A stretch of 64,000 nucleotides of DNA from positions 483,844-547,843 of the forward strand of contig CACVBU010000720.1 in assembly GCA_902728285.1 (NCBI GenBank). Reading direction: 5' to 3'. This DNA comes from Clytia hemisphaerica (taxonomy: Eukaryota > Cnidaria > Hydrozoa > Leptothecata > Clytiidae). Both the position numbers and the translations under genes were made by a program. The notes beneath the pieces are model-generated. The model was not told where the DNA came from. It did no database searches and saw only the letters and a program-made list of their open reading frames with translations. This document shows positions 1-64,000 of this stretch, piece after piece (the stretch's first letter is position 1; each line of letters starts with the position of its first letter).

Positions 1-1552
1 CAAAAATAAATCTCAATTTCAAGCATTAAATCTAATATAAATCCAGTTCGAGAACTTTTTTTTATTTTGAGGTTAGCTTTGATTAGTTTTATCAGCGTGC
101 ATCATCATATTTAATAAGTGAGAGTAATTGGTTCGAAAACCCTTTATATCCCCTAAGAAGCTGAAATCAAATGGCCTTTTTACTTTTTTAAAGTAAGAAA
201 TGAATAAATAAAATTGATCTGGTGATAAATGGATAGCTTGGGAGAAACTGAAAGATCAAAAAATTGAAATCCTTGAAAGAAATTATACCTTTACTTCTTT
301 CTTTCTCAGTTTTACTTTCTGACTCTTTCCTTGCCTCCATTTTCAAAATTCATTTAAGGTTTACAGTTTAAATCATAGTTGATCCGCAAAATTTGAATGC
401 GGAATTGTATCAATAACTTAAAAGAAGAAGATTTTTGTTGTGTTTTTCGTTAAATGTTTCAATTCAGAAATTGTCACACTGATTAAAATTAATGAAGTTC
501 GAGGGAATAGTTTATTCTATCTGTCAAGACAGCGTTCATATTATATATCCTTAAAAAGTTTTCCTATAAAATATGAAAAGGAGCTGTTATTCTTTTTCTT
601 GAGGGTATGAACCAATCAATTCAACTCGGAGCGGTGATGAAAGACAAGGGCGAAAATGGCTGATTTTATGGTTATTTTTTATAAGCGCTTAACTTTCATT
701 ATAAGCGCTTAACTTTCATCGTCTTTGATAATGGAAAGAAAAAGGTTTCGCTTATAAAAGTCGTTAACGAAAATGGACCTTAAAGAGAACTAATTTTGGT
801 GAGTTTTGCCAAAAATCGCCAAATTTAGCTTTTGTCAAGGTTAACAAAAATTTCTGCCTCGTCAAAAATAATTTTTTTGACTAAAACACTTATTTTCAAG
901 CAAAATGAATCAATTTACCCTGTCTTTCGCCAAAATTAGTTCTTCCAAAAATCAAAAAGGTAAAGGTTTTCGAATTTTCGTTGCTCGCCAAATTACTTCC
1001 CTTGAGGTATATTAGATAAATATAAAGAGGATAAAATAAAAATTTCGATCATCATCAATCTGATAATAATATAATATTCAATTTTTGAATCCGATGCAAT
1101 ACATATCATTTTGATGAAAGGGATGTTTAAAAAAGATTTACATGGATACAGTGAAGAATATTCTATTCACAAAAGTTGTTTAAAAAAACGCCCCTTCAAT
1201 ACGCCCCTGTCACCAGCAGAATCAGTTCAGTAACGTACATGCAACAATTCTTTCAACTTTAGCAGACTTTTCTCAAGCTAATGCTTGGTACAGTACATCA
1301 GATTTAACCAACGGGTACACTCGCTAATCTTCGAGTTTAATAATCCATCTTCAAAAAGCCATGGCCTTATCGATGTTAAGATATATACACGGGAGCCGGG
1401 AATGCCAAGCGTGAAATTGAAATGTTCACACAACCGGTTGTACCATATTGGATTATGTAAATGAAAGTGTCCGACCGAGCAAAGCAACCATGGCAAATAT
1501 ATGATCTGACCCATTCTCGATCAGTTTGGCATCAGCTTTTTTTCACCAACGA
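1..1552. other. Intergenic, no gene recognised
   Basis: AT-rich sequence with no supported coding exon. A 20-bp unit is present in two tandem copies at 681-720 (core ATAAGCGCTTAACTTTCAT). Between about 790 and 990 there are several CGCCAAA/TTTGGCG-type words that resemble the inverted-repeat elements at 8490-8852 and 51678-51902, so this is probably a decayed copy. The short open frames here have no recognisable motif. Confidence 0.5.
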
Positions 1553-1966
1553 TCAAGACGAGGAGAGAAAACTTTTCATCATGGCGGCGTCTCTTGCATC
1601 TGCTTTTATATCCAGAGAAGACAATTTTGTTTCCAGTTCCCTTACAATTGTATTACTCGGTTCCAGTTCATAAATACGATCAATGTCTCTACGAGCTGAC
1701 CCTCTATCTCTACATTGTAAGTAAGCACTCGCTCGTCGATACAAACATTTCACATTTTGAGCATTAATATCAAGTGATTTCGTACAGTTTTCAATGACAC
1801 GTTGATATTGTTGTAATTTCAATTGACATGCAGCTAGGTTGGAAAATAAAGCTTCTTTGAGTTCTTTGATTGTACTTTCTTCAGTTTGATCAGATGGCTG
1901 GAGGATAGGTATGATATCTTTCAACGCGTTGATGTAACATTGGCCTGCTCCTCTGTAATCTTTATC
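1553..1966 (-). CDS. TPR protein, last exon (TTC9/FKBP-like), partial gene
   Basis: This is the final coding exon of a tetratricopeptide-repeat protein, 137 residues ending at a stop at 1553-1555. On the minus strand the exon opens after a good acceptor (pyrimidine run, then CAG at 1967-1969) and reads in phase 0 from GATAAAGATTAC. TPR helices are visible: an A-helix with SNLAACQLKLQQY, then VKCLYRRASAYLQCRDRGSARRDI, followed by LEPSNTIVRELETKL. The N-L-A-A-C-x-L-K-L and K-x-L-Y-R-R-A patterns are those of TTC9-type and FKBP-type TPR domains, which usually dock partner peptides such as chaperone tails. The C-terminus is an unremarkable serine-rich tail. Upstream exons should lie at higher coordinates on this strand, but I could not identify any, so the N-terminal domain is unknown and the FKBP versus TTC9 choice stays open. 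Confidence 0.7.
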   Translation of the reverse strand, partial: DKDYRGAGQCYINALKDIIPILQPSDQTEESTIKELKEALFSNLAACQLKLQQYQRVIENCTKSLDINAQNVKCLYRRASAYLQCRDRGSARRDIDRIYELEPSNTIVRELETKLSSLDIKADARDAAMMKSFLSSS

Positions 1967-1969
1967 CTG

Positions 1970-3414
1970 TGAAGAAAACAAAAGGACATAAACAAATGCG
2001 TATTGAAAATTGACTATACCACACAATTGAAGATATCAGAGTCTGGATGAGATGGGGAAGTATGGGGGAATTTTTTCAATAGAGGAGCCATATGAATCAA
2101 AGAACGATAATACTTGTGAATTTATTCCTTATATTTTAATTTTCGATCTATAGTTCACTCGAACCAAAACATCTATATTATAATACGCCTAAATCTGAAC
2201 TCTCCGATTCTCGCATGAAGCTCTTTCGCTAGTGATATTTAAGCAGACGACAATTCTTTTTCGCGCCTTTTCTTCATTGACCTTTTAATTGCTCAACCTT
2301 AAAGCTGTAAAAAATGTATTTTTTTCCTTTTTCTAAATTTCTTTGCTGAACGTTCTCAAGAGCGCTTTGAAATTGAACACTCATTCTTTTTAATTTTTAA
2401 ATATCTAATTTACAAATATTCCTATTTTAGCTAGTCTTTCAAAGTATAACCCTCGAGTGTTATGGTTAGTCACGATGGCCGAAAGCAGCCAGCAAGGCGA
2501 CCTTTTTTTCCCAATATGTTCTGAGAGAATGTTTCAGCTAAAAATTTTGATCTGTTTTGATAAAGGCTGTATAAACCAATCAGCTAGAAATGATGACCAG
2601 ACATAGGGTATAATCGAGTTCATCTAACGTGTTTTTGATGTAATCTTGTTGCCTAGTAATCCTAGAAAGTTTCAGAATACATCTCTCGTGGCAAAAACAA
2701 ATATCTCACAATTTTAGCTTGCGACAAAGTTTTTCTTAGATTTCAGAACACATCCAACCATAAAGCAATAAGTTAAGGATTAGGGAAAAAAAAAATGCAG
2801 TAAACGTTTCATAGAAATCAGAACACATCAATTATATAAGAAAATTAAGGTTATAACATGTGGTCTCCTAGAAGATAAGAACACATATTTCTAAAAAATT
2901 GCTTCACCGGCTGCTTATAGATGACTGAGCAGCTCCTATCTCATCATTGTCAATGGTTGACAAGTCATAGTATAGAAAGAAGTCATCGAAATATTCCAAA
3001 ATTTACGAACACTTTCTTGTTGTTTTTTATTTAAAAACTAAGAAGGATGCTGATCTTCGGGTTGTGTTTTATCTAATTTCCTCGGAAAATAAGACATTTT
3101 CTCTACATAATATTCCTTGGGAAATACATTAAAATGTTTTCATTATTGTTTTCATTATTGTTCCATTCAATATACAAGAAAATACTACTGTTCATTTTCC
3201 TTCGAAAATACAAGAAATTGTTTATACATTCCTAGTTTAAATAAAAAATACATTTAATTTCTCAAAAATGACAGCGAGTGAAGCGATTATCATGTTAAAG
3301 AGTCGTCTTGGACGACTAGTTCAATTTTAATTCGTCTAGTTAAATTAATCAATTAACTCTGTGATTTCTTTGAAAGCGGAAAATGGAAGCAAAGGATTTA
3401 CGGCTATCCCCACA
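1970..3414. other. Intronic/intergenic, no feature recognised
   Basis: Presumably the intron upstream of the TPR exon. It is AT-rich. The words AGAACACAT and CAGAACACAT recur several times between 2680 and 2890, which suggests an old dispersed repeat, but no terminal repeats or coding exon could be defined. Confidence 0.35.
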
Positions 3415-3631
3415 AATAGACCTTTTCATAAATTACGTCACGAACATCACTTGCCTCGTTTTGAAATTATTGCTATGGTGGTTAACTCCCAGCGGATTTT
3501 ACTAAAACTACTTTCTATTTCTTTCTATTTATAAAAAAATAATTTAATGTCTCAAGGGACATGATCACCATGGTAATTGTTTGAATACGAGGCAAGTGAT
3601 GTTCGTGACGTAATTCATGAAAAGGTCTATT
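3415..3631. mobile_element. Short MITE (217 bp, ~63-bp terminal inverted repeats)
   Basis: The left arm from 3415 (AATAGACCTTTTCATAAATT...) is the near-perfect reverse complement of the right arm ending at 3631. The arms share about 63 bp, including ACGTCACGAACATCACTTGC, and leave only about 90 bp of unique interior. No coding capacity. The size and long inverted repeats fit a non-autonomous DNA transposon. I could not define a convincing target-site duplication, so the superfamily is open. Confidence 0.8.
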
Positions 3632-3771
3632 GTACATTTTAAAAACATCTGGGGGAAGGTGGTCACTGAAGGTCAGCAACCCATCATCAGGTTAGGTCAG
3701 ACTTTAGAAAATGTACTGTAAGGGTCGACAAGAAAGAGGATAGCTAGACTAAATCTAGAACGTTAAGACAG

Positions 3772-5212
3772 GGGTTGGTCTAAAAAGCAGGGTAGCCAAT
3801 TTGGATAGCCAATTAGGCTAGGTTGTGGGGTATAGTCGCGCGGCTGAGGTCGAAAAACGTTTCATTTCGTGATACATATTTCAGATTCCAAAAAAAACAA
3901 CGGAAACTCGTGAATTAGTATGTGTAGATTACAAAATCAAAAAGTTTCCACGATATTATCGTGCATTGGCGATTTTTTGCGTTTCCAGGCAAAATTGCAA
4001 GGCCTGGAAATTCATGATTTTTGGGGGGTCTTCAAATTAAAAAAAGACCTATATCACATGATAGAGCTCTTCAAACTGAGCAAAAAAGTGTATTACACCA
4101 AAGTCCCAACTTCTCTAGATCAAAAGTTATGGGCCTATTTGTGGTCAAAAAGGTGTTTAATTTTGCATAAATTAATGCAGATTGTGGGGAAATTCCCTGT
4201 TTTCCATCAGTTTTTTACCACAAATAGGCCAATAAATTTTGATCTAGAGAAGTTGGGACTTTGGTGTAATACACTTTTTTGCTCAGTTTGAAGAGCTCTA
4301 TCATGTGATATAGTTCTTTTTTTAATTTGAAGACCCCCCAAAAATCATGAATTTCCAGGCCTTGCAATTTTGCCTGGAAACGCAAAAAATCGCCATTTAC
4401 TCGTTACTTGCACGATAATATCGTGGAAACTTTTTGATTTTGGAATCTACATATACTAATTCGAGAGTTTCCATCGAAAAAAGTGGAATCTAAGAGGTGT
4501 ATCACGAAAATCATTTTCTAGCCACTTTTTTCGACCTCAGCCGCGCGACTAGTAGCCATGTATCTCACGGACCAGAGCAAAAAAATAAAAACTTTTTGAT
4601 AATCCTCATTGAAGCCAGGGGGTAAAAATTTGAAAAAATATTCTAATTATTTAATTATAATTATAACACATGGTCAGAACTATTTGACCTTAGACCTTCT
4701 GATTACATTTTTTATTATAAAATGTAATTTCTTTTACAAGGTGTGAATCCCTAAGTTACCATAGGGGTAAGGCTTACATTACTTACTATTAATTAGGTAT
4801 AATTAGGTATAATTAATTTACCATAAAGATAAATTATCCTTTGATGTCATAAGATTACCCATTTTTCTGATTTTCATTTTGAGTCTCTGTTAGAATGTTT
4901 GGGATCAAAATTTCACCATAGAAAATGGTCTGGTCTGTAGATTTTCAAAGTGTGAGAGGAAGGAAGACAAGGTGGGCGACCACACTCAGTAAACAGAAGT
5001 AGATTTTAGTACTTTTTACAAAAATGACTACAGTAACCAACGTAACGGAGCAAATTTCGACCTTTTTTCTTTAAATGACTGTTAAAACTTTCTAATATTA
5101 TATTCTCACAAATTAAAACACTAGACTTTAAATACTTGGGCAAAAAAGGGCTACCCCACAACCTAGCCCAAATGGGGTAGCCAATTGGCTACCCTGCTTT
5201 TTAGACCAACCC
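3772..5212. mobile_element. Non-autonomous TIR transposon with 9-bp target duplication, hosting a second element
   Basis: Terminal repeats start GGGTTGGTCTAAAAAGCAGG at 3772 and end with its complement at 5212. The flanks carry an exact 9-bp duplication, TTAAGACAG (3763-3771 and 5213-5221). A 9-bp duplication is typical of Mutator-like elements, although a split of 8 bp plus an extra G would instead suggest hAT. The left terminal repeat is interrupted at 3833 by the 719-bp palindromic element; removing that insertion restores the match between the two termini (GTTGTGGGGTAGCC). The interior, 4555-5145, shows no coding region. Confidence 0.85.
3833..4551. mobile_element. 719-bp near-perfect palindrome (foldback element) inserted in the element above
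   Basis: The two arms (about 3833-4160 and 4210-4551) are long inverted repeats beginning TAGTCGCGCGGCTGAGGTCG. They differ by scattered substitutions and small indels and leave a spacer of roughly 50 bp. GTA is duplicated on both sides (3830-3832 and 4552-4554), which marks a 3-bp target duplication. It lies exactly inside the GGGGTAGCC of the outer terminal repeat, so it inserted second. Open frames across it are simply the palindrome read through and carry no known domain. A transcript would fold into a hairpin of about 325 bp. Confidence 0.85.
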
Positions 5213-5221
5213 TTAAGACAG

Positions 5222-6838
5222 TCTTTCGATTATGATCACGGGTTCCACGGTCAGCCAGCTCAGCTAACTACTTATGACTAAACGAAGCATTGGAAGGAGC
5301 AGAGCCATCGTTCCTCGAAAGGACACCGCAAGTGCATGTAATAAGTGAGAAGAGAACATCGGAAATTACAACAATCCCAAGGCAGAGAGTTTAATTTGGT
5401 GGAATGAAAAAGCACGGGTAACAAATTAAAATATTTTTTGATTCTGTGTATTTTGCACAAGAACATCGAGTTAATAACGCTTTAGGTAATCACGACATGG
5501 GTGATACGTTTTTTAACCCGCAATAAATTTATTTGGTCTATTTGTTGTCTGTTTTACAACCTCTTACAAATGTACTTACCTAATTTCGATGATAATCAAT
5601 TATCGCAAAGTGTCGTAAAATTCGAATTTATTCAAAATTTTATAAAAAATCCCTTCAAAAAATCAAGTTTTTCGGACCTAGAATAATAGAAATAAAGGTC
5701 ACAAAACCTATACTTTTTGGGTGCCTATACTTATGCAAAGCCGTTTTTGACAAAAAACAGGCGGAATTGCATCATGGGCATGAAATCCATTAAGAATAGA
5801 AAATATTGTTTTGGGGATGGATTTCTAGCAAGTATTTGATCAATTGAATCACGGTTCAGCACCTGAATTGCAATTTTACAGTTTCAGTAAGTTTTGAGCA
5901 AGGGGTCGATATTTGTAGCTTTTAAGGTATAAAAGTGTAGGTTTTAAGGTGTATTTTAATTTTAAAATTCAGCGAATCGCTGTTCAAAATTTGAGACCAT
6001 TCTATAAAAAGTTTTTCGAGAAAAACCATTTTGTAGATTTTAAGGGGTAAATAGGTAAAAGGGCATTTTTTCACTTCCTCGTGAAAAGCCGAAAACTACT
6101 TTCTACAAAACATCACTGCTAGGGAAGAAAAACATAGACAACGTACTTTCAACACAAAAAGTTTCATCCTCAATATTCAGATAGATTTTTGTAGGTTTTT
6201 TTCGTAAGGTGTTATCAAGAAGTCAATCTTTTATACAAAGTATAAAAGCTGCGTAGAATTCCCCTTATTTTGATAGACCGAATAAAAGAATAATATGAAG
6301 GTTGCCTTGACGACAAAGTTAAAGATGCTTAAAGATGTTTTCTTTCTACATCAAAAACGATTGTAGAATACATTGTTGCATACATTTTGCATTGGATTGG
6401 AAAAGAGGAAAATTAAATAGCAAGCTAGCGTTTGTCTCAGTTATCAAGAGCTTTCGATCGAACTATAAAGTGAAGGAAATTTGGCTTGGTGTTTCGTTGC
6501 TTAGCAAAGAGAAGTTATTATAAAGACATTCTTATCATACCGTCACAATAGCAAATTAAATGAATTATATGTAGAGTAATATCACATTATTATCACGTCG
6601 TACTATTAATAAGCAGCTAGCCGTAGTGTAACGAAGTGAGATATTTCATCAACAACAAGGTGATTGAACTCTTTGGTTATAGAAAGGAGAAGTTGAGACG
6701 TTTTTCCAATACCTACTCAATATTGATTGCACTTCGCTTGATCAACTTATTGAGTTTGTTTTAGAAAGCACTTTGCTCTTGACTACTATACATATAACAT
6801 AAGACACTATAAATTATCAGTCGAAACATCAGAACAGC
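5222..6838. other. Intergenic, upstream of the CRAL-TRIO gene
   Basis: No coding exon, repeat pair or RNA gene was recognised. A TATAAATT word lies at 6809-6816, only about 25 bases before the ATG at 6839. If it were a TATA box the leader would be almost absent, so I do not call it a promoter. Confidence 0.4.
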
Positions 6839-7591
6839 ATGGAGGCAAATGAAGCTCAAGCAAAAGATAAGGAGCTTTGTGAGAAATATAGCATCATTCG
6901 TCCAACATTAAACGAAGAATTATTACCAGATCTGAAGATATGTGTTGAAGAACGAATGAAAACAACGAAATGGAAAGCAGAATGGATCCACGACGGTCTG
7001 TTGGCTCGTTTCTTGAAAGCCTTTCAAACAGTGGAGGGAACCATGCAAGCGTTGGAAGATTATTGTGAGTGGAGACTGAAAGATGACGTTGATACGACTG
7101 CTGCATTGACACGGGACAATGATGAAGAAATAAAACGACAAGATACAGTCGGTAGAGCAACTGTTTTTGAGACTTTTTTCGATCGATGTGGACGACCAAT
7201 CATGTTAGTACATGTTAAAAACCATGACCGTTACCATGGTAACTATCCAAGCTTGCTTCGTTACGTAATCTGGTTGATGGAAGTGACTGCACAAAAAGCT
7301 GAAGAACTGAGCGCAGATAAACGTTTCAACTTAATCTTCGATCTTAACGGTTTTAGTATGAGAAATATGGATTTTAAGTATGTGAAAAACTTTTTGAACA
7401 TGCTTCGATACTATTACCCAGAACGTATCGCACAAGCTTTCATTATTAACTACCCTTGGGTGTTTTGGGGATGTTGGGCTATCATTAAACACTGGATGAA
7501 TGACGTCACACAAAGCAAATTTATTTTTGCTGCTTATGATCAGCTGAATGATTTTATGGACTTGGAAGAGATGCCATTGAAAGTGTTTTGA
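6839..7591 (+). CDS. CRAL-TRIO / Sec14-like lipid-binding protein, 250 aa
   Basis: An intact single-exon frame from ATG 6839 to TGA 7589-7591. The first ~100 residues form the helical CRAL-TRIO N region (LLARFLKAFQTVEGTMQALEDYCEWR). The lipid-binding Sec14 fold follows: a DRCGRPIMLVHVKNHD strand, FNLIFDLNGFSMRNMDF, then YYPERIAQAFIINYPWVFWGCW, the characteristic gate-helix stretch, and a SKFIFA strand. There is no signal peptide or membrane segment, so it should be a soluble cytosolic protein that binds a hydrophobic ligand or phosphoinositide; the ligand cannot be predicted. It is a standalone CRAL-TRIO module with no MSP, GOLD or GTPase-activating domain. A clear paralogue lies on the opposite strand at 9510-10277, arranged tail to tail, which implies a local duplication with inversion. 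The start is the first ATG of the frame and precedes the conserved N region by a normal distance. Confidence 0.9.
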   Translation: MEANEAQAKDKELCEKYSIIRPTLNEELLPDLKICVEERMKTTKWKAEWIHDGLLARFLKAFQTVEGTMQALEDYCEWRLKDDVDTTAALTRDNDEEIKRQDTVGRATVFETFFDRCGRPIMLVHVKNHDRYHGNYPSLLRYVIWLMEVTAQKAEELSADKRFNLIFDLNGFSMRNMDFKYVKNFLNMLRYYYPERIAQAFIINYPWVFWGCWAIIKHWMNDVTQSKFIFAAYDQLNDFMDLEEMPLKVF

Positions 7592-7918
7592 GAGAAGAAA
7601 AACATTCACAAAATCAAATCAGGATAAGAAAACAATGACAGGGATAGCCAGTCACTTTCTGATAGAAAGAGGAACAAAAATTAGTACAACCGAAACATGA
7701 TGAAGTTGTAATAGATGTCGAAGGATAATTGGCTTTAAAGGATCTACAAGTCCTGTAAAACTAAAGTAAATGACACCTGTGCTATCTGAGTTTCCGCGAG
7801 GTCTCTTAAGTCTCCGATATTATAATCTTTTTTTTAATCCTTTAAAACTTTAATTGGTCAGTCAAGAACAGCATCCAACTAGCCTATCATAGGATAATTA
7901 GACTATGTTATATAGTCT
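7592..7918. other. Downstream flank of the CRAL-TRIO gene
   Basis: No coding region is supported. A short palindrome (TTAGACTATGTTATATAGTCTAA, split around its centre at about 7911) abuts the MITE at 7919. It may be a remnant of another insertion or part of that element's target. Confidence 0.3.
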
Positions 7919-8345
7919 AATTAGCCGAAAATCGACAAAAATGTCGATTGCTGACCGAATATCAATGGCCGCGTCTATTTTTCACTTTTATTTCATTGCC
8001 TAAAGCCAAAGGAAAAATTTCCATCTAATCTGATATAACATTGAACTTTGAGAACAGAAATATGAAAAGGTGTTTTTTCATCGGCTAACTAACCAATTAT
8101 AGGCTACTTTTCCGATAATTCTGCTTCCATTTTACATGCTTATGTTTATGCAAATTCTGCTGAATCGACAAAAATCCCGATTTTCTGACTAAAGTGGAAA
8201 TATATCCTCAACAAAAGGTAACCCGAAGCCAAAATTTAGCATGAACATTCCTCTGACAATGGGAAACCAGATATTTTTTAAAGGAGACGCGACCATTGAT
8301 ATTTCGTCAGCAATCGACATTTTTGTCGATTTTCGGCTTATTAGA
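7919..8345. mobile_element. MITE with ~57-bp terminal inverted repeats
   Basis: The left end reads AATTAGCCGAAAATCGACAA and continues through TGTCGATTGCTGAC. The right end, about 8285-8345, is its reverse complement (GTCAGCAATCGACATTTTTG, then TCGATTTTCGGCTTA). The interior is about 310 bp with no coding capacity. A second internal block (GAATCGACAAAAATCCCGAT, near 8161) repeats part of the terminus, suggesting a composite or rearranged copy. Confidence 0.75.
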
Positions 8346-8489
8346 CTTAATTATATGGCTGATTACATTTAGCTTAGAAATGTAAGGGAGGAGCGGGGTG
8401 ATTAATCTGTAATAGCCCTGCTGTAATCCCTCCGCGAAAAGAGAAAAAAAAATCTTCGAAGAAAAGCTTTTTTCAAAAACTACTTTAAT

Positions 8490-8852
8490 GGGATAAACTT
8501 TCGCGGGGATTAAATTTTGCGGATTTCGTGGATTTGGGTGTCATCCGCGAAATTAAGTCTCAATGGAAATTTGGAAGGACCTCATCCGCGAAATACTTCT
8601 AAACAAAACTCATATCATACAAATATCAAAAAACATATCAAATAAATACTATTTGAATGGTTACTTGCGAAAAATCGCGAAAATTTGAGCCCACGAAAAA
8701 TTTTCACAGTTAAAAACCGCAAAAATTAATTCCCGCGAAATACAATTTTTTCCAATTTTATCGAAAGTTTTGAAAAATCCCTAGGAAAATGAAAGAAATT
8801 TGTCCAAAAAAAGTCAAAACCGCGAAAATTAGTTCCCGCGAAAATTAGTTCC
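8490..8852. mobile_element. Inverted-repeat element rich in TTTCGCGG words
   Basis: The left side carries AACTTTCGCGGGGATTAAAT and the right side carries CGCGAAAATTAGTTCC repeated twice (about 8820-8852), which is the complementary pattern. Additional CGCGAAAT words lie inside. It resembles the CGCCAAATTAA-type elements at 51678-51902 and about 790-990 in design. No target duplication could be fixed, so the ends are approximate. Confidence 0.55.
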
Positions 8853-9509
8853 AATAAGGTACTACAGTGTATTATAATGTTACATAGCTAATTGTATTGT
8901 ATACTCTTGGTACTGTATGGCGGGTATTCCTACATAAATTTACCATAAAATATTTCTAACGGCATTTCTAGGTTAAGATGCAAACCAAACCTAAATCTAA
9001 CACTAGTCAAAACGCTCAAAGATTACAGTATACGAATTATACGATAGTGACATTCTTTGAATTACATTCCATGGGCCAATTCCCGCAATTCCGTCGTTCA
9101 TTTTCATAAAGTGTATTCTTATGAAAGAAAGCGTGCTTTTATGATTACAATAAATACTGAAGGAGGTTTGGTATCAATATTTGCATTCAAAAGGCACCTC
9201 ATAAAACACACTTTTTATAATCTCTGATATAATCTTTAAAACTATATACATGATTTATGAAATATGATACTTCTATAAACTTCTTACATAAACTTAAATT
9301 GTCGTACTTTAATAAAATCTTTGTCCCGTCAATTGGTTCATATTTTGATAATCTATTTACAACGTTTTGTTATATATAACATTTATGTATGATATGAAAT
9401 TTTGATAGGAAAGGGCGAATAAAATGTTTACAATGTGAAAGATGCAAAATATCAAAATATTAATTCAGTGACTAAGGACTGACAAAATTCGCGCTCCCAA
9501 CGAATGATG
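8853..9509. other. Intergenic between the converging CRAL-TRIO genes
   Basis: AT-rich sequence with no supported gene or repeat pair. It would include the 3' untranslated region of the minus-strand CRAL-TRIO gene; no specific polyadenylation signal was chosen. Confidence 0.4.
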
Positions 9510-10277
9510 CTATTTAGTCTTCTGCGAGAAAAGCTTAACAGGTAGAGAACTCAAGTCGATGAAGTCGTTAACTTGGTTTTCATGTGCGAAAATAAATTTG
9601 CTTCTCGTCACCTCGTTCATCCAATATTTGATGATTTTCCAACACCCCCAAAAGATATACGGATAGTTGATGATAAAGGCGGTCGCAATGCGCTCAGGAA
9701 AATACGTTTTCAATACATGTAGCAATTCTTTGACAAATCTATAATCCATGTTTGAAAGACCGAATCCTTTTAAATCAAATATAAGAACCATTCGTTTGTC
9801 GAAAGCCCTTTCGTCAGCCATATTGGAAATACTTTCCAAACGATGCAAACAGTACTTGTACAGTGTGTCGTAATCGCCATGATGTTTATCGTGGTTTCGA
9901 ACCGTGATTAAAAGTATGGGGCGCCCACAACGATCGTAATGACCGTCGAAAATTCGATCGCGATCTCTTTCTTGTTCCTTCTTCATCTTTTCATCAGCCG
10001 ATATATCGATACCGGCAATTCGGTCGACATTATTCTGTTGTCTCCAATTACAATATTCCTCTAACCCGTTCAAAGCGTCTTTGACATTTTCGAAAGCCTT
10101 TAGAAATCGAATAAGAGAATCTTCATTTAGCCAATGTTCTTTCCATCCTTCGTTCTCTGATAATTTCTTCGCCACCAACCCTCGTAATTCTTCTAGCTCT
10201 TCATTTTTATATTTTGGACGCGTGATGTGATATTTTTCGGACAACATTCGATCATTTTCCACAAAATTATCTTCCAT
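9510..10277 (-). CDS. CRAL-TRIO / Sec14-like lipid-binding protein, 255 aa
   Basis: An intact single-exon minus-strand frame and a paralogue of the gene at 6839-7591. The order is the same: a charged N-terminus (MLSEKYHITRPKYKNEEL, matching CEKYSIIRPTLNEELL in the other copy), the helical region SLIRFLKAFENVKDALNGLEEYC, the DRCGRPILLITVRNHDKHHG strand, MVLIFDLKGFGLSNMDYRF, YFPERIATAFIINYPYIFWG and SKFIFAHENQVNDF. It adds a basic tail ending SQKTK. It has no signal peptide or membrane segment, so it is probably a cytosolic carrier of a hydrophobic ligand. The sequence has drifted considerably from its sister while keeping all core motifs, so both copies are likely under selection. The start is the first ATG of the longest frame and aligns with the sister's start. 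Confidence 0.9.
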   Translation of the reverse strand: MEDNFVENDRMLSEKYHITRPKYKNEELEELRGLVAKKLSENEGWKEHWLNEDSLIRFLKAFENVKDALNGLEEYCNWRQQNNVDRIAGIDISADEKMKKEQERDRDRIFDGHYDRCGRPILLITVRNHDKHHGDYDTLYKYCLHRLESISNMADERAFDKRMVLIFDLKGFGLSNMDYRFVKELLHVLKTYFPERIATAFIINYPYIFWGCWKIIKYWMNEVTRSKFIFAHENQVNDFIDLSSLPVKLFSQKTK

Positions 10278-10980
10278 CGCTGAAAGACTTTTAATTCTTT
10301 TAAAAACTTGATAGAGAAAAAAAAGAGTGATTTCAAAAAGTTGACCCGGCGAATAAAAATTGTTCCAAAATGAATTTTTAAATAAAAACCTATCAAAATA
10401 GCTTTTTCATCGATAATGAATAATTAAATTAAAAGGGTACATCAACAGTTGAAAGGTCTACTCATCCATTCATCAAAATGATATATAGTTTGTAAAGATA
10501 TTAGCTACTGATTGCGCTTTTTCGTCCACGTTCTCGAGAAAACATTTATTTACTACTTTTATAAATTGAAACAAACACACTGAACACATAAAACATATGA
10601 CAAGTTATGAACAGACTCCAGAAGGCCTAAAAATAATAAAATACAAAAATCGAACACTTCTTCGCTGTTCACGTTATACCTCCCTTTACTCACATTTATT
10701 ACTGTCAGGATGTACAAACTTTACTTTATACAAAACTTACAATCTACAGATTTGACTTTTAAACAAACAAAGTGCCTTTTGGTAATTTGACTCGACAAGA
10801 TTATAACCACTCTACTAAAGGGCATTATATTTATCAAATAAAAACATGTAGATAAGCTAGGTGGCAGTTATTAAAACGATGAGTCGAATCACAAAACATA
10901 CCAAATATTCGAGGTGATTCTGAATTGACTCTTTGAGGCGTTCTATCCTATCGTCAATCATTTTATTTCACAAATGCCCT
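10278..10980. other. Intergenic, upstream of the minus-strand CRAL-TRIO gene
   Basis: AT-rich; no gene, repeat pair or promoter element could be supported. Confidence 0.35.
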
Positions 10981-10984
10981 TGAC

Positions 10985-11512
10985 ACTTTAGAAATGTTCT
11001 AATTTCGGTTTTTATAACGTAACCACAAAAATGATTTGAGCTTTTAACTTTTCGAGTTATTTGGTGTTTTTTAATTGGATATTTTTTCGTGCCTTTGACT
11101 TTTAGAGTTATTTGTTGATATATTTAAAGATAATATTTGGGCGTAAAAGGAAGCGACAGAAAGGGTGGCAGAGATATAGATAGATAAAAGCAACTAAGAA
11201 AGCTAAACAGATAATTATAAGGAAAAGGTCTTTCCTAGAAAATTGGATCTGTTTCCCCATTTTTCAAAAAAGCTCTCTCCTGGAAAAGGGAAACAGATAT
11301 TTCGGGGGAAATGGGCTCGTTGGCTGCTTCTAAAGGCACGAAAAAAAGCCGAGTTAAAAAACACCAAATAACTCGAAAAGCTAAAACCTCGAAAAAAGTT
11401 ATCATATTTGTGATGACGTCATAATGACGTCACAAAACTGAAATTAGAACGTCATATGCAACATATCTTGGACAAATAACTCGGGAAAAAATAACTTGGG
11501 AATTCCAGGCCC
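10985..11512. repeat. Inverted-repeat element with CGAGTTATTTGGTGTTTTTT arms
   Basis: The left block at about 11040-11100 (TTCGAGTTATTTGGTGTTTT, then TTTCGTGCCTTT) is the reverse complement of the block at about 11330-11395 (AAAGGCACGAAAAAA and AACACCAAATAACTCGAAAA). The right end, at about 11495-11512, finishes TTGGGAATTCCAGGCCCT. That is the same terminus as the element at 32692-32942, and both contain TGACGTCA-type palindromes. It is a non-coding MITE; the left end is approximate. Confidence 0.65.
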
Positions 11513-13434
11513 TGAAGTAAATAAAATGAAAAACACTCCCTTTATGTGAGTTTTTTATTTTAATAATGAGCTATACCATTTTCTCGATTCGAATTTGATT
11601 CTCGACTTCGAAAGTGAGACCCTGGGACTAATCGTTGGGGTTGCATATGAAATATTTCCATTCAAAAGAAGAAGAATTTCTTACCTTAAACAGTGCTGTT
11701 CCTTTTTCTTTCTTTATTCTTGCATCTTCTATTCTTTTCTCGGTTGTTCTCAGCCATGGATCAATAACGACTTCTTCCTTTGTTTCATCCTCCATTTTTT
11801 TTTTTATTATTTCTAAATTATTTTCGACAAAAAATTGAAGTCCTAAAATTTACCCAAACAGTATTCAAAAGAAAATACATTTGATTTTTGCAACACGAAT
11901 CTTTGAATCTTTCTCTATGTTAGTTTCTATTTCAAGATGACATACTTTTGTTAGAACCGCAAAAGACATCTGTAGGCCAAATCAAAAAATAAAACTAATT
12001 AAAAAACTCGAATTCTTTGCATGGAAATTTAACCTTTAAAATGCATCAGAATAATAGAGCTTGCAAAAAATAAATGAGAAGTAAATTCAGAGGGAGGTTC
12101 TGGATATATCTCATTATGGGCAGAAAGCTTTTATTCCAGTCCTCACAAATCAGTTCTTGAAACCATTTTTGCATAAGACCCACAAAAGGTTAGACCACGC
12201 ACCATGAATGGGCTTTTCCAGAAAAAAAATTGAATACAGTCGAATGACAATCCAACCAATCAAACATTACCCAGAACTTTGATATTTGATTGTGTTCAAC
12301 AACTGAATATCAATTGTTCAATCGCACTCGATTTGGCAGTCTGGACTTAAACTCCTATATCAGGATTAGAAACTAGGCTAGTTTTACCTCTTTTACATAG
12401 GGTCCTCCAGGGTTCAGCTACCCCAAAAGATTTAGGTACCCCCAATCATTTTGGTACCCCCAAATTTTTAGAATTCTAAAGTAGCCCCCCAACTTTGAGT
12501 CACCCCCTTCTTTATTGTTAAAAATGCAATAAAGGATTTTCTGCTCTTTTGTCATTCCTGGGAAAATACTTCCATGGTGGCCAGCACTTATTTTTCAACA
12601 AATTTAAGGGTTTCGAGGGTCATTTTTGACTAATTTCCAGGGTTTCAAGGGTTATTTACCACAAATTTTCAAGGGTTTCTAGGGTTTTCAGTTGATCTTT
12701 GCTAGTTTTCAAGGAATTCAAGGAAATCTGTCAACAATAGGAGAAAGGTTAAATCCTCAACTCCTTTAAAATGCAAAAAATACCCTAAGACGTTTTCTTT
12801 ATTAACAAAATCATAAAGACCTTGAAATCTTTCAAACAAATCAGTCTTTCCATTCCCCTTGATTTTGAACAGAACCTCAATAACATTCTTCAACAGATAC
12901 TTTCTTTATAGTTGTGGTGATCTCATATAATTCCAGTTGCACTTAACGGGTTACAGGGTAAAGAATGGGTAAGAATGAGCATGAAGTATCCCCTTGAATC
13001 TCAGGGGTTCCAAAAGTATGTTTTCTCATTTAATTCACTGATGTTTGTACCCCACACAGTGGGAAAACTTTTGTATTTCTGAAAGTTAAAATGGCTGAAA
13101 GTGGCCTCAAAATTTGGAATTTCAAGGGTCCCCAAAATAATATTGATTTTTCAAGGATTTCGAGGGCAGGAAAAAAATAAAGGGTGTTTCAAAGTTTTCA
13201 AGGAATTCAAGGGTCTTAGGCCACAATGACTTCATACAAAAACAGCAGCCCCCACCCCCACTAGTGAAAATGCAGGTACCCCCAAACATATCAAGTACCC
13301 CTTAAATTTAAGAATACTTCCAGGTACCTGGCTTTTTTAACACTTTTTTTTAGGTACCCCCTAAATTTCTGGAGGGGGTAGACGCCTATATTATAATGTA
13401 CGGATAATAGGTACTAGGACCTTTTAGTACAAAA
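11513..13434. other. Repeat-rich intergenic region
   Basis: No gene is supported. 12240-12380 carries a block (ATTACCCAGAACTTTGAT, then GATTGTGTTC and TCCTATATCAGGATTAG) related to repeats at 15838-15935 and 19690-20135. Between about 12400 and 13380, runs of GGTACCCCC and AGGGTTTC/CAAGGGTTT recur near both edges and suggest an old element of about 1 kb, but its ends could not be fixed. Confidence 0.4.
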
Positions 13435-13438
13435 TATA

Positions 13439-13456
13439 TAGATAGATAGATAGATA
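13439..13456. repeat. ATAG microsatellite
   Basis: A short perfect run of the tetranucleotide ATAG/GATA, about four and a half units. Confidence 0.8.
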
Positions 13457-13539
13457 TCTTTCCCTTTGCAAAATACGATGCTGACAAGTTGACACAACAC
13501 AATAATAAGTAATCCCTGAGAGAGGTTTGTATCAAGATC

Positions 13540-13870
13540 TGCAACAAAAACGAAAGTGGTCTCTTTTCATTTTGAAGAATTGGTGCAAAAAAGTGAAACA
13601 TGGAAAAGTTTCATTTTTTATTGGTTCAATCGAAATAGGGGATTTGGAAAAATTTCTATGTTTGGTTTTTTGCACAAACCCCTGTAACTATGGGCGAGCA
13701 CCCCGGTTGCTAAGATGTTGGCTTGAAATCAAAAGGGAAACCGTCAACTGCTCTAATTTGGGACAATTGGTCGAAACATGGGATTGTTGATATCTGGCCT
13801 GTATTTTACTTACTGTTAGGCGAGGGGAATCAAAATGTACGGGTTTACCGTCGACTGCCTGCATGCCCTC
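13540..13870. repeat. Dispersed repeat with inverted partners at 15785-15840 and 20195-20275
   Basis: 13545-13625 (TTCATTTTGAAGAATTGGTG, then AGTGAAACATGGAAAAGT) is the near reverse complement of 20195-20275. 13735-13795 (CCGTCAACTGCTC, then AAACATGGGA) is the near reverse complement of 15785-15840. These are pieces of one repeat family copied around the hAT-like element; no coding role is seen. Confidence 0.55.
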
Positions 13871-14063
13871 GAGCTGCCGCTCAAAAAAGTTTATTATCTT
13901 AATAAAATTTCATTATTTCGTTTTTTTTCCAGAAATATTTCCAGTTCCAGTATCTGCAATCACCTTTCACATTCACAACCTTCTTTAAAGTCACTTTTTG
14001 TTTTCGATTGACGATGATTCACGAAATAACCGAGTAAAGGTCAGTCTCCAGAAGGGAGCGGGC

Positions 14064-15104
14064 CAGGGGGGGGGGTCAACATTTATAATACCAACCCATA
14101 GCCCAAAAACCTGACTTTTGACCTTTTGAGCTAAGTTAACACCACCACCCCAAAATTGGTATCGATACCAACTTGAAAATCATAATTTTCAGAAAAAGGG
14201 GGGACCCACCCCCTTATTTTGGTATCGATACCAACTTGAAAATCATAATTTTCAGAAAAAAGGGGAACCCACCCCCTTAATTTGGTATCGATACCAACAT
14301 GACTTTTTGAATTTGACAAAATATCATGGGACCCACCCCCTAATTTAGTACCAATACCAATCTGACAAATTTGAGTTTAAAGCTGTTTAAAGGGAACCCA
14401 CCCCCTCCCACACAAACAGGGTACTAAGAGAAACTTCAAAAAAACTCATTTTTGAAATACTCTTTCTTCAACACAACACAAAAAATGTCATATGCTAAAA
14501 TAGAAAATGACTGAAAACTGACAATATAATAAAAACAAACCCAATGAAGCTAGCAAAATCAATCTGAATCAATATTATCTGAATATAATTGATGTGCAAA
14601 AACTAGTAGAAGCTATTATTAGTACATAATTTTAGAACAGAATAGATTCACTCATTACCAAATGCTATCACAGAAAAAATGCTTTTGCTTCAGGCTTGAT
14701 CAAAAATAAAACTTGAAAATATCGAAAAAGTCCAAAATAAACAAACTTAAAGTCATTTAAACTTATTACTCATTTACAGTCATTATACTCAAAAGCTAAA
14801 ACAAATCCAATTGAAACCTGTTTAGACTGATATGTACCCCGGTGTATTTTCTAGCTATAAGGGCAAAAATTAGGAAAGTTTTGCTGTCATTTTGATATGG
14901 ATACCAACTTTCTGAATAATATTATTTAAAAAAGGGGTACCCACCCCCTATTTTGGTATCAATACCAACTGAGGATAACTCTTTTTTCTAAAAAAAGGGG
15001 GACCCACCCCCATCAATACCAACTTGACTTTTCAGACTTTTAAAGGAAAAAAAGACACCACCACCCGGCTATGGGTCTGGTATCTGGATGTTGACCCCCC
15101 CCTG
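14064..15104. mobile_element. hAT-like non-autonomous transposon with internal TTGGTATCGATACCAA repeats
   Basis: The ends are CAGGGGGG...TCAAC at 14064 and GTTGACCCCCCCCTG ending at 15104, the CAGGG...CCCTG signature common in hAT elements. The flanks share AGCGGGC (14057-14063 and 15105-15111), a 7-bp match where hAT normally gives 8. Inside each end the sequence ACACCACCACCC and its complement continue the inverted repeat. Toward both sides, units of the form ACCCACCCCC followed by a TTGGTATCGATACCAA-type palindrome and AACTTGAAAATC recur, roughly five on the left (14150-14370) and three on the right (14900-15030). The middle, about 14430-14870, is AT-rich and non-coding. Confidence 0.75.
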
Positions 15105-15111
15105 AGCGGGC

Positions 15112-15837
15112 GCATTCCCATGTGAACAGAACAAAGTAGCCCAACTTTCTACTTTCCGGCGAACTAATTGTTGCGCCATGACATAATTTTTTTCTGAAGA
15201 CCAATCAAAAAGCCAATCGTCAACTTTTTTGCACCCTCTTGGCCTGCTGATTGATTTTGAAGTTGTTCCATTGCAGTCGTTCCACAATAACTCACATTGG
15301 CATTCTGATTGGTCGGAGAAAACGAAAGTGGTTTTCCTTTGTGAATCGTGCATTTTTATTGGGTGAGATAAACTCGGTTCTAGTTTCCGGCATGCTTTCA
15401 ATTCTAAATTAAAGATGGTGGCGCATGAGGAAACATGACTTTGACAAAGTTTTAATGTCACGATAACTTTCACTGATAGCACACCCTTTTTTTAACTTTT
15501 TTGTTTTCATTCAAAATGACCGGACGCCGATTGGAAAATTAGAGAACGTCTGCCTGCCTATCGCCTGATGGGATTAACAAATAACTAGTGTGTAACTTGC
15601 CGCGCGAGTGACGCCAAACGCTCCATCGTTTTGCCACTAATATGGTCTTCTTCGTTCCAGACATTTGCGTGTGTTCCACTACAAATTTTTTTCATATTTA
15701 ATTTTGATTTAAAGCCTACTTGGTGCAAAAGAGAAATCGTGTATTTTTTAATATGCCATTCATCAACTCAAATCAAATGGTGGGCGAATTGCAGTCCCAT
15801 GTTTTGTCAGATAGTCCCAAGTTTGAGCAGTTGACGG
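15112..15837. other. Intergenic, no gene supported
   Basis: Open frames exist on both strands but lack recognisable domains and overlap dispersed repeat fragments (15785-15840 partners 13735-13795). It contains a CGAAAACGAAAGTGG-like stretch but nothing that can be assigned. Confidence 0.35.
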
Positions 15838-15935
15838 AACCACTGAAAACGAAAGTAAAATTGACCTGCACTCCAAATCCCATAATCTTGATATAGGAGT
15901 TTTAGTCTATACTCTGTCTGGTTCAATTGCTTCGA
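15838..15935. repeat. Dispersed repeat, inverted copy of 20040-20135
   Basis: Shared words in inverted orientation include CCACTGAAAACG, TAATCTTGATATA and GTTTTAGTCTATACT, about 95 bp with scattered differences. A shorter relative sits at about 12330-12380. The element's full length is not defined. Confidence 0.6.
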
Positions 15936-16433
15936 TCGTTGATTCCTCTAGAATGAGAGATCATCTGGAGAGATAGAAACCATTAATAATCAAAAAGACT
16001 TTCATGCCTGCTTTCATATCACCATGAAACAGTTTACTACCTGCACAACTTGAAATAATGGATAATTGTGCTCATTTTTATTTAAGAGAAAGAAAAAAGC
16101 TAAGCCTATACTTCTGCAATGGGCCATTCCAGAATTTGTCTGTAACAGGGGGGTGGACGACACAGGATTTCCGAGGGCAAAAGTTTTCACCCAAAATTTA
16201 AAATTTCCAAGGCGAGAGAAGAAAATGTATGAATATCCGTAGCTGGGGGACCCGTCTACTCTGTTTGTGTGGTTTGGAAGTATAACATTTAGTTGAAACG
16301 AATAATAATATAGAAACAACAGAGTAGCCGGGTATTTTTGTAGATGCCAAATCTGGTCACAGGATTCTATTGGCTGTTAAACAATTGTTGAAATCACGTT
16401 ATAGTATTGTTTTGATTGGAAGTACGCAAACCT
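15936..16433. other. Intergenic, nothing recognised
   Basis: No repeat pair, coding exon or RNA gene could be supported here. Confidence 0.3.
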
Positions 16434-16435
16434 TA

Positions 16436-16895
16436 CCGTGAGTGGTCCTAAATCCGACAGCCCTGCCTAACTCCGACCCCCCAAATAACTGCTATGAAAA
16501 AAAATTCTATGGTTACAAAGATTCCCTCTCCAAGTTGAACAATAAACTATATTGCAAGAACTCATGAAACAAAACATCTAACAAGATGACTAAAATGTCA
16601 AGATGTCAATTAATGTGATAAAAAAAGTGTGAGTTGTAATAATAATTACCTCTATTTGTTCTGAATCCGTTGCTCGTGTTTAAAACATTAACAATTTTGT
16701 AATAAAAAATTATGTTTTGTATAAGAAGCAATTAATGTTTTGATTCAATTAGTTCAATGTATCAAATTTTTCAGGTTAATTGATACTTTGGTATCTTCGT
16801 GCGTCACAGCGAAAGGTTTGTTTTTATTTTAGTTTGTATCTTTGAAAGACCCCATTGGATTTAGGCAGGGCTGTCGGATTTAGGATCACTCACGG
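16436..16895. mobile_element. TA-flanked MITE (Tc1/mariner-like target), 460 bp
   Basis: Terminal repeats of about 35 bp start CCGTGAGTGGTCCTAAATCC and end with GGATTTAGGATCACTCACGG. Both ends abut TA (16434-16435 and 16896-16897), as expected for a TA target-site duplication. Inside, both arms carry the phrase CGACAGCCCTGCCTAA or its complement. Non-coding. Confidence 0.75.
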
Positions 16896-16911
16896 TATTG
16901 GCTAACCCCAG

Positions 16912-17125
16912 GCGTAGTTAATCGATATAATCGATAATCTCTTGAGTAATCGATAAATAATCGATAAGTAATCGATGGATTAGATATCGATTAACCGATA
17001 GAATTGATAGGTAATAGATACTCAAGATTTTTTCAAAGCTCGATTATTTATCGATCAATTTTGTCATCGATTGTTTATCGATTATAGATCAATTATACTT
17101 CGATTAAATTAAGTATCGAATTAAA
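16912..17125. repeat. ATCGAT-rich tract
   Basis: About 210 bp in which ATCGAT/TATCGATTA words occur every 8-20 bases (TAATCGATAATC, TAATCGATAAATAATCGATA, TTTATCGATTATAG). The first half reads mostly TAATCGATA and the second mostly its complement, so the tract is roughly self-complementary about its centre near 17010. It could be a decayed foldback element or a simple-sequence expansion. Confidence 0.7.
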
Positions 17126-17680
17126 ATCGCCCAATGATAATGATAATGATGTTGTGGAGGCCAAAATAGAACAAAAAATTAAATAAATGACAAAAAACAT
17201 GGGATTGAAACTCTAGTTCTCAGAACCATCTAGCCTTGTTAGTATACCTCAAGTTCATTCTATGTTATAAAAAGTACAATTCATTTTACCTTCCCCCTTG
17301 GTAGTTTTGGTACAGTCAGACTATCGCCATTGTATCGCCACCCAGCATCCTGCCATCTCCACCACAGACTTCAAACGTTTTCACAAAACGAAAGTACGCA
17401 TGTGGATTTCGTAACTCTTGCCGCCATTTACCGGTAGTACGTCATTGTCTCGATTTACCAAATTCTTTTACCATATGAAAAGCTGGTGAACTATATAAGT
17501 AGGCGAGATTAAAAACAATTAGGTCATCGATTTCGATTTCACCGGACTTTGAAATTTCAAAACAAATTTTTTTAAAGAAGAAAGAGCCAACACATCACCA
17601 TCAGACCATCACCATCACTCAGTTTATTGACTGACTTTGGACTTTTTATACCGTAACATACTCATCTGTTGTGTTTCTAG
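17126..17680. other. Upstream flank and probable 5' region of ArfGAP1
   Basis: No protein exon. A TATATAAG word at about 17495 and the short (ACCATC)-rich stretch at 17598-17620 precede a strong acceptor (GTGTTTCTAG at 17671-17680), so a non-coding first exon probably lies here and is spliced to the ATG exon. Its donor was not identified. Confidence 0.4.
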
Positions 17681-17693
17681 ATACAAATTTATC

Positions 17694-20600
17694 ATGGCAA
17701 GCCCAAGGACGAGAAGAGTATTGCGAGAATTAAAGTTCAAAGATGGAAATAATGTAAGAAATATCTCTACAGACAGACAGTCTGGGAAATCCTCTCAATT
17801 GCACGCTTATGTTCCGCCGAGGCTGTAAGCGCGCAATTGCACGGTTATCAAAATGGCAGAATTTTTAGTGTGTAATTACACGCTTATCAAAATTGTTCTG
17901 AAACGGGCGGTAAGCGTTAAGCAAGATTGACGGGTGACGGCTTTTGCGGTAAGCGTGTAATTGCACGCTTTAAAATTTCCTATATTTTTGACACTTAATT
18001 CCTTCCGAAAGCTCTGTTGAATTTCAAAAGCCTAGGGCAGTTTTACTCAAAATTTATCGTAGAAGAAGATTCCGTAAAAATGGATTGCCCGTTAAACCAT
18101 GCCTTCGCCCCCGAATTAGAGAATTCTGATGATGAACCCCTTGAAATCCCTAAGCAATTTCAACCGGGGCAGGTGGGCGTAAATTATAACCATGCAATTA
18201 CGCGCTTACGCCCTCGGAACATAAGCGTGCAATTAAGAGGATTTCCCAGACTGACAGATCTATTTTTATCATTTTTAAAAGTATTTACATTTTCAACCCT
18301 TCCAGTACTGTCCAGTAGTGCCACAAGTGCCAAGAAGCGCTCGCCAGGGGTATATCTCAATCATTCTATAAAGTGGGGGTGTCCTTAGAAGGCCTGGAGA
18401 TGATCTCGTTAAATTGGGAGAAAAACAACACCTTTTTATTACCCAGCCAGTTAGTCTGTGTATCAAAGTGTATCAGCGTATCAAAGATTCTTGCTGCAAA
18501 AGTGCTACCGTGAAGTCCGGTAACTTGCATCAGTGGAGGCAAACATGCATAGCCATCAAATGACTGACCAATCAAAGGAGAAAAATTTCAAAACAAATGA
18601 ACTACACAGCTCCGCTCTTGCAGCTCAATACCATTTTTGTTTTGATTTAAGTTTCTATATTTAATGACCAGACATTCATTTGAGGGCTATGCATGTTTGC
18701 CTCCACTGATGCAAGTTACCCGACTTCACTGTATATTGGTACTTGACTTGCAGGCAAAAAAACACCCAAGATTTACCAACCTAAACCGCCTGCGATTAAA
18801 ACACTGCAGGAGAACCACTCCAATTCACCCCTCTAAATTAACGCCCTTAACACATCCCAATAACACCATTGAAACAGTCTAAACTCACCCCAATAACACC
18901 GCAGAGATGGCCTTTGCTACGACCAACTCAAAACGCAACCCATTCAAAAGATTTCTGCAAGCCAAACAAACCAATCACAAGCTTCTTATTAACAATACCC
19001 ATTATTAAAATAACCAATCAAAAATCATGACACAAAAAGATTAAAATTAACCGTTGTGCAAGGTTGTGCCAAAGGAGATGGACTTTGATCTGAGTGACAA
19101 AATCTTAAACGGTGAAATTTGGTAATTTTTTAGCCCTTACACCCCCCAGTCCAGTCCAGGAAAAATGAGTTATGCACCAATGATATCTTAATCGATCCTC
19201 TGCAAAATGACTGAAGCATTGTAACATATTTGTATTCCCATGGTTCTTCAGTACTCATTTATTTTCCAATACCCTACAGCCCTCTTGTTAAAGGATATTT
19301 TCACCAGTCACTAGGTTATCTAAACGCAAAAAATCTACAAAGAAGACCTTCTCATTTGTAGATGAATATCATGAGATTGCTTCTTGGATGAGCTGAAAAA
19401 CCAGCTCAAACCTTTTGAAAAAAGATTGTTTATGTTTTGCCTTTGCAACCGCGTAGGGGTTTGGAAACCAAATGAGTGACATAAAATGCAACAGGTCTAT
19501 GAAATTAACATTTTCAAAAACTATGAGAAGTTACCTAAAATTTGAGCCAAGTCAACCTTGAAAACTAATTTGAAGATCAACTTCCCAAGAAAATGATCTA
19601 TGGAGGAGGCGAAACCCAGCCGGATACTGCCGGATAGGCTATTTCTTGGAAATTTTGCCTGACTTCAAACACACCTGACTTCAAACACATTCGATTGTCG
19701 AACGCAATCGAATCTCAATCAAATATTACCGCAATTTTCAGATTCGATTGATGTTCAATTGCGTTCGGTTGCGTTCGATTGTCGATTCATTGACCCCCGG
19801 ATTGTTCATCGCATAATTTCTACGGGAAATCGAAAGTAATTTCATTCGGCTTGTGATGTTTGAGAGCTTGGATGTTGGGAAGCTGAAAGAATAAAGCCAG
19901 ACGATCTCAATTGAACAGAATCGACGATCGAACCAGTCGAACCAATCGAATATTACCCAGAATTTTGACGTTCGATTGAAATTTGATTGCGTTAGATGAC
20001 TGCTATTGTTTTTTCTGAAAGCTTGATTTCCTAGTGTGACTAACTGCCAGACAGTATAGACTAAAACTTGTATATCAAGATTACAGGGTTTCAACTGCAG
20101 GCAACTTTTACTTACGTTTTCAGTGGTTTCAAGGAAAAATCTTATCAACAAAGTGCTCACCCATAGTTACGGTTGTCTACAATTTTGATTTCAAAAAGTT
20201 CAGTAATAAAAAATGAAACTTTTCCATGTTTCACTTTTTGCACCAGTTCTTCAAAATGAAAATATTTAAGACTTAAATTTTTTATGGCACTTGTTGACAA
20301 TCTAACTCTTGCATCAAATTTCCGCTTACTTTGATGAATTGAAAATGAAAAATAGTCTACATCTTAGGATGATCACAGATTGAAACAAATAAAAGAGGTC
20401 ACATAAAGAGTGAGATTTTACAGCTGCCTCTCAGGTAAGGCACTGAGAGGCCACAGGGGCTGAAAAGTAGGGCCATGTGAAATGCGGCAATCTTATTGGT
20501 GGAAATTCAATAAACAGTCTGCAAGGAGCGCTACAAGTAATAAATAAGTTTTTCTTAAGTTTAGTTCTCAAACAATTAGCGGGAATTTGAGGTGAGTGCT

Positions 20601-23600
20601 AGATTTTCAAAGAATCCTTTCTTAATTAGATTTCCAAGGTAAAATACATCGTTAAATGGCTATATTTGACATTTTAGGGACTTTCAAATCCATTCTTTGC
20701 TGATTTGGATAAGTTAATTCCACGAATTGGTTACTTTTCCCGCAGTCAGAACTCAAATTCGGAATAATACCATTAGGAAATGCACGTACACTGCTCTTCT
20801 GAGGTATCTATCCCAGCTATGGACAGAACTTTGGGTTCCGTTTGTCGCAACTTTATATGATTTGGCTCAGTCAGCCAACAGCCTCTTTTGTCTTATCAAA
20901 GGGTGTCAGCTATGGATGTAAGATAGCAATGGCAAATTAATAGCATTTCAAGTTTTCATGTAAAACAGATATTCAGAAAAATAACCTAAACCTACATACT
21001 ATGTTCTGTTCAACTTAGGGCTTTACTTTCAAAGATACTCCCTCCCCACAACCTTGTCCCTGTCTATTCCAGGCCTTATTTGAATTACTAACGGATACCA
21101 GAGAATACCCTATGTATGCTGATGCTATTCCCCCCACAATACTTCATAAAAAACCTGATTCTAACTACAAAGTTTTTGTATTCAGATTACTTAATTTGTG
21201 GCATTCAAATGTCTGCTTTTTGCTTCTGTATTATTTGGTGCTATCAGTTAGCATAAAAAACTTGATAATATACAGGGAACGAGGTTGTCCTCCTCATTTC
21301 AATGATATAGCAAATTTGATGTTCAATTCAATTCAATTCGGTCTTTCCGTAAAAAACGATTACATTACCGGTAGGTACAAAGAATAAAAATATATAATAA
21401 AATATCTCCCGACGAAAGGAATTGAGGCATTATCAGCTTTGTCGATAATTATCGAAAAGAAGCAGTAGAAAAAAGTTGTATAACTATCAACGATTTATGA
21501 TAATGTTCCACTCCTTAGTGTTTTTTGCAATTTCTATTGCGTCGTCCCATTCAATATTTAATGTTTTAAGGTCATTTTTGACAACACTGAGCCAAGTTGT
21601 AGTTGGTTTCCCTCGCGGTCTTTGGTACTTAGTGTTGGCATATTCGAGCGCTTTTTTCATAGGTGTTGAACTATTTGCTCGTAATACAGTTCCCAGCCAC
21701 TTCAGTCTTCTACTTTTGATACGTTTGCTCCACTTTACCGCGTTGGTCTTTTGATACACTTCGGCATTCTTCACGATTTCTGGCCAGCTCACATTTAGCA
21801 CGAAAGTTGCAACAATCTTCTTTGGAATGCATCAATGGAATTTTCGGCTTGGCAGGTTGTTAAACTCCACAGCTCGCAGTTATACAGGAATATCGGTTCG
21901 ATGTAGGTCGTGAATGCTGACATTTTTGTTTGTGTAGTCAACTTTTTATGACAGAACAACGTTCGTAATTTGTTGGCAGCTGAAATCGATATTCCTTTTC
22001 TTCTTTTGATGTCTTCTGATGTATCAAGCATACTGCCGAGATATTTGCACTTTTTCCATTCGTTGTTATTTCTTGTGATGGTAAATTGTTCCGTTTTGTC
22101 CTGATTTATTACTAGATCTCGTTTTTCTAGTTCTGTTGGGACGGTCTGCTTAAACTTTTGCAGTGCGCGATAGTCTGAAGTTACTTTCCCGATATCGTCA
22201 GCATACTCCATTTCAATATCGATTTGTTCTTTTTCTGTGACAATGGCGTAATTGTGGTCTGTTAGATGGTCAGCAGGAATGGATGGTACAGTAGGAAGTG
22301 CATCAGGATGGTTGGGTATTTGGTGGTTTTTCATCGGGTGTAGTGCTTTTGCTAGGTAGTACGTAAATTCGTTAGCACTTACACAGTCTCCTTGTGGTGC
22401 TCCGGTGTCAGTTGCGAACTCAGAGCTTAGAGTTTGGTTGCATTTGACGCTGAGCGATACATTAAGGAGGACTGCGATGATGTGGAGTTCGTCTGGTGAG
22501 ATGGTAGATTGCAAGTCATGCAGCAGTTTGTTTCTATTAAGACTGTCGAACGCTTTGCTCATATCAAGAAGTATTAAGTGAACGGCTTCACATTTTGATG
22601 TTATAGTCCGTTCAATTACAAGTTTTGCCGCGAAGACGTGCTCGGTTGTGGATCTGTTCGCTCGGTAGGCTGCTTGAGAGAGTGGTATTTCTGCGTCAAG
22701 TCGGTCTCTGATTCGGTTGATAATGCAAGCTGCAAGGATTTTTCGTAGTGATGAAAGTAGAACGATTGGTCGTAAGTTTGATGGTGGTCCTTTTGCTTTG
22801 TTGGGTTTTAGATATTGAGTCTAACCCGGGGCCGAGAGAGAAAGATAACACCTTATCAATTTCTCATTGGAATCTAAACAGCGTTTGGGTTAATAAATTT
22901 TCAAAGATTGCTCAAATTACTGCCTTTCTGAGTGCTCACAAGTTTGATATCTTCTGCGTTGGTGAGTCGTTTCTCGATTCTTCTATCGAGAGCGATGATT
23001 CGAGGTTGAAGATAGAAAATTATGAGTTGCTCAGATGTGATCACCCATCTAACTCAAAAATAGGTGGTGTTTGTCTTTATTATAGAGAGGGTCTTTCTGT
23101 TGATAGAAGGCCTGAGTTGTCTTCTCTTGACGAGTGCCTTGTTTGTGAAGTTAAATCTGGTTCGAAAAAACTTCTTCTTTGTCTTCTCTACCGAACTCCT
23201 AGTCAAAATGCAGAAGAATTTTCTGCATTTAAACAAAAATTGGAGGAAACTATCAGAAAAATTTATAATGTTTCTCCTACTTTAGCTATTTTTCTCGGTG
23301 ATTTTAACGCAAGAAACTCAGTTTGGTGGACTGGTGATATCACAAATTCTCAAGGAGAGGACATTAGCGAGTTAGCTTCACAATATGGGTTACATCAACT
23401 GATTGATGAGCCGACTCATCTTCGTCCTGGGTGTTCTCCTTCTTGCATTGATCTTATTTTTTCATCTTCGCGGACTCCTATTTTAGACTCCGGGGTTTTA
23501 CCTTCACTTAATCCACGTTGCCACCACCAGATACCCTTCGTAAAACTAAACTTTCAAACTACATTCCCTCCAGCCTATATACGCAAGATTTGGGACTTTT

Positions 23601-26315
23601 CTCGTGCTGATGAGAGGGGAATCGTGCTTGCCCTGAATGCCATTGATTGGGAAACCTCCTTTCTGGGACTCAACGTAGAAGATCGTGTTTCCCTTCTCTC
23701 TGAATATATACTTAATATTTTTTCTAATTTTGTTCCAAATAAAACTATCACCATCAGAGACAAAGATGCGTTATGGATGACTCCTGAGATAAAGCAGATG
23801 CTTTTGGATAAGGCTAAGATATATCGTCGTTGGAGAAAATGGGGAAATCCTTTAGATGGTCAGGCACTTGTTGACATGGTTGACAGGTGTAGATTGGCCA
23901 TCAAGACTGCCAAGGATAACTATTTTTCTCGTCTTGGCAACTCTTTAAATGATCCAAACATAGGAAGTAAGAAATACTGGTCTACTCTGAAGCAGTTTCT
24001 GAACGTACGTAAAACCCCGAAAATTCCACCTATTCGAAATGAAAGAAACGTCCTTGTAAGCGATATTTCTGAGAAGGCCGATATTTTCAACTCTTTTTTT
24101 TCAAACCAATGCTCACTTATCGATACTGGCAGTGTTTTGCCACCTGAACAATTTCTTACTAACTCCAGACTCGATAATCTTGTATTTGAAGAAGAAAAAA
24201 TCGAGTCTATTATTAATTCTTTGAATGTTAACAAGGCCCATGGGTGGGATAATATTTCTACTCGTATGGTCAGAATCTGTGGTAAGTCTCTAGTAAAACC
24301 TTTGCTTAGTATATTCAATCTTTTATTTTCTATCAACTCTGGCATCTTCCCATCACAGTGGAAGAAAGGAAACGTGGTTCCTGTCTATAAAAAGGGAGAC
24401 AGGAGCATAGCCAAAAACTACAGACCAGTATCTCTTCTTCCTGTGTTTGGAAAAATATATGAAAAGTGTATTTATGATACACTTTACAGATATTTTGAAA
24501 ATAACAACTTATTTTCTCCTTGTCAGTCTGGTTTTCGGGAGGGGGATTCCTGCATTTCTCAGTTGTTATCCATAACGCATGATATTTATACAGGGTTTGA
24601 CAAAGATCCTTCTCTAGATACCAGGGGGGTGTTTTTAGACATTTCAAAGGCATTCGATCGGGTGTGGCACGATGGCTTACTCTTTAAACTCAAATCTTAT
24701 GGGGTGACTGGACCGTTACTTTCCTTAATTCGCAGCTTTCTTGACGATAGGCATCAGAGAGTTGTGTTGAATGGGAAAACATCTGAGTGGAAGCGAATCA
24801 ATGCAGGGGTACCTCAAGGCTCGATTCTTGGTCCATTGTTCTTCTTAATTTATATTAATGATCTTCCAGAAAAACCTTGAGTCAAAACCCAAGATCTTTG
24901 CTGACGATACCTCTTTATTCTCTCTTGTGATTGATCAACTCTTGAGCCTTGATGTACTTAACAGAGATCTCTCCAGGATAACTGATTGGGCTCATCAATG
25001 GAAGATGTCTTTTAACCCTGACCCATCTAAGCAAGCTGTTGAAGTCTATTTTACCTGTAGACTCACTCCTCCTAATGCTCCAGTAATATCCTTTAATAAC
25101 TCTAATATCGCGACCAGTGAGTACCAGAAACATCTTGGTTTAATCTTAGATTCAAAACTTTCTTTTGATCGCCATCTAGATGAGAAGATACAAAAGGCCA
25201 ATAAAGGAATTGGTCTTATTAACCGACTTCGCAAGCATGTGCCTAGGAGATCTCTACTAACCATTTATAAATCTTTCATTAGGCCTCATCTTGATTATGG
25301 TGATATCGTATATGACCGCCCAGGAAATGCTACCTTTGTGCAGAAGCTTGAATCTATTCAATATAATGCCTGCCTTGCTATAACAGGCTGTTTTCGTGGA
25401 ACGTCTCAAGAAAAACTATATTCAGAACTTGGTCTTGAAAGTCTTGCTGACAGGCGCTTTGCTAGAAGAATGACATTCTTCTATGGAATTATTAACAATT
25501 TAGCCCCTTCGTATTTACGTAACTACCTGCCAGTAAGACTTACAGCACCAGGTGGCCTTAGAACAAGAAATCCTATTTATCCTCTTAATATACGAACTGA
25601 ACGTTTCCGTAACACTTTTTTTCCGTACTGCATATCTCAGTGGAATGTTCTGGGAGGTAATATACGAGATCTACCTTCAATTAAAACTTTCAAAAAAGCA
25701 ATCTATGAATTTTTGAGACCCAAGCAATCCCATGTTTTTGATGTTCCTGACATTCAAGGAGTGATCTTTCTTAATCGACTTCGGGTCGGTTTCAGCCATC
25801 TCAACGAGCATAAATTTAGACATGGCTTCCGCGACACTTTAGACCCTTTCTGTGGTTGCCGAACTAACTCTGTTGAAAACACTCAACACTTTCTTCTGCA
25901 CTGCTCTATATATTCCCATGCAAGACAATCTTTGTTCGACAAACTTCAGACCCTAGGCATTATTTTTCATCCGCCACTTAACCCTCCTTTTTTCTGTCGG
26001 CTTTTATTATATGGGGATGAAAGTTTGACTTCAAATCTAAATAAATCTATTCTTTGTTCTGTTGTTGAATTTCTTAACGAAACTGGAAGGTTTAGCGGTG
26101 CTTTATTTTAGGCTTTTACCTAACAACTGTAGCTTCCTTCTCCAAGATTTTTTCTTTTTATTTTCTTTATTTACTTATTTATTTATTTTTTACATAGTCT
26201 AGTACCTCTGGCGATATAACGTTAGTTCCTAGCGGGGGGAGGGACTATATTCTATGTTTAAGTAATGTTTTGTAATATATGTTCGTAGTGTACACGTGTC
26301 TTTGTTTCAATAAAG

Positions 26316-26347
<32 letters not shown>

Positions 26348-29300
26348 TGGTTTTAGGTTTTTGATTTTCTTGACAGCTTGATACATCTTGTTGTTATCGT
26401 GGAAGTATTCGAGTTCACGGGTAGTTCTGTTCACTTTTTCGTTTTCTTCCAGATTCATGATGGTGTGTATTTCAGCTAGTATGCGATTGCGAAATTGCTT
26501 GAGGAAAGTTTCTGCTTGTTTGGTGTTACATGATTGTATTCGATGTTGAATATTTCGTTGAAGTATCGAAAGTTCTTGAACTTCCAAGTTGACGGGATTC
26601 TTGGATTTTTTAACGAAGCCTATCGTGTTGGTAGCGGCTTGCTTTAAAGTTTTTGCGATATTAAAATTTGATGTTGGAACTTTATTATTTCAACGTATCT
26701 AATGTTTCTGCAGTTGAAACTCAGACCAAGTTTTCTGACTTTCATAGAATTTCAATTTTCCTTTATATAACAAAAGGTTATATTGACAGCTAATCATCAT
26801 TTTAATGACCAAAACAAAAACACTGATGTCTAATGTAATCATGCTTCTGTTTAAAATTTCATGGGTGGATTTTCAACGTTTTCGAACACTTTTTAAAAAG
26901 TAACTTTTTTATTCAATTGAGCATAACTTTTGATTGAATGAACCGAATTTAATGAATGACCCATCAAAAGTTAAGTTTAACTTTCTTCCTTCCAATGAAA
27001 AAGGAATGGTTCTTTTAAAATCTTTAGACCTCGAGTAGATTAACTTTAAAGAGAGAAACTTTTTTGTGGCGCACCTGGTAGGTTCGATGCCTCCATTCAT
27101 CTGGGAATTTCATCTTTGATTGGTAATTTAATCATATTCTAAATCAACCCCATCATTGGGTTCTACCTCTTTCTAAATCTGATGTAACACCTCTCATATT
27201 CTTAAATATTCAATTTTGAGAATACAGATAAACAAACAACCCCTAGCCCTGCAGCTAGCCTAGGTGTCCATCAGAAATCTGCCTCATCTTTGGTTTAATG
27301 TTTACATTTTGCATCATTAGACATGTTTTGAATGCAGTAGTCACAATCCACAATGGGTCAGTGTGTCATATGGTATTTGGATTTGTCTGGATTGTTCTGG
27401 AAAACACAGAGGTTTAGGTGTCCATTTAAGGTGAGTAAAAATAAGCATCGCTTACTTCATTTTAGGGATGAATAATTTATCTTTCATTTATGTCTTGATT
27501 AAAAACCATTAGAGTTACTAGTGAAATAAAAGTCACATTATGCAGGATGACTTAAAAACAAATTTGTAATTAATAAAATGTTGTTTTACTCGAATTCTTT
27601 ATTATGAATGTATTGATAATATCACTTCGTATTTTTTTTAGTTTTGTAAGATCGGTTACAATGGACAAATGGAAAGACAATGAACTGGAAAAGATGAAGG
27701 TCTTTAAATTTAACTTTTGAACATTCTTTTTGTTTTGTTTTAAAGAAAAATCTCACTTCTTCCAACTTTACTTGTTTGAAGCCAATATTTATGAATCAAA
27801 AATCGATCAAATTTAATTAAGAAGATTTCATGTTGATCATTATCCTTATTCTTCTTCTTTTTCAATTTGTTAGGCTGGAGGAAATAATAAAGCAAAAGAT
27901 TTCTTCACATCACAATCTGAGTACAACCAAGGGTGGTCTATTCAAGAAAAATATAATTCCAGAACTGCTGCTTTGTATCGTGATAAGGTAAAATGTTTAT
28001 CCCAACAAATGGAAAACTTTTTAGCTTTTTTTCCTTTGGGTGAACTTTAAGAAGAACCGGGTTTTCGTATCGAAATGTCTGTGATTGATCATGAAGAGGT
28101 ATGGTCATCTTCTATAATATACTCCTTATAGAATCCAATGGTTTCAATAAGAAAATAGAAAACGAAAAGGCAAAATTTATTTTCTGTATTATTTGTAATA
28201 GCAATTTAGTATCATAGAAATTTTTTTTTCCAATGCTTGCAAAACTTGATGCGATCCTCAAATCTACTATGAATATTTCACGATAATAGAAATTTCAAAA
28301 AGACTTACTTACTCTTTGTGCCTTCATGTCAGATTACAACAGAATCAGAAGGTCGTCCTTGGTCAGAATCCACTTCATCAGCAAAGAATTACACCCCTCC
28401 CACACGGTCAAGTGGTGGCTTGCAAACGTCACCACGTGCCAATAAAAACATGTCTTCAATGTCCTCAAATTCTTCAAATAATGGACAAGCAATCAATAAC
28501 ATGGATGATCTTGAATCATTCCTTGGAAAATCAAAGTACTTTGATTATCACTTATGATTTATATATTTGATTTTAATTTTCAAAGCTGATTCTAATCTAG
28601 TCTTCGTCTTCGTCTAGTTTGTCTTTTAAAAGAGACACTGACTGCATTTTTTGAATTATTTTTTGGACAACCGAGTCATCTCAAAATTTATACTATATTT
28701 AATATTTTTCTCAGAGGAGAGATCAGCAAGGATAAAGAAGACTTCTTCATAAAAAGACAAATGGAAAATGATTCAAGGCCTGAGTAAGTGTAGCGAATTT
28801 CTTAGTATATTATTATTATTATTTACGGCCATTTGCTTTGAGTGTTAATTCTTTTCTGTAGTAATTAAAAGTTTTCTAGATTACTCTATACCTAACTTAC
28901 TTCATATTTCCAATTTTGTGTTTTCTCTTTCAGAAATTTACCGCCAAGTCAAGGAGGAAAATATGTAGGATTTGGGAGCAGTCCTGCACCATCTCAAAAC
29001 AATAGTTCGTCAGGTATAAAAAAATTTGAAATGATTTTAGATTTCCATACCAACCTAGAATTAATTTCATTTGATAAACCTTATTTTAATTTCTTTGAAC
29101 CACATAGCTGAGACTGTGCCTATTATGACGATATGCCTTCTTCTTGACTCTCTTTCTTTTCATCATTTTTGGGTCGCCTCCCTCTTTTCCTCTCTTTTTA
29201 AATGCCTTTTTTAGTATATGTCTCCCATTCGGACTGATTAACCAGACTGAATATCGCTTAAGTTTTCATGTCTGAAAAAATTTTTAGTGTAAAATTCACC

Positions 29301-32291
29301 ATTACTGTGTATTATCTTCTTAGGCTGGGATAGCACTTTATCAAGTTTACAAGCTGTAAGTATAGACATGTTTGTCTCTTTTTTTCGTTGGAAAATATCT
29401 CATATCGTTTCTGCATATTAGCATATAGTCCTGTATGATGAAATTTTTATAGTCGTACAACTTCTACTTTCAATCTGTCAAAAGTATTTAAAATAGTACG
29501 AGTTTCTCGAAAACTTCATTATATAATTGGAAACGGACTTACGTCATTTTCGATTTCAGGGCTGGAATACTTTTTCTATTGGAGCACAGCAAGTGGCATC
29601 AGCAGCTTCCGAAAAGGTAACTTTTCATTTTATATTACAACTATTTTTTGCCAGTTGGATTGTGTGTAAAGCCGAAGCTTTTGAAGAAAAATAACTCAAT
29701 CACGAATCCCTACTTTTCTTGTACTAAATTAGTATGGTTGGAATGATCTATTTGAGGATGATCAAAAAATGTTATATGATGCCATAATCACTTTGTCTTT
29801 TTTAACACCTCGCTTGTAAAGATTACACCACCGACAAAGAATCAATTTTTTTTATTTTTTTTGTATTTCCAGGCTGTCAAAGTAGGTTCAAAATTGAACG
29901 AAAATGTCATCAAACCAGCGTCCAATAAGGTATATTAATTTCTTCGCTTTTATATGTTTTATAACTCACGATGTCAATGTTTTGTTGATTACAAAATTCT
30001 TGTCTTCTTGTCGTAGGATAATCTCCCGGAGGGGCAGCTGGGCAAAAGGACCGACGGGTATGTGTGGGTCCTAAGGGTACCCTTTCCAATATGTTTAAAA
30101 TGCACTGTAAGGTACTGTAAGGGTCGGAAAAACTAGAGATGCACTGTAAGGGTAGAAATTTCAGAAAATTCTTGAAAAATCTAGATATTTAGACCAAAAA
30201 TGCTAGAATTTTGACCATTTTTTGCACGATAGGGATCGAAAATTTGGGGGAAAATGCACTCTAAGGGTATGATTTTCACTGATTTTTGCTGCACTGTAAG
30301 GGTGCAATTTTAAAAGCCAATTTTTGGCCCGCACGACATACCGTCAGTCCGCAAACCCAGTGCCCCCCCCCGGGATAATCTAAACAAAGCACAGCGTGCA
30401 CTGTTAAATAATTAACAAATAAATACTTGTTTATAAAAGTTAATAACGTAATTTAATAACAAATAATTAATCATACTTAAACTCTAAAAGATAAACGTAA
30501 TAATGATTTTCAGTTCTTGCACTCTGCTTACAATCTGACGGATACCGAAAACCATCATCAAACATCTAACACAACACCAAGACAAAATGCACCATATTAT
30601 AATAAACTTAACGATAATAACACTACAGTAAAAAGAACTTCTTCTTCAAATTACCGCGCACAGCCTTTCCGCACCTCTTCGACAAATTTTAACAGCATTG
30701 ACAAAGACAAAATAACATCTGGTCCCTACAAGCGTGGTAGGTCTCTCTTTTCTTTAAAAAAAAGTAATGAATATATTTGGGGATTTCGCAAGGCTATTTA
30801 TATTACATGTACGCGAGGCAAACCTTTTTAAAACTGATACGCCTTGCTAAAGCCTAAAAACGCTTAATATTTGTCTCCTAAAATGTATTGTTTCTTCATA
30901 ATATTAATATTTCTTTAGACTTTGATTCCAATCGTTAATTAAAAAAGATTAATAAGGTTTCATTACATTATTATATTTTTAATCGGTGTAACTCTAGTTT
31001 CTTTTCTTCACTGTCAAACTATTTTTTTTTAGGCTCAAGAGTTCGGTACTAACGTCTCTGCAAAGGTTAGTTAATTGTTTTCTTAGCCACGTCTTCACTT
31101 TCTCTCCATCTAGTTATTATAGTTATCTTCGTGGAGTTTATGGAGTCTCAAATGATTGTTGCAAAAAATATTTTGGCAGACTTTGAATCTTAGTCACTTT
31201 ATTTCATTCAACTCAATAGATGAGGTATTGTGGTTTCAGTGCTTGTTAAACGTATTATTTATCCAGAGGAGGTGGGATTATCAGTTAATATGTGACTCTA
31301 ACACACTTACTATGGGTGGTGGTCTAGTTTCAATTGTTTTTCGAAAACAGCTACTACAGTCGTGTAAGATCATAGTAACTGTAAAAGAACACTCCTTACT
31401 ACTGATGATGTCTTGTTAACTACATGGTTCTCTTTGACATATTAATATCTTATCCTAAAAGAAGTACTTTTTAAACTGACAATATATCTTGATTTCTTCT
31501 TTGAAGGCAAATGAAGGGAAATTGGTTTCTGAAGTGTCAGCCTCCCTTCAAGGAGCCGCAACGAAGGTAGGATTTTTTTTATTTTCTCTTGAGTAAACGA
31601 ATAAGAGGAGAGCATGACTGGGACAAACATCAATTAAAATGGTCTTGTGATTCGTCAAGGTTCAATTCTTCTCTTATGATCTATCTTCTTGCAGAAAAGT
31701 ACTAGGAATTGAAATTCATCAAAAAGACTTCAAAATGTCTGATTTTCACTCTTACTTGTCATTCAGGCATCATCATACGGCATGAAGGGATGGTATAGCT
31801 TACAATCTTACATGGGATACGAGACCAACCCACAACAATCTGCTATCACTGCTAATAACCAAGACAATAGTTATCAAAACGGTGGCTCATCACAGTCAGG
31901 CAGTGGATATGGTGGCTTAACTGGTCAAGATGGTGTCAATCCTTTCCAAGCTGCAATGTCCAATCAAAATAGTTCTTCGAATGATTTAGTTGATTTCAAT
32001 GATAGTGCTAGTTCAAAATCAAATAGTGGTGGCTGGGGATCAACAGGAGACTGGGAGAAAGCGACTCCTGCCAATGATGGTTGGGATGACAATTGGGGTG
32101 ATAGCCCAGCAAAAAAGAAGAACGAGCCAGCAGTTGTTAAATCACAGACCACAACGGCTACCAAGAAGACAACACCAAAGAAACAGGACAGTTGGGGTAA
32201 TGATGCAGACGAATGGGAGAATTGGTTGAACGATGACTCAACCTCGTATAAATCAACACCTTCACCTAGAGCTGGCAAAAAAGGAGATTAG
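17694..32291 (+). CDS. ARFGAP1: ArfGAP1: ADP-ribosylation factor GTPase-activating protein, 13 coding exons, 485 aa
   Basis: Activates GTP hydrolysis on Arf1 and so drives COPI coat disassembly at the Golgi. Coding exons: 17694-17753, 27321-27430, 27642-27699, 27874-27987, 28333-28535, 28715-28783, 28934-29013, 29324-29355, 29560-29616, 29873-29929, 31033-31065, 31507-31566, 31767-32291. Phases agree throughout and the sum is 1458 nt. The N-terminus is [13 protein letters not shown]. The zinc finger has C22, C25, C42 and C45 with the catalytic arginine finger at R50 ([10 protein letters not shown]). [13 protein letters not shown] and [18 protein letters not shown] complete the GAP domain. Two ALPS-type amphipathic segments, poor in charge and rich in S/T/G, follow at about 232-261 ([17 protein letters not shown]) and 312-330 ([16 protein letters not shown]); in this family they sense membrane curvature. 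The tail has tryptophan/acidic motifs ([17 protein letters not shown]) like those that bind coat and adaptor proteins. Intron 1 is 9.6 kb and holds two LINEs. Confidence 0.95.
17778..18253. mobile_element. MITE in ArfGAP1 intron 1 (476 bp)
   Basis: It begins 25 bases after the first ArfGAP1 coding exon. Terminal repeats are CAGTCTGGGAAATCCTCTCA at the left and its near complement ending CCAGACTG at 18253. They continue inward through TGCACGCTTATGTTCCG. ACAGA is present on both sides (17773-17777 and 18254-18258), a possible 5-bp duplication. AATTGCACGCTTA words recur inside. An open frame across the right half has no recognised domain. Confidence 0.7.
18505..18732. mobile_element. Short inverted-repeat element in ArfGAP1 intron 1
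   Basis: The arms at about 18508-18572 and 18664-18732 are reverse complements of each other (GTAACTTGCATCAGTGGAGG, then CAAACATGCATAGCC), separated by about 90 bp. Non-coding; its target duplication was not resolved. Confidence 0.7.
19680..20135. repeat. GATTG/CAATC-rich dispersed repeat in ArfGAP1 intron 1
   Basis: Both ends carry variants of CAATCGAATATTACCCAGAA and TTCGATTG...GATTGCGTT in opposite orientation, a pattern also present at 12240-12330. 20040-20135 is the inverted partner of 15838-15935. It looks like a decayed DNA element; the minus-strand open frame across it is not supported as a gene. Confidence 0.5.
20136..21314. other. ArfGAP1 intron 1, no feature recognised
   Basis: Apart from the repeat fragment at 20195-20275 (inverted partner of 13545-13625), no element or gene could be supported in this intronic stretch. 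Confidence 0.35.
21315..22811 (-). mobile_element. RTE-like LINE, 3' part (reverse transcriptase), on the minus strand
   Basis: On the minus strand a reverse transcriptase reads through about 22811-21795: [20 protein letters not shown], then [28 protein letters not shown] (catalytic Asp region), [14 protein letters not shown] and [10 protein letters not shown] (the YADD core). A +1 shift near 21800 leads into the C-terminal region 21801-21487 with [19 protein letters not shown] and [11 protein letters not shown], which is diagnostic of RTE-clade elements. After the stop at 21487 a short 3' tail ends in an (ATTGA)n-like run at about 21315-21340, as RTE elements often do. The copy is non-functional: 5' truncated, frameshifted and split by another LINE. 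Its upstream piece lies at 26349-26690. Confidence 0.85.
22811..26111 (+). pseudogene. LINE ORF2: endonuclease/reverse transcriptase with one frameshift
   Basis: The open frame starts at an ATG at 22748, but its first 21 codons are antisense RTE sequence; genuine element sequence begins at DIESNPGP (22811-22834). The AP-endonuclease domain follows, with [31 protein letters not shown] and CIDLIF. The reverse transcriptase has [73 protein letters not shown] and FADDTSLF. The frame breaks between the last two blocks, near 24868-24880 (GAAAAACC): the first frame stops at 24880 and the second resumes through FADD. 22811-26111 is 3301 nt, one base over a multiple of three, so a single inserted base explains it. 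The C-terminus has the usual C-x-C...HFLLHC cysteine/histidine module. The break is just before the catalytic FADD, so no active enzyme is expected. Confidence 0.9.
22812..26345 (+). mobile_element. CR1/L2-like LINE with poly(A), inserted in the RTE-like LINE
   Basis: One retrotransposon copy from about 22812 to a 30-A tail (26316-26345) preceded by AATAAA at 26309-26314. GGTTTTAG occurs at the left junction (22804-22811) and again just beyond the tail (26349-26356), a candidate 8-bp target duplication. The 5' end is truncated immediately before the NPGP motif of the ORF, so promoter and untranslated leader are missing. It codes for an APE-type endonuclease and a reverse transcriptase, described separately. 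Confidence 0.85.
26349..26690 (-). mobile_element. RTE-like LINE, upstream fragment (between endonuclease and RT)
   Basis: The minus-strand frame reads [20 protein letters not shown], then [15 protein letters not shown] and [13 protein letters not shown], the linker region that precedes the reverse transcriptase in RTE elements. It stops at the poly(A) of the inserted LINE. Compared with typical RTE proteins about 120 residues are missing between LKP here and [11 protein letters not shown] on the other side of the insertion, so a deletion preceded or accompanied the insertion. The endonuclease domain is absent: the copy ends near 26690. Confidence 0.7.
26691..27320. other. Remainder of ArfGAP1 intron 1
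   Basis: AT-rich, no repeat pair or exon recognised. It ends at the acceptor CATCATTAG preceding the zinc-finger exon at 27321. Confidence 0.5.
30025..30373. mobile_element. MITE with CCCGG...CCGGG ends, 8-bp duplication GATAATCT
   Basis: The ends are CCCGGAGGGGCAGCTGGG and, at the right, CCCAGTGCCCCCCCCCCGG; the similarity continues with GACCGACGGGTATGTGTG against its complement. GATAATCT flanks it (30017-30024 and 30374-30381). Inside, GCACTGTAAGGGT and GGGTCGGAAAA words recur. The same family occurs at 59560-59886 and, as a fragment, at about 48520-48640. The insertion lies 1 base after an acceptor-like sequence (TTCTTGTCGTAG) in an ArfGAP1 intron. Confidence 0.8.
30514..30830 (+). other. 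Possible alternative or terminal exon within ArfGAP1
   Basis: After a clean acceptor (ATTTTCAG at 30506-30513) an open frame runs in phase with the preceding ArfGAP1 exon to a stop at 30828-30830. It is rich in N, T, S and Q ([37 protein letters not shown]). Splicing out at GTAGGT (30737) would leave phase 1, which does not fit the next ArfGAP1 exon (phase 0). If real it would therefore be an alternative 3' terminal exon giving an isoform without the second ALPS motif and the tryptophan motifs. There is no similarity evidence, only splice-site and frame evidence. Confidence 0.3.
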
Positions 32292-32691
32292 ACATTGCAC
32301 TATCTACTTTGTGTTACATTGTGTCAAATTATGTTTGGTTTAATGTAATGTGTATTAAGCAGAATTAGATAATGTATAGTATTCTATGCAATCTTTTGTA
32401 AAATTAAACAACCGACCGTTGAATTAGGAGTTAATTACAAGGTTCGTTCTGAAATTAATGCACGTGGAAAGTTGATAAGGGGAACAAGGCGTACCATGCC
32501 CTGATCATATTATAGACGTTATTAGATGATGAATTTAATTTGCATTGCAATGCAATAATATATAAATGAAATATTTTTTCAATATTTAGTAATAGCTGCC
32601 TGTGAAGTAAAACCAACTCGATTATTGAAGGTCTAGTAGTTTTAAAATTAGCGATAATAACTTTTCAGAATCGTCCACTTTATTTTGAGGA

Positions 32692-32942
32692 GGCCTGGAA
32701 ATCCCGAATTATTATTTTCCGAGTTATTTTTCCGAGCTATTTGGAGTGTGACGTCATTGCCGAAATGATGAGTCAGAATTTTTTGGAAACTTTTTGGAAA
32801 CGTTTTCGAGTTATTTGGCATGTTTTTTATTAGCCTCTATTTTTCAAATTATTTGACCAATTTAAAACTGACGTCACAAAAAATTATGACTTCACACTCC
32901 GAATAATTCGAAAAATAATAACTTCTTAAATAATTCCAGGCC
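32692..32942. mobile_element. MITE, GGCCTGGAA ends, 251 bp
   Basis: It lies 400 bp downstream of the ArfGAP1 stop. The left end is GGCCTGGAAATCCCGAATTA and the right end ends TAATTCCAGGCC; the arms share CCGAATTATT and CGAGTTATTT words and paired GTGACGTCA/TGACGTCAC palindromes. The terminus matches the right end of the element at 10985-11512, so the two belong to one family. Non-coding. Confidence 0.7.
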
Positions 32943-33558
32943 CTTACATTATTTTTGAAGATATTGTTTTCAAATCTCTGCAGAATCAACTCTCAAATCA
33001 CCAATTCGTTTATCTTCCCAATTAAATTATAAACATATTTTTAGTATTATTTGTAATGTAGTTATTTTTGAAAAATTAGTTTTTGGAGGGGATTTATTTA
33101 AAACAATTTAACTGTAGTACAGTAGGAAAACAAATCTTGACTCCACTCAGAAATATATCCGTGTACCATTCGAATCACCCAAGTTTGAAGTTTTATATTT
33201 GAAATTTCAGATTTTTTGATTTTTTTCTTAGTTTAGATTTAGTGTTAGATTTTATTTCCTTTATATTTTCTGTTTACGTAAATGTCCTTTAAAACTAGGA
33301 ACCAGATAACATTTTGTTTTGTCTGGTTTTGATTAGAATATCTATTGTTTTTAAACAAAAGAAAATTAATACAGAATATGATACGCTTCATTGATTTCCT
33401 AAAGGCTATAGCTCAAAACCATCTTTGAGGCTGCGAGATTTCTTCGACGTTTGAGAATCTACCAAATTATGTTTCAAGAACTTGGTTGGTTTCTTAAACA
33501 TCGTAAAACACGGTTTTTGTTTGAATTTTATAAATGTTGAGGTCAATGGACAAATAAT
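32943..33558. other. Intergenic between ArfGAP1 and the protease
   Basis: No gene or repeat recognised. It should contain the promoter of the protease gene that starts at 33559; no convincing core promoter motif was found. Confidence 0.35.
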
Positions 33559-36500
33559 ATGATATTATTAAAACACACTTTTGCTTTGTTTACTTTATTA
33601 CTGGTCAGTAACATTCAAAGGACTGTTTCTGGTAAATTATACGATCAAATAGACAGACATGAAACTGTTATCAATCTCAACTACGAGAAGAATTCAGCTT
33701 CACAACGTAGGAATAAAATACATCATGTTTTAAACGAAGAACAAACATTTGGTGAGGATGATCCTCAAGAAAAAAATCGTTTGGATAGCTCCGATTTGAT
33801 GGATGAAGGATCGATTATAACAACACCTGATGAAGAGACGTTCAGTAGTGGTATACATTCCATCAATCTCCTCAGCAAAGACACTAAGGATGACAAAAAG
33901 AAAACGACGAAAGATAAGGGTAAAGGGAAAAGTGAAAAGGATAAAAAACCGAAAGACAAAGAGAAAAACAAAAATGAGATCTCAACCGGTATTGATTTGA
34001 AGTATCTCCAAGAACTCTTCCAAAATAAAGACATTGATTCCTTCCAAAAGAATTATACTGACAATCTCAAGAAAGAGGCTTTAGACAATTTATACAAAGA
34101 CCTGGTTGCTAATAAAAAGAAAGTATTTGAGGGGTTACGGAATCAAGATAAATTAAACAAGACTTCCGAAGATTCGGCTATCCGCAAGATAGTTGAAGGA
34201 GAGCGAGAAAGTGAACGTTATAACATCAACTTTCCGTTGTTTTATCATGCGGTGGGTACAATCACGTTACCGTTTGATGACCTGGTTGAACCTTTCGAAG
34301 CTTGGTATGCTGGAGAACTCAATATGAGTAGAATCGATTATTATCAAGGTATCTTTCATGACAACTTTTTTCTTTGGTATTTTTCCTGCTGATTAGGATC
34401 ATATTTTCCTGTCCAAAACCGTATATTCTAGATTAAGGATTGTTCAAAAACGTCAAAATAGGGATGAATCGTCTAATTATGTAAACATTAGACCTAAACG
34501 AACCTTGTTGTCGTCTCAGATTGCCATTATAACTTTTGACTTTTATCCCGACTTGAAAAGAACTTGTTTAGATAGATTTTCTTTATAGGTATGGATAAAA
34601 GTTACCAACGTGGAGACATTGGAAAATATGGTGTGGTTGTCAAGGTTACACCAGCTCATTGGAGTAAGAAAGGTGATCTGAGTGAAGCCAATACTCTTTC
34701 TTGTTGGTACAAAGAAGATTCTAAATGGTCAAATCGTAGAGGCCAAACTATCGTTCCTTTGAATGTTAAGAAATTTAAGGTAAATTTTCAAATTTTTTGC
34801 TTGAGTAAATACTCTTGTGATTCTCTTACGATTATTCTTCGCATTGTACTGCATAGTCAGGCTTTGGTTTCAATGGGCACACGAGAATTTTGCCAGTGGG
34901 GATAAAATGAAGAAGCGAATTTCAGTGTCGATTTTACTTTCAGTGTATGGAGATTTCTGATTTAATTGTTTTGAAAAACTCAAGAATTTCAGAGGGTTTG
35001 TCGAATTTTTTTCTCAGTGGGGATGACAGTTTTGCGACAGGAGTCATTGCGTATTATCACTTGTGGCGATTAACTTGGCCGATTCCACAGGTGGTAGGTT
35101 TCTTATTATTTCTGTTCCCTAGGGGTGTGAGACTTAAAGTTCAATCTCTCTACATTATTTTCAAGTTTGTAGGGAAGTCAAGATTCAATGGTGTTCCAAC
35201 CTACAAATTCAAATATGAAAAGCGATTCGTAGATAAGAACAATACATACACGTTGCACGTGACCCAATCAACACCTTATAAACCAATCAGATACGAGATG
35301 GTGGGGTATGATCACCTGTTGCGTTCACATTATGATCATTACATCATCGATTATTTTTCTTTCGAAGAATGGGATTTTGACTACAAAGTTCTACAAATTC
35401 CAAAAGGTACGACGCTATTATTTTTCTCAATCTTTTAATGGAAATTCCGTGTCACTATTTTCTAAACATGCATGAAAAGACTTTCGAAATTGGTTTTGTG
35501 TCAATATCTTTTGAGGCCTTTAAATTAAACTCGAATATAAAAGTGTATAGAGCTCTTCAAACTGAGCTGGAGGCGGAGGGGGTTATAGAAAATAAAGCAA
35601 ATGTAGACTTTTTCAAAATTAAGACGTTCTATTAAAATGTATTTTGTTTATGAATAAGGATCTGTAAAATTATGTAAATCTTCGTTCACTCAAATGTAAA
35701 AGTTTATACCTATGCCACGTGATAAATCTTCTTTCAAAATATTTCATACAAGGGAGATGGCTGTTAATCAATATTAGACAGAATGTGTCGGAAAAAAGTT
35801 CCGTGTGTCACCCACTTCAATAATTAGAAAATATTTGATGTGTAGCACAGAATTATTTCTGTTGGATAATATTCCACTCTCTAATATCTTTTCAACTAGC
35901 ACAAAACCGCTATTCAATTTCAAATGCTATCAGAAGTTTCAGCCTTTTTTTGAGACAAACTTTACTACTCTTTTTAAAATCACTTGATATAAGACGATCT
36001 TTAATTTATTGTTTGACAAAAAACATTCATGGGAATATTTTCGGATTGTTTCATTGTTGCATTAATGTGATTTGTGAATAATTAGGTTTCAATCACTGAG
36101 CCTTTTGAAAAAGAAACTTGGTCATATCCTCGAAAATTTTTGTGGTTTGACACATTACCTTTTTTCGGGACACCCTGTAGATGGTAGGCAGATATAATAA
36201 CAATGAAACATGACTTGCGAAGATTTAGTGTCATGTATCACACTTACACATCTAAACATGGTCATCATTAGCTTGGAGCAAAACATTCTCTTGTCCTATT
36301 TCATACCTCACCCTATTGCTTTCCATATGTCTTGCAGCACAATTCTCATTACATTTGGTGCAATAAAGAATACAAGACACAAAGAGTGTCGCCAAAGATA
36401 AAATTTCCATCACCAATATCACTATAAGCAAACCAAACTCTAACCGGATGCGATGTATCGTGTCCGTGTAGCACGGTATTCGGAAAGCTTCATCGTCACA

Positions 36501-39500
36501 GCACGAATCATATGAAACACGTCTTGGTCCCCTCCGCACTACACATTCCCCATATTCTGCACAATATACAGCAATAAAGAAAACCATTCCCGCCCTGAAC
36601 ACAATATTCAAAATATCGAGTGCTAATTTAATGCTAATATACATTCTCTTCCTGGTTAAGACACCAATGTAACCTAACAGGACATTGAAAATCAATGTTA
36701 AGGCCCCATTACACCTAAGAATAAGGGGGAAGAATATATCTCTGCAGCTGTTACGATTCGTAAATTCTTGTTCTAGATACACGTAAAAATATTCAAAAAT
36801 GGAAAATCTCAGAATTTTTCCAAATTTGCCATCTGTTAATTTTTGTAAATTCTGCCGTAAAATTACACGGAAGAATGTAAAAATTTTATCAGATTAATTT
36901 TATTGCAAAGGGCAAAACGGAAGTTCTTTAATTCGATATTTTCCCTTTTTTCGAAACCCCCCAACTTTCGAGAGGGAAAATCCTTTGTAAAGTTTGTTTG
37001 CACAGTCTACACAATAGCCAAAATTCCACACTAATCCCCACTTTCAATAGGCTGCTATTGTTGAACATTTTTCATAATTTTCCATTCCTTTGGACACCTC
37101 CAAAGGAATAGAAAATTATAAAATTAATTAAACAATAGAAACGGAGATTAGGGAGATAATCTTTCAGCGAATTCTTTATACTATTCTTTCAACTGATTAC
37201 ACAGGAGAATTTAATAAAATTGCTCACAAGTGTCAGGTGTGCAGTAAATTTCACATTATTCTTCCTTTATATTCTTAGGTGTAATGGGGCCTTTATGATT
37301 TTTGAACCAAGTGTCTATGGTCTCTCTCCTTCTTTCTTTAAACTCTTTCGGATTACGTACTTTTTTGCTTAGGATTATAAGAAGCAGCTCGTTTATCCAA
37401 TCGGACGCTTGATTGTATCACTTTCACATTCCGCTTTATCATTATTAATTCTATAAAATCAAGAACAAGAACAATTGGTTAATTTGAAAAGCAAAAACGG
37501 TGATCATTTCCCGATTTCCACTTACTAAATATAAAAAGAAAAGATAATCCTTTACATAAGGTTTATAAAGTCTTCAACAAAATTTACTAGACAGCAACAA
37601 AAAATTATTCTACTTTCACTAATTACGCAAGACATGGATGAGACGCATCCCATCTCAACTTCACAAAATTAAAACTAAGAAAAAACAGTGAAATTTCAAA
37701 GAAAAGCTCAAATATCTCCTTTTCTAAAGGCCCCATTACACCTAAGAATAAGGGGGAGAATATATCTCTGCAGCTGTTACGATTCGTAAATTCTTGTTCT
37801 AGATACACGTAAAAATATTCAAAAATGAAAAAGTTTCTAAAGAGTTTCTAAACATCGACCAGAAATGGCGACCACGACCAGCGACCACGACCGGCGACCA
37901 GATAAATTTGGGTTATCGAGTTTACCTGCTCTCTCCACCGTAGAGAACATCCAAATCGAGTCCTGATGTGGCTTTCAAATGAACCACTAGCTAGAGAATA
38001 CTAAAAGTGATTTTTGACGTTACCAGTCATTTTCTAGACAAAGTGACACTCTTTGACAAAAATATTGGCAGGGCAATTAAGTGTGATGCCTGCAAACTTT
38101 ATTACACCAAATATTTTAATTGTACCGAATGAGATGCCTTTAGTATGAATAGATAGAAATTGTCAGTAGGAAAAAGCTGGGAAGGCCAGTTTTAGAGATA
38201 TCATCTCATCAATTATTCTATTCTCTTTACATTGTCAAAATTACTTATTTTGACAAAATAATGATCTGATGATCAAATACAAAGCTTCCTAAATAAATTC
38301 CAGCACAAATCTTGCCATTAATTAATTTGATGCCGAAAATACAAAAGGATAGAAATTGACACTCTATTCAAGCTCCAAGAGCGTTGAAATGGCTGCTCTA
38401 CACGTTTTGCACGTGGCTTTACAATCACTGTAGGTGAGACAGGGGTGAGCATTACAAAGATGGCGGACGGAGCTGCAGAAATAGTTAATGTTAACAACAA
38501 GAATGACATCAACAACAACAACTTCACAGATGTAACAGATCTAGTGATAGAAATTTCAATCAACAAAAATGAACCATCCGTCCCTTTCAAAGCAAACATA
38601 AACAACCTCTATCGAGCATCAAGAAGTGATTTGATCAAACTCCTTGAATCATACCTGGACACCGACCAAGTCAAGCTACTCCGAGACCAGCTCTTCCAAA
38701 TGCTCTTGGGCGATTTCGACAACCATACCCTCTCCATCCATGGCTTTGACAAAGTTCTCAAAACCACGAAAAACCCTACTCAACACCTGAAACAAAGGCA
38801 AAATACTGATGCAACTGTCAACGATATCTACGTCATTGGGTTAAGCCTAACAGAAATGATCATTGTAGACAAACTGGCATACATGATCCTGAGACCATCC
38901 AGCATCACCACCCCACAAACACCACCTGAAATTCCGTTCCAAAACGTAATCGAAACAAATAGCAAGGAACTTCTTGGTCAAATAGATAAACTGACTAAAA
39001 CAGTTAATGATGTCAAAAATGAAAACCAGGAACTTAAAAACTATGTCAAAGAACTAATACAAAAAATGGACCAACATTTCCAAAAAGAGCACGTGCACCC
39101 TGGAAACCAACCAATCCAACCGACTAACACAGCAGCCTCTGAAAACACCCGTAATCCTCCAAAAAATTCAAGCCCCATCATCTTTGGAAACCGACTGCCT
39201 GGAGGAAACCATGTTGCCGGTAAACCGAAACCATACTCTCTGTTTGTTGGAGGCTTTAAACCGACTCTAACCGAAGACAATGTTTGGGATATAGTAGCTA
39301 ATGAAATCAGACTGACAGTAGTCAAAGTGACATTAATTCACCAGAACCATACAAACCAGGCTTTCAAAATTGACATTGATCCGTTTGAAAGAGAGAAAGC
39401 CTTCAACCCAGACATTTGGTTTCATGGTCTGGTTGTCAAACCTTTTAAGGAAAATTTTAGAAAAAAGGTCAACTACAGAAACCAACAGCCGCACATAAGA

Positions 39501-42500
39501 CAAGACAACACTGAACAAGACCAATATCATTCCGCCAACCCCCCACGATTCAACAGGAAGCAACAGAGGACACACCATCAATCAAACAACCAACAACCTC
39601 AAAGGGACATCACCCACCAGCATCAACACACAACTAGAAACCAGAAACGTCAACAACATCCCGAAATTCACCCTCTTACCCAAGCCTACAACGGACAACG
39701 CCGTACTGATACTAACCGACAAACACAGCGACAACAACGCAACAATCACCCAACTGTTCACACAGAGAACCGACAAATCCGATACCCCAACAACACAGAT
39801 CAAGACAACCAGTTTTTCATCCCATACCCTACCGACTTCCAGTTCGCCAACCAACAACCTAACTTCACACATCCCAACAGATTTGCATGCCTAGATCCAA
39901 CAGACTCTTTCAACACTCAAAATGGAGAATACTAATTTCATATCCCTGAACTGCCATGGCATCAAGGCAAATTTCAAATACATTGACTTCCTATCTTCGA
40001 CACACGACATTATTTTTCTATCCGAAACATGGATAACGGAAACTGAAAAAATATTACTACACAACTTCCAAAAAGACTTTTATATTTTCTTCCAACCAGC
40101 CAAACAAGGCTTGACAGGTCGCCCTTATGGTGGAACAGCTATGATGATAAAACGTACATTACCCTCTCCAGAACTCTTATCGAAAACAGACTTCAACACA
40201 ACAGTTAAAATACCTTTGAAAAATTATGACTTGCTTATAATTGGAGTATATCTACAATCTGTCAATAACAACCCAAACGTTAGAGATATATATTCATCAC
40301 AACTATCAAATATAGGTGGAATTATCAAACAATTTGAAAACAGCTCAGAATGCATCATACTAGGCGATTTCCAATCATGCCCAACAACCCACCCATCAGG
40401 AAGAATCGGAAAACCAAATTCACTAACCGATCACCTAAACGAATTCATCAGAACATTCAACTTGACACCTATAGATATTACAAATGGTACCGGCCCATCA
40501 TACACTTATCACCATGCTACGCTACCAAACCAGTCTTACATCGATCATATACTGGTATCGAATAACATCCTAGATAAAATAACAAACATCAACATACTAC
40601 AACAACACTACCTCAATACTAGCGACCACCTACCCATAGCTTGTAACATGAAAACTGACTTCTCACCAAGCTTCAATCACGAAATAAATGACCCAAACGC
40701 CATTCCAAACTACCTATGGAAAAATGACATTTTTGTAAATAATTTCAAAGAAACTGTATCAAAGCACCTATACTGCTCCAAAAACTCAAACATCACCGAA
40801 GAGATAACACATCTACATGACACATTAAACAACTGTGCTATTGAAACTTACAATAACCTTAAGCTCTCTGACTTCCATTTCATTAAGACAAAACCGTGGT
40901 GGAACACAGAACTTACAAAGAAAAGGAAAATTTTACAAAAGTGCTTTAATGATTGGAGAGACCGTAACTTTACCAGAGAACCATCAGACATCTCATATAA
41001 TCGATATCTTCTTGCAAGGAAGGACTTTCGCTCATCATCAAAAAGGTGCAAAAACCAAACAACTACGGATCACTTCATAAATGTAGAGAAAATTAAAACT
41101 TTCAAACCGCGTTCATATTGGAAACAAATCCGACTCCAAAATTCAAAGGATGACAAATTATACACCATCAACAACAAATCAGACGTAAACGATATCAACC
41201 AAGAGTTTAGTTCCCACTTTGATAACCTTCTGAACACACCCAGAACTGAAAACATCAATAACACTATTTCCAACAAAAAACTTCATGAGCTGCTAGCAGA
41301 CCTTGAAAAGAACAAAACCTCCGACTTCTACGTATCAGCTACTGATGTTGAAGAAGCAATCATGAGTTTGAATAAAAACAAAAACCTCCGATCCTTTCAA
41401 TATCAAAGCAGAACACTTCATTCACAGCATTTCTCCCAACATGCTATCCTACATTACACCCCTCATCAACGACATTCTCAATACAACCGATCTACCACCG
41501 GCATTATCAACATCGATCATCGTCCCAATTATGAAATCAAGCAAAAAACCAATCCAAGATCCAAACAACTACCGTGGAATCAGCCTGATCCCAATACTCA
41601 CTAAAATCATGGAGAAACTAATCATAAACAAATGTCCCTCACTGAAAAACCACAAAAACTCTCAATTTGGATTTACATCTGACGCGTCTACCGTCCATGC
41701 GGAGCTTCTCATCAGAGACACTATCTCGTATTACAATGCCAAAAACACACCAGTATATATATGCAGTCTCGATGCTGAAAAAGCCTTCGATTGCTGCAAC
41801 TGGCTACTCCTATTTGAAAAACTGAAAAGCAAAAACCTTTTGCCTGAAACTGTTTTAAAATTTCTAATAAAACTTTACGTCAACAGTGAAGCAGCCACAA
41901 GATATAGGAGTAACACCTCTCATCCCTTCCATTTATCACAAGGAGTTCGACAGGGATCGCTCCTCTCACCATATCTCTACAACATTTATACTGAGGATTT
42001 AATTGATATTGTACAGGATCTAAACCTTGGAACCTACCTACCTGGAAATATAAACACCTCTATCATTGTATTCGCGGATGATATAATCCTACTCAGCCCA
42101 ACCCTAAGCCAACTTCAAAAGATGGTCGACACATGTACAGATTTTGGATTTCAGAACGGACTCAAATTCAACATATCAAAAACCCAATTTCTCATTTCAG
42201 GGAAATCACCGATCGAACACCCCAAACTGTCCCTCAATCACAAAGAAATCCATACCAAGTCACAACTGAAACACTTAGGCTTCAACTGGCAGATGTTCAA
42301 AGACAAACTATCGCTAAGATACCACCAAAACTCACGCATTTCTGAACTTTGGGCAACTACAGCATCTCTCACCTCTTGTGGTATCAGGAAAATGCACCCA
42401 GCAACAATTGCAACAATCTTTCGATCAATTGTCGTTCCCAAAGTTCTCTACGGCATAGAGATTACAGACTGTACAAATAGTTTCATTGAAAACATAAGCA

Positions 42501-45500
42501 GACAGTGTCGCTCAGCACTAAAGCATCTCCTCAACCTATCGAAACATAGTAGCAATGATCTAATCAAATACTTCAACCTAGACTCGATCTCAAATGAAAT
42601 TACCAACCGCCAAATCAACTTGGTACAGCAACTTATGAGAAACCCTTCAACGTCAAAATACCTTCTGACTCTACTAAATACACCCTACGACCTGCGCTCA
42701 GTATCAATTTTACAGAATATCTTTGATACATGTACACAGAATAACGTTGACATCATGGATATCCTAATCACCAAAAACAAACACAACAAGCTAAAAACAT
42801 CCTCTACACTAACAACTGACAAACAAAATGAACTTAATCACTTACTTTCAAACTGGCATATATGAAAACCGACTTCTACTAAAACAAATTTTAGAATCAA
42901 ATATTCCTAGGACTTAGTGTTTAGTACATTTAAATTAAAAACAAATCCCTTTCCTTGTGAGTTTCTAACCCCTTTTTCTAATCAACACAATTACATGTCA
43001 TTATCTCAATTCTCTAGCCAAACGTTTGTTTACATTTTTGGTGATTCCCCCAAGATGGTCTCTAGCTTATGTTCCATTGTAGCCTCAGCTCCTTTTTCCG
43101 GGAGATTCCCTCTCGGGGAACTCCCCATACGATCCTTTTTTACAGCGGACGTCTTTTTAGGTAGTCTAACTAGGGCCTTCTCATCCTGTGCGCACGGAAC
43201 GAACTTACTTATATCATATTCTTATGTTTAAAAACGAAAGAGAAATATTTTACTTTTTAACTGTACATACAAAAAACACTACTTTATTATACATAGCATA
43301 GATATTTATATACCATTTCTATTGGTGATAAAAGAGATATCAATAAAAAAAAAATTACTTTTCAATTCGATAAATAAATGATCATAAGAGAAAGACTCTA
43401 CGGTGGAAAAAGAGGAAAAACTCGATAACCCAAATTTATCTGGTCGCCGGTCGTGGTCGCTGGTCGTGGTCGCCATTTCTGGTCGATGTTTAGAAACTTC
43501 CACCTCCAAAGGAATAGAAAATTATGAAATTAATTAAACAATAGAAACTGAGATTAGGGAGATAATTTTTCAGCGAATTCTTTATACTATTCTTTCAACT
43601 GATTGCACAGGAGAATTTAAAGGCCCCATTACACCTAAGAATAAGGGGGAAGAATATATCTCTGCAGCTGTTACGATTCGTAAATTCTTGTTCTAGATAC
43701 ACGTAAAAATATTCAAAAATGGAAAATCTCAGAATTTTTCCAAATTTGCCATCTGTTAATTTTTGTAAATTCTGCCGTAAAATTACACGGAAGAATGTAA
43801 AAATTTTATCAGATTAATTTTATTGCAAAGGGCAAAACGGAAGTTCTTTAATTCGATATTTTCCCTTTTTTCGAAACCCCCCAACTTTCGAGAGGGAAAA
43901 TCCTTTGTAAAGTTTGTTTGCACAGTCTACACAATAGCCAAAATTCCACACTAATCTATGGAAGCCGAGAAGTGCCATCGATATTTCAATATTTGCTGCG
44001 CAATTTCAAAGTTTGCTGCGCGATTTCAATATTTGCTGCGCGATTTCAAAGTTTGCTGCGCGATTTCAATATTTGCTGCGCGATTTCAAAGTTTGCTGCG
44101 CGATTTCAATATTTGCTGCACAATTTAGGTTCCCAGTCTAGTGCGTGGACTTATGTACTTTTGGGACATGTTAAAACCATAAATCAAAACAAAAACAAAA
44201 TGGCCGACCCATGGTGTGGGTCTTGTGGCAACGATCTCTTAAATCTGCCCCACTCTTTGTCTCCACTTAAATGTTCGATTCGTGTTGGAGCTTTCCGTTC
44301 ACCGCAATTTCCACAAAATGTATCAGCCTCAAGTAATTCTTGCCCACACTGCCCACAAAACATTGTCTAACCTCTCTTTTATCTTGATCTCAATATTTAA
44401 AGCACATTGCCCTTAACGAAATTATGTAGCATGCTTCAAAGGTATGTCAAATAGCCTCAGCTCACATTCTAATTTTGTAACTTATAAATTGCGCAGCCAA
44501 TATTGAAATTGCGCAGCCAATATTAAAATTGCGCAGCAAATATTGAAATTGCGCAGCAAATATTGAAATCCCGCAGCAAATATTGAAATTGCGCAGCAAA
44601 TATTGAAATTGCGCAGCAAATATTGAAATCGCGCAGCCAAACATTGAAATCGTGCAGTAAAACCAGATATTTTTCCATAATTATAGAAATATTTCTAGAC
44701 AAAAATAAAATTTTTTTTCCAAAAATAAAGAAATTCTTCCAAAAATAAAGAAATTTTCCGAAAATAAAGAACTTTTTCCGAAAAGAAAGAAATCATGATG
44801 GCACTTCTCGGCTTCCATACTAATCCCCACTTTCAATAGGCTGCTATTGTTGAACATTTTTCATAATTTTCCATTCCTTTGGACACCTCCAAAGGAATAG
44901 AAAATTATGAAATTAATTAAACAATAGAAACGGAGATTAGGGAGATAATCTTTCAGCGAATTCTTTATACTATTCTTTCAACTGATTACACAGGAGAATT
45001 TAATAAAATTGCTCACAAGTGTCAGGTGTGCAGTAAATTTCACATTATTCTTCCTTTATATTCTTAGGTGTAATGGGGCCTTAATAAAATTACTCACAAG
45101 TGTCAGGTGTGCAGTAAGTTTCACATTATTCTTCCTTTATATTCTTAGGTGTAATGGGGCCTTAATGCTTTCTGTTTGATTTCTTATTTTATCAAAGAAG
45201 ACACCCTCCTCCACGTTTACACCAAATTTCTGCCTTTTACACGCTTTTTTTTATAAGAATGGTTAAATCCATTTCATCATGGATATTCTTAACTTTTTGG
45301 TCGAAATTATCCTGAAATATTCTTACAGTATTCTTAAATTAAATTGAAAACCTAACCCAAATCTATAGCATCTCGAGCAAGAATTTGGGATTTTTGTGAA
45401 ACTTCATTGCTTGGGAGTAAATAGCAATATACATGTAAAAGGCTCTAAAAATTACATTCTTTTAGCTTCATTTGCCTTCGCCATGAAATTCTTACGATAT

Positions 45501-48500
45501 TCTTAATTTTTTGGCCATTTTCATCATGGACATTCTTATAAAGCCCGTGTATTCTTATAAAAATAGCGTGTATCTCCTCTCAACTCTTCACAATTTGAAG
45601 ATGAATACACTTGTTTTCTTTTATAAGAACAATTTTATAAGAACGATGAGGCTCAAAATCGCCAAAATAAAAATAATTTAAGAGCAATGCTGAGCCTGAA
45701 ATTACTCAATTTCAATCAATTTAAGGGTCATAGTAGTAAAATATGCGTACAAATCCTAAAATACTTCAATTTTACCTTATAAATAAGAACAGGATAAGAA
45801 CAATTTGAGGCTCAAAGTGCCAAAAAATAAGAACAGCTGAGCCTCAACAAAAAATTATTGGTTCTTATTAAAAAAAAGTGTAGAATCGTAATGAAAACAC
45901 ACCCCTCTCACAGACCCGGTAGGATATTTTCAGCCAGTAATAACGATCTGAAATTCGATGGGGATTGATATTCCCATATATTGTTTTCAAGTCAGAAAAT
46001 TCTGTGTGGATGGGAAGAAATAGTAAAACATTTTCAGTGATGATTAGTTTATTTGATTATTTTCACTGGAGACAAAACTTGGAAGATAATTTTCCACCGG
46101 GGACTATATTTTGGCCAATTTTTCCAGTTGTAAGGGGCAAGGGGTCCTAGTGGGTCTGTGAGAAGGGAATGTGGAAACAGATTACGTAACGTTTCAAGAC
46201 GATGCTCCAACAATAATTACTAATTACAGCTTGCTGCTAAAATGTAAAATAGTCTGGATCATAACAAGCCACTCGGCAGGTACGTATTATCAAAGATAAA
46301 CAAAAAAAATCCATTAAAATCCTAGTATCTTTTAGTATAATACACATTCGACATTGGATTTCCAAAAAAAAAACGACTTCCGTTTGTGAATACGTCTCCG
46401 TCGTGGGTTGTAACCTTCTCTCTTTGCATAGTTCTTATGAAGAAGGCCACTCCAAACCAATGGCGAGTCAATAGATACGAATTACTTATTTACTTTATAT
46501 TAAAATAAAATAAAAACCTTCTTCGCCACAATTATTCACCGCACAAAGTTAAAAATACCCATGATGAAATGAAAAAACACCATTCTTATAAAAAAAGCGT
46601 GTAGGTCCTTATCGACCTGCTTTTAAACCCGAATGAAAAATAAGTTGAGAGTAATAATTCTTTCTTAGTTGGAGAAATATATTTGAAAATTTGAAGTTAC
46701 AGAGTGATTGATGGTATTTGATGAGTTAATTTAAACGAAAAATCTCTCCACAAAAACTCTCAAATTTTTCCATCGCCCCTGAAACGTGAACTCGTGGCTA
46801 CAAAAATGGTCATCAAGAAATCAACCGGCACCTTGCACATCTGAGCAGCGCGTACAAAATATTTTTATAAGCAACTCCAATTTTCGGGTCAGGGCTGGGG
46901 TTGCTTAGCAAAAACTTGCTTTGATCACCCCTGATGTTATACCATAATTATGCTTATTGGATCAAAGGCTATCGTTTGTAATGCTTAGATTAATCTAAAA
47001 AGATTTTACTTTAAGAGATAGTGAAATAATTTTTGGCTAATTTCAGGGCTCGAACCTTACCAACTTGGTTACTTATTAAAAAAATGTGTAATCTCAAAGC
47101 CGCCAGGCTTTCTTATTGTTGCAATTTTTTGCTGATGAAACACTGGTGCATAGAGTCGAGTCAAATTTCAAAAAGAGTCTGTGTAAAACTGATGTATAAA
47201 TATTCTTACAAATGAGTTGGTTATCAACTGCAATATAAACTGAATTATAAATGATTCAATGAATAAATTTGTTAAAAAACGTAGCTTGTGGTTCATCCAC
47301 CATCACATATCAAACTTTTTATGATCATTAGTTTTCAAGCAAGATATTCTGTCTCTTATTGCTTTCCATATGTCTTTATCTTTCCATAAGATTCAGTCTC
47401 ATGTGTCACACTTACATATCTAAACATGGTTATCATTAGCTTGGAGCAAAACATTCTCTTGTCTTATTTCATACCTCACCCTATTGCTTTCCATATGTCT
47501 TGCAGCACAATTCTCATTACATTTGGTGCAATAGAGAATACAAGACACAAAGAGTGTCGCCAAAGATAAGATTTCCATCACCAATATCACTATAAGCAAA
47601 CCAAACTCTAACCGGATGCGATGTATCGTGTCCGTGTAGCACGGTATGCGGAAAGGCTCATCTTCGCAGCACGAATTGTATGAAACACCTCTTGGTCGCT
47701 TCAAAGCACATTTACCATATGCTGGTACATAAAGCTTTCCCAACAAATAAATCATTGCTGCTCTGAACAAAATGTTTAAAATATCGAGTGCTAATTTAAT
47801 GCTAATGTATGATCTCTTCCTGGTTAAGACACCAATGTAACCTAACAGGACATTGAAAATCAATGTTAGACTTGTCCACGCCGGGAATAAAAACAACTTC
47901 TTCAAATTATACATTGAGATTTTTTGAAATCTCTCAATTCCTTCGTAAGAGTTGACATCGTTGACGTAAAATCCACCAGCCACCGTGGCAAGCACCATCC
48001 ATATCAAAAGCAACGTTGTAGTGATCTTTTGCCATTTCCAAGTTATATTGCTACTCTCACGGCGCTGTATATCCATTCTCTTAAGTGTAAAGATGAAAAC
48101 AAGTGTCTGCTTCTCTTCCTATTTCTCAACTATCTCGTTTCATAATCATTTTCTGCTGATTGAAGCGTTATTTATTCATATCAAACCTAAACGTCATTCA
48201 AATTTTTTCCTCAATCAAAAGGAAGGGTCGTTAAATTATTTATTGGCTTCACTCCAATCCCGCCATTCTTCGAATTTTTTATACCATGGTATAATTGTGT
48301 GTTTCTGGTTTACCACCTCTTTTCTAAACTAAAAGATAACTTTACATCAGTGGCGTTGTGGGAAAATCTTTCTGCAGGGGCCAAAGTCAATTTTTTTAAT
48401 GAAATAAAATTTTCATAAAAATAAAAAATAAAATTTTAAGAATTTACGAGGGATTTGAGGGATTTGAGGGATTAGATTTTAGATCTTTGTAATTTTGGAA

Positions 48501-51500
48501 CCCTTACAGAGACTCAATTTGCGTTTTAATGGTTTTTGTACCCCTTCGACTTTCGAGGGTGTGAAAAAGGGACCGTTATGGCTCGCACATACCCGGTACC
48601 TATTTTGCCTAAGCACCTCCTCCCCCCTTCGGATCGCAAGTTACAACCTGGTTAGTGGGTAGCTCGTTACAATTGAGAAGCCCTGTTTTTGTTGTGGTCT
48701 ACTTTTAAGGACAATCTTAGGCCTATAATTTTCATATGTGAAAAAAAAATATTTCTGAAATCAAGATGGTTCAAAGTTTGTAGTTTTTTTTTTCTTCATT
48801 TTCAAAATTTTTTGAATTATTTTTCTCATAAATTAGTACATTTGAAGCATAGGTTGGAAAATGGCAAGCTAAATAAAAATTAGTACACATTTAAAACGAA
48901 TGGACTTTAACATCATATCAGCGCTCAATCATCGAATTGACAAAGTACGCATGCGCTGTCTTTTGTTTTTAGAATGCGGGTCAGTTTAGAAAGACCTAGT
49001 GGTAAGTGAGAAATTCCAAAGGGTCTACTTTCTAATGTCATGTTTCAATAAAAAAACATTGTTTTTATTATGTTTTATTTCTTTAATAAAGAATGTAACT
49101 ATTTTTTACAATAGATGGAAAATGAGCTGATGACAAACTAAAATTTTAAAGCTAGAATTAAACATTTAAATGAGTAATATACTATTTATCAAGACGTGTC
49201 ATGCACTTTTTGAAAAAGATTCTTTTTATGTATAATTGTTTCTCGTTCTTCACAATGGTTGGAAGGCCTTGGTAGCAAAAAGTCGAAATGATGGAGGCTT
49301 ATTTATTCATAATCCTTTATTATTCCACATTCTTTTCAACGGTTGGGAGGCTTTTACGCACAGTGAGCTTTCTTAATTTCGGATGAAATTTGATCTTGTG
49401 TTTGTTTTGTTACATCATTTTCAATACATCTTATGCCATCGAGACTGGTACATGCAATCAGTGTAAACAAAGATAGAATCTCCATCACCAATATCACTAT
49501 AAGCAAACCATACTCAAACCTGATGCGATCAATCGTGTCCGTGTGGCACGGTATGCAAAACACTTCATCATCTTTGCACCGCGAACCATCATATGAAAGA
49601 CCTCTTGGTCCATTCCGCACACAAAAACCATATGACGTTACGAAGACAAAACCCAATAGAAGAATCATTGCCAGTCTGAAAAAACTGTTCAACAAATCAA
49701 ACCACATTTTCTTACTAATGAACACTTCCTTCCGAGTATAAATTCCAGTATATCCTAACAAGACATTGAACAATAATGTCCAGCTTGTCCATACTGGGAA
49801 GAATGATCTGCTTTTGACTTGATACATCGAAACTTTTTGAAGTTTTTCTCTCCCTTCATAAGAATAGATGTCACTAACATACAATCCACCAGCCACTGTG
49901 GCTATTACCATCCATGTTAATTGCAAGGTTGTAGTGATCTTTTGCCATTTCCAGTATGTATTGTTTTGTGGTGGCAACATATCAATAAGAGTTTTCTTGC
50001 TTTTCTCAAGAGCAAACTATCTCTGCTCTTTGCTGCTTTTCTCTTGTCTTGGATCGTTTATTTTTATGATGACTTTTTGTGGTAGCAATAAAAGTCAATT
50101 ATTTTCAAACTGTAAAGTCGTTAAGTAAAGTAATTTAATTACTATGTTATTCAAGTAGAATGGTCATTAAATTATTTGTCGTCTTCGTTCCAAGAAGTGT
50201 GTTTTTCTGTGGCAGAGACGGTAAGGTTCTAATTTGACTAGATCCTAAGCAGCCGAGAACGATGGTAAATCAGCACTTTTACCGTCCTCGATTTTGCGGG
50301 TCAGAACTGCGGGTTATTCCAGATCGCTTCAGTCAATCTACCGTCCTCAAAAGTGCAAATACATAAACCCGCTATTCTTCAAGCAAAGGAGCCTCGAAAC
50401 TAGATGAGTTATCCGTGTTATAAGAAGCACCAAGGCTAGATAAAGATCTTTGACTATTAGAAAGCACGTTTTGTACATGTACACAAACAAGGTCTTCTTC
50501 TTCCTCTTTTGTTTCGTTTGTGATGGTGACCAAACAACACAAACAGTCTTGTGTGCAATAAACTATACAAGACACAATCAATGTCACCAGAGATAAGATT
50601 TCCATCACCAATATCACTATTAGCAAACCAAATTCTAACCTGATGCGATGTATCGTGTCCGTGTAGCACGGTATGCTGAAAAACTTGATCGTCGAAACAC
50701 AAAGTATTGCTCAAAACAGGTGGAATTTTATAAGTTTCATTTGTCATCTTTTGTGGTCCCTCTCCACGCGCACTCACCATACACTGGCACATAAATCCAT
50801 CCCAATAAATAAATCATCCCTCCTCTGAACGAAATGTTCAGCATATCAAGTCCCAGTTTGATGCTTGTAAACACTTGCTTCTTGGTACAAAATCCAATAT
50901 ATCCCAATAAGATATTGAAAAGCAATGACCAACTTGTCCATGCTGGGAACAAAAATGTTTTCTTGACTTTGTACATTGAGATTTCTTGTAAGTTTGTATT
51001 TGTTATGACGTCACTAACGTAAAATCCACCCGCTAGAGAAGCTAATAACATCCATGCCAATAGAAGTGTTGTTATAAAGTTCTGCCATCTCCAGAATTTC
51101 ACTTTCTGCTCATATTGAAGGCGGTGCATTTTCCCATTCAGAAAAATTTTAAAAAGTTTTTATTAAGGGAACAAACCAAATCGAAAGTCCGTTTAGAATG
51201 ATAGTTCTACTTGACCTAACCAATAATTCTTTCCCCGCGGTAAGTCATTCTCTTAGTGATTTTCATAGGTCTGGGATTCAGACTTATTTACTCTTGGATA
51301 CTAACCATCTCTTCATAATAAATTTTACTTTTAGACCGCAATGTTTCAGAAAGTGGTTTTTCATTCCTCCCATTTTCATTTAGCTTATTGTTTTCCCTTT
51401 GCTAAAGCAAAACGCAACATCCCTAAGATATGAATGCCCATTCACTTGTTTTCACCATAGCCAATTGTTCAATAAAACCACTGAAACCATAGTAATTTGT

Positions 51501-54500
51501 CTTTTCTGAACAAGATTCTTTGCACAGTCATACTCAAGGGTCATATCAACCAGGAGTAACATAGATATTTTGACCTCCAAAGATTCATCTTTTTTTGTGC
51601 AAAGTGTTCCCTTTTTGAATAATCTATGACTAAGCGTCGGTAACCTTAAAATTTAGAATCTTTTCTACCTTAAGGGTAGAAATTTTGGCGGAAAGAAAAT
51701 TTGGTGAAAATCCACCAAATTAAGTTCCCGCAATATTTAATTATTCCCGCCATCCACCAAATTAAATTCCCGCCAAATTTTAGTTAGTGTATTGGTTCCC
51801 CCAAATGTGTGCTATTTCAGGCCAGGTTTTTTTCTTATTTAATGGCGTTTTTTAGACAAAAATGTCCTTCATCCGCCAAATTAAACTCCCGCCAAAATTT
51901 CTCTCGTTTACGTCACCTTCTAATTCGCAAGTCTGCAAGTTTTTGTTGTGTATTTCTCGCTCTCTGAAGTTTAAACCACTCTTTAATGTGTATCTCGCGT
52001 ATGCGTAGTCAACGGCAATAAATTCTGAAATTTCTGTAGCTATCGGGTCAGTTTACATACAAATGTATTCGAAGGTAAGAACAGTTTGAACAGACGGCTC
52101 ATTAATAATTGTCTTTCTTATCCCAATAGATTTGAGGTATTGTCATTGTATCCAGGCATCGTCCATGGACATACCAATAAATTCTATATACAATTTTTCT
52201 TTAGAATACAAATGTTACAAGCAACTAGAGAAGATGAAATCCCATTTCGAAGCGAATCCCATGTGGGAATTTCTACACGGTGAACACGTGGAGGCACGTG
52301 AACATGAACTCAACAAAACATATCATAATTACCAAAAGAAACACAAGAAGTCCTCCAAAAGTGACGTCGAAACACACAAGAGGAAAAATATCTTCCGCCA
52401 TAATCAAAGGTAAACGGAAATGGATTTTCTTAGAAGTTTTTCTGATATACTGAAGCTGAAAAAGTGGATATTTTCATTAAGGGTTGTTTGACGCCAGCTC
52501 TCAATATCGCTATAGTTCCAGGTATAAGGTCCCATAGAATCCATGATTTTTAGTTAAATAAGCTCCTATTCACCACCTCTATAGACATCTCACTAATAAG
52601 ACATTTGAGTTCATGTTCACGTGCTTCCACGTGTTCACCGTGTAGAAATTCCCACATGGGATTCGCTTCGAAATGGGATTTCATCTTCTCTAGTTGCTTG
52701 TAACATTTGTATTCTAAAGAAAAATTGTATATAGAATTTATTGGTATGTCCATATGGACGATGCCTGGATACAATGACAATACCTCAAGTCTTTTTGGCT
52801 GCAAAACATGATTTCCCACTTTCAGTCAATGTAAAATTTCTTCTCCGATCCCTTTGTCAGGTTTATCCATTCACACAACCGTGCTCATTTGAATTACACT
52901 TTGGAAGTGAACCATCTGTCAGATGTCCTTGATGAAGAATTTGAAATGTTGAAAGGACAATCATCACCCGATACACCAGAGTTGAAGAAAGAATTGAATG
53001 AAATCCCTCAACTTCGTATCAACATTCCCAAAACATTACCCAAGAACCTGGATTGGAGGGATTATGGTAAACTGTCGACTAATTTATATTATGAAATGTT
53101 ATGTTTCTCGGAATTACATTTTTACCGTACTTGCACTTTATCCTTATTCGTATCGTAATTGGCTACCTTCTTTATTTGATTTTCAAGAAATTTTTCATCA
53201 AAACACTTTACATTTCAGGAGCGGTTGGTCCAGTTCACAGCCAGAGTTTCTGTGCATCATGCTGGGCTTTTTCTGCCATTGGTGCCATCGAAGGTGCTTT
53301 TGCTATCAAGGTACAATTAAATCTTGATCTACAAGGAACATATACTCCTTTAGTATGTTCAGTGATATCACACTAGACTCATTTCAGAGTTATGCAACGG
53401 TCCCGCGAACGGCTTAAATATTGAAAGCATTCATTTTGAACTTTGCTTTCTTTAGAACGGCAGTATGGAGCAATTATCTATCCAACAATTATTGGATTGT
53501 TCCTGGGGGTATAACAACAATGGATGTCGAGGTGGTTGGAGTTGGAGAGCTTTTCAATTCGTCAAAGATCATGGAATAGCAACCAGAAAAAGTTATGGCA
53601 AATATTTGGGACAGGTATGCTTCATTTTTGCTATATTATCAACATTCTTTGGTAAAAAATCAATGTACAAGGAATACAAAATTCTATTTTGAAATAGGAT
53701 AATATTCAAATTGTTGGGAATTTCCGAACAGTTTACTTTGTATAAACCTTGAAAGGTAATAGACATGTCAATAATTCTTCAATGTTCAGAATTTATCTTG
53801 TTCCATAGGAAGGATATTGCCATTGTGGAAGTAAAGAACATTGCGACAACGTCCAAAAGATTTCTTATCGAACCATCGAAAAACACAATGCGGAAAAATT
53901 GAAAGTTGCCCTCGCAATGTATGGTCCTGGAAGTATTGCCGTCCAATGTGCACGAAAAACATTCAAATTCTATTCATCAGGCATTTATGACGACCCTAAA
54001 TGCAGTAAGCTTAAAGTTTTTGCGTTTTACTTTTCTTGTCTATTACATGTGACAATAAAAGTAATCTTACCTCTCTTTGATAAAATTGCTGAAAGTAATA
54101 TTTTCAACAATCTGCTCCCTTTGATTCGTTGATTGAGTCATCAATACACTGCGGTTGGCCCAAGTTTTATTTTATATTTGTATTTTCTTCACTTTTCAGC
54201 ACAAAAGACAGACCATGCAGTGTTAGCTATCGGTTATGGTGAAGAGGAAAATATCCCGTATTGGATCATCAAGAATAGTTGGGGAAAGTTATGGGGTGAT
54301 AGAGGATTTATGAAAATATCCATGAAAAAAGACTTCTGTGGGGTCCTGAGCAATGGCCCTTTAATGGTTTCTGTGGGTGGCTGGTCAAATGAGACATTTC
54401 CTTTCCAGCATATGAAAAGGGTGGTTCCAAGTGATAGCAAAAAGTTTGATTTGCAAGCGAAGGAACGGAATGCGTTATTCAAGGAGAATGGTGCCGAACT

Positions 54501-54576
54501 TACAGAATCGGATTTCTTTGTTATACCAGATCACGTGACTGCTTATGTTAACGAATCTCCGAAAAAACCCGCTTGA
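33559..54576 (+). CDS. Secreted papain-family (C1A) protease of the 26/29-kDa type, 9 exons, 818 aa
   Basis: A cysteine endopeptidase with a long N-terminal domain preceding an ordinary cathepsin propeptide and catalytic domain. Exons: 33559-34348, 34589-34779, 35166-35406, 52205-52409, 52861-53066, 53219-53310, 53456-53614, 53809-54004, 54200-54576; every phase joins and the total is 2457 nt. It starts with a signal peptide (MILLKHTFALFTLLLVSN), then a Lys-rich low-complexity stretch at about 110-146. The 26-kDa-type domain follows (YHAVGTITLPFDDLVEPFEAWY, GVPTYKFKY, YTLHV, IRYEMVGYDHLLRSHYDHY). The propeptide has FRHNQRFIHSHNRAHLNY and VNHLSD. The catalytic domain has Q553, C559 (CASCWAFS), H699 (TDHAVLAIGYG) and N719 (IKNSWG), so all active residues are present. 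Intron 3 spans 16.8 kb and holds other genes. The family is known from insects and other invertebrates, in blood cells and digestion; the role here is not known. Confidence 0.9.
35407..36251. other. Start of the 16.8-kb protease intron
   Basis: AT-rich with no supported exon. An in-frame-looking stretch at 35420-35635 (MHEKTFEIGF, LQTELEAEGVIENKAN) follows directly after the exon-3 donor but does not match the family's continuation. That continuation is found instead, in the correct phase, at 52205. Confidence 0.45.
36252..36700 (-). pseudogene. Four-TM family paralogue 1, N-terminally truncated by a MITE
   Basis: The minus-strand frame begins at LTLIFNVLLGYIGVLTRKR, i.e. from the second membrane segment of the family, and ends at a normal C-terminus. 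It keeps the cysteine-rich loop (YGECVVRRG, DSCCDDEAFRIPCYTDTIHR) and the last membrane segment (FGLLIVILVMEILSLATLFVSCIL). Everything upstream is replaced by the MITE at 36701-37292. The first membrane segment and FPAWTS region of paralogue 2 have no counterpart beyond the MITE, so that part was already lost. The MITE supplies an in-frame ATG (36782), leaving a 176-codon chimeric open frame. The C-terminal 60 residues are nearly identical to paralogue 2 (47420-48076), so the duplication is recent. I treat it as a pseudogene; expression would change that view. Confidence 0.75.
36701..37292. mobile_element. PIF/Harbinger-like MITE, copy 1 (592 bp)
   Basis: Terminal repeats AGGCCCCATTACACCTAAGA and its complement ending GGGGCCT at 37292. 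TTA is duplicated at 36698-36700 and 37293-37295; a 3-bp TWA duplication plus GGCCC-type ends is the usual PIF/Harbinger pattern. It is intact and uninterrupted, and serves as the reference for the nested copies 2 and 3. Non-coding apart from contributing 27 codons to the chimeric frame of tetraspan paralogue 1. Confidence 0.85.
38445..39935 (+). CDS. LINE ORF1 protein, 496 aa, RRM-like and Q/N/H-rich
   Basis: An intact frame. An N-terminal Asn-rich segment (NVNNKNDINNNN) is followed by a helical region, then a probable coiled coil at about 165-215 (KELLGQIDKLTKTVNDVKNE). An RRM-like unit begins at about residue 262 (YSLFVGGFKPTLTEDNVWDI, with VVKVTLIHQ as a following strand). The last ~150 residues are very rich in Gln, Asn, His and Arg (RKQQRTHHQSNNQQPQRD). 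ORF1 proteins of this kind bind the element's RNA and form trimers or RNP particles; that is family knowledge, not seen here. The coding sequence is strikingly A- and C-rich, unlike the host exons. The stop at 39933-39935 overlaps the ORF2 start by 14 bases. Confidence 0.8.
   Translation: MSITKMADGAAEIVNVNNKNDINNNNFTDVTDLVIEISINKNEPSVPFKANINNLYRASRSDLIKLLESYLDTDQVKLLRDQLFQMLLGDFDNHTLSIHGFDKVLKTTKNPTQHLKQRQNTDATVNDIYVIGLSLTEMIIVDKLAYMILRPSSITTPQTPPEIPFQNVIETNSKELLGQIDKLTKTVNDVKNENQELKNYVKELIQKMDQHFQKEHVHPGNQPIQPTNTAASENTRNPPKNSSPIIFGNRLPGGNHVAGKPKPYSLFVGGFKPTLTEDNVWDIVANEIRLTVVKVTLIHQNHTNQAFKIDIDPFEREKAFNPDIWFHGLVVKPFKENFRKKVNYRNQQPHIRQDNTEQDQYHSANPPRFNRKQQRTHHQSNNQQPQRDITHQHQHTTRNQKRQQHPEIHPLTQAYNGQRRTDTNRQTQRQQRNNHPTVHTENRQIRYPNNTDQDNQFFIPYPTDFQFANQQPNFTHPNRFACLDPTDSFNTQNGEY
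39922..42865 (+). pseudogene. LINE ORF2: endonuclease/reverse transcriptase with one frameshift
   Basis: The first frame, 39922 to about 41385, has the APE endonuclease: FISLNCHGIKANF, IIFLSETWIT, GGTAMMIKR, CIILGDFQSCP, SYIDHILVSN and NTSDHLPIACN (catalytic SDH). The second frame, about 41390-42865, has the reverse transcriptase: IIVPIMKSSKKP, NYRGISLIPILTKIMEK, QFGFTSDASTVHAE, SLDAEKAFDCCNW, GVRQGSLLSPYLYNIY and VFADDIILLS. The break is at about 41385-41392 (AAAAACCTCCGATCC), where the first frame drifts into unrelated residues and the second picks up DPFNIKAEHFIHSISPN. The total length is one base over a multiple of three, so one extra base suffices. Every catalytic motif is otherwise intact, implying a young insertion. 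The start ATG lies inside the last codons of ORF1, suggesting re-initiation or coupled translation. Confidence 0.85.
43989..44128. repeat. Tandem array, 20-bp unit, 7 copies
   Basis: Units TTTGCTGCGCGATTTCAA plus two variable bases (AG or TA alternating). Seven cores occur at 20-bp spacing from 43991. It reads in frame as CCAISIFAARFQSLLRDF-type repeats, but that is a by-product of the array. Confidence 0.9.
44200..44370 (+). other. Small Cys-rich open frame inside the foldback element
   Basis: From ATG 44200 a 56-codon frame reads MADPWCGSCGNDLLNLPH and ends SSNSCPHCPQNIV. It has two CxxC pairs about 40 residues apart, as a zinc ribbon or RING-like fragment could have. It lies between the inverted minisatellites, and its base composition (more G and C) is unlike the surroundings. 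It may be a captured host gene fragment. It has no splice-site or similarity support, so function is not claimed. Confidence 0.3.
44489..44660. repeat. Tandem array, 20-bp unit, inverted relative to 43989-44128
   Basis: Units of the type GCGCAGCAAATATTGAAATT at 20-bp spacing, 8-9 copies, the reverse complement of the left array. Early units have CAGCCAATATT; later ones drift (CCCGCAGC, CGTGCAGT). Confidence 0.9.
45239..46602. mobile_element. TIR element, ACACGCTTTTTTTATAAGAA ends, 1.36 kb
   Basis: The left end ACACGCTTTTTTTTATAAGA, then a CATTTCATCATGG block, is matched in reverse at the right end (CCATGATGAAATG, then CATTCTTATAAAAAAAGCGT). Internal copies of ATTCTTATAAAAATAGCGTG (about 45550-45572) and many ATAAGAAC/AAGAACAATT words suggest repeated internal rearrangement. 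No coding region is supported inside, and no target duplication was established. Confidence 0.65.
46603..47419. other. Intronic stretch, no gene recognised
   Basis: AT-rich. Near its right edge (about 47330-47420) the sequence TTGCTTTCCATATGTCTT repeats part of the tetraspan coding sequence that follows, implying a small partial duplication of the 3' end of paralogue 2. Confidence 0.4.
47420..48076 (-). CDS. Unrecognised four-TM protein, paralogue 2, intact, 218 aa
   Basis: A single-exon minus-strand gene inside the protease intron. Four hydrophobic segments are visible at about 18-38 (ITTTLLLIWMVLATVAGGFY), 67-85 (WTSLTLIFNVLLGYIGVL), 93-117 (ISIKLALDILNILFRAAMIY) and 160-185 (FGLLIVILVMEILSLATLFV). 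Between segments 3 and 4 is a loop with conserved cysteines (YGKCALKRPRGVSYNSCCED, then IPCYTDTIHRIRLE), probably disulfide-bonded and extracellular. The tail is Cys-rich then polar (CTKCNENCAARHMESNRV). The layout recalls claudin/MARVEL/MS4A-like tetraspan proteins, but I see no W-GLW-C-C signature, so I assign no family. Two further paralogues lie just upstream on the same strand and a truncated one downstream, a tandem cluster. The start is chosen at MDIQRRES because the hydrophobic segment follows at a normal distance, as in the paralogues. Confidence 0.75.
   Translation of the reverse strand: MDIQRRESSNITWKWQKITTTLLLIWMVLATVAGGFYVNDVNSYEGIERFQKISMYNLKKLFLFPAWTSLTLIFNVLLGYIGVLTRKRSYISIKLALDILNILFRAAMIYLLGKLYVPAYGKCALKRPRGVSYNSCCEDEPFRIPCYTDTIHRIRLEFGLLIVILVMEILSLATLFVSCILYCTKCNENCAARHMESNRVRYEIRQENVLLQANDNHV
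48077..49353. other. Spacer between tetraspan paralogues 2 and 3
   Basis: No gene recognised. About 48520-48640 (CCCTTCGACTTTCGAGGG, then GGTACCTATTTTGCCTAAGC and CACCTCCTCCCCCC) resembles the right half of the MITE at 59560-59886, so a truncated copy sits here. The rest is AT-rich. Confidence 0.45.
49354..49980 (-). CDS. Unrecognised four-TM protein, paralogue 3, intact, 208 aa
   Basis: A single exon with the same architecture as paralogue 2: WKWQKITTTLQLTWMVIATV (segment 1), SWTLLFNVLLGYTGIYTRKE (segment 2), FDLLNSFFRLAMILLLGFVF (segment 3), the cysteine loop SYGFCVRNGPRGLSYDGSRC ... FCIPCHTDTIDRIRFEYG, and segment 4 LLIVILVMEILSLFTLIAC. The end differs (MIEND-type replaced by IRCIENDVTKQTQDQISSEI), so the C-terminal tail diverges while the loop and the segment-4 block stay conserved. 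That pattern suggests selection on the membrane core and the loop. It is more diverged from paralogue 2 than paralogue 1 is. Function is unknown. Confidence 0.75.
   Translation of the reverse strand: MLPPQNNTYWKWQKITTTLQLTWMVIATVAGGLYVSDIYSYEGREKLQKVSMYQVKSRSFFPVWTSWTLLFNVLLGYTGIYTRKEVFISKKMWFDLLNSFFRLAMILLLGFVFVTSYGFCVRNGPRGLSYDGSRCKDDEVFCIPCHTDTIDRIRFEYGLLIVILVMEILSLFTLIACTSLDGIRCIENDVTKQTQDQISSEIKKAHCA
49981..50371. other. Spacer between tetraspan paralogues 3 and 4
   Basis: No coding region. A loose inverted pair (GGTAAATCAGCACTTTTACC at about 50263, and ACCGTCCTCAAAAGTGC at 50340) surrounds a CGGGTCAGAACTGCGGGTTA stretch; no element could be defined. Confidence 0.3.
50372..51129 (-). 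pseudogene. Four-TM family paralogue 4, two frame breaks
   Basis: Homology runs the full length of the family but through three frames. The N-terminal part (51129 to about 50770) has segments 1-3 (FITTLLLAWMLLASLAGGFY, SWSLLFNILLGYIGF, IKLGLDMLNISFRGGMIYLL) and VPVYGECAWRG. The middle (about 50770-50690) reads GPQKMTNETYKIPPVLSN. The C-terminal part (about 50690-50372) has SIPCYTDTIHRIRLEFG and segment 4. The total of 758 nt is two over a multiple of three, so two single-base insertions are enough; the second is next to a five-T run (CAAGTTTTTCAGC on the coding strand). It also lacks the loop cysteines seen in the other copies and has a unique acidic C-terminus (KEEEEDLVCVHVQNV, EAPLLEE). The intact-looking tail argues for recent decay or for assembly errors. 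Confidence 0.7.
51130..51677. other. Upstream of tetraspan paralogue 4
   Basis: No gene or repeat pair recognised; it should include the promoter of paralogue 4. Confidence 0.35.
51678..51902. mobile_element. MITE with AGAAATTTTGGCGG ends, 225 bp
   Basis: Perfect 14-bp termini AGAAATTTTGGCGG and CCGCCAAAATTTCT. Several internal CCGCCAAATTAA and TTCCCGCCAAAT words are arranged in both orientations. Non-coding. The word usage links it to the sequence at about 790-990 and, less closely, to 8490-8852. Confidence 0.7.
52131..52788. repeat. Inverted duplication of protease exon 4 and its acceptor
   Basis: The left arm, 52131-52312, contains the end of intron 3, the acceptor TTTTCTTTAG and the first ~108 bases of exon 4. 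The right arm, 52605-52788, is its reverse complement with only a few differences (for example ATATGG for ATGG at about 52752). The arms are about 183 bp with a spacer of about 290 bp. The left arm carries the functional exon, because it alone continues into LNKTYHNYQKKHKKSSKSD and the donor at 52410. The right arm lies in intron 4 and reads the exon antisense. Confidence 0.85.
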
Positions 54577-55928
54577 TTTAAGTGTTAGATGCGTATTTTA
54601 CAAGATATTGTTTGCTTGCAGAATGCGGTAGAACACCATATTCGACTCTTTCCTTGCAAGTTTCAGGAAAGCTTAAGTTTTTGTTCTGTCTTCTCTTATT
54701 TTTTCTCTTGCCTTCTGACCAGTGTTAAAATGGAAAGATTTCTATCGGGAAATTTAGGTCTGATATCTTTCAAATGTACATACGTTTGTGTTTATAATTT
54801 TTTATTCCCTTTTTAGCGAAATAATTAGTAATCAAGGGGCTCTATTCCCTTAAGGATGAAAATATATTGATTATTTCTCATTCATTATTTCCTTTTAGCT
54901 GTTCTTTTTCCATTTTTTCTTATCTATCTGTCTTTCTTTTGCTTTTATTTTTGTCTCACATGATTCCCTAAAATACAAATTGAATCCAGCCGCCATTTAC
55001 TTTAAATATCTGAAAATTTAGTCGAAAGATCTTGCAATTTGGCTACTTGTTGCAACATATTTATATATTTATAACCTCCGATCCTCCGATATCTTTGACA
55101 GAAGGCCCCTTGGAATGAGAGTAATAGAGAGAAGGTATTTAACTAAGGGGGTGTACGCAGGTGGTTATGATTTAACATTAGACATGAAATTGTTCTTTTT
55201 TATTGTTTTGTTTTTCAGGTAGTGTTTTCCTCTTCTATGCGGATAAGGAAAACTGAAGAAGAGAGGAGAAAGGAGAAAAGGGTAGATGTTGGTTATGAGA
55301 GAGATACAAAAAAAAAACACCTGCCAGATTGAATCTTTTCTGGTTTTTTTTTCATACTGATTTTTCTCTATTGTTCTCTTTTGTATGTTTTGATTGGACT
55401 AAAGGTTTCTTCTTTTCGTCTTTCTCCTACCTTTTTCCCCAGATTTATTTTTTAGGGGTAGGATAGTAATATTTTGTCGAAAGAAGAAGAAACAAAGTTG
55501 TTCATTTGTTGGTTACAGTTTGTTAAAAATGTGAAAGACGGGAAAAGATTCAATATTCTCCAAGGTAACTTATTCCCTCAGCTCACCGAATCTTCTATGC
55601 CCGGGATGCCAATCCCAGTGTGTGTACGTAATACATTTCAATGTTGTGCTAAGTAACTCCTTAATGATTTCCAGTAGGTTCTTTTTCTTCTCTCTCTCCA
55701 CACTTAAGACTTAATCGGGGAAGTCTTCCCATTCGAGATACATAGTAACGGGGCTGACTTTATTGTGTCAGTCAAAATATATTTTCCTTAATTTTGAAGC
55801 CACTGAATGAATTTTGGAACGGACATTTTCGGAAGTTGCATCATCGATAAAGACGTCCTTCTGTTTCCACGGTACTTAGAAGTATTCTCTTTTACTTTCA
55901 GTTTAACAGGTCCACTCACTTGTGAAGG
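54577..55928. other. Intergenic between protease and membrane-protein gene
   Basis: Pyrimidine-rich and AT-rich tracts; no supported gene, repeat pair or RNA. Short open frames have no recognisable motif. Confidence 0.4.
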
Positions 55929-56851
55929 ATGACGATCGATGTAAAAGGTCTGGTGAGGGAATACCTCCTCATTTTTATTCTCTACACATTGGATTTGGGT
56001 ACGGAGTTTGCTGTATACACTGAGAACCTCAAGGCACGTACACGGTATGAAAAATGGTTGAAAAGTGATTATACGTATCAGTTGAATCGGACCACAGGGT
56101 TTGGGATATGTCAATCGTCCAACTGGGACAAGAAAGATTACCAGGATAAGGTTGGATTGTATGGTCGGTTGCTGGATACCTATCTATTCTTTTTGGTCAT
56201 TTCCGGAGCTATCTTTTTATGTTACCTGCTTGCATATCTTGGTTTGTTCTCCGCTCATGGCACCGCGCGCAGTATATCGAAGAGAATCGTGATCACGTGG
56301 TACGCGTCAAATTCGCGTTCGGTTTTTTACTCAGTTTTGCGCTTGATATCCCTGGATCTTGTCTAGCAGTAATATTGTATTCTATACGGCAAGGAGAACG
56401 TGGGTTGCATTGTTGGGATTGTGCGCAAGATGTTGGGAAATGTGTCAATAAGCATGAATTGGAAGAAAACATCTATTTCTCACGTGTTGTTATCGTGGTT
56501 ATGATGTTCGCGCTGGTCATCGTGTCTGCTTGGAAAGGAATCACTACATTCTATCGATGGTCCAAAACCGATAAAGTTGATTGCTGGCAGATCAGGGGAT
56601 GCGTCGCTCTGTTTGTTGGTGTCTTCTATGTGGTGATTGTGTTGACGCCCAGCCTGGGTGTTTTCAAATACGAGTTATTCATGCTACCTTCAGAGAAAGC
56701 TAACGTCTTCGCGCAATTCACTGATTCGCTTTTTATGATCGGGTTACTAGGCTGGATCATCTTCTTGGTTGTGGGATGTTGTTTTCCGATTATCAAATGT
56801 ATCCGAATCGGTTCATCACCCATCATCAGTAATAAGAAAACCAATGTTTGA
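55929..56851 (+). CDS. Unrecognised multi-pass membrane protein with a GC-repeat frame break
   Basis: The first frame runs from ATG 55929 through MTIDVKGLVREYLLIFILYT, an extracellular-looking region with TTGFGICQSSNW, and a hydrophobic segment (TYLFFLVISGAIFLCYLLAY). The reading then continues in another frame from about 56270: AQYIEENRDHVVRVKFAFGF, a segment FLLSFALDIPGSCLAVILYS, a Cys loop (GLHCWDCAQDVGKCVN), then VVIVVMMFALVIVSAW, VALFVGVFYVVIVL and FMIGLLGWIIFLVVGCCFPI, ending SNKKTNV. The total length 923 nt is two over a multiple of three, and the switch lies at CACCGCGCGCAG, so one extra GC unit explains it. Five to six membrane segments are visible. The ENIYFSRV and CWDCAQ stretches are distinctive but match no family I can name. 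It could be an active gene with an assembly error, or a young pseudogene. Confidence 0.6.
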
Positions 56852-58280
56852 TTTCATGAATTTCTTTTTTTGAGGGGTTAAACACTTGTTTTTGAGACCA
56901 TCTTCAGGATAGAGATCTTTTGGTAGTCGAAGTGATGAAAAACACAAAATTTTCGAAATAAGTGATGTGTCAGTTGATTCATTAATCGATAATTCGATAT
57001 CGGACTTTTTGGATATTATGTTCCATGGTGATAGACTTTGTAATTTCGAAAATAAGAAGAACGTTTTCAGTTGTAACCTTGCCAAACACGAGGGTAATAT
57101 CCTCATCATTGATACTGATCAAAATTCAAAAGGGAACTCTTTTACAATTGTAGAACGTTATGATAATATAAGGAATCGGATTTTTCTGAAGAATTGACCG
57201 AATTTTGCAGTTTTAAATGTAATTTATTGAAAGTAAATAGGTATTTCGATGAAAGAAAGCTTGAAAATGAGATCTTCATTGGTTTCTACCGCATCTACGG
57301 TTTCAGCACCAGATTTCTGAAGGGCACCTAGCCTAAGATTAAGGCTAAAATTTAGTGTGGGGTTACATTATTTACAACATTTAAAATCATTTAAGTTCGA
57401 ATATTCTAAAAGTTTCATGACATAATCTTTGAACCTGTAGAGAAATTGTTTTTTTTTGTTTAACCTTTAAGATGATTTTCCTGGAAAATATCTTTCTCTA
57501 ATCTTTTAATTTAGCCTATGTGTGGTAAGAAAATGTTTAAAAAGTTTTAGTGATACACCAAAAGAATTAGAAGAATATTCCCTTTACTCTCAAAAGGTGC
57601 ACGGAACTTGCTGGTGCTACATTGAACTTCTTCGCCCTCATATTACTTTTTGTAAATTTTGTATTTTGAGCTCTTTGTGAAAGCGAATTTCGTGCAAAGT
57701 AGGCTGGTGCCATTTCGAACCTACTTCAAAATCACAATCAAGTGCAAATTAAAAGATCTTATACATTTTGGTAACCTTATTTAAAAAAATTGTCGTTATT
57801 ATCTTTGAAACTTTTTACCGTCTAATAAACCATAATTTCAATAAAATGCACTAGGTTGATTTATGCTAGACAGACTTGTGGAAAAACCTTTTCCAATTTT
57901 GAATTTATTTGCAATCTCTTTGAAAAGAAATCAAACACCGTTTGCCTGGTTTCCCATCCCTGAAATTGCGTAGGCGATAGGATATAATTTATTTCTAATT
58001 TTTAATAGCGACGTTGTGATTTCTTTTGTATTAATTTGTAAACTTTCTTCGAAATTACATTTCGCAAAACAATGCTCTATCGTTTTCGAAGAAAGTATAT
58101 TGATGCAAAGACCTGATGTACAAACAGATCTGTTTATTCCCTGTAATTGAGTCGGTTGACAAAAAGACAGCTGTATTTAAATTCAACATTATTAAAACCT
58201 TTCACAACTTTTGACGATAACTGACCGTTTCATTTTTGGTAGACTGTTATTTTTCATAAGATTCTTTGACATGAGAAATC
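56852..58280. other. Intergenic, upstream of the modular secreted gene
   Basis: No supported gene. A 76-codon plus-strand frame (56967-57197, MSVDSLIDNSISDFLDIMFH...) has no domain or splice context and is left out. No repeat pair was recognised. Confidence 0.35.
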
Positions 58281-61200
58281 ATGTCTAAGTACGCAATGAA
58301 TTTTCGAATTTTGCTGGTTACACTAGCCTTGGCGTTTTTCGTGCAACAAGCCCTAGCCTGCGGTGGTGGTTCATCAAGCTGTTCATGGAAGACATGCAGA
58401 GAAAGTTATTCAGCGTACAGTCCTAATCCTTCTACAGGTCGGTCCTTCTTTAATGTTTGGTTATTTTGAATCATTATGCGACAAAATTTTGAGACATATA
58501 CTTTTTACTTTTGTGCATAGGGTAACACTGAGCTCTAACTAACCCCCCCAGTATAGTATTTTCAAGATTCTGAAAGAGAACCGTAAGGCTCAATAAAAAA
58601 ATGCTGAGATGGGATTTTGGGAAAAGCGATTTTATATATTTTATATATAAGGTTTTATACTTCTTGACTATATATATATTTAAATCCTTATTTTGAATCA
58701 TCAATACCACTCCATCGTTGGTCTTCTCCTTTGTAGGACGTTGTACTTATCAAGTGAGTCGTGTGTCACATCATTATCAAACACATTCAAAAGGTTCAGG
58801 ATGTCCAGGAAATCAACATTGTTCTGGTAGAGATCGTGGAAGAACTTTATGTAAGCGCTTAGTTCGTACTAGATCGGCATTTGACGGGCTTCGTACTCGA
58901 ATCTTTGTCATTATTTGAATACTTTATAATAAAAAAATCAATTTTGACAAAAAAAAGACATTGATCAGTAAATTTTTTTTTAGAACAATGTGCTTTTTCA
59001 TCATGCTTCAACCCAGAGTAATTGTATCATTTTAAAAATCGTTTCCATTTCCATCAGGAATTTTAGAGGAAACACCACATATTTTTCTCTCTATTTTTGC
59101 TTCACCCCAGAGTGATTGTATCGTTTTAAAAATCGTTTCCATTTCCATCAGGAATTTTAGAGGAAACTCCACTTGACCTGTTTTCTCTTCAGGTTCTTGT
59201 TACGAGGTCACCAATTGTTGGTGGGCCAGTTGGGGTACATGGACAGGTCACATAAGCAGCAGGGACATGTGGTAAACAAAGACGAACCAGAAATGAGAGA
59301 CATCAATCACGTTACAGACATGTTGTGGGGAGTTGTAATGGTGTCAAAACGCGGTGCACTGGATCATACAACAGTGAAGAGCGCACCATGTGTAAGAAGA
59401 CTCCAATTCCTGATTGACTGATTTTGGGATATCAGAATTGCTATTCCTGATGTAGCTATTACGAAGCTTATTTTCTTCCCAAACAGTCGAAAGTTTTCAT
59501 CAAACATATTGAAAACTCGCGATATCAGTGAGCTAAGAGTGAGATGTATTAATAAATATCCCGGGGGGTACTAGGGTTGCGAGCTGACGGGGGGGGGTTG
59601 CCGCCCAACATTCGAACTTTGGACCCTTACCGGGACTAAAAAGGAGAAAAAAAAGGAAAATTTTGAGAATTTTACGACCCTTGGCGGGACAAATTTGACC
59701 AATTTTGACCAAATTTCGATCTTTCAGGGGGTAAAAAGTTGAAATTTCTCTATTTTTCCGACCCTTAGTGGAACTGAAATTTAATTTTCTGATTTTTCCG
59801 ACCCTTAGCGGGTCTTTGGAAATCCAAAAAAGGTACTCTAAGGGCGGCACATACTGTACCCTCCATTTGCCTAAGTACCCCCCCGGATAAATACTTTTAT
59901 AGGATCTTCATAACATTAGATTTAATATGACTTTATCTTCAAAGGTACTTTTTAAATGACAGTAGTAATTTTCCATGGTTTGTAGGTAATTGCAGGAAAG
60001 CAAGTAGTTGTCCGCTAGCACCATGGAGTTCGTGGACACCAGCAGTTGGTAATGGACAATGTAAAGACCAAACACGACACCAGGACAAAAAGCCTTCATA
60101 CACTTACGTTATGAAAGAACAGAAGAAAGGAGAAATGGCTTGCTTTGGCATCGATCCTGATTGTCGACCACCAAGAATTACTGATACAAGAAAATTCTGT
60201 CAGTATTATAATGATGTTATAAGTTCCATTATTAAGCCTTATTTAGGGCCATCCTCGATTTAAATGGCTCGTTGCGTTAACGTATCAATACTATTGCATT
60301 TATCTCTTAACAAGCAAATTTATATGGCTATAGAAATAGCATTTAAACCCTCATAGAAAATAACAAACAGATAACAAATGGTGCTTTATACTGCCTTCTA
60401 TATATTAACAAATTTACAATTTACCCTTCTAATTTTCTATTGTTCATTTTGAAGGTCGCTGTAAGAAGCTTGAGTGTTTAAAAGGACAATGGACAGCCTG
60501 GGAGATACATAGTTGGACTGGGAGCTGCCCGACCGAACGAAGATTGCAACCATTCCGTGAGGTGGTGAAATATCAAGATGCTTACAAATCATGCAATGGT
60601 ATTGGCCCTTTGAAATGCCCTGATGTCCCTGGACAGTATCGAGCCAAAGGTAATTTAGTGTCTCGCATTTCTGTTTTTTCAGAGCGTCCAGTTATAGTGA
60701 AGCAATGTTTGTCAATCGAACAAATCGCCGGCGTCAATTGTTGTCTATTTTAAATAAAGACGGTGTATCATTTTGCTTTATCTGTCGTGGCTTAAGTGAA
60801 GGCGAGGTGTTCGAGTTAAGGAGGTTCTACTGCATCTATATGCTTTTTAAAATCTTATCAACATTTTATAGAGGTGACTTGCCCGAAGCTTCCATTACCA
60901 GCAAATGCAATCCACTTGGACGCTGCTTGTGATGGAGCTAACAGTAAATGTACATCGAGTTGTCGATTGGAATGTAAAGCAGGGTACAGTCTGTCTGGTA
61001 ACAAATATGTCACGTGTCATGGATCAGGACAATGGAATCGCGCACAAGGATCGTGTGTTGGTATGACATTATTTCTAATTCTTATCTGTAGATATTTTTT
61101 TGTTTTCTTTGTAATTGGATAAATATATGGGACTCATTTATCATAGATTTTCATTATACCCAATTTTCCCTCTCAAATTTACAACAGAAGTTAGTTTGAA

Positions 61201-63921
61201 TTGCAGACCTCTATAGATATACAAACCGATAAAAAACTTTTTTGTTGGAGGATGAGCAGAAGCCTAAACAAAAATCAAATATTCGTCTTTGTTCCTCAAT
61301 AATTTCAGATTCCCAACAACCAAACATCAAATGTCCAAACATTCCACAATTCGGGAACAAAGAGAACGAAAATTACCAAGATATCGACCTGGTCGAAGCA
61401 ACAGCAACTGATAATTCAGGTCTTCCAGTCAAGATCACAACATCTCATGTCTTCCCTTTGAGAGTGTACGTTGGAAGCCCAGTAGAAGTCACTTACACAG
61501 CAACTGATGCCGCTGGTAACAAGAAATCATGCCGTAAAACATACATTGTTATTGGTAAGTTAGAGCCTTTTTTATTCTATACACACAATACACCTCTGCA
61601 CCAGTAACCTTACGTAGTATGGTTGATGGCTCTTTAACTCGAACAAGATCGTCGACGTCGTGAAAAATTATCGGCCATAAAAAACATCCATCACTTAAAC
61701 TTCCCTAACAAATCAATGTCCCCTTAACTTGGAAAGTTTCTCGTTTCCTTGATATACCATAGCTATCATCCCTCAATTTTCACTTTTCTCCGTAATTCAA
61801 CAGATCAAGAATCACCAAAGGTGACCAGTTGTCCAGAACCTTACCGTTTGATCAGAACTGGTAGTTTTCCACATAGAGTCTTTTGGGGAGATGCACAATT
61901 TCACGATAACGTTGATTCAGCCAATCAGCTGGTTCATATTCCGTCACATGCAAATGGTTCACCGTTTCACAAAGGAAGACATACTATTGTGATCACTGCT
62001 CGCGACAGAGCTTTCAATAAAGCCAATTGTACATTCGTTGTTGAACTGGAAAGTAAGCCAACCTTCCAAGCTATGTTATCTGGAAACTTTCTGTAGTTGT
62101 TCTATCCAAGGGTTGTAACTTTACAATGCGCGCTGAAATAACTTCAGGCTTGACATTTCGCAGTCCCCTCTAGTACCTTATCAGTCACTCCCATATTTCC
62201 ATTTTCATCTAATTCATTTTAGTTTATTGTTATATTACCTGCTATTTGGTATGACGCTTCACCGTTATAGGGTCCTGATATGGACTAAAATACTTTTTTT
62301 ATAATTTTAGTGGTGAAATGTCCAGTAGCACCTCCACCAAAACACGGCTCAGCGCAATGTAACGTTAAAAAGAACGGAGTCAAAGAATCCTTCATTTGCA
62401 CTGTATCATGTAAGCAAGGTTCGTGGTTCTTGCAAGGACCAAACATCCCAAAGTTGTACAATTTCTACATGTGTTCGATGGATGGAGAATGGGGAGGTAC
62501 AAACGCTTACAACATGGATAACTTAACACCTTCGACAGTCACGAAAATCCCCAAAGGTGAACCATTATGGCCAGATTGTTCTGGTAAGTGAATTGTTCAT
62601 AAATTTCTGATGTGCATAGATTGCCAATGATTAATAATATGCTTGATGGCTCGAATAGGAGAGAATCTCATCCGCCAAATTATTTTATTGTTAACGGTGA
62701 TTCAAAGAAAACCATTGTACCGATTGTAATTAACCTGAACTGATGCTAGTCAAATGATTTCACCGCAAATAGAGAATTAATAGAATATTTGTTAGATTAT
62801 ATCCTCGGATTTCAAGGTAACTTATATCTCACCTTTTGTACTTTTTATAGTCGGGGCTACACCGGATGGTGCAGTGCTAGAAATGCAAGTCTTTGGTGGG
62901 AAGTGCACCGATCAGGCCGCTATGGACAAATTGAAGCAAGATTTCGTGGCTACATTACAAAAGGACTTTATCTTGAATTACTTGTTTTGTATTACACATA
63001 CTCAAAATTGTGCTATCGAGAACATCATCATCTACTGCTCAAAGAGAAAACGAAGAAATGCTGACGGATCACAGTCAGACCAAATGGTCATCAAGTTTGC
63101 TTTCGCTGTTCGTGAGAAAAATATGGACACCAACAAGTTGAACCAGTTGTCTGCAAATTTGGAAAAAGAGAAATCTATTATCCTACAAAATGTAAGAAAT
63201 CTAATAAATGGACATCCTCCCTCTCTAGCAAAGTTCTATTCCGAAGATAATGAATACTTACTTAGGTCCATGGGCCCTGTCTACGATATCAAGTTTGGTT
63301 GGCCACTGGAATCAAGAGATTATCGCTCGGAGACTAATTCCACTTTTAACTCTCAATACAGGCTAAAGTAGAAGAATTACTGGGGTTTGTTTATTTTGAA
63401 AAATGCCAGTAGGTCAAGTAGTTTATTCACGGATCATTACTTATCATTCAAGGTCAAAGTAGCTGCACCGAAAGTGTTGAACGACTACAGTGCATCGGTG
63501 AGTGTTTCGCAGAAAGCCGAGATCAGTTGTGAACCTGGGTACGAATACACTATTCCCGAGGGAACTTCACAGAAGAAGTGCTGTAAGTCTAAAACTATTT
63601 CTAGTACCTTTTTAAAACTGAGGCTCATCTTCGATAGCGAAAACAATTAATGGTTGAATTGAAAGACTTGAAGCTAAACAAAGTGGGGTTATAGAGTCCC
63701 CCCTAGAGGAGAAATATCTTCATTTTTGGATAGCCACTTATTCTTCGTTATTTTTTCAGTAAAATGCCCTCTCGGAACATACTTCGACAGTGCAAGTCGA
63801 ACATGCGAAGTTTGTGAACATGGTTTTTATCAAGATGAAGAAGGTGCTAAAGCATGCAAGAAATGTCCACAAGGAACCTCTACGTCTGGTTCATTGGGAA
63901 CTGACTTCCATGATTGTAAAG
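58281..63921 (+). CDS. Secreted modular protein (TSP1-like, CCP, HYR, GCC2/GCC3), 12 exons, 3' incomplete
   Basis: Exons: 58281-58437, 58737-58850, 59193-59391, 59986-60198, 60455-60649, 60872-61060, 61309-61554, 61804-62052, 62311-62583, 62851-63191, 63453-63582, 63760-63921; more lie beyond the window. A signal peptide (NFRILLVTLALAFFVQQALA) leads into Cys/Trp modules of thrombospondin-1 type (CWWASWGTWTG..TCGKQRRTRN, SCPLAPWSSWTPAV, CLKGQWTAWEIHSWTGSCP). Next come a CCP/sushi module (VTCPKLPLPANAIHL...CRLECKAGYSL...GQWNRAQGSC) and two HYR modules (PNIKCPN...EVTYTATDAAGNKKSC; SCPEPYRL...IVITARDRAFNKANC). A second CCP-like module (VKCPVAPPPKHGSAQC) precedes a unique region (VLEMQVFGGKCTDQAAMDK) and a GCC2/GCC3-type module (CPLGTYFDSASRTCEVCEHG). 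Nearly all introns are phase 1, typical of shuffled extracellular modules. Exon 3 has one base too many (199 nt) and stops early without correction. The architecture recalls SVEP1/polydom-like matrix proteins; the ligand is unknown. Confidence 0.85.
58995..59175. repeat. Tandem duplication, period 94, in intron 2 of the modular gene
   Basis: Two copies of a block containing CCCAGAGTAATTGTATCATT, ATCGTTTCCATTTCCATCAG and GAATTTTAGAGGAAAC lie 94 bases apart and differ at only a few positions. The second copy ends about 20 bases before the exon-3 acceptor, so both may contain branch-site-like sequence. Confidence 0.85.
59560..59886. mobile_element. MITE, CCCGGGGGG ends, in intron 3 of the modular gene
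   Basis: The ends CCCGGGGGGTACTAGG and GCCTAAGTACCCCCCCGG are inverted. The flanks ATAAATAT (59552-59559) and ATAAATAC (59887-59894) form an 8-bp duplication with one change. Internal GACCCTTAGCGGG and GGGCGGCACATACTGT words match the family of the 30025-30373 element and the fragment at about 48520-48640. Non-coding. Confidence 0.8.
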
Positions 63922-64000
63922 GTATATAGCTTCTTTAAGATTGCAGTTGATTCTCACTAACTCGAACTTTAAATAACAGATGAATTCGAATGCTAGAATG

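Follow-up and report, generated by a model that had tools for sequence, protein, structure and literature searches.

We found that four small membrane-protein genes in the window (the whole stretch of DNA that was analysed, 64 kb at 35.7% G+C and with no N, from a 417-Mb genome of 951 contigs) form, with a probability of about 85%, an ordinary nested-gene array, antisense to the multi-exon papain-type protease gene whose intron contains it. The protease is a single gene of nine exons over 33559-54576 and encodes 814 residues. Its intron 3 holds four copies of a single-exon membrane-protein family; all four are antisense to the protease and lie between exons 3 and 4 (Table 1).

Table 1. Positions in the window of the protease gene, the nested copies and the repeats around them
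Feature	Position	Strand	Remarks
Protease exon 1	33559..34348	+	signal-like N terminus by eye; conserved N-terminal region begins here
Protease exon 2	34589..34779	+	homologues in C881 and C549
Protease exon 3	35178..35406	+	phase 1 at 3' end
Protease intron 3	35407..52204	+	16,798 bp; place and phase (1) shared with three paralogues
Protease exon 4	52205..52409	+	exon model and paralogue comparison
Protease exon 5	52861..53066	+	I29 propeptide end, C1 start
Protease exon 6	53219..53310	+	catalytic Cys
Protease exon 7	53456..53614	+	nine-exon model
Protease exon 8	53809..54004	+	nine-exon model
Protease exon 9	54200..54576	+	catalytic His and Asn; stop
Copy 1	36252..36704	-	3' part only; matches codons 69-218 of A
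Copy A	47420..48076	-	intact single open frame, 218 aa
Copy B	49354..49980	-	intact single open frame, 208 aa
Copy D	50372..51129	-	frame broken in second outer loop, between 50680 and 50758
Mobile-element nest	36698..45166		8,469 of 16,798 bp, half of intron 3
~600-bp element	36698..37296		39-bp terminal inverted repeats
Second inverted-repeat element	37843..43498		interrupted by LINE
APE/RT LINE	38388..43354	+	Exo_endo_phos, RVT_1, upstream open frame; 38388 need not be the true 5' end
Third element	43957..44812		has 20-bp minisatellites
Inverted copy of exon 4 acceptor region	52605..52813	-	in intron 4; pairs with 52107-52313

All protease exon borders are GT-AG and the frame is open throughout the nine exons. 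An earlier note on this DNA had described an unbroken frame of 818 codons; the frame is indeed unbroken, and the nine-exon model counts 815 codons including the stop. The start of exon 3 was set at 35178, after the less typical acceptor gtagggaag, because this keeps the frame. The 3' border of exon 3 at 35406 is AAAG/gtacga and the 5' border of exon 4 at 52205 is tttag/AATACAAATG; the phase 1 junction between them reads K-E-Y-K-C-Y. In the translation, Pfam places the propeptide (Inhibitor_I29) at residues 443-499 (E 3.9e-13, 50.0 bits against a cut-off of 24.4) and Peptidase_C1 at residues 531-740 (E 7e-64, 216.3 bits against 20.7). Inspection by eye located QSFCASCWAFS, DHAVLAIGYG and KNSWG, which we take to carry the catalytic Gln-Cys-His-Asn. 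Among the best 60 of 175 PDB matches, the relatives of the protease are papain-type proteases, including pro-cathepsins H, K, S and L. The part of the protein ahead of I29 matches no Pfam family at E 0.01, but three paralogues in this genome (C881, C549 and C760) conserve it. The 3' part of exon 1 has a homologous exon in all three; no homologue of exon 2 was detected in the C760 paralogue. The protease presumably resembles those papain-family (C1A) enzymes that carry an additional N-terminal region, such as counting-factor-associated protein D. It shares the I29 propeptide and C1 domain with these, its upstream region being common to the three paralogues, but differs in that one of its introns is swollen to 16.8 kb.

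The three paralogues have exons homologous to those of the protease, in the same order. The intron between their exons 3 and 4 measures 337 bp in C549, 373 bp in C881 and about 4,370 bp in C760. Since all three keep its place and phase, the sequences strongly support 35407-52204 as an intron of one gene and not a gap between two. The single gene with a phase 1 junction at 35406/52205 that the earlier note had drawn is thus upheld by both the exon borders and the paralogues. With 4.4 kb in the third paralogue (C760), the ancestral intron need not have been short.

The array was previously described as four related antisense four-TM genes, of which two are intact, one truncated and one frame-broken. 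The count, the strand and the state of the copies agree with our analysis, while the four-TM topology is uneven. Hydropathy (Kyte-Doolittle, threshold 1.6) gave four hydrophobic segments in A and in the family members E and G, three in F and H, and two in B. For B, a four-TM topology is suggested by homology and a low-confidence four-helix model. A and B are 55% identical over 206 codons, and their dN/dS of 0.29 and pN/pS of 0.45 (95% 0.36-0.56) indicate a pair under purifying selection rather than chance open frames. The dN/dS values for copy 1-A and E-F are 0.32 and 0.24, respectively; that of the 5' part of D against A is 0.11, with synonymous sites near saturation. The break in the frame of D could be an assembly fault. 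The 5' part that copy 1 lacks had no match in the window, either by tblastn with A and B or by self-comparison of the intron.

Synonymous divergence along the copies is uneven. The lowest 45-codon stretch between A and B spans codons 123-167 (20 of 1000 shuffles were as low), and similar stretches occur between A and D at codons 127-185 (8 of 1000) and between A and copy 1 at codons 170-214 (37 of 1000). No such stretch was found for B-D (555 of 1000), A-E (302 of 1000) or E-F (521 of 1000). This pattern of sequence divergence suggests, but does no more than suggest, partial exchange (conversion) within the array. AATAAA occurs 33 and 47 nt past the stop of B, and neither AATAAA nor ATTAAA was found within 400 nt of the stop of A. 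A poly(A) signal also turns up in random stretches of the window, in 405 of 2000 that are 100 nt long and in 1122 of 2000 that are 400 nt long, so these signals decide little.

The sequence and fold comparisons support the view, taken in the earlier note, that the family cannot be placed: we saw no firm fit to known tetraspan families in Pfam, among PDB sequences or by fold. The best Pfam E-value over eight members was 0.021, for a bacterial export family (14.8 bits against a cut-off of 25), and no PDB sequence matched the family profile at E 10 or below. Titles and abstract openings in the open-access literature searched yielded no paper on the family. Tetraspanins have a CCG motif in their large second loop; PF00335 was absent among the Pfam families matched, and the corresponding loop of A contains CC, not CCG. 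It is conceivable, but on balance unlikely, that the family belongs to the CD20/MS4A group as a diverged branch. Its members are similar to CD20/MS4A (PF04103) in size and in the number of hydrophobic segments, and CD20, like the family here, has cysteines in the second outer loop. The earlier note had suggested a structure check on the protein at 47420-48076 (copy A), which gave a CD20/MS4A-like fold in this one low-confidence model and not in the second, that of B. For the A model (pLDDT 60), Foldseek placed three Fc-epsilon-RI entries and one chain of a dystrophin complex in its first four rows (E 0.058 to 0.28); CD20 ranked 13th. In a second structure comparison of the same model, designed helical bundles ranked higher (Z to 14.6) than 8k7t_B (13.0), with which LRRC8 and JAGN1 tied. 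The B model (pLDDT 56) gave none of the fold matches of A and no CD20/MS4A. PF04103 had one match to the eight members, at E 0.21 and below the cut-off, and a genome-wide search with it found 13 places, with no member of the family among them. Elsewhere in the genome, seven CD20-like places score over the Pfam cut-off, matching only over exon-sized open stretches. Five of these and close copies entered a profile comparison, one place with no open stretch being omitted; the family profile gave no alignment to the six CD20-like exon stretches (probability 0.2%). The nested genes also differ from CD20/MS4A in being single-exon. As far as these models and profiles reach, kinship with CD20/MS4A is possible but unproven.

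Another reading, which we consider rather improbable, is that the array is in decay and the exon 4 acceptor locked in a hairpin, leaving the nested copies or the host protease without function. Two of the four copies are broken, and the acceptor region of exon 4 pairs with its inverted copy in intron 4 at a folding energy of -386.4 kcal/mol, against a mean of -160.9 (sd 7.3) in 20 shuffles. Yet A and B are open and constrained as a pair, and the frame stays open across all nine exons of the protease, whose C1 domain scores far over its cut-off. The inverted copy is near-perfect (a 99% inverted repeat) and would form a very stable hairpin; it could be an assembly fault.

The family has at least eight copies at four loci, namely the array in the window, two copies on C796 and one each on C797 and C850. 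Genome searches with three family members gave the same places, and the best candidates were scored, making these counts lower bounds. The C796 pair (628704-629360, minus; 630347-630940, plus) shares one intron (4.4 kb) of a DDX21-type helicase gene that is on the minus strand. The GUCT gap of this helicase held 40 possible small exons; two fit a loose pattern, one of them inside a family member. The expected GUCT piece is a 45-bp exon with good splice sites; when it is included, the GUCT score rises from 58.5 bits, with positions 1-59 matched, to 93.8 bits, with positions 1-95. The C850 member, on the minus strand, is probably nested in a CCDC34-like gene on the plus strand, in an intron of ~1.8 kb; the joined exons match at Pfam E 1.5e-24, a match only on exons at one side of the intron, while the first two exons, on the other side, are placed by splice sites and phase alone. 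By eye, the C797 member is intergenic, between two convergent genes. An acetylcholine-receptor-like channel gene adjoins one family member; together with the secreted multi-domain proteins of the window, we take it to indicate an animal genome.

Nesting is thus firm for six of eight copies and two of four loci, or for seven of eight copies and three of four loci if the C850 placement is right; six of the seven nested copies are then antisense to the host. A broader proposal is that a so far undescribed single-exon four-TM family of animals, akin in structure to CD20/MS4A, spreads through introns (of a protease, an RNA helicase and a coiled-coil gene) and is kept mostly antisense, with nesting favoured. 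With introns and intergenic DNA at about 1:1, as cited in PMC8467205, simple arithmetic gives a chance of ~0.31 for at least three of four loci being nested and ~0.69 for at least two, so nesting of the family is not beyond chance. We hold the broader proposal to be quite improbable.

It is very improbable that the locus comprises two separate genes, the 5' one stopping just past exon 3 and the 3' protease beginning just before exon 4. The 16.8 kb between them is 45-50 times the intron length in two of the paralogues, the frame of exon 3, if read on beyond the donor, closes with a stop codon at 35436-35438, and exon 4 is preceded by an ATG in its frame, at 52165. However, the same halves are joined at the same codon and phase in three paralogues, by a short intron in two of them, and the product from the ATG at 52165 lacks an obvious signal peptide by eye. 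A misjoin in the assembly, with a block of membrane genes and mobile elements from elsewhere wrongly placed in the protease, is just as improbable: the 99% inverted repeat of exon 4 and the copy with a broken frame could mark consensus problems, but the window has no N, the exons are ordered and oriented on both sides, and the array continues gap-free to the flank of exon 4.

The nest of mobile elements extends over half of the intron. Further copies of the ~600-bp element lie in it, as do ~430 bp of unclassified sequence (37297-37724). In copy 1, homology stops at 36700, where the ~600-bp inverted-repeat element begins. Among the best 40 of 844 candidates elsewhere in the genome, this element has at least 12 near-full copies, 11 at 98-99% and one at 91%; judged by its sequence, the transposon that borders the truncated copy is young. 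The 3' end of the LINE at 43354 is common to at least four other copies that span the whole query at 97-99%, among the best 40 of 904 candidates; a fifth copy in that set (97%) ends 4 nt further, and partial pieces also end at 43354. Because element copies elsewhere are 97-99% identical, the swelling of the intron is in good part recent.

In the nested-array reading that we favour, a single-exon membrane-protein gene would have been copied into intron 3 after the protease paralogues split. Tandem duplication may then have produced four or more copies that exchanged sequence in patches, and two of the copies would later have decayed. A and B are likely transcribed from their own promoters, and the protease transcript would read through them antisense and splice both out with the intron. 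Topology leads us to guess that the proteins act at the membrane as small organisers or adaptors; their N and C termini would both be cytosolic, and the second outer loop would carry cysteines.

The array is of a common kind and overturns nothing known on nested genes. According to PMC8467205, nested genes account for 4.3-8.7% of the genes of seven vertebrates, simple nested pairs lie on opposite strands in 74.3% of cases in human and 77.8% in mouse, and internal genes arise mostly by duplication into introns. The animal nested genes described there resemble ours in being short, single-exon internal genes on the opposite strand in a large intron of an unrelated multi-exon gene. Ours differ in that an array of paralogues, not a single gene, is nested, and in that the family is also nested in one, probably two, further hosts. 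That paper also reports that expression divergence of nested genes is not significantly raised in mammals, and cites raised divergence in Drosophila. The suggestion in the earlier note that nesting couples the fate and perhaps the expression of the family to the protease locus found no support here. The family is not bound to the protease: four of its eight copies are on three other contigs. The locus offers a clean case for how introns take in foreign genes: the intron is common to four paralogous hosts, at sizes of 337 bp to 16.8 kb, and the gains of nested genes and mobile elements can therefore be ordered. The membrane-protein family, with no Pfam match, may also interest researchers on tetraspan proteins. 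Searches of the window with Rfam at gathering scores and with ARAGORN found no RNA genes, and secreted multi-domain proteins are also encoded there.

Further members of the single-exon membrane-protein family also lie, or probably lie, within introns of host genes (see table). On contig C796, a DDX21-type helicase gene houses two members inside a single 4.4-kb intron, and both members carry TTGGGAAA immediately 5' of the ATG. On C850, a CCDC34-like gene probably holds another member, antisense, in an intron of ~1.8 kb; the upstream exons of this gene were assigned on splice sites and phase. On C797, a 724-codon frame, PARP-like by eye, sits between exons of an acetylcholine-receptor-like gene and is likely another nested gene. 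In the C760 protease paralogue, the homologous ~4.4-kb intron likewise contains three open frames (155, 168 and 156 codons respectively) that by eye are unlike the membrane-protein family.

The Pfam CD20 cut-off was exceeded at seven places in the genome. A 2010 paper concludes that MS4A-like genes are absent from invertebrates (PMC2826416); the seven places bear on that conclusion if the animal is, as seems likely, an invertebrate.

Features at other loci and in the window
Feature	Location	Strand	Remark
Family member	L015 6701-7357, C796	-	in helicase intron
Family member	L015 8347-8940, C796	+	in helicase intron
Family member	L021 299-849, C850	-	CCDC34-like gene intron, probable
Open frames, C760 paralogue intron	L014 7119-7583, 8542-9045, 9094-9561	+	antisense to paralogue
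Open frame	L019 5342-7513, C797	-	PARP-like by eye; same strand as receptor-like gene
CD20-like places	L032-L038; C564 (three places), C113, C142, C630, C941		
Overlapping hydrophobic frames	window 55926-56851	+	146 and 233 codons; 3' of protease
SEC14-like frame	window 6803-7591	+	by eye
SEC14-like frame	window 9510-10406	-	by eye
Reverse-transcriptase-type frame	window 22724-26111	+	by eye; outside protease intron
Reverse-transcriptase-type frame	window 21795-22820	-	by eye; outside protease intron

Intron 4 of the protease contains the exon 4 acceptor region in inverted copy (149 nt at 99% and 60 nt at 83%), with 52605-52813 pairing with 52107-52313. Folding predicts an RNA hairpin with a stability far above that of 20 shuffles, and the giant intron 3 may be spliced less readily as a result. 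Alternatively, the inverted copy may be an assembly fault. In intron 3, three insertion layers are seen at 37843-43498: a young LINE lies within an inverted-repeat element, which in turn interrupts a 600-bp element.

The hydrophobic frames downstream perhaps represent another multi-TM gene; a Pfam scan of the longer frame found nothing above cut-off. The two SEC14-like frames appear by eye to be related to each other.
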